Part shown: piece by piece, positions 1-64,000 of the stretch
Position numbering within the stretch: position 1 is the first letter of the stretch
Layout: each line of letters opens with the position of its first letter
From: Mansonella perstans
Taxonomy: Eukaryota > Nematoda > Chromadorea > Rhabditida > Onchocercidae
Direction: 5' to 3'
DNA length: 64,000 bases
NCBI GenBank assembly: GCA_037074765.1
Contig: JBAMDO010000191.1
Coordinates: forward strand, 1 to 64,000
Notes under the pieces: model-generated
Told to the model about the DNA's origin: nothing
Seen by the model: only the letters and a program-made list of their open reading frames with translations
Database searches by the model: none
Program-made: the position numbers and the translations under genes

Positions 1-206
1 TGAATAATTCTTAACGCAATGCATTTTTTTTCGGGAAATATGAAAACCAAACTTTTTTTTTGCGTGTTGCCATTTAATTGCAATAATTAATGAAATTAAT
101 CGCCATGTTACAGTGTTTTGTGATAATTGAATTAAAGCTAATTAACTTATTTGAATTTGAATAAGAAATCGTAACGTGTAGATCCGTGATGAATTCCAAT
201 TTTCAG

Positions 207-650
207 CGAAATTCAAATCATTTGAAGTCATTTGACAATACAAATGATGATAGCTTATCAGATCATGATGATAGCTTATCAGATGACTCAGATGATGATG
301 ATTTATTAGTCCTTAAATTATGCTAATCATTTAAACCGTGAAGATGGGTCAACATGAATGAACAGATCATTTGAACAATGATACAATCGACAAATGATAC
401 CCTTGAGTAAGCTTGACTGCTATAACTTCTTCCTGTAAGCTATAACATATCGCATGTTGTAAGTTTTTTTTCTTTTTTTTTTTTGTAAATTTAAACTCAT
501 TTTGAATATACAAAAATATAGCAGTTAAATTTTGAGAAAAATTATCGCTATGCGATATTTTAATATCCTTTTGCAAGTTTGGTGAATGATCTTCTGTTGC
601 AGTCGTTACGTCGCATCAATTTCACCGCTGCTTATGACTTACAACACAAT
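207..650 (+). pseudogene. Small acidic secreted protein gene, first copy (exons 2-3 only, frameshifted)
   Basis: Second-copy counterpart is the complete gene at 20,261-21,045. Exon 2 starts after a TTTTCAG acceptor at 207 and keeps the Asp/Ser-rich DDSLSD repeats, but single missing bases (for example in the run before TTAGTCC near 303-312) throw the frame into a TAA. Exon 3 starts near 603 and lacks one C compared with the other copy. Exon 1 with the signal peptide would lie before position 1, so the gene is cut by the window edge. Because many of the differences are lost bases in short homopolymers and the whole first 1.6 kb shows them, the breaks are more likely sequencing or assembly errors than true mutations. 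Confidence is high that this is the duplicate, low that it is really broken. Confidence 0.6.
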
Positions 651-2440
651 TAAGCAATTTATAAAGAAGGCAAAAAAAAACACTGAAAATTGAAAGAAAA
701 ATTGAAAGATCACTTATCACATTTATCACAAATAGCTTTTTATTATAGTTCTTTTATGTGTGTGAACATTCGGCGATGTGTTGTTGAATAAATTGAAATT
801 TGTTTTTGTGTTGTCATTTTGGCATCAAATAATTTTCACTTCAATACCGACCGATTTCAATTTCATTTGTAATCATTCAAAATAGTGATGAAAACGATAC
901 AATGAGCGTTATGTGATATGTCTAATGAATGACATTAATATCAACAAATATTAATTTATCTTCATTATAAATACATTTTAATTAAACTTCTGTCTATCCA
1001 AATGAGCCAGAAGATTATATGAATGATTCTTATCATAGCAATGATTTGCAATGTTTAGAGTGAAGAGTTATTGATAGCATCGTGAAATAAAGAATTTGAT
1101 TGAAAAATCATGTCATAAGTTAACCAGTATAACACCAAATTTTTTGGGACAGCTGTGCAAAACAGAGAATTGTTAGGAAATGTTAAATTAACTTTTGGAA
1201 ATTTTTATTGAATTATTGGATGATTAATTTCTGGAAACTATTATCATAGCCACATTTATTATTACTTTTTTATTTCTCGTTAATTGAACGAAAAAAGTTA
1301 AATCAAATTTTTCTGAAATATTAATTATGCTGTTCCACTGATTGCGCACTTTTCGTCCTCTTTTTATAATCTTGATATTGATAGAGTAAAATGTACAGAA
1401 GAAAATTTCAATGAAAGTAAATGGGAACAGCAACATTATTGCACAACGATACCATAATCATTGCTTGGTATGAGGAGAAAATTGCGCATTAACAATAGCA
1501 TTTAAAGTAATTTTGAAATAATCGAAGTGAAGTTGGAATATAAGCTGCTATCAACATTGATACATTTGCTTGTATGGAGAGTTCAAGTAATCGAAGTATA
1601 GATGGCAGGTATAAATCAGGTATCATAGTTGATTTAAATTCTACAATGATTTTCCCTATGGTTCATCATATTTCTTTGCTTTTTTCACTGTATCTCTTCG
1701 AAATATTGCTTGTGATTGAAAGATTTTCTGTTTCTTTTCTTTTAATATTATTATTACATAATTGTTAATCTATTCAATTTAATAATTAAACATGCAATAT
1801 TTTTGCGTATGCAACTAGCCAGGATGAAATGCTACTATTTTCTTTCGTTTAGTGATATCACAAAAATGACCAAGAATCGATTCAATCAAAATAGCTATCA
1901 AGCTACTGCGAAAGTTGAAGATGGCATTAGAAGATGACAATGCTTATATGCTAAGTCATCATTGATACCTCTTCATGATTTTTTCCTGTTTATCTTTGTC
2001 ATCTGAATATTATTATTTCTAATCAACTTTCCGAAGAGTTGATTTAAAATTTTTTCTAGAAATTATATCTGGTAATTTACAGCCGTAAACTTACAAGCTG
2101 CAAAAATTTCAATCATTTTTTTTAAAAAAGAATACAGAGGATTCTTTGAATATATTCTACTTTTTTGTAAATACAAAAAAGTAGAATTTATAAATACAAT
2201 GCATGTAAGCTGATCATATGACAAAAAATTTGATCTTTTCAAGAAATTTCATTGCCTCATATTAAAAAATTTATAGCTTGAATACGGTATTTAACCATTT
2301 GAATATGGTTAGTTTACTTTTGGTAAAGTAAAAAATTGAAAAGAAATGAATGAATTAAAATGAGGAGGAGACGAAAGGAACTCAAAAATGATCACTTGAA
2401 GCAAAGATTTTTATAGCCATCTGCAAATAATAATATTTAT
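651..2440. other. Intergenic, no gene seen
   Basis: AT-rich sequence between the acidic secreted-protein gene and VAL-A. No reading frame has convincing composition or splice context. The only structure is a short perfect inverted repeat at about 2,155-2,188 (arm ATTCTACTTTTTTGTA), present in both duplicate copies. Confidence 0.6.
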
Positions 2441-2625
2441 GAAATCATGTTGCCTTTAAGCAAACAAAGCAATTCAGAAATTTCATAAAAGACGATTGAT
2501 ATGGGTAAAAATTTTAGCTAGCAAGTTGACACTTATTTTACATCGTATATTCGTCAAGCTAGTTTTCTATTATCAAATATATTTCTGAAGCTAAAAGTAT
2601 ACATTCTGTCCAAATTTTCAGTCAA

Positions 2626-4425
2626 ATGTTCCTTTCCATCATATTTTCAGCGATTATCATCGGTATGTTGAAACGAAAATTTCATTATATATGATAATTT
2701 CAGCTATAAACTCCGAATATTTGAATTAACAGTGTTAGGCCTTTCCGTCAGGAAATTTTTGACATCTTTTCAAAATATGCTAATTTATTTGGAACATTGC
2801 AGCTGAAGCAGATTATCACTGTCGAGATGGTAAGCTAACACCAAAACAACGCAAAGACATTGTTCGCCAGCATAATGAATTTCGTTCACAGCTGATTCAT
2901 GGGAAGCTTAGAAATAAGGATGGTAATTATATGCCACGAGGGAAAAATATGCTGAAACTGGTAAAAAATATATTGAAAAAATTTCTGAATGTACTGAGAA
3001 AATTACAGTATTTTTTTTGTTAATATCGATTGTTCAGAAATGGAGTTGTGGATTAGAATATTTCGCGCAAAGATGGGCTGATCTGTCCGTTTTGAAAAAT
3101 TCAACAAAGCATCGACGAAAAGGAATCGGTAAAAATGTTTACGCTTACTGATCATCGGCAAACATAACTATAGGTTTATGTCACCTAAAGTTTTGAAAAC
3201 TTATCTGATAAAACAAAAACCTTAGTATGTATGAAAAATCATTATAAGAAATATTAGAATCAGAAAACGATTACGATACAATTATGGTACAATTACGGTA
3301 GGAAGTGTATGAGTAGAAAATGAATGAATGAAATCTCATTTATAGGGCTTAGCAAAACTACTATTATGGATGTTGGCAAACAATGGTGGGAACAACTTCA
3401 AAAATACTATCCGAACAATCCCTCGAATAAATTTACTGAGAATGTTCCCCATAAATCTTGGTATTTCACACTGGTAAGGAAAATTTTATGTCAGTCTTAA
3501 GAATTAAATTACATCTATTCGATTTATTCTGAAAGATATTTCAAATAAATGATCAAATTGATAAATTTTCAAAGGCATTTCAACAGCAGCTCTACATCTC
3601 GCAATAAGCAAACCCAATGATACTTTTGCAGCGCGATCTTATGTAAGTAATACTAATATATCGCAAGGCTAAAGATAATGCCTCACCGACTTTCTCCCCA
3701 CACAATGTGTTTATCTGTTATAAGGTGATTATCTGGTAGTTATCTTGTACATTATAAGGTGATCATTTGGTGGTTATTTGATACAAGGTGGTTGCCTGTT
3801 AAAAAACACAACTTTTCGAGCTCTCAGTGGAAAGATTGGAGAATCAAGTTTTCTATGAGTACAAAAAACTATGGATTGGCTTCTTTTCTTTAATTTCATC
3901 AAGGTGAGAAGTGAAAAATCATTCCTTAAACTATTTTGAAGGAGCTCTGGAAGTTCAATCTTGGAAAGAAAATTAAGGTTGAGTAAATTGTTTCATTTTG
4001 CACACAGATTACATTCGATGACCTTTGACTCAAGAAATGTATTTTTAAGAATTTTTTTCAATGCTTATTTTCAGTTAGCTTGGGGTGAAACATATAAAAT
4101 TGGCTGCGCTACTGCTACATACCACGATGGTGGTGAAGTATTTGTTACTTGCCACACGTCACCTATGTAAGCTTTAGTGTTATTTGTCGAAGCAAAATGT
4201 TACTTAAACATTTCTGTTTCTTTTTATTTTTATCATGTTCAATTAATCAGAAGAAATATGCATTTCACTTTTAATTTTGTTCATAAATAAAGTTTCAGTG
4301 GAAATAAGCTCGGTGAAATGATTTATGAGCTTGGCGAACCATGCAAGAAGAACAATGATTGTTATACCAATAAATGCTCAAAAAAAACTGGGCTGTGTAA
4401 AATGAAAAAATTTAGCCTTTTTTAA
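2626..4425 (+). CDS. VAL-A1: venom allergen-like (ASP/SCP/TAPS) secreted protein, short exon 3 form
   Basis: CAP/SCP superfamily secreted protein. Six exons fit: 2626-2662, 2803-2960, 3038-3128, 3346-3473, 4075-4166, 4299-4425, giving 210 aa. A hydrophobic leader starting MFLSIIFSAIII is followed by LTPKQRKDIVRQHNEFR (CAP3 motif HNxxR), WYFTLLAWGET (CAP1) and FVTCHTSPIGN (CAP2), then a Cys-rich tail with CKKNNDC and TGLCK. Exon 3 must end at 3128 (GGAATCG/GTAAAAATG). Reading on to the donor used by paralogues C-E meets an in-frame TGA where they have Trp. The short form loses the GENIY motif and its Glu. The paralogues' QCVF cysteine is replaced (LSV). Secreted VALs of this kind are abundant in parasitic stages; their ligand is unknown. 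It lies tail to tail with VAL-B1. Whether it is expressed or a pseudogene depends on use of the new donor. Confidence 0.65.
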
Positions 4426-4496
4426 ATTTTACTTTATCCTATGTGATTGATCATCATTAAGTATGTTTTCGTATGTTTACAATAACTAGTTTACAA

Positions 4497-4712
4497 TAAA
4501 ATCTGGTCTTTGAAGGACTTCTTAGACTATTTCTGGACCGCTAACTTCTGGCATATCACGTCAGTGATTAACAGATCTATGTGTAAACTTTTTTCGTACA
4601 TCATTTCCAATGTCTTTTTACCCGTGCTAGCTTCTATTGTATCAAACCCTTGTCTTTGTAATGTTTTAACAGTGAATTCTCTTACTGAATTTTCATCTTC
4701 GATCAAATTACT
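4497..4712 (-). pseudogene. Bacterial response-regulator receiver domain fragment (CckA-like), nuclear Wolbachia transfer candidate
   Basis: Read on the minus strand it gives [19 protein letters not shown], then FDTIEAS, then DLLITDV, and after a one-base frame change MPEVSGPEIV. This is the classic receiver order: acidic pair, amphipathic helix, the phospho-acceptor Asp in the LLITD strand, then MPxxSG. The closest style is the receiver of hybrid histidine kinases such as alphaproteobacterial CckA. Frameshifts, and a TAA after GPEIV, show it is dead. Animals do not normally have receiver domains, so a bacterial origin is well supported. Wolbachia as donor is inferred from the filarial context. 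It abuts an aconitase fragment on the opposite strand. Copy 2 keeps four more bases here, reading EVLIQRPDF. Confidence 0.8.
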
Positions 4713-5032
4713 AAGTCAAAGGAAAGTAATGTACTTCAATATGGAAGTGTAGTTATTGCAGCGATAACGAGCTGTACGAACACCTCAGACCCAAGTGTAA
4801 TGATTGCTGCTGATCTTGTAGCACACCGTGCAGTCAAATTTGGAATAAAATCAAAGCCTTGGATTAAAAACTTCTCCCGCCTCGGGATCACAAGTTGTAA
4901 CAAAATATTTAGAAAAATCAGAATTACAGAAAGATCTAAGTGCTCTGGGCTTTAATTTGGTTGGATACGGTTTTGCACAACTTGCATTGGAAATTCTGGT
5001 CCATTTAATGGAAAGCTGAAATCAAATGATCG
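4713..5032 (+). pseudogene. acnA: Aconitase fragment (acnA-like), nuclear Wolbachia transfer candidate
   Basis: In frame from 4731 the sequence reads [19 protein letters not shown] and continues [19 protein letters not shown]. After a frame change it reads [16 protein letters not shown] and [10 protein letters not shown], and after another [10 protein letters not shown]. These are the [4Fe-4S]-cluster Cys segments of AcnA-type aconitases (SCTNTS and CTTCIGNSG). At least two frameshifts and loss of both ends make it a pseudogene fragment of about 100 codons. AcnA-type enzymes also include animal IRP1. The bacterial assignment rests on the abutting receiver-domain fragment and on the [12 protein letters not shown] wording, which suits the bacterial branch better. 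Confidence 0.8.
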
Positions 5033-5971
5033 AAAAAATACAATAATTTTATAGTAAAAAGTTATTTCAATTTTAGTTAAAAATAATCATATTATATAAT
5101 TACTTTGTGAAATTAAATATTGTTTTGAATTAGTTAATTCGTCAAATATTGTAAATTCATCAAATATTGTACTTTTGTATCGTATATTTCTTTCAAGCAT
5201 TAATATTTCCTTGTGCCCGCAAAAGAAAAGAAAGCAAAGATTAGTTAGCAATAATGATACACTGATAAGAGTGTTGTAATATATTTTATTTACAATAATT
5301 ATTTTTAATGAGAGTTTTTGAAAATTATTATTTCCTGCATTATAGAAGGGATTTTTCAAATATATTTCTATTCCTACAATATTTCAGAATTTTTTAAATT
5401 TCAATTTTATATGTCATTTAATTTATTTGTAAGCGTTCTATGACATGTGATTGCATGTATTGCAGTAATAGTCTGTTGAAAAAATGGAAAATTTTATATA
5501 TTTCATATGATGTTCCATAAGTGGTCATTTGTCATAGCAAATTTATCGATTCATCCGCATATCATTATTATAATTTGATTAAATTCATTTAATTAAAGCT
5601 AACTTATGAAATGACCAGATAAAATGATAAGGCATTAGCTTTATCATTCAACATGATTAGCAATGAATTAAGCACCCATACTTAATTCAAATTTCTGGAA
5701 CACTTATCAGTGAGTGTATTCACTGTTTAGTGTTATGTGAAGTATAGACTTATGTGCACGTCTTATTAGGAAAGGAAATGGATGACGAGGTACAAACAGT
5801 CACGTGAAATAGTAAAGTGAAAGCGGCAAAATAATATCCTTTAAAAGTATACAATTTGTATTGATATTGTTTCATTTTTTCCCTTTAAATTTCAAATTTG
5901 AAAAATTGAAAAATTTCAAGCTGATAAAGTAAGTGATAAATCATTTTCACTGATAAATTGTCTGAGCTAAC
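5033..5971. other. Intergenic, no gene seen
   Basis: AT-rich. A 90-codon minus-strand frame at 5,087-5,359 is also open in the other copy, but the two copies are near-identical, so that says nothing about selection. It has no recognisable domain and no splice context. Confidence 0.5.
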
Positions 5972-6170
5972 CAATCATTACATTGCACACGTAATTTGAG
6001 TATCAGTGCTTATCAATCATTACATTTATACACGCAGTCTGAGGTGTCAGTGCCTACCATTACATTTTTACACGCAGTTTGAGGTGTCGGTCTTATCACT
6101 TATTACATTGATACACGCAATTGAGGTGTCAATGCTTACACTCATTACATTGATATGCGCAATTTGAGGT
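5972..6170. repeat. Minisatellite, ~43-bp unit, about 5 copies
   Basis: Degenerate tandem units each contain ATTACATTgATACACGCA, then TTTGAGGTGTC, then AGTGCTTA. They recur between VAL-A and VAL-B in both large duplicates (the partner is at 26,442-26,644), so the array predates the duplication. Confidence 0.8.
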
Positions 6171-6512
6171 TTTCATATTTGAATATGATTTTATCAAAAA
6201 TCAATTGAAATAATAAAAACTATAATGAAGTATTTCTCATTATTCCATGTTTTCCAGTATTTCATAATTAGATTCCTTATTTCTCCATAAATGAGTTTTA
6301 GCAAATGAAAACCAATGATTTCTGAAAAGGAGGCAAATTTAAACACTGCCGTCTACAATATCATATCAATAAGAAAAGACTGATGAATGGTTTCACTCTC
6401 TCCATAGTTTTATCACATAAAAGATTCTGTTTATTATGGCATTTGAAAAACATTTTCATTCCACAGGCAAGTACGTCTCAACAATTATTAATTATATAGT
6501 ATAAAATAACAT

Positions 6513-8272
6513 TTAAAAAAACAGATACTTTTTCTTTTTACACAATCCAGTCTTTTTCGAGCATTTCTTAGTATAACAATCTTTGTCTTTTTTGCATGGT
6601 TCGCCAAGCTCATAAATCAATTCTCCCACCTTATTCCCACTGAAACTTTATTTATAAATGAAATGCAAATTATTTCCGGTTAAATCAACCCAATAAAAGT
6701 GAAAAGGAAATTGTTCAAAATGGATGATTTCTTAAAGGAATTATGACGAACGATAATTTAAAATAGAAGTATTTAGTAGCGTTTTTGCATCAACAATAAC
6801 AGTAAAACTTACGAAGGATATACGTTGCAAGTAGCAACTCCTTTAGTACCATCGCAACGCCTAGCAAAAGCGCAGCCAATTTCACGCGCTTCGCCCCAAG
6901 CAAGCTAAAAATAAGCATTAAAAAAAAAATTTACAGAAAATGCATTTCTTGAATGTAAAGGTCATCGGATGTAATTTGTCTGCAAAATGAAACTGATTTA
7001 CTTAACCTCAATTTTATTCCTAAATTCTAAAGCTTCTTCAAAATAGTTTAAGGAATGATTTTCCATTCTCGCTTAAATAAGATTAAGGAAAGGAAACCGA
7101 TCGATAAATTTTTTATTCATGGAAAACTTGATTCTCGAAGTTTTCCACTGAGAGCTCGAAAAATTGTACTTATAACTCTCAACTGTGTGAGAGATAAATC
7201 GGTAAGCATTATCTGTAGGTTTGCAACCGGCCAATAGCATTACTTACATAAGATCGTGTCACACTTTAAAGTATCATTGGGTTTGTTTAACACGACTTGC
7301 TTGCTGGATATCTTGGAAAATTTATCAATTTGATCATTTCAATACGGGATATTTTGAATTATCTTAGAACTTGAAATATTTTAAAATAATCGAATAGATG
7401 TTATCCAATAATTCATATTTACATAAAATTTTCATTACCTGTGTAAATTCAAAAGTTGATTGGGAATATCAGAAGTAAATATATTCGAAGGATTATCCGG
7501 ATAATAATTTGTAAGTTCCGACCACCAGAGGTTGCTAGCAACCATAATAGCATGTGATGGAGAATGCACTAAAAGCGAGATTTTTATTCATTTATTTTCT
7601 GCTCATGCATTTCCAAACTACCTTGTAATTGTATTTCAAATTCCAATATTTCATCTACTGAATTTTCATTTATATGCTAAAGTTGTGGTTTTTTATCAGA
7701 TAAATTTCAGAATTTCAGGTGAAATAAATATACTTTCAATGTTTTGCAGACGATCAGTAAGCATAAACATTTTTACCTGATCCTGCTTTATTTTCATAAC
7801 TGCACTGATCTACTGTTTGCTGCGCCGCATATTCTAATTTACAACTCCATGTCTAAACAATCGATTAGTAATTAATGAAAAAAATAATACAGTAATTCTT
7901 TTGAATAATACATTCGAATCATAAGATATTTTTTACCAGTTCCATCATATTTTTCCCTCGTGGCATATAATTACCATCCTTATTTCTAAGCTTCCCATGA
8001 ATCAGCTGTGAACGAAATTCATTATGCTGACGAACAATGTCTATGCGTTGTTGTGGTGTTAGTTTACCATCTCGACAATGATAACCTGCCACAGCTGCAA
8101 TGTTCCAAATGAATTAGCATGGTTTGAAATGATGTCAAAAATTTCTTAACGAAATGGCCTAATATTTAAACATTCAAATATTCGGAGTTTATAGCTGAAA
8201 TTATCATATATAATGAAATTTTCATTTTAACATACCAATGATAATCGCTGAAAATATGATGGAAAGCAACAT
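6513..8272 (-). pseudogene. VAL-B1: venom allergen-like gene with a 1-nt deletion in exon 4
   Basis: Minus-strand six-exon VAL gene with exons (5' to 3') 8236-8272, 7937-8094, 7777-7852, 7439-7568, 6813-6904 and 6513-6639. Leader MLLSIIFSAIII, then VRQHNEFRSQL (CAP3), WWSELTNYYPDNPSN, LAWGEAREIGC (CAP1 tail), ATCNVYPSGN (CAP2) and a Cys-rich end CSKKTGLCKKKK. As in VAL-A, exon 3 is open only if it ends at the new donor GGATCAG/GTAAAAATG (7777); the older longer exon has TGA for Trp and a second TGA. Exon 4 lacks one C (CCCAATCAAC here, CCCAACTCAAC in B2), which shifts the frame before the FTQ motif. This may be a true null or a sequence error, since B2 is intact. Tail to tail with VAL-A1. Confidence 0.75.
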
Positions 8273-9226
8273 TTTGCTGGATATTTGAACAGAACTTTAG
8301 CTTCAGAAAATATCCTTGCTTGGCGAATATGCAATATAAAATAAATGCTGACTTTTATTCATATCAATTCCTTTTATGAAACTTAGCTTTGTTTGCTTGA
8401 AGACAACATGATTTCTATAAATGTCATTATTTGTAGAAGCTAAAAAAATTTTTGCTTCAATTGATCCTTTTTGAATACTTTTTTTTCCTCCTCCTTTATT
8501 TTATTCATTTCTTTTCATTTTCTTACTTTACTGACCAAAAGTAAACCAACTATAATCAAATATTTCGACATACCGTATTCAAGCTCAAAATTTTTTAATA
8601 TGAGGCAATAAAACTTCCTAATATCATCAAATTTTCTGTAACATGGTGAGCAGCTTGCATATATTACCTTTGCAATATCTAAAGCACAAATTCAGCAATA
8701 AGCCTCTACATGAAATTTTCATTTTAACATACCAATGATAATAGCTGAAAATATGATGGAAAGCAACATTTTGCTGGATATTTGAACAGAACTTTAGCTT
8801 CAGAAACATATTTGATAATAGAAAACTCGCTTGGCGAATATGCAATATAAAACAAGTGCTGACTTTTATTCATACCAATTCCTTTTATGAAACTTCTGAA
8901 ATGCTTTGTTTGCTTGAAGACAACATGATTACTATAAATGTCATTATTTGTAGAAGCTAAAAAAACTTTTGCTTCAATTGATCCTTTTTGAATACCTTTT
9001 TTTCCTCCTCTTTTATTTCATTCATTTCTTTTCATTTTCTTACTTTACTGATCAAAAGTAAACCAACTATAATCAAATAGTTCGACATACCGTATTCAAG
9101 CTCAAAATTTTTTAATATGAGGCAATAAAACTTTCTAATATCATCAAATTTTCTGTAACATGGTGAGCAGCTTGCATATATTATCTTTGCAATATCTAAA
9201 GCATAAATTCAACAATAAGCCTTTAC
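8213..9226. repeat. Tandem duplication (~0.5 kb unit) of VAL-B exon 1 and upstream region
   Basis: 8,213-8,709 repeats at 8,710-9,226. Each unit includes the first coding exon of VAL-B (minus strand, start codons at 8,270-8,272 and 8,767-8,769, offset 497) and several hundred bases upstream. The second, distal exon 1 is intact, including its ATAC splice-donor complement, but has no exon 2 directly downstream. The other large-duplication copy has only one unit (28,720-29,210), so this event came after the ~11 kb duplication. Confidence 0.85.
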
Positions 9227-10639
9227 ATACAAAAATAACTCCTTTGGAGTATCTGAAGCATAAATTCAACATTAAGCCTCATCCACTATCTTTACTTTTG
9301 TTTTTTACAAGTGACTTAAATTTTTACATTTTGCCAATTTATAATTTAGTTTACTAACTGATTAAAGTTTTCCCTGCCTAATTAATTGCTAATGAATAGT
9401 ATCAGTGACTAGTCATATTGATTATTTCATCTTTCTAAAATATTTGCAATAGCTAAACTTTGATTCTTTAATACCAATATTTGCTTTTTTTTTCTTTTAA
9501 GCATTCATTTACAGAAGCGCTTTTTTTGTTATTCTAGTTATCATCAGAAAATTCATTGTCAGTTCAAAAATTCATAGAAAACGGAATAGTTTTTAAATGT
9601 TTTACCAAAATTTTCTAGTGATTTAACATCATATTCAATATTTTTATTCCAACACAAGTTTGAAATCCTTTTTTGAAAAGAAAAGTATACAAATCATAAT
9701 CCTAATACATTACTGCATCATTATTTATTCTTGTTAATAATTTTAAAGTAAAATATTTTCTGTCACAATTCGTTAAATGTTATTTTCATCGTTAGTTTTC
9801 AAATTCAATAAATTTCAATATTGTTCGGAAACTTCTTATTATATTTTCTTTAGCATTTTTTTTCATTGCTATCCGAAACAGATTTTTTATCCTTAGTGAA
9901 AGGATCTAGGAATAAAAGTCTGTCAGTATCATCAATTGACTTTTATCAAAGCCCTTATATCTAAGTCAAGCTATACAAATAGTAATTCATTCTTAATTTT
10001 AAGTTATTCTGATATAAACAAAAAATTGCACGAAAATATCTATTTCAAAGCATACCATCCATTCCTTAATAATTCTTGTTTCTGTTTCACATTGTTGAAA
10101 TAATTCTTCTCTTGTCCGCATCTGATCTGGATGGCGTTAAATCTATTTCTCCCATTTCACCATCGAATCTCTCTAACTTTACCTTTGCCAATTAACTGCA
10201 ATTCTGTGCTTACTATATCGGATGTTATATTATTAATCAGAAATATTATTTGCTGGCATTTAATTAAGCAGAGGTTAATAAAACAGTAGTGACAAATCAG
10301 ATATTACTTTTGGAAAAAATAAAATGCACAAAGTAAGGGACTGAGTAAGAATTGTATTCCTACGGATTATAGAAAAGTGCTTACATGAAGATATTGTGCC
10401 GAAATTAAACATACAATAGGAATTTTAATTTCATCAGAAAATTCCGTCCAATTTTGTTGAAAAAAATTGAGCTTGAATTTATAATATAGAAATATAGACA
10501 AAAAAAAAAAAGAAAAGAAAGATCTAGACAATGAACTAAAGCTGATATTTGGATAGCTGACGCATTTAATGAAAATTAAGAAATATTTGAGCAGCTTTAG
10601 AAGATAAAACCTTGAAGTTCGATGCTGTGTACAAAAATA
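9227..10639. other. Intergenic between divergent VAL-B and VAL-C, no gene seen
   Basis: AT-rich; shared with 29,210-30,660 in copy 2. A short open frame beginning at 9,160 lies mainly in the VAL-B upstream repeat and is not gene-like. Copy 2 carries a ~40-bp tandem duplication (TTCTTGTTTCTGTTTCACAT, twice) at about 30,057-30,127 that is absent here. Confidence 0.5.
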
Positions 10640-10783
10640 GCCAGCTTAGAAACCGCATAAAAGGATCACGTTGAGCACAAGATTTCAGTTGATAAATCAA
10701 AAATATATTTGTAAAGCGATATCTTTTATTATCAAATATATTTCAGAGGCTAGTAATATAAATTCAATCTAAGATTCAGCAAA

Positions 10784-11206
10784 ATGTTACTTCACATCAT
10801 GTTTTCCGCAATAATCGGTGGTAAGTTAAATTAGAAATTTTATCGCATATGGTTCGTGAAATAGTGAATTTCATAATTACTGAATTACCCAATTAAATAC
10901 TAAATCACCGAATGTACTGAATTACTCAATTAAAGAACCACTGACAGCTGGTATCATTTTGAAAAGTTAATTATGCTCTTGCAGTTATGGCAGAAAAGGC
11001 AGATTATCAGTGCCCAGAAGGTCGATTAACACCGCAACAACGTAAAGCAATTGTTCGTCAAAATAATGACTTCCGTTCACAACTGATTCATGGGAAGCTT
11101 AAAAATAGAAATAATAAATATATGCCGACCGGCAAGAATATGTTGCAAATGGTAAAAATATATTACGAAAAATTTTTCAAATGTAATGCAAATATTACTA
11201 TCGATT
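10784..11206 (+). pseudogene. VAL-C1: 5' fragment of a venom allergen-like gene (exons 1-2 only)
   Basis: Exon 1 (10,784-10,820) encodes leader MLLHIMFSAIIG. Exon 2 (10,985-11,151) encodes ADYQCPEGRLTPQQRKAIV, RQNNDFRSQLIHGKL and MPTGKNMLQM. Both match the complete VAL-C2 gene almost base for base. Shortly into intron 2, at 11,206/11,207, the homology stops abruptly and exons 3-6 are missing, because the breakpoint of the ~11 kb duplication lies here. The exon 2 reading frame runs on into the intron to a TGA at about 11,221, so at most a truncated CAP N-terminus could be made. The upstream promoter-like block is intact, so transcription remains possible. Confidence 0.85.
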
Positions 11207-12478
11207 ACGTCCGCACATCATGAAAATAAACAAAATGTACATTCAATATACACAGATGTAAAATACAGCGCCGTGGACACGAATATTTTAATTCTTCCAA
11301 TGCTTTTTTTTTTTTTTTTGCTTTCTTTTATCACTAGGCTCTTATTGGCTCATTTTACCGTATTTTTCATCATTCATTCCTCATTTTCCTAAGGCTCTTG
11401 CATTTTTTCCAGGCATTAAAACTGTTTCAGGAATGCGCTGAACAAACATCTTCTAAAGCTTGTTCTCTTTTTTCCTCCTATTTCTTTCCAAATAATTTTC
11501 AATAGTTGCAAAAATGGATTTAGTATTTGAGTTTAAAAAAGAGGAAAAAATTGGAAGTAAGAGAAAAATAACGAAAGAAAGAAAAATAAATATTAACATG
11601 CAAATATGATGATGAAAAAAAAGAAAGAAACGATTGGATTAGAAATGATCAATTTCATTTGCTGTTTTGTGAAATTAAATTTCTTCTTTAAATTTAAAAA
11701 AAAATATTTTCCTCATTTTCTCCTCATCAGTTAATTGATTGAATTTCATTGTCATTTTATGCAATTACCGTTAATTTTTTTTTTTGCGTGTATGAAATGT
11801 TTTTTCGAGCTATCTTTCTTAAGTATTTCGAGCACTCTCAAAAATCTCAAAGCTTTCTCGAGCATTTCAAGCTTCTCGAACATCTCAAGCTTTCTCGAGC
11901 ATTTCACAAAGCTATCTTTTCTTGTTTCAATTTCAACGAACCGCGAAATTACTCATTACTTACCTTTCGAATTTAATTTTTTATTTTTCACTTTTATTTA
12001 CTGATTACCAAATTTACTAACACGATAACAAATATTTCTGTTTTACTTATCAAATACGTAATTAATTGTGAAAACGTTAATTGTGAAACGTATATCAGTT
12101 TATCGAAAAAATTAATTGATAACATTTGAGAAAAATATTTCGAAAATAATTTATCTAAAATGTGAAAAGATTAGGAAAAACGTAATCTAAAATGTAAATT
12201 TGATTAAAGAACTAAGAGGAAATTGCATTGAACTTTATGCAAATTTTTAAATCTATTTGATCATTCCCTAAATTTTAAGAGTATATCGATTGGACTGAAT
12301 CAAATTGGATAAGATTTGAGTTTATTACACTGATGCTGATGATGATGATGATATTTTGAATGCATGCTTATCTTTAGATTTATTTTATCAATAAGTTTAT
12401 TTTTTTTGCTGATCAAAGATTTTGAAATGCAATACTGAAAAAAAGGATGATATAAAAAAGGAATAAAAAAAAACAAAC
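11207..12478. other. Intergenic; degenerate repeat near 11,815-11,915
   Basis: Start of the unique interval between the duplicate segments. It holds a degenerate tandem array built on CTTTCTCGAGCATTTCAAG and otherwise AT-rich sequence with poly-T and poly-A tracts. Two overlapping plus-strand frames at 11,735-12,004 simply read through this repeat. Confidence 0.5.
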
Positions 12479-12652
12479 CTGTTGAGCTGCTTTCTTAGAC
12501 CAATTCCATCCGGCTGCAAAAACCGATTGCTTCTTAGTTTGTACTAACTGATGATGCCGGAAAAGTGGCGCAGCATCCGGTGCAACAAATAGATGATTAC
12601 AGACACTAGTTGGTGGTTGATTGTGTAAGGGTGATGTTAAAGAAGCACCCAT
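12479..12652 (-). CDS. Single coding exon of an unrecognised gene, possible N-terminus
   Basis: On the minus strand an ATG at 12,652 opens 58 codons beginning MGASLTSPLHNQPPTSVCNH and ending GWNWSKKAAQQ. It runs exactly to a GTTTGT splice-donor candidate (12,478-12,477). The base composition is markedly less AT-rich than its surroundings, which supports real coding. Gly2 followed by Thr6 fits an N-myristoylation consensus (inference only). I do not recognise the family. No matching downstream exon is visible towards lower coordinates before the VAL-C1 breakpoint at 11,206, so the rest of the gene may have been displaced by the duplication or may lie past a long intron. The exon at 14,944-15,048 on the same strand could be an upstream exon, but phase and acceptor do not join convincingly. 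Confidence 0.5.
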
Positions 12653-13340
12653 TTTCTTTTTTTTCCGGATATAAAATTCCGGTGATTTATAACTACCGAA
12701 TAAAAAAACTTGTAATTAAATTTTTTAGATGAACATTCAATTTAATACAATTTCAGTCTAAACTGAACTATTTGCAATTAATTCATTTCTAATATCAATT
12801 CATTCATCAGTTATGCAAAATATCAAATATGTAAAATGATGATTCCAAATACCATCAATTTCAATGGTAGTGGGGGAAAATTGAGCTGAAAATTCAGCAT
12901 AGATTTTCGAGAAAGTATTAGATTAAATTGCACATGTTATCAGTAATCGACTGGTCAAGTTCGCCTGATTAATTATTCCAATTCCAATTCCAAGAACTTC
13001 CAGTTAAAGCAAAAATAATTTCAATTAACTGCTATTATTAATTAGCAATGCAGTAGCAGAATTTCTGTTCGTTTGTTTATTTATTTTCCTGAACCAATCG
13101 ATAACAAATTCCAATTTCCGATGCTGCAAATTTTTAGAATGGGTTAACTTATATACAAATACATTAATACATTTTGTAAATATTTTAATGAAAATCCATA
13201 ATCTGAAAAAATATTAAAGTTTAATAAAAATATAAAAAAAAGTCTCACATATTATTCATAATTAAAATTTGATGGTTAATTATTGACGTGTTTATTAATA
13301 ACTGTGAAAGTACTTTACATTACCATTTAACAAATGAATA

Positions 13341-13480
13341 ATTAATAATAATAATAATAACAACAATAACAATAATAATAATGGTAATAATAATAATTGT
13401 AATAATAATAATGGTAATAATAGTTATAATAATAATAACAACAATAATAATAACGACAACAGTAACAGTAACAGTAACGA
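13341..13480. repeat. (AAT)n/(AAC)n microsatellite
   Basis: Interrupted AAT, AAC and GTA trinucleotide repeats run for about 140 bases. Confidence 0.9.
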
Positions 13481-14478
13481 ATTAAAATTCAGTAAATTTT
13501 AATTTTATTTACGAATATAGAAATTGATAGATGGTAGTGTGTTAATAAAATATTATTTGCATAAAGTAAATTAAATGAAATATTATCTAAGCAATTCGTA
13601 GATATGATTTCAAATTAAAATTTTGAATTGAAAAACAAAAATGGAATTCAGCCTAGAACAGTTAATCTCTTTCTTTTTTCATTTTTTGCTTATATTTTTT
13701 TGATTTATTCGGAATCAATTCAATACTACCGCAAAATATTGAACCGACCGGAAATAATTTCTATTTCAAAATCCTATGTTTTGTTTTGTATTTAATTGAC
13801 TGATAAAAATTAGAGTAAATACTTCCTTTTCATTTATATGATGTTAAGTGATGATTAATTTAAATGCTAACATTTAACAAGCGGTTAGGATAAAAGAAAT
13901 CATACCACATACAAAAAAAGGAAAAGTTACAAAAATGAGAAAAAAGATTTCAAAATGTTAATTAGAGGTGCCTAGATAAATGCATAAAATGAGCGACAAT
14001 TCCGATCTTGTCAATTTCTAACTTCTGCCATCTCAATTGCACTCATTTTATTACTAATTTTCTTCTATTTTAAACCAAATGAAGGAAAAAATTGAGAAGC
14101 TAATTTTGTACACAAAATAAACTCATTTAAATGAATATTTTTTCAAAAAAATTTCAACAAACATGATTAATATGCAAATTTTTGAGTTAATTCATTATCT
14201 TTTTCTTCCTTTTTTCTCTCTCTCTTCTCAAGTTTTTGTTATCCATTTGTTTAATATCATTTTTCGATTAAGATTTTGTAAAATTTTTTCTAAGTAAAAC
14301 AATAAAAACTGCTGCCACGTGATAGGAGGCGTAAGTTTGGAAGGTTTAAAACTAATCCTAACTTTTGAATTATCTCCAATATTACATATTATCATTACAG
14401 TATCCACCGATACAAGAAATGTAAATGATTATCATTCAATATTAAAACGTAAATGATCCTAAATATAATAATAAAAAT

Positions 14479-14536
14479 AATGATAATGATGATAATGATG
14501 ATGATGATGATGATACTGATGACGATGACAACGATA
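14479..14536. repeat. (GAT)n microsatellite
   Basis: GAT/AAT trinucleotides repeat with a few interruptions; a GA dinucleotide run follows at 14,760-14,783. Confidence 0.85.
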
Positions 14537-14943
14537 AGAATTATTAATGGAATAATTTAAATATTGATTTCAATTAATAAATTACAATAAAAAATAATCA
14601 ATGAAATATATTTCAATTATAACAATCTTTTAATTGTTATTTCAAATTTTTTTGAAAAAATTTCAAAAAACCAAAAAAATTTTTTTAAAAATTTTAATTT
14701 ATAAGAAATATTTATAGTTCAAAATAAGAATAATTATTTATTTAAAATAATTGAAATGAAAAGAGAGAGAGAGAGAGAGAGATAGAGGGAGGAACAGATT
14801 TGAAAGAGGAATAAAATAGATAAAAGAACGATGAAATGATCAATCACAGTGATTGCAACGACCACATATAGATGATGTTGAAGTAGGATTGGATAATGGT
14901 TGCTTGTGGTTGTTGTGAGTGCAAAATTGGTTTCGAAGCTTAC

Positions 14944-15048
14944 ACTTTAAAAGCTTTATTAGGTCCTAAGAGGCGACAAGCCTGATGATTCATGGGCATT
15001 TTTAGTCTGATGTATGACTGGTCTTGCATATAGGGCCAAGGGCCAAAG
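14944..15048 (-). CDS. Internal coding exon candidate, unrecognised protein
   Basis: On the minus strand, a T-rich acceptor (CCGTTTTAGCTTTTAG) is followed by 105 bases reading FGPWPYMQDQSYIRLK, then MPMNHQACRLLGPNKAFKV, ending at GTAAGC, a consensus donor. The frame is open, the composition is GC-rich for this locus, and both splice sites are good, so it is probably a real exon (phase 1 in, phase 2 out; a phase-0 alternative donor lies 2 bases upstream). No family recognised. It could belong with the exon at 12,479-12,652. Confidence 0.45.
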
Positions 15049-15666
15049 CTAAAAGCTAAAACGGATAAAGGATGAAATAATGATAAATTTTAGTTTAATG
15101 ATCACATTTTTTGTCAAAAAATCTTTTTTTAAATTTTCAATTTAGAAAATTAAAAAATTTTTTTCTTTCATTTTGCAAAAAAAAAAAAGAAGCAGTTTTA
15201 ATGTTATAGTAAATTTTTCACTTAACATTAATGAATGCAGAAAGACTTCATTCAAGTTTTTCATTTAATTATTTTTATTCGAAAAAATTTCACGTTAAAA
15301 GCTAATTTAAATTTTTACATAATATAAAGCAAAATAAATCGATATTTCGTTAGTATAAAAATTTACACTTCAATAAATGATAATAATGATAGATGACATA
15401 AGTGAGATAAAGTATTCTAGCGATATTGCCTCAATTCTAGCTCATCATTCTCTTTCTCATATATTTTATCAGTGAAATTTGATTAATAAGCAATAAGGCT
15501 TAACTAATTAACTAAATTAGCTTTGTAAATTGAGAAGAGTGTGATAGTGTGATAATGAATGATAAGTTTAATATTGGTTAATTAGATTATACATCAAAAA
15601 TTTTTGAGCAAATATAAAATATCATTTGGGATATTTATGAATTTCTCATGAGCTTTTCAAAATCAA

Positions 15667-15786
15667 ATAACAACAACGATAATGAAAATAGCAATGGTAA
15701 CAACAACAGCAACAACAACAACAGTAACAACAACAGCAACAGCAGCAGCAGCAACAACAACAACAACAACAACAATAACAATGATA
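15667..15786. repeat. (CAA)n/(CAG)n microsatellite
   Basis: About 120 bases of CAA, CAG and GTA trinucleotides. A polyglutamine or polyasparagine frame is formally open, but it has no splice or start context. Confidence 0.9.
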
Positions 15787-17910
15787 AAAGCGCTATTTCA
15801 AATTATTCATTTAACCTTCCATAATTTAAAACTATTCCAAAATTGGGCAAAGTGAGAGAACAAAATTTCAAGAGGAAGAGGAAAATGGAGAAGGAAAAGG
15901 AGTTTTGACTTCGAGAATAAAAGACAAAACTATCATAAAAACTTATCGACCTTTGTCATTTTCATCTTTATCCTCCTAAAACTCTACACTTCATATGCTA
16001 TTCTCTGTTTAATTTTTACCATAAATGATTTTACTTAGTAAAACGTAAAACAGTTTATTAATCCTGTTTGCAATAAAGCTTAGAAAAGCTAATGCTTCAA
16101 TAAGCTTAGTGAAAATAGGATTGACTATATAGCGATCTTTAAAATGTATTACATGAACGAGAAGAGAAAAGAGTAGAAGGATGAGAGGGGACATGCTTGA
16201 TTTGTTTTCATTTTATTCCTACTTTCATTTTATCCTTCCAATTTGTCGTTTGCTTTTGATCGTTATTTTTTTTTTTTTTTCTCATCTTCTTATTGGACAT
16301 ATGCAAAAGAGAGCCAGGAAGCCAGTAGCCAACTCATAGCCAAGTCATATTTTGAATAAATGCAAAGAAAAAAAAAAGAAAAGGAAGCAATAGCAATTTT
16401 GTTTTATTTACTTTCATTTAATAATTATTTACAATTTTTAATTAAATTTTAAAGGTTACTTTAAAAAAAATTGTAAAATATTAATATTACTTGTAAATAT
16501 CACGTAATCACGTGGAAAACTCTAATAGTTTCAAAAAATAAGAAAAAAAGAAACAAGAATAGAATGATAATGAAAACAATGAAGCATACATGGAAAGCAT
16601 ATCTGTATCATCGTTATTTGCTTATCATTCCATGGAAAGCATATCTCTATCATCAGATCGTTAGTTGCTTATTCTCATATCCAGATGATTAGTTTAACTA
16701 AATAAATGATTATTTGCGTTGGAATTAATTTCGTCCAAAAATTTTCTCATATTAAAATTGAATTATATTTCAATCAAAATTATCATTGTCTTTTCTTTAA
16801 AATATTCAAATTATGATTTTTTGTTCCATCTGTTCTATTTTCCTTATTTGTAAAATTTTCACTAATTATAAATTTTGCTAATAAAATTTTTCACTTAAAT
16901 TAAATTATACAAAAATTCCTTTCTATTAACGGAAAATGAAATTAAGGCAAAAATTTTCTTCCTTTTCATTTCTATTATTCAAATTGAACGCTTTTTTTAG
17001 TATTTTAGAAAGGAAAATGTATATGTGTATTCTTCTTCAAGATTGCAAAAAGTTTCCCTTCTTAATATTATAAATAACAGGTTTGTTTTTGTTTCATTTC
17101 AACAAAAAAAAAAAAAAAACAAAAAACAAAATTTTTGTCAAATATTTCAAGCGGAAATAATTGCAATGAAAATGATGAAACTGATACAGACTATTCCTTT
17201 TTGATTTTTTCTTCAACAAAATTTCAAAAGCTTATGTACTATCTGGAATAATTTAGCAATGATGATTGCTTCAACAAAAATTTCAATGTACATTTATCAA
17301 TAGATATTTTCAAACTAAAAAATTTTATAAATTTTAAATTATTGTCGAATTTTAAATTATTTAACAAATTCTAAATTATTGTAATTACTTTCAAAGCACT
17401 TTAATTAAGGTAATAATGAGAAAAAAAAAGAAAACAGAAATGGAAAGAAGAACTTTTCTTTTTAAGTTTTCAATAATGCCAAATAATTTCCCATAAATTT
17501 TTCCTGCATAAAGATAGCATAAAGAGAGATGAAGCAAAATGATAAGATGTGGTATATAAGGTTTTAATTTATTTTTGCGATTCTTCTTATCGTTGTTTTG
17601 GTACTTTTAAGCGAAAAGAAAAAAAGAAATTCAAAATAAAAAAAGAAAACAAAAAGAACAATGATGAAAGAGAAAGTTGTCAAAATATAAAATTCGAAGA
17701 GGATCATAACACTGATTATTACAGGATCATAACACTGATTGTATTTTATCATAGCTGAAAAACTATACGGTATATATATTTTAGGATTTATGATTACGGT
17801 AGCATTCCGGTTTGGTTGCGGTAGGATTTGAATCAATGGAATAATGAAAAAAAACAAAAAAATAACTATTAATGAAAAAAAGCTATTTTTTTAAGAATTC
17901 AAAATTAAAT

Positions 17911-17994
17911 TTGGCAAAGTAAACAATTGTTTTCAAAAAATTTGTCAAAGAAAACAATCGTTTTCAAAAAATTTGTCAAAGTAAACAATTGTTT
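17911..17994. repeat. 31-bp tandem repeat, 2.7 copies
   Basis: Units beginning TTGTCAAAGTAAACAATTG recur at 17,911, 17,942 and 17,973. Confidence 0.9.
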
Positions 17995-18380
17995 ACTATA
18001 CAGATATCTGAATTTCAAATTAATTGGTTTTTTTCTTTTACTAAGTGTTTAGCACTCTGTAATGCGTGAAATTTCTTGTTGACAATAAATATTTTCCTAT
18101 TAATGTTGTTGTTGTTGTTGTCGCATAATCAATAAATGCATTCACATCAATAGTGCTTTCTTGTCGAAAAAAAAAACCTATTATTATAAAATTAAAAAAA
18201 AAATTTCAGAAAAGTGAATTGACATCAATAAAACGATAAAATGATTCATAGTTATTTTTTTTAAATTTCAACACATAAATTTTAAATGTAAACAGAAAAT
18301 ATATGGAAATTTCAGTAAATAAAAGATGAATGTAGTAGTGTTGGTGGTATAATGCCATTGAACATTTTGCATTGAAAACA

Positions 18381-18428
18381 ATTTTGGCCTAGGCTTCATA
18401 TACATATATATAAAGCCTAGGCCAAAAT
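18381..18428. repeat. Perfect 16-bp inverted repeat (hairpin) with 16-nt AT loop
   Basis: Left arm ATTTTGGCCTAGGCTT (18,381-18,396) and right arm AAGCCTAGGCCAAAAT (18,413-18,428) are exact reverse complements around the loop CATATACATATATATA. The GC-rich arm cores stand out in very AT-rich sequence. It could be a folded RNA, the relic of a palindromic element, or a cruciform site. No known family is recognised. Confidence 0.9.
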
Positions 18429-20155
18429 TATATATATATTATCGATTTCATTGCTTTTAATTGAAAAAATTTTTGCACAGCAATAATTTAAATATTTCAT
18501 CAGTGAAGCAAGAGACCAAAGAGCAAATGAGGAAATAAAAATAAAATGTAAATTTTGCTATCATTTAAGTATCAATTTAATTACATGCATTTATGTAGCA
18601 GTAATATATATGCCTGTTTAAAGTAAAATTCTCTGTTAGCTTTAGTTAAACGAAATAAAATTTTTAGCTTACGTAATTTGCTCAATGCAATAGTGATCGT
18701 GAATATAATTATGAGTAAAGCATATTAATGAAGTAGCAGGATAAGAAATGGATGACATCACTTTTTAGATATCAGAAATGATAATTTAATTAATCCAAAT
18801 GCCCAAAACAACAACAATTCATGAGATATGAAATTTAATTATTTTTTAAATTTTGTACTGATAACAGAATTTGTACTGTTAAAGAAATTGTTTAATTGAA
18901 TCTTACTGTGTTGATAATGTAATGTTAATTAATCTTACTAATAATTTTTTTCCGAGTGTATACGGTAATTGATTTTAATGGAAGTTAATTTTAAGCAAAC
19001 TATGATAACAGATTTATAAATACAGTAAAACTGCATTCATTGCAGCTGATAAGTAGTAGTCGGCATTTAGTTTAATACAAAAAAAAAATACGGCATTAAA
19101 TTCTGAGTTTCAACAATTTTCCAAAAAAAACGAATACTTTTTTTAAAAAAAATTTATTGTTGCTTAAAATTTATCAAAAAACGTTAAAGCTTGATGAAAT
19201 TCGAGCATAAGAAAGTAACACAAATTATTGACACTCTGATATCAAGAGAATGATTTTATTTATCTGTATCAAGAGGCATGACCTTACAGCAATGAATTTG
19301 TTGATAAGTAATACATTAACAATGTAATTACCAGTTTTGACATAATGCCAAGGGTTTTCATTAATTAATTTGTAATGCAACTCCTCAATCCATGCAGGAA
19401 AAAAACTTAGTGAAAAACTTTTGCAGAACATAAAATAAAAAAAATTTGAAAATTTTTACATAGTGATATAATTATTTGATGAATTTAAAATTAACATTCA
19501 ATCAATACAAATATAACTCTTTTAATCGTTTATTTCGATGAAATTATTTCTCATTGGTAAAAATTTTGTAAAAAAAATAAAAATTAAAAAGAAATCAGTT
19601 AAAAAAAAAAATTCCTGAAAATTTCATTGAATGTTCATAATGACTTTTTTTTACCAATAAAATAATAACATCAAAATACTTTTAAAAAATTTTTATGTCG
19701 AAGATAAAATTCTAACTAAAACTCTTACTGCAAAAATTTTTAAATTTATTTTAAAATTTATCTTAAAATTTTTTTTTTTTTTTTTTTAGAGCTATAACAC
19801 ATTTATATTTAACTTTCCATATAATAAAAAGTGACAAAAGGAATTGTTGCTTTTATTTAATTATAATGCATATAATGCAGACAGCATAGATTATTCAGCT
19901 TTAAAAACAGTTTTATGACAGAAATTTTACATAAAATTCGTTGTTCATACATCACAAGTTGCATTGTCACAGTTTAAATGAAAATTTTTTTCTTTTACTT
20001 CTGTCAGATAACAGATAAAGTTTAACTAAAATTGCTAACCTATCAGGATATCAATCCGTACTTTGTTAGTTAAAAAGATGACAATTTTTGTAAAATTTTC
20101 ACACTTTAATTTCTCTCATTAAAATATATGTTTGCTTTTAAAGCATGTTACTTCA

Positions 20156-20212
20156 ACTGTTTCTATTGGTAGTAGCTGAGAAGTTTAGGTGATAGTGATT
20201 CATTTCTGTCAT
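20156..20212 (+). promoter_or_regulatory. Conserved ~50-bp upstream block shared with the 5S flanks
   Basis: CTGTTTCTATTGGTAGTAGC followed by GAGAAGTTTAGGTGATAGTGATTC, about 50-105 bases before the ATG of the secreted-protein gene, closely resembles blocks at 39,229-39,280 and 48,111-48,160, upstream of the two 5S genes. It may be a shared promoter element or a short dispersed repeat; function unknown. Confidence 0.4.
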
Positions 20213-20260
20213 TTTTCATATTTCATTTAGGTGATAATTTTGGAAGCATATTCCGTAACG

Positions 20261-21045
20261 ATGAAAAAAATCACACAATTTCCGCTATGCGCAACACTAC
20301 TGCTATTTTGTATTTTTGGTGCAGAAATGTCATCGGCATTTCTGGTAATTTTCAAATTGCTATGTTATGAATAATTCTTAACGCAATGCATTTTTTTTTC
20401 GGGAAATATGTAAACCAAAACTTTTTTTTTTGCGTGTTTGCCATTTAATTGCAATAATTAAATGAAATTAATCGCCATGTTACAGTGTTTTGTGATAATT
20501 GAATTAAAGCTAAATTAAACTTATTTGAATTTGAATTAAGAAATCGTAAGCGTGTAGATCCGTGATGAATTTCCAATTTTCAGCGAAATCCAAATCATTT
20601 GAAGTCATTTGACAATACAAATGATGATAGCTTATCAGATCATGATGATAGCTTATCAGATGATTCAGATGATGATGATTTTATTAGTCCCTTAAATTAT
20701 GCTAATCATTTAAACCGTGAAAGATGGGTCAACATGAATGAAACAGATCATTTGAACAATGATACCAATCGACAAATGATACCCTTGAGGTAAGCTTGAC
20801 TGCTATAACTTCTTCCTGTAAGCTATAACATATCGCATGTTGTAAGTTTTTTTTTCTTTTTTTTTTTTTTGTAAATTTAAACTCATTTTGAAATATACAA
20901 AAAATCATAGCAGTTAAATTTTGAGAAAAAATTATCGCTATGCGATATTTTAATATCCTTTTGCAAGTCTGGTGAATGATCTTTCTGTTGCAGTCGTTCA
21001 CGTCGCATCAATTTCACCGCTGCTTATCACTTACAACACAATTAA
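20261..21045 (+). CDS. Small acidic secreted protein, unrecognised (113 aa)
   Basis: Three exons with matching phases: 20,261-20,344, 20,584-20,789 and 20,994-21,045. Exon 1 encodes MKKITQFPLCATLLLFCIF followed by GAEMSSAFL, a typical signal peptide. Exon 2 is rich in Asp and Ser (DDSLSDHDDSLSDDSDDDD) and has an NET glycosylation sequon. Exon 3 encodes SRSRRINFTAAYHLQHN and stop, with a basic RSRR site that could be cleaved by a furin-type protease and an NFT sequon. Splice sites are GTAATT/TTTCAG and GTAAGC/TTGCAG. I recognise no domain. It is presumably secreted. The pattern of acidic spacer, RSRR and short C-terminal peptide would also suit a pro-peptide. A partial, frameshifted duplicate lies at 207-650. 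Confidence 0.65.
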
Positions 21046-22950
21046 GCAAATTTATAAAGAAGGCAAAAAAAAAACACTGAAAAATTGAAAGAAAAATTGA
21101 AAGATCACTTATCACATTTATCACCAAATAGCTTTTTATTATAGTTCTTTTATGTGTGTGAACATTCGGCGATGTGTGTTGTTGAATAAAATTGAAATTT
21201 GTTTTTGTGTTGTCATTTTTGGCATCAAATAATTTTTTCACTTCAATACCGACCGATTTCAATTTTCATTTTGTAATCATTCAAAAAAAGTGATGAAAAC
21301 GATACAAATGAGCGTTATGTGATATGTTCTAATGAATGACAGTTAATATCAACAAATATTAAAATTTACCTTCATTATAAGCAACATTATAATTAAACTT
21401 TCTGTCTATCCAAAATGAGCCAGAAAGATTATATGAATGATTCTTATCAATAGCAATGATTTGCAATGTTTAGAGTGAAGAGTTATTGATAGCATCGTGA
21501 AATAAAAGAATTTGATTGAAAAATCACTGGTCATAAGTTAACCAGTATAACCACCAAAATTTTTTTGGGACAGCTGTGCAATAAACAGAGAATTGTTAGG
21601 AAAATGTTAAAATTAACTTTTGGAAATTTTTCATTGAATTAATTGGATGATTAATTTTCTGGAAACTATTATCATAGCCACATTTAATTATTACTTTTTT
21701 ATTTCTCGTTAATTGAACGAAAAAAAGTTAAATCAAAATTTTTCTGAAAATATTAATTATGCTGTTCCACTGATTGCGCACTTTTCGTCCTCTTTTTTAT
21801 AATCTTGAATATTGATAGAGTAAAGTGTACAGAAGAAAATTTCAAATGAAAGTAAAATGGGAACAGCAACATTAATTGCACCAACGATACCATAATCATT
21901 GCTTGGTATGAGGAGAAAATTGCGCATTAACAATAGCATTTAAAGTAATTTTGAAATAATCGAAGTGAAGTTGGAATATAAGCTGCTATCAACACTGATA
22001 CATTTGCTTGTATGAAGAGTTCAAGTAATCGAAGTATAGATGGCAGGTATAAATCAGGTATCATAGTTGATTTTAAATTCTACAATGACTTCCCCTATGA
22101 TTCATCATATTTCTTTGCTTTTTTTCACTGTATCTCTTCGAAATATTGCTTGTGATTGAAAGATTTTCTGTTTCTTTTCTTTTAATATTATTATTACATA
22201 ATTGTTAATCTATTCAATTTAATAATTAAACATGCAATATTTTTGCGTATGCAACTAGCCAGGATGAAATGCTACTATTTTCTCTTCGTTTAGTGATATC
22301 ACAAAAATGACCAAGAATCGATTCAATCAAAATAGCTATCAAGCTACTGCGAAAGTTAAAGATGGCATTAGAAGATGACAATGCTTATATGCTAAGTCAT
22401 TATTGATACCTCTTCATGATTTTTTCCTGTTTATCTTTGTCATCTGAATATTATTATTTCTAATCAACTTTCCGAAGAGTTGATTTAAAATTTTTTCTAG
22501 AAATTAGATCTGGTAATTTACAGCCGTAAACTTACAAGCTGCAAAAATTTCAATCATTTTTTTTAAAAAAGAATACAGAGGAACGTATGAGATTTCCTGT
22601 AGAATTTATTCTTTGAATATATTCTACTTTTTTGTAAATACAAAAAAGTAGAATTTGTAAATACAATGCATGTAAGCTGATCATATGACAAAAAATTTGA
22701 TCTTTTCAAGAAATTTCATTGCCTCATATTAAAAAATTTATAGCTTGAATACGGTATTTAACCATTTGAATATGGTTAGTTTACTTTTGGTAAAGTAAAA
22801 AATTGAAAAGAAATGAATGAATTAAAAATGAGGAGGAGACGAAAGGAACTCAAAAACGATCACTTGAAGCAAAGATTTTTATAGCCATCTGCAAATAATA
22901 ATATTTATGAAATCATGTTGCCTTCAAGCAAACAAAGCAATTCAGAAATT
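21046..22950. other. Intergenic, no gene seen
   Basis: Counterpart of 651-2,440. It carries a ~30-bp block (around 22,580-22,615) that the first copy lacks and the same short inverted repeat near 22,622-22,655. Confidence 0.55.
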
Positions 22951-23093
22951 TCATAAAAGACGATTGATATGGGTAAAAATTTTAGCTAGCAAGTTGACAC
23001 TTATTTTACATCGTATATTTGTCAAGCTAGTTTTCTATTATCAAATATATTTCTGAAGCTAAAAGTATACATTCTGTCCAAATTTCCAGTCAA

Positions 23094-24893
23094 ATGTTCC
23101 TTTCCATCATATTTTCAGCGATTATCATCGGTATGTTGAAACGAAAATTTCATTATATATGATAATTTCAGCTATAAACTCCGAATATTTGAATTAACAG
23201 TGTTAGGCCTTTCCGTTAGGAAATTTTTGACATCTTTTCAAAATATGCTAATTTATTTGGAACATTGCAGCTGAAGCAGATTATCACTGTCGAGATGGTA
23301 AGCTAACACCAAAACAACGCAAAGACATTGTTCGCCAGCATAATGAATTTCGTTCACAGCTGATTCATGGGAAGCTTAGAAATAAGGATGGTAATTATAT
23401 GCCACGAGGCAAAAATATGCTGAAACTGGTAAAAAATATATTGAAAAAATTTCTGAATGTACTGAGAAAATTACAGTATTTTTTTTGTTAATATCGATTG
23501 TTCAGAAATGGAGTTGTGGATTAGAATATTTCGCGCAAAGATGGGCTGATCTGTCCGTTTTGAAAAATTCAACAAAACATCGACGAAAAGGAATCGGTAA
23601 AAATGTTTACGCTTACTGATCATCGGCAAACATAACTATAGGTTTATGTCACCTAAAGTTTTGAAAACTTATCTGATAAAACAAAAACCTTAGTATGTAT
23701 GAAAAATCATTATAAGAAATATTAGAATCAGAAAACGATTACGATACAATTATGGTACAATTACGGTAGGAAGTTTATGAGTAGAAAATGAATGAATGAA
23801 ATCTCATTTATAGGGCTTAGCAAAACTGCTATTATGGATGTTGGCAAACAATGGTGGGAACAACTTCAAAAATACTATCCGAACAACCCCTCGAATAAAT
23901 TTACTGAGAATGTTCCCCATAGATCTTGGTATTTCACACAGGTAAGGAAAATTTTATGTCAGTCTTAAGAATTAAATTACATCTATTCGATTTATTCTGA
24001 AAGATATTTCAAATAAATGATCAAATTGATAAATTTTCAAAGGCATTTCAACAGCAGCTCTACATCTCGCAATAAGCAAACCCAATGATACTTTTGCAGC
24101 GCGATCTTATGTAAGTAATACTAATATATCGCAAGGCTAAAGATAATGCCTCACCGACTTTCTCCCCACACAATGTGTTTATCTGTTATAAGGTGATTAT
24201 CTGGTAGTTATCTTGTACATTATAAGGTGATCATTTGGTGGTTATTTGATACAAGGTGGTTGCCTGTTAAAAAACACAACTTTTCGAGCTCTCAGTGGAA
24301 AGATTGGAGAATCAAGTTTTCTATGAGTACAAAAAACTATGGATTGGCTTCTTTTCTTTAATTTCATCAAGGTGAGAAGTGAAAAATCATTCCTTAAACT
24401 ATTTTGAAGGAGCTCTGGAAGTTCAATCTTGGAAAGAAAATTAAGGTTGAATAAATCGTTTCATTTTGCACACAGATTACATTCGATGACCTTTGACTCA
24501 AGAAATGTATTTTTAAAAATTTTTTTCAATGCTTATTTTCAGTTAGCTTGGGGTGAAACATATAAAATTGGCTGCGCTACTGCTACACACCACGATGGTG
24601 GTGAAGTATTTGTTACTTGCCACACGTCACCTATGTAAGCTTTAGTGTTATTTGTCGAAGCAAAATGTTACTTAAACATTTCTGTTTCTTTTTATTTTTA
24701 TCATGTTCAATTAATCAGAAGAAATATGCATTTCATTTTTAATTTTGTTCATAAATAAAGTTTCAGTGGAAATAAGCTCGGTGAAATGATTTATGAGCTT
24801 GGCGAACCATGCAAGAAAAACAATGATTGTTATACCAATAAATGCTCAAAAAAAACTGGACTGTGTAAAATGAAAAAATTTAGCCTTTTTTAA
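23094..24893 (+). CDS. VAL-A2: venom allergen-like secreted protein, short exon 3 form
   Basis: Near-identical duplicate of VAL-A1. Exons 23,094-23,130, 23,271-23,428, 23,506-23,596, 23,814-23,941, 24,543-24,634 and 24,767-24,893 give 210 aa. It keeps CAP1 as WYFTQLAWGET (A1 has WYFTL), so it is the more canonical copy. CAP3 HNEFR and CAP2 VTCHTSP are present. Exon 3 ends at the upstream donor GGAATCG/GTAAAAATG; the older exon end carries TGA at the Trp position of the YAYW motif. The His of the HFTQ motif is Tyr and the GENIY Glu is Lys or spliced away, so the CAP cavity cannot be canonical. Convergent with VAL-B2. Confidence 0.65.
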
Positions 24894-24960
24894 ATTTTAC
24901 TTTATGCTATGTGATTGATCATCATTAAGTATGTTTTCGTATGTTTACATTAACTAGTTT

Positions 24961-25183
24961 ACAATAAAATCTGGTCTTTGAATTAGGACTTCTTAGACTA
25001 TTTCTGGACCGCTAACTTCTGGCATATCACGTCAGTGATTAACAGATCTATGTGTAAACTTTTTTCGTACATCATTTCCAATGTCTTTTTACCCGTGCTA
25101 GCTTCTATTATATCAAACCCTTGTCTTTGTAATGTTTTAACAGTGAATTCTCTTACTGAATTTTCATCTTCGATCAAATTACT
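24961..25183 (-). pseudogene. Bacterial receiver-domain fragment, second copy
   Basis: Same fragment as at 4,497-4,712. This copy retains the bases for EVLIQRPDF after GPEIV, with TAA replacing the residue between them. Order and damage are otherwise identical, so the insertion happened before the ~11 kb duplication. Confidence 0.8.
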
Positions 25184-25503
25184 AAGTCAAAGGAAAGTAA
25201 TGTACTTCAATATGGAAGTGTAGTTATTGCAGCGATAACGAGCTGTACGAACACCTCAGACCCAAGTGTAATGATTGCTGCTGATCTTGTAGCACACCGT
25301 GCAGTCAAATTTGGAATAAAATCAAAGCCTTGGATTAAAAACTTCTCCCGCCTCGGGATCACAAGTTGTAACAAAATATTTAGAAAAATCAGAATTACAG
25401 AAAGATCTAAGTGCTCTGGGCTTTAATTTGGTTGGATACGGTTTTGCACAACTTGCATTGGAAATTCTGGTCCATTTAATGGAAAGCTGAAATCAAATGA
25501 TCG
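25184..25503 (+). pseudogene. acnA: Aconitase fragment, second copy
   Basis: [19 protein letters not shown] begins at 25,202, with the same frameshifts as 4,713-5,032. The shared lesions date decay before duplication. Confidence 0.8.
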
Positions 25504-26441
25504 AAAAAATACAATAATTTTATAGTAAAAAGTTATTTCAATTTTAGTTAAAAATAATCATATTATATAATTACTTTGTGAAATTAAATATTGTTTTGAA
25601 TTAGTTAATTCGTCAAATATTGTAAATTCATCAAATATTGTACTTTTGTATCGTATATTTCTTTCAAGCATTAATATTTCCTTGTGCCCGCAAAAGAAAA
25701 GAAAGCAAAAATTAGTTAGCAATAATGATACACTGATAAGAGTGTTGTAATATATTTTATTTACAATAATTATTTTTAATGAGAGTTTTTGAAAATTATT
25801 ATTTCCTGCATTATAGAAGGGATTTTTCAAATATATTTCTATTCCTACAATATTTCAGAAATTTTTTAAATTTCAATTTTATATGTCATTTAATTTATTT
25901 GTAAGCGTTCTATGACATGTGATTGCATGTATTGCAGTAATAGTCTGTTGAAAAAATGGAAAATTTTATATATTTCATATGATGTTCCATAAGTGGTCAT
26001 TTGTCATAGCAAATTTATCGATTCATCCGCATATCATTATTATAATTTGATTAAATTCATTTAATTAAAGCTAACTTATGAAATGACCAGATAAAATGAT
26101 AAGGCATTAGCTTTATCATTCAACATGATTAGCAATGAATTAAGCACCCATACTTAATTCAAATTTCTGGAACACTTATCAGTGAGTGTATTCACTGTTT
26201 AGTGTTATGTGAAGTATAGACTTATGTGCACGTCTTATTAGGAAAGGAAATGGATGACGAGGTACAAAACAGTCACGTGAAATAGTAAAGTGAAAGCGGC
26301 AAAATAATATTCTTTAAAAGTATACAATTTGTATTGATATTGTTTCATTTTTTCCTTTAAATTTCAAATTTGAAAAATTGAAAAATTTCAAGCTGATAAA
26401 GTAAGTGATAAATCATTTTCACTGATAAATTGTCTGAGCTA

Positions 26442-26644
26442 ACCAATCATTACATTGGCACACGTAATTTGAGTATCAGTGCTTATCAATCATTACATTT
26501 ATACACGCAGTCTGAGGTGTCAGTGCCTACCATTACATTTTTACACGCAGTTTGAGGTGTCGGTCTTATCACTTATTACATTGATACACGCAATTTGAGG
26601 TGTCAATGCTTACACTCATTACGTTGATATGCGCAATTTGAGGT
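26442..26644. repeat. Minisatellite, ~43-bp unit, second copy
   Basis: Partner of 5,972-6,170, with the same number of units and only point differences. Confidence 0.8.
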
Positions 26645-27009
26645 TTTCATATTTGAATATGATTTTATCTAAAATCAACTGAAATAATAAAAACTATAAT
26701 GAAGTATTTCTCATTATTCCATGTTTTCCAGTATTTCATAATTAGATTCCTTATTTCTCCATAAATGAGTTTTAGCAAATGAAAACCAATGATTTCTGAA
26801 AAGGAGGCAAATTTAAACACTGCCGTCTACAATATCATATCAATAAGAAAAGACTGATGAATGGTTAATACCAAAATGAAGGAAAACAGTCACTCTCTCC
26901 ATAGTTTTATCACATAAAAGATTCTGTTTATTATGACATTTGAAAAACATTTTCATTCCACAGGCAAGTACGTCTCAACAATTATTAATTATATAGTATA
27001 AAATAACAT

Positions 27010-28769
27010 TTAAAAAAACAGATACTTTTTCTTTTTACACAATCCAGTCTTTTTCGAGCATTTCTTAGTATAACAATCTTTGTCTTTTTTGCATGGTTCG
27101 CCAAGCTCATAAATCAATTCTCCCACTTTATTCCCACTGAAACTTTATTTATGAATGAAATGCAAATTATTTCCGGTTAAATCAACCCAATAAAAGTGAA
27201 AAGGAAATTGTTCAAAATGGATGATTTCTTAAAGGAATTATGACGAACGATAATTTAAAAAGAAGTATTTAGTAGCGTTTTTGCATCAACAATAACAGTA
27301 AAACTTACGAAGGATATACGCTGCAAGTAGCAACTCCTTTACTACCATTGCAACGCCTAGAAAAAGCGCAGCCAATTTCACGCGCTTCGCCCCAAGCAAG
27401 CTAAAAATAAACATTAAAAAAAAAATTTACAGAAAATGCATTTCTTGAATGTAAAGGTCATTGGATGTAATTTGTCTGCAAAATGAAACTGATTTACTTA
27501 ACCTCAATTTTATTCCTAAATTCTAGAGTTTCTTCAAAATAGTTTAAGGAATGATTTTCCATTCTCGCTTAAATAAGATTAAGGAAAGGAAACCGATTGA
27601 TAAATTTTTTATTCATGGAAAACTTGATTCTCGAAGCTTTCCACTGAGAGCTCGAAAAATTGTACTTATAACTCTCAACTGTGTGAGAGATAAATCGGTA
27701 AGCATTATCTGTAGGTTTGCAACCGGCCAATAGCATTACTTACATAAGATCGTGTCACACTTTAAAGTATCATTGGGTTTGTTTAACACGACTTGCTTGC
27801 TGGATATCTTGGAAAATTTATCAATTTGATCATTTCAATACGGGATATTTTGAATTATCTTAGAACTTGAAATATTTTAAAATAATCGAATAGATGTTAT
27901 CCAATAATTCATATTTACATAAAATTTTCATTACCTGTGTAAATTCAAAAGTTGAGTTGGGAATATCAGAAGTAAATATATTCGAAGGATTATCCGGATA
28001 ATAATTTGTAAGTTCCGACCACCAGAGGTTGGTAGCAACCATAATAGCATGTGATGGAGAATGCACTAAAAGCGAGATTTTTATTCATTTATTTTCTGCT
28101 CATGCATTTCCAAACTACCTTGTAATTGTATTTCAAATTCCAATATTTCATCTACTGAATTTTCATTTATATGCTAAAGTTGTGGTTTTTTATCAGATAA
28201 ATTTCAGAATTTCAGGTGAAATAAATATACTTTCAATGTTTTGCAGACGATCAGTAAGCATAAACATTTTTACCTGATCCTGCTTTATTTTCATAACTGC
28301 ACTGATCTACTGTTTCCTGCGCCGCATATTCTAATTTACAACTCCATGTCTAAACAATCGATTAGTAATTAACGAAAAAAATAATACAGTAATTCTTTTG
28401 AATAATACATTCGAATCATAAGATATTTTTTACCAGTTCCATCATATTTTTCCCACGTGGCATATAATTACCATCCTTATTTCTAAGCTTCCCATGAATC
28501 AGCTGTGAACGAAATTCATTATGCTGACGAACAATGTCTATGCGTTGTTGTGGTGTTAGTTTACCATCTCGACAATGATAACCTGCCACAGCTGCAATGT
28601 TCCAAATGAATTAGCATGGTTTGAAATGATGTCAAAAATTTCTTAACGAAGTGGCCTAATATTTAAACATTCAAATATTCGGAGTTTATAGCTGAAATTA
28701 TCATATATAATGAAATTTTCATTTTAACATACCAATGATAATCGCTGAAAATATGATGGAAAGCAACAT
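27010..28769 (-). CDS. VAL-B2: venom allergen-like secreted protein, short exon 3 form (206 aa)
   Basis: Exons 5' to 3': 28,733-28,769, 28,434-28,591, 28,274-28,349, 27,935-28,065, 27,309-27,400 and 27,010-27,136; the frame is open throughout. Leader MLLSIIFSAIII, Cys-containing VAGYHCRDGKLTP, CAP3 VRQHNEFR, WSCKLEYAAQETVDQC, WWSELTNYYPDNPSN, STFEFTQLAWGEA (CAP1 with Glu where His is usual), ATCNVYPSGN (CAP2) and tail CKKDKDC...CSKKTGLC. Exon 3 uses the donor GGATCAG/GTAAAAATG. Beyond it the relic NVYAY, TGA, SSA and the old donor GTATAT remain visible in the intron. Intact partner of VAL-B1. Transcribed away from VAL-C2 and towards VAL-A2. Confidence 0.7.
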
Positions 28770-29209
28770 TTTGCTGGATATTTGAACAGAACTTTAGCTT
28801 CAGAAAATATCCTCGCTTGGCGAATATGCAATATAAAATAAGTGCTGACTTTTATTCATATACCAATTCCTTTTATGAAACTTCTGAAATGCTTTGTTTG
28901 CTTGAAGACAACATGATTTCTATAAATGTCATTATTTGTAGAAGCTAAAAAAACTTTTGCTTCAATTGATCCTTTTGAATATTTTTTTTCCTCCTCCTTT
29001 ATTTCATTCATTTCTTTTCATTTTCTTACTTTACTGACCAAAAGTAAACCAACTATAATCAAATAGTTCGACATACCGTATTCAAGCTCAAAATTTTTTA
29101 ATATGAGGCAATAAAACTTTCTAATATCATCAAATTTTCTGTAACATGGTGAGCAGCTTGCATATATTATCTTTGCAATATCTAAAGCATAAATTCAACA
29201 ATAAGCCTT

Positions 29210-30660
29210 TACACACAAAAATAACTCCTTTGGAGTATCTGAAGCATAAATTCAACATTAAGCCTCATCCACTATCTTTATTTTTGTTTTTTACAAGTGA
29301 CTTAAATTTTTACATTTTGCCAATTTATAATTTAGTTTACTAATTGATTAAAGTTTTCCCGCCTAATTAATTGCTAATGAATAATATCAGTGACTAGTCA
29401 TATTGATTATTTCATCTTTCTAAAATATTTGCAATAGCTAAACTTTGATTCTTTAATACCAATATTTGCTTTTTTTTCTTTTAAGCATTCACTTACAGAA
29501 GCGCTTTTTTTGTTATTCTAGTTATCATCAGAAAATTCATTGTCAGTTCAAAAATTCGTAGAAAACGGAATAGTTTTTAAATGTTTTACAAAAATTTTCT
29601 AGTGATTTAACATCATATTCAATATTTCTATTCCAACACAAGTTTGAAATCCTTTTTTGAAAAGAAAAGTATACAAATCATAATCCTAATACATAACTGC
29701 ATCATTCATTTATTCTTGTTAATAATTTTAAAGTAAAATATTTTCTGTCACAATTCGTTAAATGTTATTTTCATCGTTAGTTTTCAAATTCAATAAATTT
29801 CAATATTGTTCGGAAACTTCTTATTATATTTTCTTTAGCATTTTTTTTCATTGCTATCCGAAACAGATTTTTTATCCTTAGTGAAAGGATCTAAGAATAA
29901 AAGTCTGTCAGTATCATCAATTGACTTTTATCAAAGCCCTTATATCTAAGTCAAGCTATCCAAATAGTAATTCATTCTTAATTTTAAGTTATTCTGATAC
30001 AAACAAAAAATTGCACGAAAATATCTATTTCAAAGCATATCATCCATTCCTTAATAATTCTTGTTTCTGTTTCACATTGTTGAAATAATTAATTCTTGTT
30101 TCTGTTTCACATTGTTGAAATAATTCTTCTCTTGTCCGCATCTGATCTGGATGGCGTTAAATCTATTTCTCCCATTTCACCATCGAATCTCTCTAACTTT
30201 ACCTTTGCCAATTAACTGCAATTCTGTGCTTACTATATCGGATGTTATATTATTAATCAGAAATATTATTTGCTGGCATTTAATTAAGCAGAGGTTAATA
30301 AAACAGTAGTGACAAATCAGATATTACTTTTGAAAAAAATAAAATGCACAAAGTAAGGGACTGAGTAAGAACTGTATTCCTACGGATTATAGAAAAGTGC
30401 TTACATGAAGATATTGCGCCGAAATTAAACATACAATAGGAATTTTAATTTCATCAGAAAATTCCGTCCAATTTTGTTGAAAAAAATTGAGCTTGAATTT
30501 ATAATATAGAAATATAGACAAAAAAAAAAAGAAAAGAAAGATCTAGACAATGAACTAAAGCTGATATTTGGATAGCTGACGCATTTAATGAAAATTAAGA
30601 AATATTTGAGCAGCTTTAGAAGATAAATCCTTGAAGTTCGATGCTGTGTACAAAAATAGC
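29210..30660. other. Intergenic between divergent VAL-B2 and VAL-C2
   Basis: Counterpart of 9,227-10,639; no gene seen. Contains a ~40-bp tandem duplication at 30,057-30,127. Confidence 0.5.
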
Positions 30661-30802
30661 CAGCTTAGAAACCGCATAAAAGGATCACGTTGAGCACAAG
30701 ATTTCAGTTGATAAATCAAAAATATATTTGTAAAGCGATATCTTTTATTATCAAATATATTTCAGAGGCTAGTAATATAAATTCAATCTAAGATTCAGCA
30801 AA
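30661..30802 (+). promoter_or_regulatory. Conserved VAL upstream block (VAL-C2)
   Basis: AGAAACCGCATAAAAGGATC, then GATTTCAG, then CAAAAATATATTTG and AGCGA precede the ATG. The same order occurs before VAL-C1 (10,640-10,783), VAL-D (36,352-36,489) and VAL-E (43,655-43,791). CATAAAA is TATA-like, and the TTTCAG sequences could be trans-splice acceptors (inference). Confidence 0.4.
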
Positions 30803-32784
30803 ATGTTACTTCACATCATGTTTTCCGCAATAATCGGTGGTAAGTTAAATTAGAAATTTTATTGCATATAGTTCGTGAAATAGTGAATTTCATAATTACT
30901 GAATTACCCAATTAAATACTAAATCACCGAATGTACTGAATTACTCAATTAAAGAACCACTGACAGCTGGTATCATTTTGAAAAGTTAATTATGCTCTTG
31001 CAGTTATGGCAGAAAAGGCAGATTATCAGTGCCCAGAAGGTCGATTAACACCGCAACAACGTAAAGCAATTGTTCGTCAAAATAATGACTTCCGTTCACA
31101 ACTGATTCATGGGAAGCTTAAAAATAGAAATAATAAATATATGCCGACCGGCAAGAATATGTTGCAAATGGTAAAAATATATTACGAAAAATTTTTCAAA
31201 TGTAATGCAAATATTACTATCGATTTAGTCGTTAATTGTTAACCTATTGGATGGGCTGTTCAGACGTGGAGTTGTGACTTGGAACAAAACGCACAGAAAT
31301 GGGCAGATCAGTGCGTTTTCAGACACTCACCAAGAAACCAAAGAGAAGGAAAGGGTGAAAATATTTACGCCTACTGGTCATCAAACGTTACAAGTACATT
31401 TATTTTATGTATTTATGTCACGTAAATTACAGAAACTTATCTGATAGAACCACTACTTTAGCGAAAGTCCAATAAATGGAAATATTGAAATCAGAAATAA
31501 TAATGAAATCTAAAAATTGTACGAGCATAAATAGAAAAACGAATTTCTGTTTTTAGATGCTGGCAAAACTGCTGGTACAGATGCCGGCAAAAGTTGGTGG
31601 TCAGAACTTGAAACTAGCTATCCGGATAATCCTTCGAACAAATTGATCGCGCATGTTACCCATGGAAGCTTGCATTTCACACAGGTAAAGAATATATATT
31701 TGCATCTCATAAAAAAAAAATATATATATATATATATAATGGGAACAATTATTTTACATAGTAATATTTTATATAATTTTATATATTTATATAAAGAATA
31801 TTTTATATAATGAGAATAATTGAGTTACATCCATCCAATACTTTCTAGGAGGTTCCACATTTTAAATCATTCCATCCCATATATCAATGATATTGATGTA
31901 AACAGACAAAACTTCAAAAGGCATTCAGCAATTTCTTTGTATCTTTCAACAAACAAGCCGATTGACACTTCTATTGCAAGGCATTTTCTGTTCCGAAAAT
32001 GCGTGGATTTTGGTCTCAACCTTAGAAAGTTATGCCTCTCCAACTTGTATCCCCACATTTGAGAAAATAGATGAGCTGCTAACTGTTATATTGGAGAGTT
32101 TTCTCAGATCTCAAACAATTAAAATGATTACAACAGTTCAGTCCGTCACTGCATCATTTAATTAATTTTGCCTTTGATGAATACAATGCTGATCGATTGA
32201 CTTCTTTTCTTTATTCTCATCAGGCAAGACGTAGGAAGTTCTTTCTTAAGCTAATTGTGTGATTTTGAAGCAATTTTAAAAATTCAACTAGTAAGAAAAC
32301 TAAAAATGAATAAAATGGTTATCGCTTGCACACGAATTACATTCGATGAAAGTGAATTTGCTATGTATTTTATTTGCAATATTTATTTTCAGATGGCTTG
32401 GGGCAAAACACACCAAATTGGTTGCGGAATCGCTACACAGTGCGATAGTAATCGAATGCTCATTGCTGTTTGCCAATATTCGCCTGCGTAAGTTATTAAG
32501 GCAGAAAATGCTTCGAGATACTTAACTTAGTCATTGAGCTATCCCTCTAATCATGGTCTGTTATTTCATAATTCAGTTCAGCATTTCAAAAAATAGTTCC
32601 TATTTCACCTATAAATTAAATCAAACCCGAAAAGATGATGCTTTATTTAATTTCATTTAAAGAGCGACATTTTAGAGGAAATATGATGGGTGAATTGATA
32701 TATGAGCTTGGTAAACCATGCGAAAAGAAAACAGATTGTTCTACCGGAAAATGTTCCAGAAAAAGCGGATTATGCAGAAAATAA
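30803..32784 (+). CDS. VAL-C2: venom allergen-like (ASP/SCP) secreted protein, complete (221 aa)
   Basis: Six exons: 30,803-30,839, 31,004-31,170, 31,264-31,393, 31,557-31,684, 32,393-32,487 and 32,676-32,784, with consensus splice sites and phases. Leader MLLHIMFSAIIGVMA, CYS-containing ADYQCPEGRLTP, CAP3 RQNNDFR (Asn for His), WSCDLEQNAQKWADQCVF, GENIYAYW, WWSELETSYPDNPSN, HGSLHFTQMAWGKTHQIGC (CAP1), IAVCQYSPAGN (CAP2), and a hinge/tail ELGKPCEKKTDC...CSRKSGLCRK. The length is normal for a single-CAP-domain VAL. Secretion and a role in host interaction are the usual view for the family; not shown here. Its first two exons are duplicated as C1. Convergent with pseudogene P1. Confidence 0.9.
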
Positions 32785-33820
32785 ACGAATCTCGTCTTTT
32801 TTATTTATGGAAGCTTCGTATTCCATTGTTGATGGTTAATTAGGACATATCATGAACTAACTATGAATAAAAAACTTTCTTAGAAAGTGTGCTGGCCGAA
32901 ATAGCATTACATCTGATGAAATTATGGAACAATTGCAAGCTTCCTTAAATACCAGGTGATTGTAATGAATCGGATTAAAAGATTGAACTATTCGAAATTT
33001 TTAATATATGTAATTCAAACTAAATAAAGAATGAAGCAAAAATTTTTTTCAAAAAGCTATAGCTAACAATTATAAATTTCCTTCATGACTTTGATTAGCC
33101 AAACCAAGCAATTAAAGAAAAACTGATCAATTATACCATTCATTTTCACTTTTGTCTTTTACAAGATGTGGTCTATTTCTTCATGATATTGTGAAGGTGA
33201 TTGTCTTTCAACAACTTGGTGAAATTTAGAATCGAATGTATGAAATGATCGCACCAACCTGATTTGCATTTATTTCAAAAATGAAACAAAATAGGAAAAA
33301 GTAATAAACGTACCTGCTCTTTAATGAATAATTTGGGAGAATAGCTGATGATCGATACAACATTATTTTTTGTTTTGTCGCTCAATAAAACATGCTGCAT
33401 TATTTTAATCGTCTCCGCCATGTGAAGATACCATCCTTCTAAAATGATGATCAATTTGAAGTGACCAATTAGTGAATTCGTTTATTTATCAAGTCTGGGA
33501 ATAAGTTAGAAATTGATGAATAACTTTAACTGTGAAATATTTTATGCAAAAAAAAGAGACGACTTCTTTTTCAAAAAAATAACACTTGAATGGAGTTATA
33601 ATAGCAATCCCTGAATAACTGAGCGAATGGCTGAGAGAAACAATCGACTAGTCTACTGCAAGATACAGAAATTTTGCTGAATGCCTATTGAAATTTTATC
33701 AGTTCACATAAATATCATACATAAATATCAATTTGAAAAGATGGCATGATCTTTTATAAAATTGGGAACTTTTAGAAAACATCTTCATAGAATAATCGTC
33801 GTAATAATCGTCGCATCGTA
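32785..33820. other. Intergenic between convergent VAL-C2 and P1
   Basis: No gene seen. A polyadenylation-like ATGAATAAAAAAC lies about 85 bases after the VAL-C2 stop. Confidence 0.5.
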
Positions 33821-35548
33821 TGTTTATCAAGCTCATATATCAATTCACCCATCATATTTCCTCTAAAATGGCGCTCTTTGAATGAAATTAAATAAAGCAT
33901 CATCGTTTCGGGTTTGATTTAATTTATAGGTGAAATAGGAACTATTTTTTGAAATGCTGAACTGAATTATGAAATAACAGACCATGATTAGAGGCGATAG
34001 CTCAATGACTAAGTTAAGTATCTCGAAGCATTTTCTGCCTTAATAACTTACGCAGGCGAATATTGGCAAACAGCAATGAGCATTCGATTACTATCGCACT
34101 GTGTAGCGATTCCGCAACCAATTTGGTGTGTTTTGCCCCAAGCCATCTGAAAATAAATATTGCAAATAAAATACATAGCAAATTCACTTTCTGAGCGTAA
34201 ACATTATCGAATGTAATTCGTGTGCAAGCGATAACCATTTTATTCCTTTTTAGTTTTCTTACTAGTTGAATTTTTAAAATTGCTTCAAAATCATCAAAGA
34301 AAAGAAATCAATCGATCAGCATTGTATTCATCAAAGGCAAAATTAATTAAATGATGCAGTGACGGACTGAACTGTTGTAATCATTTTAATTGTTTGAGAT
34401 CTGAGAAAACTCTCCAATATAACAGTTAGCAGTTCATCTATTTTCTCAAATGTGGGGATACAAGTTGGAGAGGCATAACTTTCTAAGCTTGCGACCCGCA
34501 TTTTCGAAGCAGATTGCAAGAGAAGTATCAGTCGGCTTGTTTGTTGAAAGATACAGAAATATTGCTGAATGCCTATAAAATTTCATCAGTTCACATAAAT
34601 ATCATTGAAATATGAGATGGGATGATCTTTTCAAATTTGGGACCTTTTAGAAAGCATTGAATAAATATAACTAAACTGTCTTAATTTATATAAAGTTTTC
34701 TTTATCTGTGCAAAATGCGAAGTTCTATTGGATAGATTTCTTAACTTCATATAATATAAATATATGAAACATGTTTGCTGATGACCAATAAGCACAAATA
34801 TTTTCACCGATTCCAATTCCTTGGTTCCTTGGTGAGTGTACGAAAACGCACTGATCCGACCATTACATTTGAATAATTTTCTCGATGTATTTTTACCATT
34901 TTAAACATATTCTTGCCGGTCAAATATTACCATCCTTACTAATAACCTTCTGAATCAGTTTTGAATGAAATTTTATTATTTTGATGAATTTTTGCGCGCT
35001 GTGAGAGAGTGATGAAGACACAGCTTAACAGAATTATCACTTTTAAAGTTTCAAAATGACATTGCATGAAAACAAGAATGTTGGCAAGATCAAAAAATGT
35101 TACCTTTATCGAGTCGGGATTTTTATAATCTGGTTGAGATGGAGTTTACCATGATGACCATTGGATTTTTGCATGCACGTGAGAGGGTGGTGAAAATAGC
35201 TAACAGTGATATAAGCATACACAACAAAACATTTACATATAGTTTTTGACAGTTGGTAAATACACAAAGATGCATTGCAGTTTTATATGTACAGAAAAGA
35301 ATTACATATTGGTAGGCTGGAAGCATGAGCTTAATTCTTATAATAAATGTTCTGTCCACTACCGCAAGTATAATGATTAAGACTATGAGATAATAAAGAG
35401 TAACAAAGATTTTTCAAAGGAAAATGGGGAAAAAATATACTTTTCCACAGCATCAGCTCTTAATAGTTTCTTAACGGCGTAATTCAGTACTACTATCTCC
35501 ACACCATATGAAATAAAATCCCGCAGAAAACATCGGATGAAGTAACAT
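33821..35548 (-). pseudogene. VAL-P1: degenerate venom allergen-like pseudogene
   Basis: Inverted relative of VAL-C. Exon 1 (start codon 35,546-35,548) reads MLLHPMFSAG. Exon 2 (~34,910-35,010) is littered with stops. Exon 3 (~34,760-34,862) survives only from SDQCVFVHSPRNQ and GENICAYWSS. Exon 4 is gone (join near 34,725; P2 still has it). Exon 5 (34,052-34,146) is intact, MAWGKTHQIGCGIATQC onward, identical to VAL-C2. Exon 6 (from 33,862) ends after GNMMGELIYEL. The perfect match of exon 5 and its introns to VAL-C2 against heavy decay elsewhere suggests a recent gene conversion or a mosaic origin. Confidence 0.85.
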
Positions 35549-35880
35549 TTTGCTGGATCTTCAGTAGTATGTATATTGCTAGCCCAGGAATATAGCTGAT
35601 AACAGAAAATGTCCTTTTGCAAATATATGAGGTGAAGTAATTGATGGTTTGTTACCTGAAATTTGATTCTTTTCGATTTCCTTTTATAGAATTTCTAAAC
35701 TACCTAGTTTTGAAAACAATGTAGAAGTTCAAATATTTACTTTTGAAAGCTGCTGAAATATTTTTATAAAGCAGTTTTTTCAGTTTTTTCATATTTTTTA
35801 GTTTTCTATAAAACATTTTTTATAAATTATTATTTGCTATAGTTACTCAAACAGTTCTTCAATTCCTCAATTCTTCATCT

Positions 35881-36270
35881 TTGAATTCTTTCTTGTTTCC
35901 AGTTCCACATCCCAAGTTCCGCATTTGCGAACTGAAAGTTTTTTCTCCAGTTCTACATTTTCAAAATGAAAACTTTTTCCATATGAATGAACGGTGTATA
36001 GTTAGTTTAAGTGTAACATCCTTACTTAAGCACTGCTCTATCCCTGAGGATACAATTAAAATTTTGCTTGTTATCAATGAATATCAACAACACTTCAGTC
36101 CCATTTTACATTCAGAAAATGACAAATGGGTATTAATTAATTTTTTATATGTAAATTTCGAGGATGACTTAATGAACCACATTAAAAATTTCAGAAAACG
36201 AGTAGAAATGGATAATAAACAGAGGAAAATTTTTTTCAATAAAAAGGCATCAAGAAAATTTGTTTTCTAA
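35881..36270 (+). other. Open frame of 129 codons upstream of VAL-D, doubtful gene
   Basis: An uninterrupted frame (TTG or internal ATG start) ends ...KKASRKFVF and stops 220 bases before VAL-D. No domain or signal peptide is recognised. The duplicate at about 43,021-43,412 has a 3-base and a 1-base deletion (CACTTTCCC; AGAAATGAC) and loses the frame, which argues against a conserved protein. It may be a relic of an older coding sequence. Confidence 0.25.
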
Positions 36271-36351
36271 AAACCATTTTTTTTTATAAAAAGGACAAAA
36301 TATGTTGGCAGTTTTGAAAAATATTTGAGCAGCTTTTGATTAAAATACAGG

Positions 36352-36489
36352 GCTAGAAACCGCATAAAAAGAGATCGATGAGGATAGGATTTCAGTTAAC
36401 AAATCAAAAATATATTTGCAAAGCGACAACTTCTGTTATCAAGTATATCCTGAGGCTAGCAATATACAGTCCACCCAAGATCCAGCAAA
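36352..36489 (+). promoter_or_regulatory. Conserved VAL upstream block (VAL-D)
   Basis: GAAACCGCATAAAAAGAGATC, GGATTTCAG and CAAAAATATATTTGCAAAGCG occur in the same order as before VAL-C and VAL-E. The element is inferred from conservation only. Confidence 0.4.
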
Positions 36490-38206
36490 ATGCTACTTTA
36501 TCTTTTGTTTTCTGCGATAATAGTTGGTACGTTAAATTAGGATCTTATTACATATGATATGAAAGTTGTAGTAGTATTGAATTATTCCAAAGGAATCATT
36601 AAAAGCTGATATCATTTTGTAAAGTCAATTAAACTGTTGCAGCTGTGGCAAGTGATAGTTTTCACTGTCCAAAAGGTCGAATATCACCGATGATACGTAA
36701 AGAAATTGTTCTTCAACACAACAGATATCGCTCGCAACTGATTCATGGGAAGCTATATAGAAATAAGAATGGTACACACTTCCCGCGAGGCAAGAATATG
36801 ATGGAAATGGTAAAAACATATCCCAAAATTTTTCAAGAAGTGGAGAAACTCCTAACTGCCGATTTAATCTCTAATTATTAACTTGTTTGTTCAGACATGG
36901 AACTGCCAGTTAGAATATTCCGCGAAGAAATGGGCAAATCAGTGCATTTTGGAACACTCACCAGAAAGCCAAAGAATTGGAATCGGTGAAAATATTTATA
37001 GTTACTGGGCACCAGTAAACGTTGCAGGTATGCTTATTTCATGTATATATGTAACGTAAATTTCAGAAACTTATTTTATTAAACCACAGCTTTAGCAATT
37101 ACGAAAATCCGGCAAATGAAGCATTGGAATCAGAAAATAATGATAATGAGATTTTTGAAATTGCATGAGCATAAAATGGAAAAATGAAATCCAATTTCTA
37201 GCATATGGAAGATTTGGTGGTGCGGATGCCGGTAGAGATTGGTGGGCAGAACATAAATATGAGTACACGGATAATCCATCAAACAAAATGAGTTCGGATG
37301 TTTCGAATAGAGCTTTAAATTTCACACAGGTAAAGGAAATTTCATATAAATGAGAATAACTTAGTAACAGCTGTTTGATATCTTCTAAAAACATCTGATA
37401 TTTGTAAAAATATGCTCAAATGATACTTGTGTAAAGTTCTTTTTTTTGACAAAATTTCAAAAGCATTCAATTTTTTGAGTCATGAAGGAAATAATTGGAG
37501 AAATTACAACATTCGATCCTTCATTTAATTAATCTTAGTTCATCATTTAGTTGATCTTGCTTTCAATGAATACAAAGACTGACCGATCGGCTTCTTTTCT
37601 TTATTCTCATATTCTCATCAAGCAAGAAGTAGAAAGTTATTCCTTAAGCTATCTGATTTTGCAGCAGTTTTAAAGGTTCAACCTTAGTAAGAAAGCTAGA
37701 AATGAATAAAACCGTTTCCTCTCGCACACGAATTCCATTCGATAGCATATAAATCCAGAGAATAATGAATCTGCTGTAAATTTTATTTGCATTATTTATT
37801 TTCAGATGGCTTGGGGTAAAACACACCAAATCGGTTGTGGAATGGCTACACATTGCGATGGTGGTCATAGACTCGTGGTTATTTGCCACTATTTTCCTGG
37901 GTAAATCTTGATATTACTGTCAAAGCAAAATGCTCCTAATAATTAGTTATTAAGTTGTAGCCCATCATTAAGCTTGTTACTTCGTAATTCGGATTATCAT
38001 TTCAAGAAACAATCTCCTTTTCACCTTTATCAAATTAATGGGAAATACATTATTTAATAACACATTACTTAACTACATCCAAAGAGCAAAGTTTTAGTGG
38101 AAATATCCGCAATGAATTTATATACGAGATTGGCCAACCATGCAAAACAGGCAAAGACTGTTCTACTGGGAAATGTTCGGAAGAAAATGGATTGTGTAAA
38201 AAATAA
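36490..38206 (+). CDS. VAL-D: venom allergen-like secreted protein, complete (222 aa)
   Basis: Exons 36,490-36,526, 36,643-36,809, 36,895-37,027, 37,202-37,329, 37,806-37,900 and 38,098-38,206. Leader MLLYLLFSAIIV; DSFHCPKGRISP; CAP3 QHNRYRSQL with the His kept; WNCQLEYSAKKWANQC; GENIYSYW; GADAGRDWWAEHKYEYTDNPS; ALNFTQMAWGKTHQIGCG (CAP1 with Asn instead of His); LVVICHYFPGGN (CAP2); Cys-rich end CKTGKDC...CSEENGLCKK. All splice sites fit and no frameshift is seen. Paralogue VAL-E sits 7.3 kb downstream in the tandem copy. Upstream sequence carries the conserved CATAAAA block. Confidence 0.9.
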
Positions 38207-38956
38207 AACTTTCGTCTTTTTTTTTTTAAAATTTTAACTTTTTATCATATAATTAATAGATAATTAGAAAGTTTCATGAATTGCTATGAATAAAGAATTT
38301 CTCAAAACTTGTGCTGAAATAATGTCACATATGATAAAAGTATGGAACAACTGGAAGCTTCCTTAAATACCAAGTGAATATAACAGTTATGAACAAATGA
38401 AGCAAAAACCAGTTTTTAAAAAGCTATAACTAAGAATTATGATTTTATCGTATAGATTTGATTGGCATTGGCCAAGCAATTAAAGTAAAAGAACTCATTT
38501 ATAACACTCATTTTCTCTTTTTGCTTGAGCAAGCCATGATATTGTGAAATGTGCGGGGAAAAAATAATCATTACAACTATAACGGTAAAATTTCTCACTT
38601 CGTAACGATCATAGCTGTTTTTGAATAGAATGGTTAAAATAATAGGATAGCTATACTATAGGATTAGCTGGAGATGGTCTTAAGGAATTCCCCATAAGAT
38701 GGAACAAAGGAAACAATGTACAATGTTCTTATGAATGACTAGGAATCTGATATGAATCAAAAACGAATTTTCTAGTACAATAAAGAGAAATACTTATTTA
38801 CGACGAAAGAAGATTCACCAATTCCCACATTATAACGATTATCTGAGCTAATGATAATCATTAAAATAACACTTCCGCTTTTTCCGATCAGTGCATGTTC
38901 CTCTTTTCTTTTACATATCAGAATGTCAGCGTCTCAGTTGCAATCGAGCAAAAGTT

Positions 38957-39073
38957 GCCTACAACACCTGGGATTCCTAGGCTGTCTCCGATTCAAGTAC
39001 TAACCAGGTCCAACGTTACTTAACTTGACAGATCGGACGAAATTTCGTGCTTTCAACGTGGTATGGTCGTAGA
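38957..39073 (-). rRNA. 5S ribosomal RNA gene (possibly diverged)
   Basis: On the minus strand the 117 bases begin TCTACGACCATACCACGTTG and contain CGTCCGATCTGTCAAGTTAAG, GGTTAGTACTTGAATCGGAG (internal control region) and end CCAGGTGTTGTAGGC. These are hallmark nematode 5S segments, and the 5' and 3' ends can pair. A CTTTT Pol III terminator follows directly. The GCACGAAATTTCGTCC stretch departs from the usual helix III sequence, so function is uncertain. Pol III transcribed, large-subunit component. No SL1 leader sequence was seen nearby, although 5S and SL1 genes are often linked in nematodes. Confidence 0.85.
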
Positions 39074-39228
39074 AAAAGTAAAATAGTAATGCATAAGCAA
39101 TCAAAATGATTGTATTTTTTCCGCACAAAAGTTGATAAGAACATTTCCAAATTCATCACACAAAGGATAAATGTTTTTTTTGCACTTAAAAATGAATGAT
39201 TGGAATGGTTGTTGAGATGTAATTTCGA

Positions 39229-39280
39229 CTGTATCTATTGGTAGTAGCGAGACAGTCCAGGTGACAGTGATTCGTTTTTT
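39229..39280. promoter_or_regulatory. Conserved ~50-bp block upstream of 5S
   Basis: GACTGTATCTATTGGTAGTA continues into GCGAGACAGTCCAGGTGACAG. It resembles 20,156-20,212 and is about 155 bases upstream of the minus-strand 5S gene. Role unknown. Confidence 0.35.
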
Positions 39281-40975
39281 CACTTTTTGGTAAGTTAGCC
39301 TTCCGAAGTATTGAATCACTTACCCATTCTTTAGTTAATCCACTCTTCATCTGTTTAAACATGTCCCAGTCCTAAATTGAATATCAAAAATGTCATACAC
39401 ATTAAACCATCGATAATCTTATATACAAATCATTTATCAGCTGTTTGCATATAAGCCAAGTCCGTTCCAGTTTCCTTTTACACTTCACTATTTTTTCGTT
39501 TTTTTCTAATTTTTTTTTACAGTCTTTTTTTACAAGCTTTTTTTTTTATAATATCAGTTTCATCGTTTTACAGTTTTCAAGTCCTCATCATCAATGAAAT
39601 CTCCAATTCAACATATAAAATTTTCCCTTTTCACACCGATAAAAAACCTAATCATAATTGGATTTTGAATTCTATGGAATAACTACAAAGCCACCATTTA
39701 ATAGTCTTTTATTAAACTCCTTGAATCTGTATCGAGTAATACAAAAAATCTTCATTTTTAATCATCTTTAAAATATTATATACATATACATATATGTATA
39801 TTTGCTGTTTTATATATATTTTACCTTATGAACATTAAGAACATTTGAACTGTAATATAACACTAATAAAATGTAAACATAAAAAATATTTCCCAAATTA
39901 TGAAAGTATGAAAATTTTGGAGAAAACTTGTACGATCAAGAAAATTTCCAGAAATTTCCCACATCTCTTTGAATGAAAGCAATACTGCATATAAATGATG
40001 GTATCATTGATATGATTGTGATGATTAATTAGGCATAAAATTAATTTCTTAAGGAAAAAATTAATTTTTGGCATTTTCAAAAACTGGAAATATTACTAGT
40101 ATTAAGAATGATTGAGAATGATCAACAACAGTACGCAATCATTTTCCTGTTCTTAAATGCCATATTGTAAAATATTTGCAAAGTTATGAATTTTTCGTAG
40201 TTTAAAAATTTTTTGATGACAGATAATTACAAATATTATACTGTTGTTGTTATTAATGCTATTACTATTATTACTGCTATTAATTTAACTTGTTATCATT
40301 ACTATTATTATTAAATATGCAGATTATTATATTAAACATTTGTGCATTCTAATGCAATTTGAACATGATGTCTTTCAAAACTTTAAAGCATCATAATTTA
40401 TTAGCATGCAGTGGTATTTTAATGTGATTAAATTGATTCTGCAAAGTATGATGCAATTGTCAAACTTGTAATATCACTTAGGTATTAATCAGAGAAAACA
40501 TTGAAAAGTTAAATTATCATTAACATATACTGTTGCTGTAAATAATGCTTATAGGATACTGGAAAAGTTCTAAGAAATCCGTTAAGCAACAATTATATTT
40601 TTCCAATTTTTTCTGCCTCGCTTTTTCTTTGCAAATCAATTTTACAAATGTTTGTTCATGTTACAGTAATGTAAATATTTCGTTTATTTTAAATTTCAAT
40701 TTTAAATATTATCAACAATTTAATTTAGTTCTAATCTTTTTTTCGTTTTTTATACATAAATAACTCTTAACTCATTTCTTTCTAAAAATGTTTTAGGCAT
40801 CTGTTTGAAGTGTCACCATTTTTTTTGTAATCTTATTCATTTTATAGCAGCTATATTTCGTACTATGAAATTTTTTCCAAATATTTTTATCCAAGCAATG
40901 CATTTTTATCTAATTCACTGACAATGTTTTCATTTCTTGCTTTTTGAACTCATTATTCAAAATCATTGCATTAAT
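39281..40975. other. Non-coding end of tandem unit 1
   Basis: AT-rich with no gene. Contains a ~171-bp segment (39,850-40,020) that is inverted in unit 2 (48,731-48,900). The frame at 40,545-40,763 is the same in both units but has no gene features. Confidence 0.55.
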
Positions 40976-42698
40976 CGCATTGTGTAGCGATTCCGCAACC
41001 AATTTGGTGTGTTTTGCCCCAAGCCATCTGAAAATAAATATTGCAAATAAAATACATAGCAAATTCACTTTCTGAGCGTAAACATTATCGAATGTAATTC
41101 GTGTGCAAGCGATAACCATTTTATTCCTTTTTAGTTTTCTTACTAGTTGAATTTTTAAAATTGCTTCAAAATCATCAAAGAAAAGAAATCAATCGATCAG
41201 CATTGTATTCATCAAAGGCAAAATTAATTAAATGATGCAGTGACGGACTGAACTGTTGTAATCATTTTAATTGTTTGAGATCTGAGAAAACTCTCCAATA
41301 TAACAGTTAGCAGTTCATCTATTTTCTCAAATGTGGGATACAAGTTGGAGAGGCATAACTTTCTAAGCTTGCGACCCGCATTTTCGAAGTAGATTGCAAG
41401 AGAAGTATCAATCGGCTTGTTTGTTGAAAGATACAGAAATATTGCTGAATGCCTATAAAATTTCATCAGTTCACATAAATATCATTGAAATATGAGATGG
41501 GATGATTTTTTCAAATTTGGGACCTTTTAGAAAGCATTGAATAAATGTAACTAAGTTGTCTTAATTTATATAAAGTTTTCTTTATCTATGCAAAATGCGA
41601 AGTTCCATCGGTGATATAACAAGTCAATTTTGTTCGAAAGATTATTCAAAGTTCTGCACACCAATCTTTGCCGACATTCGTACCACCAGTTTTTCCTCAA
41701 CCTAGGAACAGGATTTGATTTTTTCATTTTATGCTTATGCAATTTCTAGATTTTATTATAGTTGTTTTCTGATTTAAATATTTCATCAGTCTAAGCTGTG
41801 GTTCTATTGGATAGATTTCTTAACTTCACATAATATAAATATATGAAAAATGTTTGCTGATGACCAATAAGCACAAATATTTTCACCGATTCCAATTCCT
41901 TGATTCCTTGGTGAGTGTACGAAAACGCACTGATCCGACCATTACATTTGAATAATTTTCTCGATGTATTTTTACCATTTTTAACATATTCTTGCCGGTC
42001 AAATATTACCATCCTTACTAATAACCTTCTGAATCAGTTTTGAATGAAATTTTATTATTTTGATGAATTTTTGCGCGCTGTGAGAGAGTGATGAAGACAC
42101 AGCTTAACAGAATTATCACTTTTAAAGTTTCAAAATGACATTGCATGAAAACAAGAATGTTGGCAAGATCAAAAAATGTTACCTTTATCGAATCGGGATT
42201 TTTATAATTGGTTGAGATGGAGTTTACCATGATGACCATTGGATTTTTGCATGCACGTGAGAGGGTGGTGAAAATAGCTAACAGTGATATAAGCATACAC
42301 AACAAAACATTTACATATAGTTTTTGACAGTTGGTAAATACACAAAGATTGCATTGCAGTTTTATATGTACAGAAAAGAATTACATATTGGTAGGCTGGA
42401 AGCATGAGCTTAATTCTTATAATAAATGTTCTGTCCACTACCGCAAGTATAATGATTAAGACTATGAGATAATAAAGAGTAACAAAGATTTTTCAAAGGA
42501 AAATGGGGAAAAAATATAAACATTGCCACCTACTACGAGCTACATAAATTATTTAACCAAAATATCGAAAGAAAAATTCGCTTCGATTTCTTTTCCACAG
42601 CATCAGCTCTTAATAGTTTCTTAACGGCGTAATTCAGTACTACTATCTCCACACCATATGAAATAAAATCCCGCGGAAAACATCGGATGAAGTAACAT
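40976..42698 (-). pseudogene. VAL-P2: venom allergen-like pseudogene, truncated in exon 5
   Basis: Tandem copy of P1. Exon 1 begins at 42,698 (MLLHPMFSAG). Exons 2-3 are decayed as in P1. An exon 4 remnant (about 41,595-41,700, with NWWYECRQRLVCRTL-like frames broken by indels) survives. Exon 5 is cut at 40,976, keeping MAWGKTHQIGCGIATQC. The low end is the tandem-duplication junction. Exon 6 is absent. Confidence 0.85.
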
Positions 42699-43455
42699 TT
42701 TGCTGGATCTTCAGTAGTATGTATATTGCTAGCCCAGGAATATAGCTGATAACAGAAAATGTCCTTTTGCAAATATATGAGGTGAAGTAATTGATGGTTT
42801 GTTAACTGAAATTTGATTATTTTCGATTTCCTTTTATAGAATTTCTAAACTACCTAGTTTTGAAAACAATGTAGAAGTTCAAATATTTACTTTTGAAAGC
42901 TGCTGAAATATTTTTATAAAGCAGTTTTTTCAGTTTTTCATATTTTTTAGTTTTCTATAAAACATTTTTTATAAATTATTATTTGCTATAGTTACTCAAA
43001 CAGTTCTTCAATTCCTCAATTCTTCATCTTTGAATTCTTTCTTGTTTCCAGTTCCACATCCCAAGTTCCGCATTTGCGAACTGAAAGTTTTTTCTCCAGT
43101 TCTACATTTTCAAAATGAAAACTTTTTTCCATATGAATGAACGGTGTATAGTTAGTTTAAGTGTAACATCCTTACTTAAGCACTGCTCTATCCCTGAGGA
43201 TACAATTAAAATTTTGCTTGTTATCAATGAATATCAGCAACACTTTCCCATTTTACATTCAGAAATGACAAATGGGTATTAATTAATTTTTTATATGTAA
43301 ATTTCGAGGATGACTTAATGAACCACATTAAAAATTTCAGAAAACGAATAGAAATGGATAATAAACAGAGGAAAATTTTTTTCAATAAAAAGGCATCAAG
43401 AAAATTTGTTTTCTAAAAACCATTTTTTTTTATAAAAAGGACAAAATATGTTGGC

Positions 43456-43640
43456 AGTTTTGAAAAATATTTGAGCAGCTTTTGAATACAAGTGCTTAAA
43501 GTTCCATGTTGTGTACAAAAATAGAAAGCTTACGATTTTCAGAAATATTTGAGCAGCTTTTGAAAACAAGTGCTTGAAGTTCCATGTTGTGTACAAAAAT
43601 AGAAAGCTTACAGTTTTGAAAAATATTTGAGCAGCTTTTG
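43456..43640. repeat. 78-bp tandem repeat in the VAL-E upstream region
   Basis: TTGAGCAGCTTTTGA starts units at 43,471, 43,549 and 43,627. VAL-D has a single unit at the equivalent place, so two units were gained (or lost) after duplication. Each unit contains CCATGTTGTGTACAAAAATA. Confidence 0.9.
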
Positions 43641-43654
43641 ATTAAAATACAGGG

Positions 43655-43791
43655 CTAGAAACCGCATAAAAAGAGATCGATGAGGATAGGATTTCAGTTA
43701 ACAAATCAAAAATATATTTGCAAAGCGACAACTTCTGTTATCAAGTATATCCTGAGGCTAGCAATATACAGTCCACCCAAGATCCAGCAAA
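43655..43791 (+). promoter_or_regulatory. Conserved VAL upstream block (VAL-E)
   Basis: Same CATAAAA block, GATTTCAG and CAAAAATATATTTG order as VAL-C and VAL-D, placed directly after the 78-bp array. Confidence 0.4.
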
Positions 43792-45480
43792 ATGCTACTT
43801 TATCTTTTGTTTTCTGCGATAATAGTTGGTACGTTAAATTAGGATTTTATTACATATGATATGGAAGTTGTAGTAGTATTGAATTATTCCGTTTAGAAAT
43901 CATTAAAAGCTGATATCATTTTGTAAAATCAATTAAACTGTTGCAGCTGTGGCAGGTTATGACTGCCGATCAGGTCGATTAACACCGCAACAACGAAAAG
44001 AAATTGTTATTCAAAACAATAAATTTCGCTGGCAATTGATTCATGGGAAGCTTAAAAATAAGAATGGTACATACATGCCGCGAGGCAAGAATATGATGAA
44101 AATGGTAAAAACATATGCCAAAATTTTTCAAGAAGTGGAAAAACTCCTAACTGCCGATTTAATCTTTAATTATTAACTTGTTTGTTCAGACATGGAGCTG
44201 CCAGTTAGAATATTCCGCGCAGAGATGGGCAAATCAGTGCGTTTTCGGACATTCACCAAGAAGCCAAAGAAATGGAATCGGTGAAAATGTTTATGCTTAC
44301 TGGTATTCAGCAAGCGTTGCAAGTATGTTTATTTTATGCATATATGTAACGTAAATTTCAGAAACTTATCTTATTAAACCACAGCTTTAGCAGTTACGAA
44401 AATCCGGCAAATGAAGCATTGGAATCAGAAGATAATGATGATGAGATTTTTGAAATTGCACGAGCATAAAATGGAAAAATGAAATCCAATTTCTAGAATA
44501 TGGAAGAACTGGTGGTACGGATGCCGGTAATAATTGGTGGGCAGAACTTGCAGAGGAATACACGCATAATCCATCAAACAAAATGAGTTGGAAGGTTCCG
44601 GGTAAAGCTTTACATTTCACACAGGTAAAGGAAATTTCATATAAATGAGAATAACTTAGTAACAGCTGTTTGATATCTTCTAAAAACATCTGATATTTGT
44701 AAAAATATGCTCAAATGATACTTGTGTAAAGTTCTTTTTCTGACAAAATTTCAAAAGCATCCAATTTTTCGAGTCATGAAGGAAATAATTACAACATTCG
44801 GTCCTTCACTTAATTAATCTTAGTTCATCATTTAGTTGATCTTGTTTTCAATGAATACAAAGACTGACCGATCGGCTTCTTTTCTTTATTCTCATATTCT
44901 CATCAAGCAAGAAGTAGAAAGTTATTCCTTAAGCTATCTGATTTTGCAGCAGTTTTAAAGGTTCAACCTTAGTAAGAAAGCTAGAAATGAATAAAACCGT
45001 TTCCTCTCGCACACGAATTCCATTCGATAGCATATAAATCCAGAGAATAATGAATCTGCTGTAAATTTTATTTGCATTATTTACTTTCAGATGGCTTGGG
45101 GTAAAACACACCAAATCGGTTGTGGAATCGCTACACATTGCGATGGTGGTCGGACACTCATAGTTATTTGCCACTATTTTCCTGGGTAAATCTTGATATT
45201 ACTGTCAAAGCAAAATGCTCCTAATAATTAGTTATTAAGTTGTAGCCCATCATTAAGCTTATTCGGATTATCATTTCAAGAAATAATTTCCTTTTCACCT
45301 TTATCAAATTAATGGGAAATACATTATTTAATAATACATTACTTAACTACATCCAAAGAGCAAAGTTTTAGTGGAAATATGCACGATGAATTTATATACG
45401 AGATTGGCCAACCATGCAAAACGGGTAGAGACTGTTCTACCGGGAAATGTTCAACAGGAACTGGATTGTGTAAAAAATAA
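43792..45480 (+). CDS. VAL-E: venom allergen-like secreted protein, complete (219 aa)
   Basis: Exons 43,792-43,828, 43,947-44,104, 44,190-44,322, 44,497-44,624, 45,091-45,185 and 45,372-45,480. Leader MLLYLLFSAIIVAVAG; DCRSGRLTPQQRKEIV; CAP3 IQNNKFRWQL (Asn for His); WSCQLEYSAQRWANQCVF; GENVYAYW; GTDAGNNWWAELAEEYTHNPS; ALHFTQMAWGKTHQIGC (CAP1 with His); LIVICHYFPGGN (CAP2); end CKTGRDC...CSTGTGLCKK. Introns 1, 4 and 5 are nearly identical to VAL-D, but exons 2-4 carry many replacement differences. The protein therefore changed faster than its introns. A polyadenylation-like ATGAATAAAGA lies about 80 bases downstream. Confidence 0.9.
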
Positions 45481-46089
45481 AACTTTTGTCTTTTTTTTTT
45501 CTAAATTTTAACTTTTTATCATATAATTAATGGATAATTAGGAAGTTTCATGAATTACTATGAATAAAGAATTTCTCAAAACTTGTGCTGAAATAATGTC
45601 ACATATGATAAAAGTATGGAACAACTGGAAGCTTCTTTAAATACCAAGTGAATATAACAGTTATGAACAAATGAAGCAAAAACCAGTTTTTAAAAAGCTA
45701 TAACTAAGAATTATGATTTTATCGTATAGATTTGATTGGCATTGGCCAAGCAATTAAAGTAAAAGAACTCATTTATAACACTCATTTTCTCTTTTTGTTT
45801 GAGCAAGCCATGATATTGTAAAATGTGCGGGGAAAAAATAATCATTACAACTATAACGGTAAAATTTCTCACTTCGTAACGATCATAGCTGTTTTTGAAT
45901 AGAATGGTTAAAATAATAGGATAGCTATACTATAGGATTAGCTGGAGATGGTCTTAAGGAATTCCCCATAAGATGGAACAAAGGAAACAACGTACAATGT
46001 TCTTATGAATGACTAGGAATCTGATATGAATCAAAAACGAATTTTCTAATACAATAAAGAGAAATACTTATTTACGACGAAAGAAGATT
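45481..46089. other. 3' flank of VAL-E, no gene
   Basis: Matches the flank of VAL-D (38,207-38,825); no coding sequence seen. Confidence 0.6.
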
Positions 46090-47699
46090 ATTAACGATTT
46101 CGATACCAGTGAACACTGCTCTGCACAACTTCGGAAATGCAGAGCTAATTCCAGCATTATTCTGTGGAATGAGGTAAAAGCTACTAATAAATATAAATAT
46201 TTACATTGACAAATTGAAACTTCAATGCTGTTACAAAATGCGAAATAATTTTTGGTTCAAAAACAACTGAAATGTATCGTAAGCAGAAATTTGTAGTAGG
46301 AACATTGTTCTAATTCTGAGATCAACAGTTGTTAAGAATATTTCCAGATTAAGGATTCATCACACAAAGACTGTTTGGTTGTGTGCCTAAAATGATGAGG
46401 CGTCGTTTATTCTCTCTTCCACTTTGTGACCGCGTTCTAAGATCATCTTTATTTGATAATTATTCTTACGTGTATTATGTTAAATTACGCTATTAGAATA
46501 TGCCACAAGGATTTCGCTTTCTCGTATGAGTTTCAGTTCTTTTTAACTCAGTCTGTAGATGACTCGAGCTATTCTCCGGTTCCAGCTATACCTAGTAATA
46601 GTATTACTCCGGATGAGTACTACAAGTCGAATAAATAATTTCTATCCTTGACAACCGACAGTTTCCAATTCAACTTGTTTACAACAGATGCGAAAGGTAT
46701 ATGATGTCATTTTACTATAAATGCAAAAATCACTGCATTAATTTATTCTCAACAAAAAAGCAGTAAGGAAGAGAAAGATATAGGCTGTATATAATCTAAG
46801 GATAAAAAATAATCTAAGGATAATCTAATAATCTAAGGATAACCTGACAATCTAAGGATAAAAAATCCCTTAGCGTCATCAGTTAATCATTGCGAAACTC
46901 CTTATCAGTTAATTCCTTATCTCCTTATCAGTTAATCAGTTAATCATTGCGAAACTCCTTATCAAACACAGAAAATCTATCATCAATCTTTGACTCCACG
47001 GTAAAACTTTCACGAAAAAATGAAAGGCCAATAAGGAGAATAATAAGAAACATTTTTATTCTCTGTGATGATTGTTCATACAACTGAAAATCATTGATAT
47101 TTCCGTGATGCGTATATAATTCTTGAAAATTTGTTGATTATAAAAGCGGTCGTTTGAGCAGTTCAGAAACTACTGCTTTTAAAAAAAAAAAGCTAAAATT
47201 ATAGACCAAAAAAATCGTAATTGCATCAATAAATTTAAGCTATGCATTAAATTGCCCAAATCTACTATAATTGAGGGAGAAATTGATGAGTAAGTAAATT
47301 GTGCTGTTATTTTTTTTGTGCCACTATGATAAAAAAGATAGAACAATTAAAATAATGATTTTATAAGGGATGATGAAAAAAGTTATGAATGAATGACAAG
47401 AAGTATGAAATGATAAAAACAGCAAAGAATTATAGAAACCGAAATTATAAAAATAGGACGAATCATAACGTAGAGAGTTATAGAAATATCACGAAGTATT
47501 ACTACAGTAAGAAAACATCATAATTTGCTTCCGTAGAAAAAAAGAGAAACGAATTAATAAATTTTTCTATGCAAAAATCGCTGCTTTAATTTGTTCTGAT
47601 TATGGAAACAATAAGAAAGAAAAAATGCTTAAGATAAACTTTTTTTTTTATTGTTCAGTTAAACTCGTTTTTCGGAAAATTTTTGTTATTCAATCGTTT
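46090..47699. other. 1.6 kb block present only in tandem unit 2
   Basis: Unit 1 reads ...GAAGATTCACCAATTCC (38,809-38,827) with nothing between. Unit 2 has 1,610 bases between GAAGATT and CACCAATTCC. Near the left edge, DFDTSEHCSAQLRKC and SSIILWNE run into GTAAAAG like an exon end. A 61-codon frame at 46,453-46,638 ends SNSITPDEYYKSNK. Local repeats include AATCTAAGGATAA (46,789-46,862) and TTATCAGTTAATCATTGCGAA (46,877-46,975). No terminal repeats or transposase are seen. Either an insertion in unit 2 or a deletion in unit 1. Confidence 0.6.
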
Positions 47700-47841
47700 C
47701 ACCAATTCCACATTATAACGATTATCTGATGCTAATGATAATCATTAAAATAACACTTCCACTTTTTCCGATCAGTGCATGTTCCTCTTTTCTTTTACAC
47801 ATCAGAATGGTCAGCGTCTCGGTTGCAATCGAGCAAAAGTT

Positions 47842-47958
47842 GCCTACAACACCTGGGATTCCTAGACTGTCTCCGATTCAAGTACTAACCAGGTCCAACA
47901 TTACTTAACTTGATAGATCGGACGAAATTTCGTGCTTTCAACGTGGTATAGTCGTAGA
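47842..47958 (-). rRNA. 5S ribosomal RNA gene, second copy
   Basis: Tandem partner of 38,957-39,073, differing by only a few point changes (for example GACTATACC for GACCATACC, CAGTCTAGG for CAGCCTAGG). The same internal control region and CTTTT terminator are present. The changes in paired regions suggest relaxed constraint. Confidence 0.85.
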
Positions 47959-48110
47959 AAAAGTAAAATAGTAATGCATAAGCAATCAAAATGATTGTAT
48001 TTTTTCCGCACAAAAGTTGATAAGAACATTTCCAAATTCATCACACAAAGGATAAACGTTTTTTACACTTAAAAATGAATGATTGGAATGGTTGTTGAGA
48101 TGTAATTTCG

Positions 48111-48160
48111 ACTGTATCTATTGGTAGTAGCGAGACAGTCCAGGTGACAGTGATTCGTTT
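48111..48160. promoter_or_regulatory. Conserved ~50-bp block upstream of 5S, second copy
   Basis: Same block as 39,229-39,280. Confidence 0.35.
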
Positions 48161-48730
48161 TTTCACTTTTTGATAAGTTAGCCTTCCGAAGTATTGAATC
48201 ACTTACCTATTCTTTAGTTAATCCACTCTTCATCTGTTTAAACATGTCCCAGTCCTAAATTGAATATGAAAAATGTCATACACATTAAACCATCGATAAT
48301 CTTATATACAAATCATTTATCAGCTGTTTGCATATAAACCAGTTTCCTTTTACACTTCACTATTTTTTCGTTTTTTTCTAATTTCTTTTTACAGTCTTTT
48401 TTTACAAGCTTTTTTTTTTACAATATCAGTTTCATCGTTTTACAGTTTTCAAGTCCTCATCATCAATGAAATCTCTAATTCAACATATAAAATTTTCCCT
48501 TTTCACACCGATAAAAAACCTAATCATAATTGGATTTTGAATTCTATGGAATAACTACAAAGCCACCATTTAATAGTCTTTTATTAAACTCCTTGAATCT
48601 GTATCGAGTAATACAAAAAATCTTCATTTTTAATCATCTTTAAAATATTATATACATATATATATAAAATATATATATATTTGCTGTTTTATATATATTT
48701 TACTTTATGAACATTAAGAACATGATATAC

Positions 48731-48900
48731 ACAATCATATCAATGATACCATCATTTATATGCAGTACTGCTTTCATTCAAAGAGATATGGGAAATTTCT
48801 GGAAATTTTCCTGATCGTACAAGTTTTTTCCAAAATTTTCATTCTTTCATAATTTGGAAAATATTTTTTATATTTACATTTTATTAGTGTTATATTACAG
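48731..48900. repeat. ~170-bp segment inverted relative to tandem unit 1
   Basis: CACAATCATATCAATGATAC ... GTGTTATATTACAG is the reverse complement of 39,850-40,020, while flanks on both sides keep the direct orientation. Confidence 0.85.
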
Positions 48901-49877
48901 CTTAAATGATGATTCATTAGGCATAAAATTAATTTCTTAAAGAAAAAATTAATTTTTGGCAATTTCAAAAACTGGAAATATTACTAGTATTAAGAATGAT
49001 TGAGAATGATCAACAACAGTACGCAATCATTTTCCTGTTCTTAAATGCCATATTGTAAAATATTTGCAAAGTTATGAATTTTTCGTAGTTTAAAAATTTT
49101 TTGATGACAGATAATTACAAATATTATACTGTTGTTGTTATTAATGCTATTACTATTATTACTGCTATTAATTTAACTTATTATCATTACTATTATTATT
49201 AAATATGCAGATTATTATATTAAACATTTGTGCATTCTAATGCAATTTGAACATGATGTCTTTCAAAATTTTAAAGCATCATAATTTATTAGCATGCAGT
49301 GGTATTTTATTGTGATCAAATCGATTAGTAGATTGATCAATTCTGCAAAGTATGATGCAATTGTCAAACTTGTAATATCACTTGGGTATTAATCAGAGAA
49401 AACATTGAAAAGTTAAATTATCATTAGCATATACTGTTGCTGTAAATAATGCTTATAGGATACTGGAAAAGTTCTAAGAAATCCGTTAAGCAACAATTAT
49501 ATTTTTCCAATTTTTTCTGCCTCGCTTTTTCTTTGCAAATCAATTTTACAAATGTTTGTTCATGTTACAGTAATGTAAATATTTCGTTTATTTTAAATTT
49601 CAATTTTAAATATTATCAACAATTTAATTTAGTTCTAATCTTTTTTTCGTTTTTTATACATAAATAACTCTTAACTCATTTCTTTCTAAAAATGTTTTAG
49701 GCATCTGTTTGAAGTGTCACCATTTTTTTTGTAATCTTGTTCATTTTATAGCAGCTATATTTCGTACTATGAAATTTTTTCCAAATATTTTTATCCAAGC
49801 AATGCATTTTTATCTAATTCACTGACAATGTTTTCATTTCTTGCTTTTTGAACTCATTATTCAAAATCATTGCATTA

Positions 49878-52800
49878 AAATGGAAAGAAAAATAAATTGA
49901 TTAATGAATTATATGCAATACAAAAATATTAAGCAAAAAAAAATTTAAAAATCACTTATAAATGCTGTATTTCAGTTATTACATATATTTCGCCCAAAAA
50001 TTAAATAATCTTTACAAATTCTTTTATAAATTTTTTTTTACCCTAATCATACCTGAAATATAACATTTGCTATTAATTTTACTTAACCTTTTTATATTAC
50101 GCCCAGTTTAAATTTAGCTCAAATAAGGTCAAAAACTTTGATAAACACTGAAAGATCCTAATCAGAAAACCCGTTTGGAAATTCGATAGGAAACTAGTAC
50201 GTGTCTGTATGTTTGTGTATGTGTATGTCTATGTATACATGTATTCATTCATTTAGAAATGAAAACAATGTGATTGTAAACATTTTTTGAATTATAAATT
50301 TTATTACCATTCTAATCTTTAGTCTTGATTTTATAAATTCAATTCCAATTTTAATTGAATATAATTTTTATAATTTTGAGAAAAACAGCCATGAAATTTA
50401 AAATTAATTTCAATTTTTAAAAGAAAATTACAATGTCAAAATAAATGCAAATTGCTTCATTTATATACTTTTATTAAAATTTTATTTTTGACAATTTGAA
50501 TTTATTTTTCTTTTTTTAAATTTTACATTCAAAGTTTACATCAAATCACATTCAATTCGCTTGCAAAAATTACAGATCAATTTAAACTTGAAAATTTAAA
50601 AATGAATTTTTCCTTTTTTTTTCTGTAAATTTAACTTCATTGAAGGATATTTTCCAATTATGTAACGCATTCATGATCTGTTTTCTGTTACTGATAGTTG
50701 ATGTAATAGTGCTGTGTTAAAAAATAAAAACTTGTTAGCGATCAGTCATCCATTAAGCTATTTATTTAATTTCGTTTATTAACGATACGAAACAGGTAGC
50801 AACAGATAGCATCACTTTAATTTCTTTGAAAATTTCGATTCAAAATTCAAAAAATAACGAAATGGAAAAAAATACATCAAACAACTTTTTTGTAAAAGTT
50901 AATAGTATTTGCAGAAAGAAATAAAAAATAAATAAAAAATAAAAAATATAGTATTTGCAGAAAGAAAAAGAAAGAAAAATTTGCAATTGAAATAACAAGT
51001 AATCATTTCGTCATTTGCTTCATAATATCTATCCATATATGTGATATATTATGCGAATAATATCGATTACAGATGATAAATTCAAAGAATACCACTTGTA
51101 AAAAATGGACATTTATAGGTGATATATGCGAAAGCATCAATAAACACTTATAGGTGATCAATTGACATTTATAGATGTTACTTTGTAAATATCCATTGAT
51201 AGGTGTATCAGTGATTTATGTAACGGTATTAGCGTACATTTATAGGTGACATTTACAAAGATATTACTATTTATGTTTAACTGTAAATTACATTGCAAGA
51301 GAAGGAGAAAGTTTTGCCATGTCAATATTGAACAATAGAATGTATAAAAACTTTTTAACATGTATTACTGCATGATAAGAATTATATTTAATAAAATTTT
51401 TTTGGATAATTTATTTGTTTCAGTAAATAAATTAGACCTGATCACTTCCGATTATTAGATTATCACTGGATAAGGAAATAAAGGTCGTTGACAGGATTTT
51501 CTGGAAAAATGATAGTACGAAGGATAAACAAACCATTTTAGGAAATGACAGATAGATAGCAGTGACGGTTTTTTGGAAAATGATGGCACGATGATGCACA
51601 AAATTCTTTTTTCAATCTATACTGATTGTAATACTAAACAAACAAATTGTGGATTGTGATGGACAGTGTTCCTAATGCAAAATAGAGAGCTAATTTCTAA
51701 TATTTCATGAAACTGAATTCAGTTAATTTTAAGTATTTTATTAGATTTCAACCATGAAATGCTATCATATAATGATATATACAATTACATTTGCTATTAC
51801 TTTTTCCACAAAGCCTTTTCAACAATCTTCATCTTATTATTCACTGGTAATTTAACAATTATGAAGTGATGAGATTTTAATAATTAATTATACTTAAGCA
51901 AATGAATTAAGCTATTTCAGAGATTTTTATCAGATCTAAATCATTTATTTCTGTCATTTTTTTTTTTTGTTAATTGTTGTTTGGCATTTTTTTTTTTTTT
52001 TTTTTTTTTGCACAGAAATGTTTTTTCGAATGATACATTTCAACAGTTATAATTTCAATAACTACAGTAATCATGAAAAATTTTGCTAATAGTAATAATA
52101 ACAATAATTATAGCAATAAAAGTAATAGTAACGATGGAAATAAAAAAAATCAATAAATAATTCCGTGGTAAATTTATCATCATATCAGTATTTATTTCCT
52201 TTTTATTTATATCGTTTAACGTTTATTGATTGCATTTTCTTTAATCAATAACTGTGTAGACAAATTAACAAATTCGAAAGTTTCTTTTTTTTTTTTTGCT
52301 AAGTAGCATGATTTTAATTGTTATAATTGGATATTTCATCAGTGATAAAAGTAAGAAAGTATTGAAACATAATTGTAGATGTAGGCGCGTATTTTAATAT
52401 GATCATTTTACTGTTATCAAATCTAATCAAATCTTCACATATTTGTACTTCGGAAGAGATGTTTCAACGTTAAGTTTTGCTTCACTTTTAATATCGAAAA
52501 TTCCATCCATTAGCTCTACTAACTGATAACCCGTTGCACGGGTTTCTCCCCGTTGCTCGGGTTTCTCCCCGTAGCTCGGATTTCTCCCCGTAGCTCGGGT
52601 TTCTCCCCGTAGCTCGGGTTTCTCCTTCGTTTCTCTATGCTGAGTCTAACTGGCCAAAGACAGATATAACTTTATAATATGTTTTGCTGCGTTCTTTCTA
52701 TTATATTGCCATGAAACTCAATGGTTAATAAGTTTTTTTTTTTCATATTCTCTTTAATTAATTTAAACCATTCTTCTAATCATTTAGTGCATTTTTTCAA

Positions 52801-54281
52801 ATCATTCATATGTGTAAATTTGAGTAAAAATGCAAAAAATTATTACAGGAAAATTTTTGAATAAAGAAAAAGCAAAGTAAAGCAAAAAAAGAAAAGAAAA
52901 GAAAAAGAAAAAAGGAAAAAGAAAAGAAAAGCAAAAAAAAAACTAGGAAATAAAATGAAATAAATGAAAGTATAAATGAAAGAAAAGCAAAAAGGAAAAA
53001 AAAATGAATCAAATAGCTAGAATTTTTCGATTGAAAAACAAAAAAAGGTGAAACTTTAATTTCAGTTTATTTCAACATTTTCATTTCATTTCCAAAAATT
53101 TTCTTCATTGCTCTCTCGTGCTCCTTGATTTTATTTCCTTTCTTTCTACTTTTCTTTTCTTTTTTTTTTTTGCTTTTATCATTTTTTTTCGTTACCCTTT
53201 CAATGAATCAAATTGTGTTCGATTTTTTTTTTTGACTAAAATTTTGAAAACTTCTTAATTTCCTTTTGTGTACTATTCTATTTCTTATTAAATGTATCTA
53301 TATGTATGTTTATATATTGAAAGAAATGATAAATTATTATCAGTGATAATATTATAATATTTTTTGATAGTATTTTGATTATACTTTTTTTTTTTACTAA
53401 AGTAATAAATGAACAATAATCTCTTCCAATTCATTTAATTTTTACTATTCTTGAATTTACTACCATTAATACTAGGGGTTTAATTTTTATTCTGAAAAAC
53501 ATCGTTAAAATGCTGATAATTTCAGATGTTAATTCAATCCCAATTTTTGCCTTTAATTCAATTCCAATTTCTGCCATTAATTTAATTCCAATTTTTGCAA
53601 AAAATTTTATATTTAAGCATGAAAAATCAATGCAATATATCTGGTTCATTTAATGTTTTTGTTGATAAAAAGCAAGTAAATGTTTTTTATTTTTGTTTTA
53701 AAAAATATCTCTTGATTTTGAGGAAATATTGATTAATACTGCTTTCAAGAATTATTGCTTTTAGCGTAATAAAATATCAATTTAAATTTAAATTCTTAAT
53801 TTACGCTATATTTTCCATCATATGCTCAAAATCAAGATAGCATTTTAGTTTAATGGAAAAATATAGTGTAATTTTTGTTAAAATGCTGTTTTTTTTAAAG
53901 AATTTTTTTAGTGGATCTTTTTTCGATAAATTTTGTTTTCAGTTTATATTATATCTGATATTGCTTGCTGAATTATTAGAAGGATGAAATATTGCAATCA
54001 TAGATTATTGCGATTTTCTTTTTGATTTCATTCAATTTCATTTTTATTTAAAATTGTCCATATAATCACTTGCCTATACCTATACCTATGTCTTATAACC
54101 ATAAAGCTATTGTCCAGAATATCTATTATTCATCTAGAGAAATTTACAGATTATGAAAGAAATTCAATTGATTTAAATTAGTTAAAATATTCCGTTGCTT
54201 TTTTATATATTGTTAGATACAATCCGTACTGATAATTTAATTCAATACTTTGTAATTTTTTAAACTTATTTCTGAATATAC

Positions 54282-54315
<34 letters not shown>

Positions 54316-54678
54316 ACCATGCATTTATGTTTATGTACGTAAGAATGATTAATTTAGAAATTTTGAATTTCAGTAAAATTCTGTAATTCTGTTTTTTATT
54401 TATTGCTAGATTAATAAATAATGAAAATTTTCCTGTCTGGATAATTTAATTTGACACGTTTACTTTTTAAATTTATTTACGAACATGCGTGAAAAAAAAA
54501 ATACTATACATTTCGTGCGTAAAATACGATATGTGAAATAAATCTGTAACATAGAATATGAACAAATTCAAGTTAATTTAACTTAACTAAAAGCATTATA
54601 TTGGTTATTGATAAACGCTTATATGAAACATTCTTAAATAAAAAGAAAAAATTAATTAATAATTATATTGAGCAGCAC
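49878..54678. other. Long non-coding interval
   Basis: AT-rich with no credible coding exon. Notable pieces are a GT-rich stretch (50,196-50,250), degenerate CATTTATAGGTGAT repeats (51,105-51,260), a GC-rich 19-bp array (52,531-52,627), a polypurine tract (52,855-53,005), a 24-bp triplicate around TTCAATTCCAATTTTTGCC (53,528-53,600) and a ~29-base poly-A (54,285-54,313). Confidence 0.6.
52531..52627. repeat. GC-rich 19-bp tandem repeat, 5 copies
   Basis: Unit GGGTTTCTCCCCGTAGCTC. The first unit reads CCCGTTGCACGGG, a short palindrome. The composition contrasts sharply with the surrounding AT-rich DNA. Confidence 0.9.
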
Positions 54679-57600
54679 ATGGCAAATAAATCAATGGATG
54701 AGTTATTTGGCGCTACCAAAGAATTGCTCTCATTATGGATGACAACATATCCGAATGTAGCATGGAATAATTTATCAGCACATGAAAGTAATTTTTTTTT
54801 TCTCTCTCAATATTTTTATTTAGTTAGCATGATTTGTTCGATAATTTGAACAATGGCAATTTTTTTAGTAAATTATTTTAGTAATCAAAAAAAAAAAAAA
54901 AAAAAAAATGAAATAAAAGATGATAGTATAAGTTTACAATTTACGCTTACATTTTGCAATAATTTCTCCAAAAAATTCTTAATCCTGAACTAATCAATAT
55001 TTTGTAGGTCTTTTCTAGCTCAGATCAATGTAAATTATTGTAAATGAACGTTTTGAAGCAAAGAAAAAAAAAAACATTCAGATGTCTTAACTAATTTGCA
55101 CTAATTAATCCTAATATAAGAGGAACATTTAACTGAAATTATTTAAATAATCGAATTACCGTAATTATTTTTGTTTTTAGTTCGAAATATCACTGCTTCA
55201 CAACGTATCGAATCAATTGGATTGAAGAATTTTGAGGTGCTTTTTTATAACAAAAAAAAAAAATCGTTTTATGTTAACTTTTTAAAAATCATTTTATTTT
55301 ATTTTATTTGTAAAATAAATTCCATTTATTTGAAATTAAATAAATTTTTATTCAGTGTGAAATTTACAAGTGAAATATATTGCTGAATATATATAATGGT
55401 TACTGCACGCTGACTCCTCCATGTACGTGTAGCCCTGGATATCTAAGGGATCACAGACCTGTTATTGCTCAAATTCGTGAGGCTAAATACTGCTTGTCTC
55501 TCTAAGAAGCTTTCTGGAAAAAATTATCCAGTAACTATTTATTAGGCTAGAGTCTCGCTCGTTATCGGAATAAACCAGACAAATCACTCCATATATACAT
55601 ATATATATGTATATATATATATCAGTATATGAAATGAAAAAATTTTCAAACTATTTTTTAACAAAACTTTTGCTTAATGTTTAGGCATTTTTTTCGAACA
55701 CATCCACTGATGAAGATCATCAACGAAATAATTCAAAGCAAACATTTCCATACAAATTTACACCATCCATATTTGATGGTAAGTATAAGCAACAAATTTA
55801 CATTCATCATACAATATAATTTCATTTTGTTAAAAAAGAAATTTTTTTTTTAACAAAATGAAGAAAAAATATTAATTTTAAGAACGAAAAAATTACTTAT
55901 AAATTATTTGGAAATAAGTAAATATTTTTATTTTTATTTTTTTATTTCGCATTTTATTAATTTTTATTAATGCCCAAAAATAACCAAGAAAAAAAAATTT
56001 AAAATTAAAAACTATAAAATTTTTAAAATTTACAAATTTTATTCAAGAAAAAAAAACTAGAAAAACAATTTATTACAATTATTCAAATTTATCCATTGAT
56101 TTTTAAAAAACCATATAATTTATACAGTAAAGCTGAATCAATAATTTAAATTTATGTGTTATAATTGAAAATTTAAATAAACAACGATAATAAAGATGAA
56201 AGAATAACAATATCTCTTCATTTCTCTAACAAATGAAATTTACTCTCTCTTCAAACTTCTATTTTCACGCTTATCTCATCAGTTTCTTTCTTTCTTTCTT
56301 TCTTTCTTTTTTCTTTTTTAAATCTATTGATGTATTATTTTTCGGGTTCTTTATGTCACCATGCAATTATTTAAATTATCAATCACTGACATTGTAATTT
56401 TTAAATTCTCTATTACAATTAATTGCTACACTATTTTGTATATTTGCTGTTTTTCTTTAATTCTTCACCATTTATCATAAAAATACTATTTAACTTCACT
56501 GATATTAATAGGGACACCACCAGAAAAAGAAGTGTTATTTCATTCCAGTTGCATATTTCTTAAACTCTGATTCCTTTATAAGTTGCGCTGTGCGACCTTA
56601 GATAAGTTTTTTTAAGTAGAAGTTGTGCGTATTTAATTATTTGGAATCGTTTTTCATGTGGGATTAATAATTATTATTACGTAAATTATGGGAAATCTCA
56701 ACGTTACAAATTAAATTTCCGAGAAACTATCAAGTTTAAATTTAAAATAATAATAATAATAATAATTTTAACCTCTCATTATCATCACCTTCAGTTTCGT
56801 ATCATTTTATCAGTTATCTATTAATTTCATTTAATCCCATTAATAAATTATTTTATTATTCATCTCCTTCATTTTCACTTACTTATTGTTTATCATTTAA
56901 GTTTATTATCATTCGATAATTTCTATCAGTACTTTTGTATTACATTCTTTGTTTTGTTTTCTCTTTTTTTTTTTTTTTTTTTGTAGATTTGTTCTGCAAA
57001 ATTAAATTATCTTTTCCGTCCAATTTAATTCATGTAAATTACTCTGCATAATATATACATGTTTTCAAGCATCTATCAAATAATATTTTCTACAAAAATT
57101 CATAAACACTAATGAGTAAATAATATACAGGGATAAAATGAAATAATTTGTTAATTTTTATACTTTATTTTAATTGTGTTTTTTTTTAAAAAAAAAATTG
57201 TATTTAAGAAATTTTATTTAAACAAATATATTTTGTCATTTCTGAAAACATAGTTGCATTTTTTTTCTTGTAAATTAAAATATCACACATAAGTTTCTAC
57301 AAATACTTGTTAACATGTATATATGTGCATACATTAAATATTAAATTTATTATATATAAAATGCCATATATTAAATCTATGTAAGTATTAAATTTAAGCT
57401 TAACATATTCTTGCAGCATGTTTGACATAATGATATTAAATTTATATGAGATTTATATAATTTATATTAAATTCAAGTATTAAATTTAAGCTTAACATAG
57501 TTCTTGCGTCATGTTTGATATAATAATGAAATTTTAGATTTATTGAGTTTGTAAGCTTATAACATTGCAATTTAGTAAACAACATATCGAATGTTACGAC

Positions 57601-58313
57601 ATCAAAGTTCCAGTCAATGACCTCATCACTGTATCGTTCACCATCATTATGTAGTACAATGACACCAAATGTTTCATTGGATTTGCATGAGCAAGTCATT
57701 ACTTTTCGTTAGTGATGAATCACTTTCATTTTTTTTTTTTTTTACAACTTTTATTTATCTGTTCATTTCAATAACTCCAATTAAGCATCATTTTCCAAGC
57801 AGTTTTATGGTAAAAAAAGCTTGAACTTTTTAAAGATTAAAGCATAATTCCAGCTTATAACTGTGATTTAATTTTGCAGCTCAGTCTACTGAATTGAATT
57901 CTGATATAGGTATTCAGGTTGGACCCGAGTCAAAATTATCCGCCATCAGTTCATCATCGAATGCAGGTTCATTTTCAAATGTTACTTGCTACTTTTACAT
58001 CTTAGTGCATGGATATATTTTATGAAGCAGCAACTCTTAACTTCTTATTACATTTCTAAATTTAAAAAATGAGAAATAGAATGGGAATTGTAAATTGCAA
58101 TATAACCAGTCAAATATTTGATATACAAATATTTAATAAAATCTTTCAGATTTCCATTTTTTATTTCACTTTTTATTGAACAGAAAAAAAAATATGTAAA
58201 TTAAAAAGAAATCGCTAACTTTCAGGAAACATTCCGAGATTTTATGAGTCAACGGAAGCATCACAACCTTCCAATGCACCGATGAGTCCACTGCTGTATT
58301 CTTTACAAAAGCA
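54679..58313 (+). CDS. Five in-phase exons of an unrecognised gene (partial model)
   Basis: Exons 54,679-54,787, 55,181-55,236, 55,685-55,778, 57,880-57,966 and 58,226-58,313 join in phase with good GT/AG sites. The protein starts MANKSMDELFGATKELLSLW, has WNNLSAHE, ITASQRIESIGLKNFEAFF, a Ser/Asn-rich linker STDEDHQRNNSKQTF, PYKFTPSIFD, SDIGIQVGPESKLSAISSSS and IPRFYESTEASQPSN. The frame is also open ~78 bases upstream of the chosen ATG (from 54,601), so the true start may be earlier. It has no stop: exon 5 ends in phase 2, and a 22-base exon candidate at 60,391-60,412 (SIRYRLQ) would continue it. No family recognised; the Ser-rich second half looks disordered. The same phase would also allow splicing to the Orai first exon. 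Confidence 0.5.
55405..55590 (-). pseudogene. 18S rRNA fragment inside an intron
   Basis: On the minus strand: GGAGTGATTTGTCTGGTTTA, TTCCGATAACGAGCGAGACTC, then further on GAGCAATAACAGGTCTGTGA and CCCTTAGATATCCAGGGCTAC. These are consecutive conserved segments of eukaryotic SSU rRNA (helices 41-42 region). It is truncated at both ends and has substitutions and indels, so it is a dead fragment inserted between exons 2 and 3 of the unrecognised gene. An (AT)n run follows it. Confidence 0.85.
56283..56312. repeat. (TTTC)n microsatellite
   Basis: About seven TTTC units. Confidence 0.9.
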
Positions 58314-61141
58314 GTAAGTGTTCAATTTATGCGTGAAATTTTTGATATCTTTTGATTTTTTTTTTTTTAATTGGTGTCATCTTAACATATTCCATGTTTT
58401 GATAATGTTTCCATGATTTTCAATTCTTTACAACTGAATTTATGAGCCATTTAATTTTAACCTATTTGGAATGATTGACATTGATGGTTTTTTCTCTTTT
58501 AACTGTATGTGTGGCTTTTCAAATATTTATTTAATAACTAGCATTCCTAACGTATTTATCAAAAGTATTTTTGCAGTTGTAGACTTGTGAATGAAAGTCA
58601 TTAAATCTGTCGCTCGTTACGTTTTATTATTTAGCAATAAAAAATTTTTAAAACATGAAAATATCTCGGCATAGAAATAATTTTTAGTTTTTATGAAGAA
58701 TTTTAAGAATTTATTAAGAGGGACTATGCACACAAAGTATTTTTTGCATATTTTAAATTTCATAAAATATTACAATTAAAAAAAATGACAAAATTTGAAT
58801 CTGGATCACAAAGAAAATACGAAGTTTCGAAATTTAGTCTTAAAATACGGTGAAAACTAATAAGGAATTGTAGAATTTAGCTTGAGTAATTTTAGTAAGA
58901 AAATTGCGATATTTCATGTTAGGACCATGCTCAGATTTTCCTTTCTTATTATATTTTTTTCGAATTAACTTTACATTAATTGTAAATCTTATAATTTATT
59001 AGTTTACAATCGAAATCATCCTATAACTTTAGTTTACAATAGAAAGTGCAATGTTTTAATTTTATGAAAATCAACTCCTACAAACTCCAGCGATACTTTC
59101 TCATACATTCCAATGATAACATATTCTTGAATTAATGAAATACTATTCTCATTTTTACTCCCACTTTTGATACTTTCATGCAAATAATACATTTTATTTT
59201 TTGGTAAATTTCTGTGGACGAAAAATTTATCTTACGAACTACCAGTGGTACTTTTTTTACATTCCAGTGATACATATCCCCGATAAATAATAATATTCTT
59301 CCACACTTTCAATGAGGAATAATATTAGCGGAATTTCTGTAAAAGTTTTTTTTTCGTAGTTACTTTTTTTAAGAAGAAATACTTTAATTTATTTTTTTTA
59401 AGAAAAAAAAACGAAGCGGATCCTTATTATTTATTATTTATAAAGAGTAAAGCTCTTTTCGCAGAAAGAATCGGAAATCTATCGAATGAGATGTTATTTT
59501 TTGCTGTTGTTTGAATCAATGAGGAATAATATTAGCGGAAAATCACATTCTTGATTAATTTTTATTAGTACTTTTTAAAATAAATCAGAGGCTTATCTAA
59601 TTTCAAATATAAATTTAATGAAAATTAAAAGCGAAATGACTTTAGATTCAGCGACATACTATGTACAAATTCACTTTGATATATTATCAAGTCTTCTGTT
59701 TTCATCTCTTCAATTTAAAATTTTTTTTGGCAATTTTTCATTTTCTATTCCTTCATTTTTATCATTTTTCAAAATATTGGGATTAAGGCTTTTTTTCCAT
59801 GGAAAACTTTCTTCTTTTCATAGATCAAATCACTAGCTGCTGTTTGCATCACCGAGCATTAATTAAATACCATTGCAATATTGATTGGCATTGGAATATT
59901 AATTAATTAATAGAAATTAGTGATTTTTATTCTTCACTTAATATTTCTTATTGAGATGAAGATGAGAGAGATTTACAGACAGATATTTTATCATGAAATT
60001 ATCGGCAGAGAAAAGAATATTTTATGCTTTATTTTGAAAATAAAAAATTTTCAATTATCTGAGCATTACCACTGATGCATTGCAATATTTGCTCAGTAGG
60101 TATACAATTCCATGAGCTTTTTGTATTTGGATGCACTTTTTTCATAACATTTATTCATTTCAGTAGTTTACGTCATGTTTTTATGCTTACATTTTTTTTC
60201 AGATTAATTTACCTGTTATCATTTCGAATTTTGGTCTTTACCTTCGTATAAGGTCTTTATCTTCTTATAAGATCTTTACTTTCCTATAAGATCTTTACCT
60301 TCTTATAAGGTCTTTGCCTTCTTATAAGGTCTTTACCTTCTTATAAGGTCTTTGCCTTATATGAAGATTTATCTATTTTTAATTTTTTAGAAGTATTCGG
60401 TATCGCTTGCAGGTATTTTTATTAAATGGGAATTTTTCATCAAACGACAAATTTTGTAGCTAATTTTTTCTAGCAATGATATTTCTATAATCTACATCTT
60501 AAATGATATATGAACAGCTAAATGATGATCTTGTAAAAAATGTGGAATGTAGCTTAGCATCCTCGTATAAAAAGTAATAATATTTCATATAGCCAATATT
60601 TCTGATAGAGAAAGGCTAGCTAACTGCAACTTTTGCCTACTGCTGCTTTTTTATTATATAATTTTGCTGTTGTCACTTATTGCTTTTCAGTTTAAGGCTT
60701 TTATATCTTTCTTACAGATATTCTTAAAGAAAAAAAAGTAAAAAAAAAAATGAAAAAAAGTGAAGCCAATTGAATAAGTAGTAATTTTTTGGTTTTCACG
60801 ATTGTTACCGTTAACACAATAGTAGGAGGATCTACTTCAGTGGAATTAATAAAAAAAATCAGTGCATCAAAATTCCATTGAGCAGTTGTGATCTATATGA
60901 AAATAGCCAGTACATGTCTTCAATATTCAGCATTTCAGTACATTCCGATTAGCAATGCCTGAAACTGATTTGTCGCATAATTTATGTGCAGTAGCAAATA
61001 TATCATATCAAAATTTTCGTTGGCTTACAGTAACTTGAATCAGTGATTCATGTTTTAATATATGAAAAACTGTTTTCATATAAGCATCGTGATGATTTGT
61101 AATTCTATACGCTTCTCATTACATCAAAACCATTATCAAGA
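58314..61141. other. Intergenic or intronic before Orai
   Basis: No clear gene. Holds the mini-exon candidate at 60,391-60,412 and a 19-bp tandem array. Confidence 0.5.
60232..60360. repeat. 19-bp tandem repeat, about 7 copies
   Basis: Unit AAGGTCTTTACCTTCTTAT, alternating TTTACC/TTTGCC variants. Confidence 0.9.
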
Positions 61142-63751
61142 ATGGATCGAAATACTTCGAATAGCTCTCCTATCCATATGCTTCCTTCATTAACATTACC
61201 ATATCATCATTGTTTGGAATTCCACAACATCCCACTGACAACAGCAGTAACTGCAGGAGCAGCAACAAAAGTAACGACAACAACAACGAGTATTGATGTT
61301 GAAGTAAATGAAAAAGCAGATGAGAGGTGTGTTTTGCTAATCATTTTCTGGATCATATTTTTAATTAATTGCACTTTTTCCAGATATCGTGGTGAGTTAT
61401 CTGTTCTGGAGAAATATCGTTATGATCTCAGTCGAGCGCAACTTAAAGCCAGCTCACGAACATCAGCTTTACTAGCAGGTTTTGCTATGGTAAGTAAATT
61501 ATGGAATAAGTTTAGTTTAGCTTTGCAATAGAATAATATTTTACTTTGTTTCTGTCAGAGAGAATTTGATCAAAACATCTAACTATAAGATAATATTTGT
61601 GGAACGTCTTTCGGATAATAAAAGATATTATTTCACAATATCGTGTTATTGAAATCATCACTGCGATGCAAATTTTTTAGAATTTTTAATATTTTTAACT
61701 GTTATATAGTTAAATCAGCCAGATTTGCTGTCTTATTGTTTGGGCTTAAACTCAGATTAGTGTTAGTGAAGTAGTGTACGTTATCCTTTCTCTTTTAATC
61801 TGTTTGATAATGTGTTCTCTTCAGATTTATTTGGTGATTTGTTTTCTTTAACAATCTACTTTATTTTAAGTAATCTTTTTTACTATTTTCTGGAGATCAT
61901 TTCATTTCATAGCTAAGTTGCAGTAATAATTCTCAATTTATGGTAGTTTGTAATAGTTGTAACAGTTTTTTCTGATAGTTTTGTAATATTTTAATAGTTT
62001 AAATAGCTTTCTTAAACGCTATTACCATAATTTATTATCAAGAAGTATTAAGCGTAACAGAAGATTAAATAGCTTAATCAATTATCAGTAAATATTAAAG
62101 CTAATCAATTGCTAGAATATATCATAAACGTTAATTCAGATGCTATTGGATATTCTTTTTACTGTAAAATTTAGTAGATTAATAATATGTCGTTCATACT
62201 GATATATCAATAATACTGGTAGTATTGGAATGTTATTCATTCAGCATATGGATTTCAGAAACAAAGTATCAAATTAGACCATACGGTTAATATATTTCAT
62301 TATGTTCAGGTCGCCTTGGTAGAATTACAATACGAACGAACGACGCCACCTTTTTTGTTGATAACACTTGGAGTGGTGACAACACTTCTTGTTTCTGTTC
62401 ATCTTCTTGCATTGATGATGTCAACATGTATATTGCCTTACATTGAAGCAAATGGTTGTACGCAAGATTCACCTCATATCCGGTTAAAGTAAGTTCATTC
62501 GCAATTAATTATTTAATTTTGGGATAATTAATTAGAGAAAAATTATTGTTAACAAATTGAAGAAGCATAATGAGAAGACAAGGAAAATTATTAAAAGTAA
62601 TGATGAGAAAAAGAATTAATGTTGTTATTAAGAAAAGATTAGTCTCTACGGTAGTAATATTTTTGTGACACATATTGTTATCACTGTGTCATTGATGATA
62701 TTCCTCTTATCTTCTTTTATTGTATGTATGCTGTAAGCTTCAAATATTTTTTATTTTCATCATTTGCGCTCTTATATTTCAGCATTTCAAATGTATTAGA
62801 AATGCTTAATTTAAGTTCAATTCCAATTTTAATGCATTATCTCTGTTTAAATTAATTAAGTAACTTAGATTATAGAGCTTATATTCATAATATATCTCCA
62901 TGTTCTTGTCAATCCAAGTCACATTTAATATGTTTTTGAATAGATTTATTCCATTTTCATATAAAAATTTCAGTGAGAAATTTAAACAGTCTAATACACT
63001 TATATTTTTATGCTAAACTTCGAATCGTATTTCATGCATTCAATTTCAGATTTTATATCGATCTGTCATGGTTATTTAGTACATGTATTGGTTTAGTGTT
63101 ATTTCTTATCGAAATTGGTATAATATTTTTTGTAAAATTTTACGCAGTCAATTATATTACTGCTGCTTACATTACTACTGCTATGCTCAGTAAGCAAAAG
63201 TCATTTTTTCTTCAATTTTTAGAAATTTTTCATAAATGATACACATTATTAAGGTTAACGATTACTTAACGATCATAATATAGCATCAATGTTTCACTTT
63301 TTTCATTTCTTATCGAAATTTTTATTTCTAAAATGTTAGGATAAAGAATTAAAAGTTCAAATAAAATATTAAAAAAAGAAAGCATGTTGCAAACTGCGAT
63401 TCTTCTTAAAATTTTAAACATTTAATTTGATAACCCTTCATAATTTATTGTGATATTTATAATTTATTTAAATTCCATCTTTTTTTTTTAATTTGACTTT
63501 TTTAACTTAATTACAATATCGTTATTTCAGTACCTGTTGTAGTGGTATTTACAATATTCTCATGCCTTATACATAAAAATCGATTTATTCATTCAATAAA
63601 TCGTGTTGGATCAAAAGCGATAGATTTACAAAAATTTTTGGATGAAAATAATGCAGCAGCAATAAATATACCACATGCTAATAAAGCTACATCAATTGAA
63701 CAACATCTGGTAGGTGTTGGTTTGCAAGGCATTCGAATTATTCATCACTGA
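61142..63751 (+). CDS. orai-1: Orai calcium release-activated calcium channel protein (276 aa)
   Basis: Pore subunit of the plasma-membrane store-operated Ca2+ channel gated by STIM. Five exons: 61,142-61,326, 61,384-61,489, 62,310-62,488, 63,050-63,189 and 63,531-63,751, all in phase. After a Thr/Ala-rich N-terminus comes YDLSRAQLKASSRTSALLAG (basic pore-extension helix with K83 and R87), then FAMVALVE with E102 as the selectivity-filter Glu. TM2 has LLVSVHLLALMMSTCILPYIE. TM3 (residues ~162-186) has FLIE with E178. TM4 (~192-213) has a Pro at 205, followed by the cytosolic C-terminal helix where STIM binds. The spacing R87-E102 equals that of human Orai1 R91-E106. The C. elegans orai-1 is of similar size (from memory). 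Start chosen at the first ATG; an upstream in-phase exon remains possible. Confidence 0.93.
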
Positions 63752-64000
63752 TATCATCAGGCAGAATAAATTTTTGAAAATTTAAATTTTTTTTTCTTCC
63801 AATTTTTATTGCTTTTTTTTCACTCATATCTTTAATGCTTTGGCTTTATGCATAAATTTTCATATTTGCTTTTTTTTTTTTTTTTTTTTTTTATGAATAA
63901 ACAAATTCAGGCGATGAATGGGTTTTGTCATGCGTGCTTCATTGCATTGCTTTCAATTTCCGGTGTTAATTTCAAAAAAAATAAATTACTAATTTCGTTT
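63752..64000. other. Orai 3' flank
   Basis: A GCAGAATAAATTT polyadenylation-like signal lies about 10 bases after the stop; poly-T tracts follow. Nothing else seen before the window end. Confidence 0.5.

What the first reader, a model, noticed from the sequence alone, without database searches (positions are those of the whole stretch)
4497..5032. Head-to-head bacterial fragments (receiver domain and aconitase) inside the VAL cluster
Two unrelated bacterial gene pieces on opposite strands abut with no spacer, both frameshifted. A receiver domain has no animal counterpart. This is a nuclear Wolbachia transfer candidate that was rearranged on insertion or in the donor genome, and it was then copied with the host segment (second copy 24,961-25,503).
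Basis: partly seen in the sequence, partly recalled or inferred. Interest (0 to 1): 0.75.

Follow-up and report, generated by a model that had tools for sequence, protein, structure and literature searches.

The report
Two-gene Wolbachia fossil beside VAL gene
A half-kilobase scrap of dead DNA from a Wolbachia bacterium, stitched from pieces of two unrelated genes, lies next to a secreted-protein gene in a filarial worm chromosome; such fossils are well known, but this one sits where two stretches of worm DNA meet that lie apart at a related locus.

Summary
Window ~4500-5016 (second copy 24968-25487) is a nuclear Wolbachia transfer (NUWT) made of two internal gene pieces in opposite orientation: CckA residues ~705-774 on the minus strand and AcnA residues ~395-490 on the plus strand, with at most 9 unassigned bases between them. 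Both are frameshifted; CckA also has a stop. The best protein matches of both pieces are Wolbachia. The AcnA piece groups with supergroup F Wolbachia of Mansonella perstans and M. ozzardi (84/83%). Own-genome searches found no third copy and no intact acnA or cckA. The copies differ by 0.19% substitutions plus one 3-base indel (flanks 0.40-1.00%), so the NUWT was duplicated with at least ~11 kb of host DNA. Published synteny of 12 Wolbachia strains (supergroups A-D) puts hemF next to cckA. New here: against a NUWT-free paralogous locus (contig C97), the two host flanks match places ~3.6 kb apart in opposite orientation. The NUWT thus lies at a seam of host rearrangement, like filler DNA in break repair. 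A second cckA piece lies on contig C149. It is a typical member of a known class at an informative site. A role in the VAL-A 3' end is possible but untested.

The parts
4501..4706 (-). NUWT piece 1: CckA receiver region, residues ~705-774 of 826-829; frame break at ~4554, TAA stop at 4522-4524; a 3-base codon present in copy 2 is missing here
   Evidence: 41 of 65 candidates at E<=0.001, best P0121 [Wolbachia sp. MAG] 79% over 97% of the piece; best NCBIfam model CckA NF046020 E 7.6e-11 (40.6 bits, far below its whole-protein cut-off, as expected of a piece)
4716..5006 (+). NUWT piece 2: AcnA residues ~395-490 of 867, perhaps from 4707 and to 5016; frame breaks at ~4872-4884 and ~4972
   Evidence: best P0001 [Wolbachia of Mansonella perstans] 84%, P0002 [M. 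ozzardi] 83%
4707..4715 (.). Seam between the two bacterial pieces, 0-9 bases not firmly assigned
4402..4425 (+). End of the VAL-A coding sequence (...MKKFSLF*), stop codon 4423-4425, about 75 bases before the NUWT
4495..4500 (+). AATAAA at the host/NUWT seam, the only canonical poly(A) signal within 160 bases after the VAL-A stop; also in copy 2
   Evidence: 4246 of 20000 random 105-base stretches of the window hold AATAAA, so weak evidence
5017..6477 (-). Right host flank: collinear in blocks (69-75%, 87% next to the stop) with DNA downstream of the C97 VAL gene; BLAST homology starts at 5017
6484..7886 (-). VAL-B, inverted paralogue of VAL-A; stop codon 6513-6515
24968..25487 (.). Second copy of the whole NUWT (1 substitution, one 3-base indel)
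1..11206 (+). Host segment that carries copy 1, cut by the contig start; repeated in the same orientation at 20368-31225
   Evidence: 97.5% over 8850 aligned columns, 96.9% over 1409, 99.3% over 1141, gaps counted
20368..31225 (+). Second copy of the host segment

Best explanation
Non-coding nuclear fossil of a supergroup F Wolbachia. Two short fragments of Wolbachia DNA, from inside cckA and inside acnA, were joined end to end and sealed into a chromosome break in the worm germ line. The repair joined the 3' flank of VAL-A to DNA that lies far downstream of a VAL-B-type gene, with the bacterial DNA as filler at the seam. The insert then decayed and was later copied with at least 11 kb of host DNA in a direct segmental duplication. 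Shown: Wolbachia origin, head-to-head structure, decay, two copies, duplication after insertion, and coincidence with a homology breakpoint between host loci. Inferred: end-joining repair, a single event, supergroup F for the CckA half, and Mansonella (probably M. ozzardi) as the host.
For: CckA piece: 41 of 65 candidates; named rows are Wolbachia at 63-79%, one 'Rickettsiales bacterium' at 69% and one Mesenet at 51%. Trees: AcnA piece with wMpe and wMoz (ultrafast bootstrap 100), CckA piece with a Wolbachia MAG (99). Own assembly: two copies; full-length Wolbachia AcnA adds one weak 41% match; CckA adds one other decayed piece on C149. Decay: 4 of 53 AcnA and 5 of 38 CckA positions invariant among the relatives used are changed, roughly 3-6% substitutions per site; copies differ by 0.19% inside and 0.40-1.00% in four flanking stretches. 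Seam: right-flank homology with C97 begins at 5017, left-flank homology runs to 4463 by BLAST; in C97 the two homologues lie ~3.6 kb apart in opposite orientation, and the C97 DNA beyond the right-flank homologue has no match in the window at E 1e-4.
Against: No reads, no second isolate and no Wolbachia DNA were available. The seams rest on protein homology and one paralogous locus, and gapped alignments blur both ends (left runs weakly on to 4516, into CckA; right back to 5003). C97 and VAL-B differ by ~26% in aligned non-coding blocks, far more than the estimated age of the NUWT, so the seam may be older than the insert. The species name is inferred from assembly size and the Wolbachia matches.
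Confidence: 0.7

Rival explanations
1. One larger NUWT was inserted, and later deletions and an inversion in the nucleus shrank it to two touching scraps; the host seam was trimmed then or was there before.
For: Old NUWTs are fragmented (PMC12693587 sections and passages; PMC4046930 passages). The genome holds another cckA piece from a nearby, non-overlapping part of the gene (residues 580-654).
Against: No other Wolbachia remnant was recognised at the locus, but only AcnA and CckA were searched for; opposite orientation needs an inversion as well as deletions within an estimated 3-6% divergence.
Confidence: 0.16
2. The cckA-acnA join existed in the donor Wolbachia, or in a loose piece of its DNA, before transfer.
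For: Wolbachia genomes rearrange often (PMC3998919, passages); supergroup F synteny could not be read here.
Against: Both pieces are internal, so the donor would have lost the 5' parts of both genes, among them a conserved two-component kinase; hemF lies 5' of cckA in the 12 strains surveyed (PMC4426382, sections 9 and 12).
Confidence: 0.08
3. Not exclusive of the above: the NUWT now has a role, because the AATAAA on the host/bacterial seam ends the VAL-A transcript inside bacterial DNA.
For: AATAAA at +69 after the stop in both copies and none other within 160 bases; paralogues have it at +77 (VAL-B) and +81 (VAL at 32.7 kb). A Wolbachia piece in the likely 3' UTR of a Dictyocaulus gene is reported (PMC4046930, passage).
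Against: 21% of random 105-base stretches hold AATAAA; the C97 paralogue has its first only at about +157; no transcript data.
Confidence: 0.2
4. Assembly artefact: live Wolbachia reads mis-joined into the worm contig.
For: Mansonella carries live supergroup F Wolbachia (PMC10195089, passages).
Against: Two assembled copies with diverged flanks share the same insert, and the insert is decayed and at best 84% (AcnA) and 79% (CckA) like the nearest living strains listed.
Confidence: 0.03

Closest known systems
Nuclear Wolbachia transfers (NUWTs) of filarial nematodes, surveyed in 22 species (PMC12693587; abstract, first part of methods, results and passages read)
   Same: Short, decayed Wolbachia fragments in the nuclear genome, most non-functional, some duplicated within the host; M. 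ozzardi and M. perstans were surveyed
   Different: In the parts read, chimeric two-gene inserts or inserts at rearrangement seams are not described; its supplementary tables could not be read, so the AcnA half may already be listed there
Wolbachia-like fragments of Acanthocheilonema viteae and Onchocerca flexuosa (PMC2882956; passages read)
   Same: Average length 159-174 bp and identity 78-81% in its Table 1; more Wolbachia homologues than genomic fragments (49 on 45, 114 on 92), so some fragments hold more than one
   Different: Those hosts are Wolbachia-free; no comparison with paralogous insert-free loci in the passages read
Fossil Wolbachia in Dictyocaulus viviparus (PMC4046930; passages read)
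   Same: Inactivated fragments in nematode contigs, nearest to filarial and clade F strains, one in a likely 3' UTR
   Different: A strongyloidean nematode, nearly 1 Mb of Wolbachia-like sequence

Membership tests
Nuclear Wolbachia transfer (NUWT) | Sequence nests within Wolbachia | tested here: met
Nuclear Wolbachia transfer (NUWT) | Flanked on both sides by host nuclear DNA in one contig | tested here: met
   flanks match VAL paralogue loci; contig C191 is 113,038 bases
Nuclear Wolbachia transfer (NUWT) | Decayed relative to living Wolbachia | tested here: met
Nuclear Wolbachia transfer (NUWT) | Nuclear read depth and reads across both junctions | not testable with these tools
   no reads
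Functional horizontally acquired gene | Intact open reading frame | tested here: not met
   frame breaks in both pieces, stop codon in CckA; about 96 of 867 AcnA and 70 of 826-829 CckA residues present
Supergroup F origin | Nearest to supergroup F strains in a tree | tested here: inconclusive
   Met for AcnA (ultrafast bootstrap 100 for NUWT with wMpe and wMoz). For CckA the nearest is a Wolbachia MAG of unstated supergroup, and no named F-strain CckA was listed
Filler DNA at a rearrangement seam | The two host flanks are not contiguous in a locus without the insert | tested here: met
   against one paralogous locus (C97), not an allele or orthologue; exact ends blurred
Filler DNA at a rearrangement seam | Seam and insert arose in one event | not tested
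   needs related species

The most novel reading that the evidence does not exclude
Endosymbiont DNA served as patch material for a chromosome break that reshaped a gene family of secreted proteins: a two-piece Wolbachia patch sealed VAL-A to the DNA of its inverted neighbour, now ends the VAL-A transcript, and was then amplified with the gene.
Probability: 0.15. Interest if true: 0.55.

Novelty: new member of a known kind. Interest (0 to 1): 0.35.

Why it matters
NUWTs record past infections and how bacterial DNA enters animal chromosomes; PMC2882956 (passage) calls the mechanism unknown. A chimeric insert at a host rearrangement seam, with a paralogous insert-free locus for comparison, points to capture during break repair and can be tested across Mansonella species. 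If such patches were often found at breakpoints, the mechanism would become directly testable.

Tried and rejected
Wolbachia genome DNA was sought and not reached. Three class-wide searches of the same 385 alphaproteobacterial genomes, a VirB10 search of 32 small genomes (6 of 32 matched) and one family search of 55 genomes (no match; I had guessed the wrong family) led to no Rickettsiales genome that I could recognise. Viral contigs gave none. So the cckA-acnA distance in supergroup F strains, DNA-level dating and exact seam bases stay open. I recall wMel acnA as WD0105, far from cckA (WD_1215-16 in PMC4426382), but no call shows it; a search of the wMel paper for aconitase or that tag found nothing.

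Rejected: nematode origin of the two pieces (no nematode named among 120 and 41 listed rows). A poly(A) signal at the seam as proof of function was set aside because 21% of random stretches hold AATAAA. I did not test for a mobile element or target-site duplication beyond reading the ends. Phage and plasmid searches with unknown neighbours of the C149 piece found nothing. A paper search for the contig number did not confirm the host species. A first CckA protein search found nothing; the second, with a longer piece placed earlier in the query, succeeded.

Full report
What is there. The window is bases 1-64000 of contig C191 (113,038 bases) in a 75.7 Mb assembly of 539 contigs. At ~4500-5016 a CckA receiver piece on the minus strand meets an AcnA piece on the plus strand. 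CckA residues ~705-774 and AcnA residues ~395-490 are internal stretches of both proteins, with their N-terminal sides facing each other. CckA homology is firm to 4706 and AcnA homology from 4716; the nine bases between may belong to AcnA. Neither piece could make a protein: CckA has a frame break and a TAA, AcnA two frame breaks. Copy 2 keeps a codon in CckA that copy 1 lacks and that Wolbachia CckA also has, so copy 1 lost three bases after the duplication.

Origin. Searched against 5.8 billion proteins (piece set inside a full-length aconitase so that lengths match, X at frame breaks), the AcnA piece matches the Wolbachia of Mansonella perstans (84%) and M. ozzardi (83%), then other Wolbachia; rows P0041-P0120 follow at 67-75%, the named ones alphaproteobacteria and Psychrosphaera. 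Two of the first 40 rows carry other labels: 'Rickettsiales bacterium' (P0004) and Glossina (P0025). The CckA piece matches named Wolbachia at 63-79%, one 'Rickettsiales bacterium' at 69% and Mesenet at 51%; a first search with a shorter piece found nothing. Maximum-likelihood trees put the AcnA piece with the two supergroup F Mansonella strains and the CckA piece with a Wolbachia MAG of unstated supergroup. The best NCBIfam models are CckA and AcnA. Both pieces thus come from Wolbachia; supergroup F is supported for AcnA only.

Copies. A DNA search of the own assembly finds only 4497-5032 and 24965-25503. Full-length Wolbachia AcnA adds a weak 41% match on C521, possibly a host aconitase exon. 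Full-length CckA adds one more decayed piece, C149:86202-86444, residues 575-655 at 84% with two stops, or residues 580-654 at 88% by tblastn. It does not overlap the window's piece. Beside it lie an unidentified frame on one side and, on the other, frames of which one matches a bacterial M9 peptidase just above its cut-off (PF01752, E 6e-6, 26.2 against 26 bits). That locus may be another multi-piece insert, but the origin of its neighbours is not shown. No intact acnA or cckA was found in the assembly by these searches.

Duplication. Window 1-11206 matches 20368-31225. Between the copies the NUWT shows 1 substitution in 517 aligned bases (0.19%) and one 3-base gap; four flanking stretches show 1.00%, 0.40%, 0.85% and 1.00% substitutions, with 0, 28, 101 and 5 gap bases. 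The insert is no more diverged than its flanks and was copied with them. Of positions invariant among the relatives used (39 AcnA and 35 CckA sequences, several without an organism name; the Glossina row was left out), 4 of 53 AcnA and 5 of 38 CckA are changed in the NUWT, which suggests 3-6% substitutions per site since transfer: rough, but well above the divergence of the duplicates.

Host side. The insert starts about 75 bases after the stop of VAL-A (plus strand). VAL-B is an inverted paralogue with its stop at 6513-6515. A VAL locus on C97 without the NUWT gives a reference. Downstream of the C97 gene, aligned blocks (87% next to the stop, then 69-75%) run collinear with the DNA downstream of VAL-B, from window 6477 to 5017, where BLAST homology stops at the edge of the insert; C97 carries an extra ~1.5 kb near window 5320. 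C97 DNA beyond that point has no match in the window, and an own-genome search with it found one further partial match, on C57. The left flank of the insert matches the 3' flank of the C97 VAL gene, to 4463 by BLAST; gapped alignments run weakly past the insert's edge on both sides (to 4516 and back to 5003), so the ends are approximate. In C97 the two homologues are about 3.6 kb apart and in opposite orientation. The insert therefore sits at, or within a few tens of bases of, a breakpoint between host segments. The simplest account is that Wolbachia fragments were used as filler when a break was repaired. A later insertion into an older seam, with loss of host DNA, is not excluded, because VAL-A, VAL-B and the C97 gene diverged much earlier than the insert seems to have arrived.

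The join of cckA to acnA. In a survey of 12 Wolbachia strains of supergroups A-D, cckA has hemF at its 5' side in all, and parA/parB at its 3' side in all but wBm and wOo (PMC4426382, sections 9 and 12). Adjacency to acnA is therefore not the usual state, but supergroup F was not in that survey and no F genome could be read here.

Possible effect. The only AATAAA within 160 bases after the VAL-A stop lies at 4495-4500, on the seam. If used, VAL-A transcripts would end in bacterial DNA. VAL-B and another paralogue have AATAAA at +77 and +81, C97 at about +157, and 4246 of 20000 random 105-base stretches hold the hexamer, so this is a lead only. A Wolbachia piece in a nematode 3' UTR has been reported (PMC4046930, passage).

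Known kind. NUWTs were surveyed in 22 filariae including M. ozzardi and M. perstans (PMC12693587: abstract, first part of the methods, results, and passages). Fragment sizes and identities in other filariae are similar (PMC2882956, passages). The words 'mosaic' and 'rearrange' do not occur in the main text of PMC12693587, but its supplements could not be read, so I do not claim that this insert is unreported. Host species: the assembly span is near that of M. ozzardi in Table 1 of that paper (76.05 Mb against 75.73 Mb) but not equal, so the name is an inference.

Noticed in passing
L132 (G000:C149:83000-90000), local 2971-4446: Possible second multi-piece insert: CckA residues ~580-654 (88% identity) beside an unidentified frame and frames of which one matches a bacterial M9 peptidase model just above cut-off (PF01752).
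   Followed up: partly
window 38956-39074 (-) and 47841-47959 (-): Two 5S rRNA genes (Rfam RF00001, 84.2 and 79.3 bits), carried in a second direct duplication (about 34.1-41.0 kb versus 41.0-49.9 kb).
   Followed up: no
window 1291-2062 and 21720-22503; reverse complement of L131, 5714-6599: A ~0.8 kb block upstream of VAL-A recurs (75-81%) inside the intergenic DNA of the C97 VAL locus, where the DNA beside VAL-B lacks it; possibly a dispersed repeat.
   Followed up: no
window 4475-4499: GTTTACAATAA occurs twice, 14 bases apart start to start, right before the NUWT; possibly templated junction sequence. Copy 2 has one mismatch in the first unit.
   Followed up: partly
window 31791-32723 and 33816-34705: Inverted repeats at 86-98% in blocks of 201-479 bases.
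   Followed up: no
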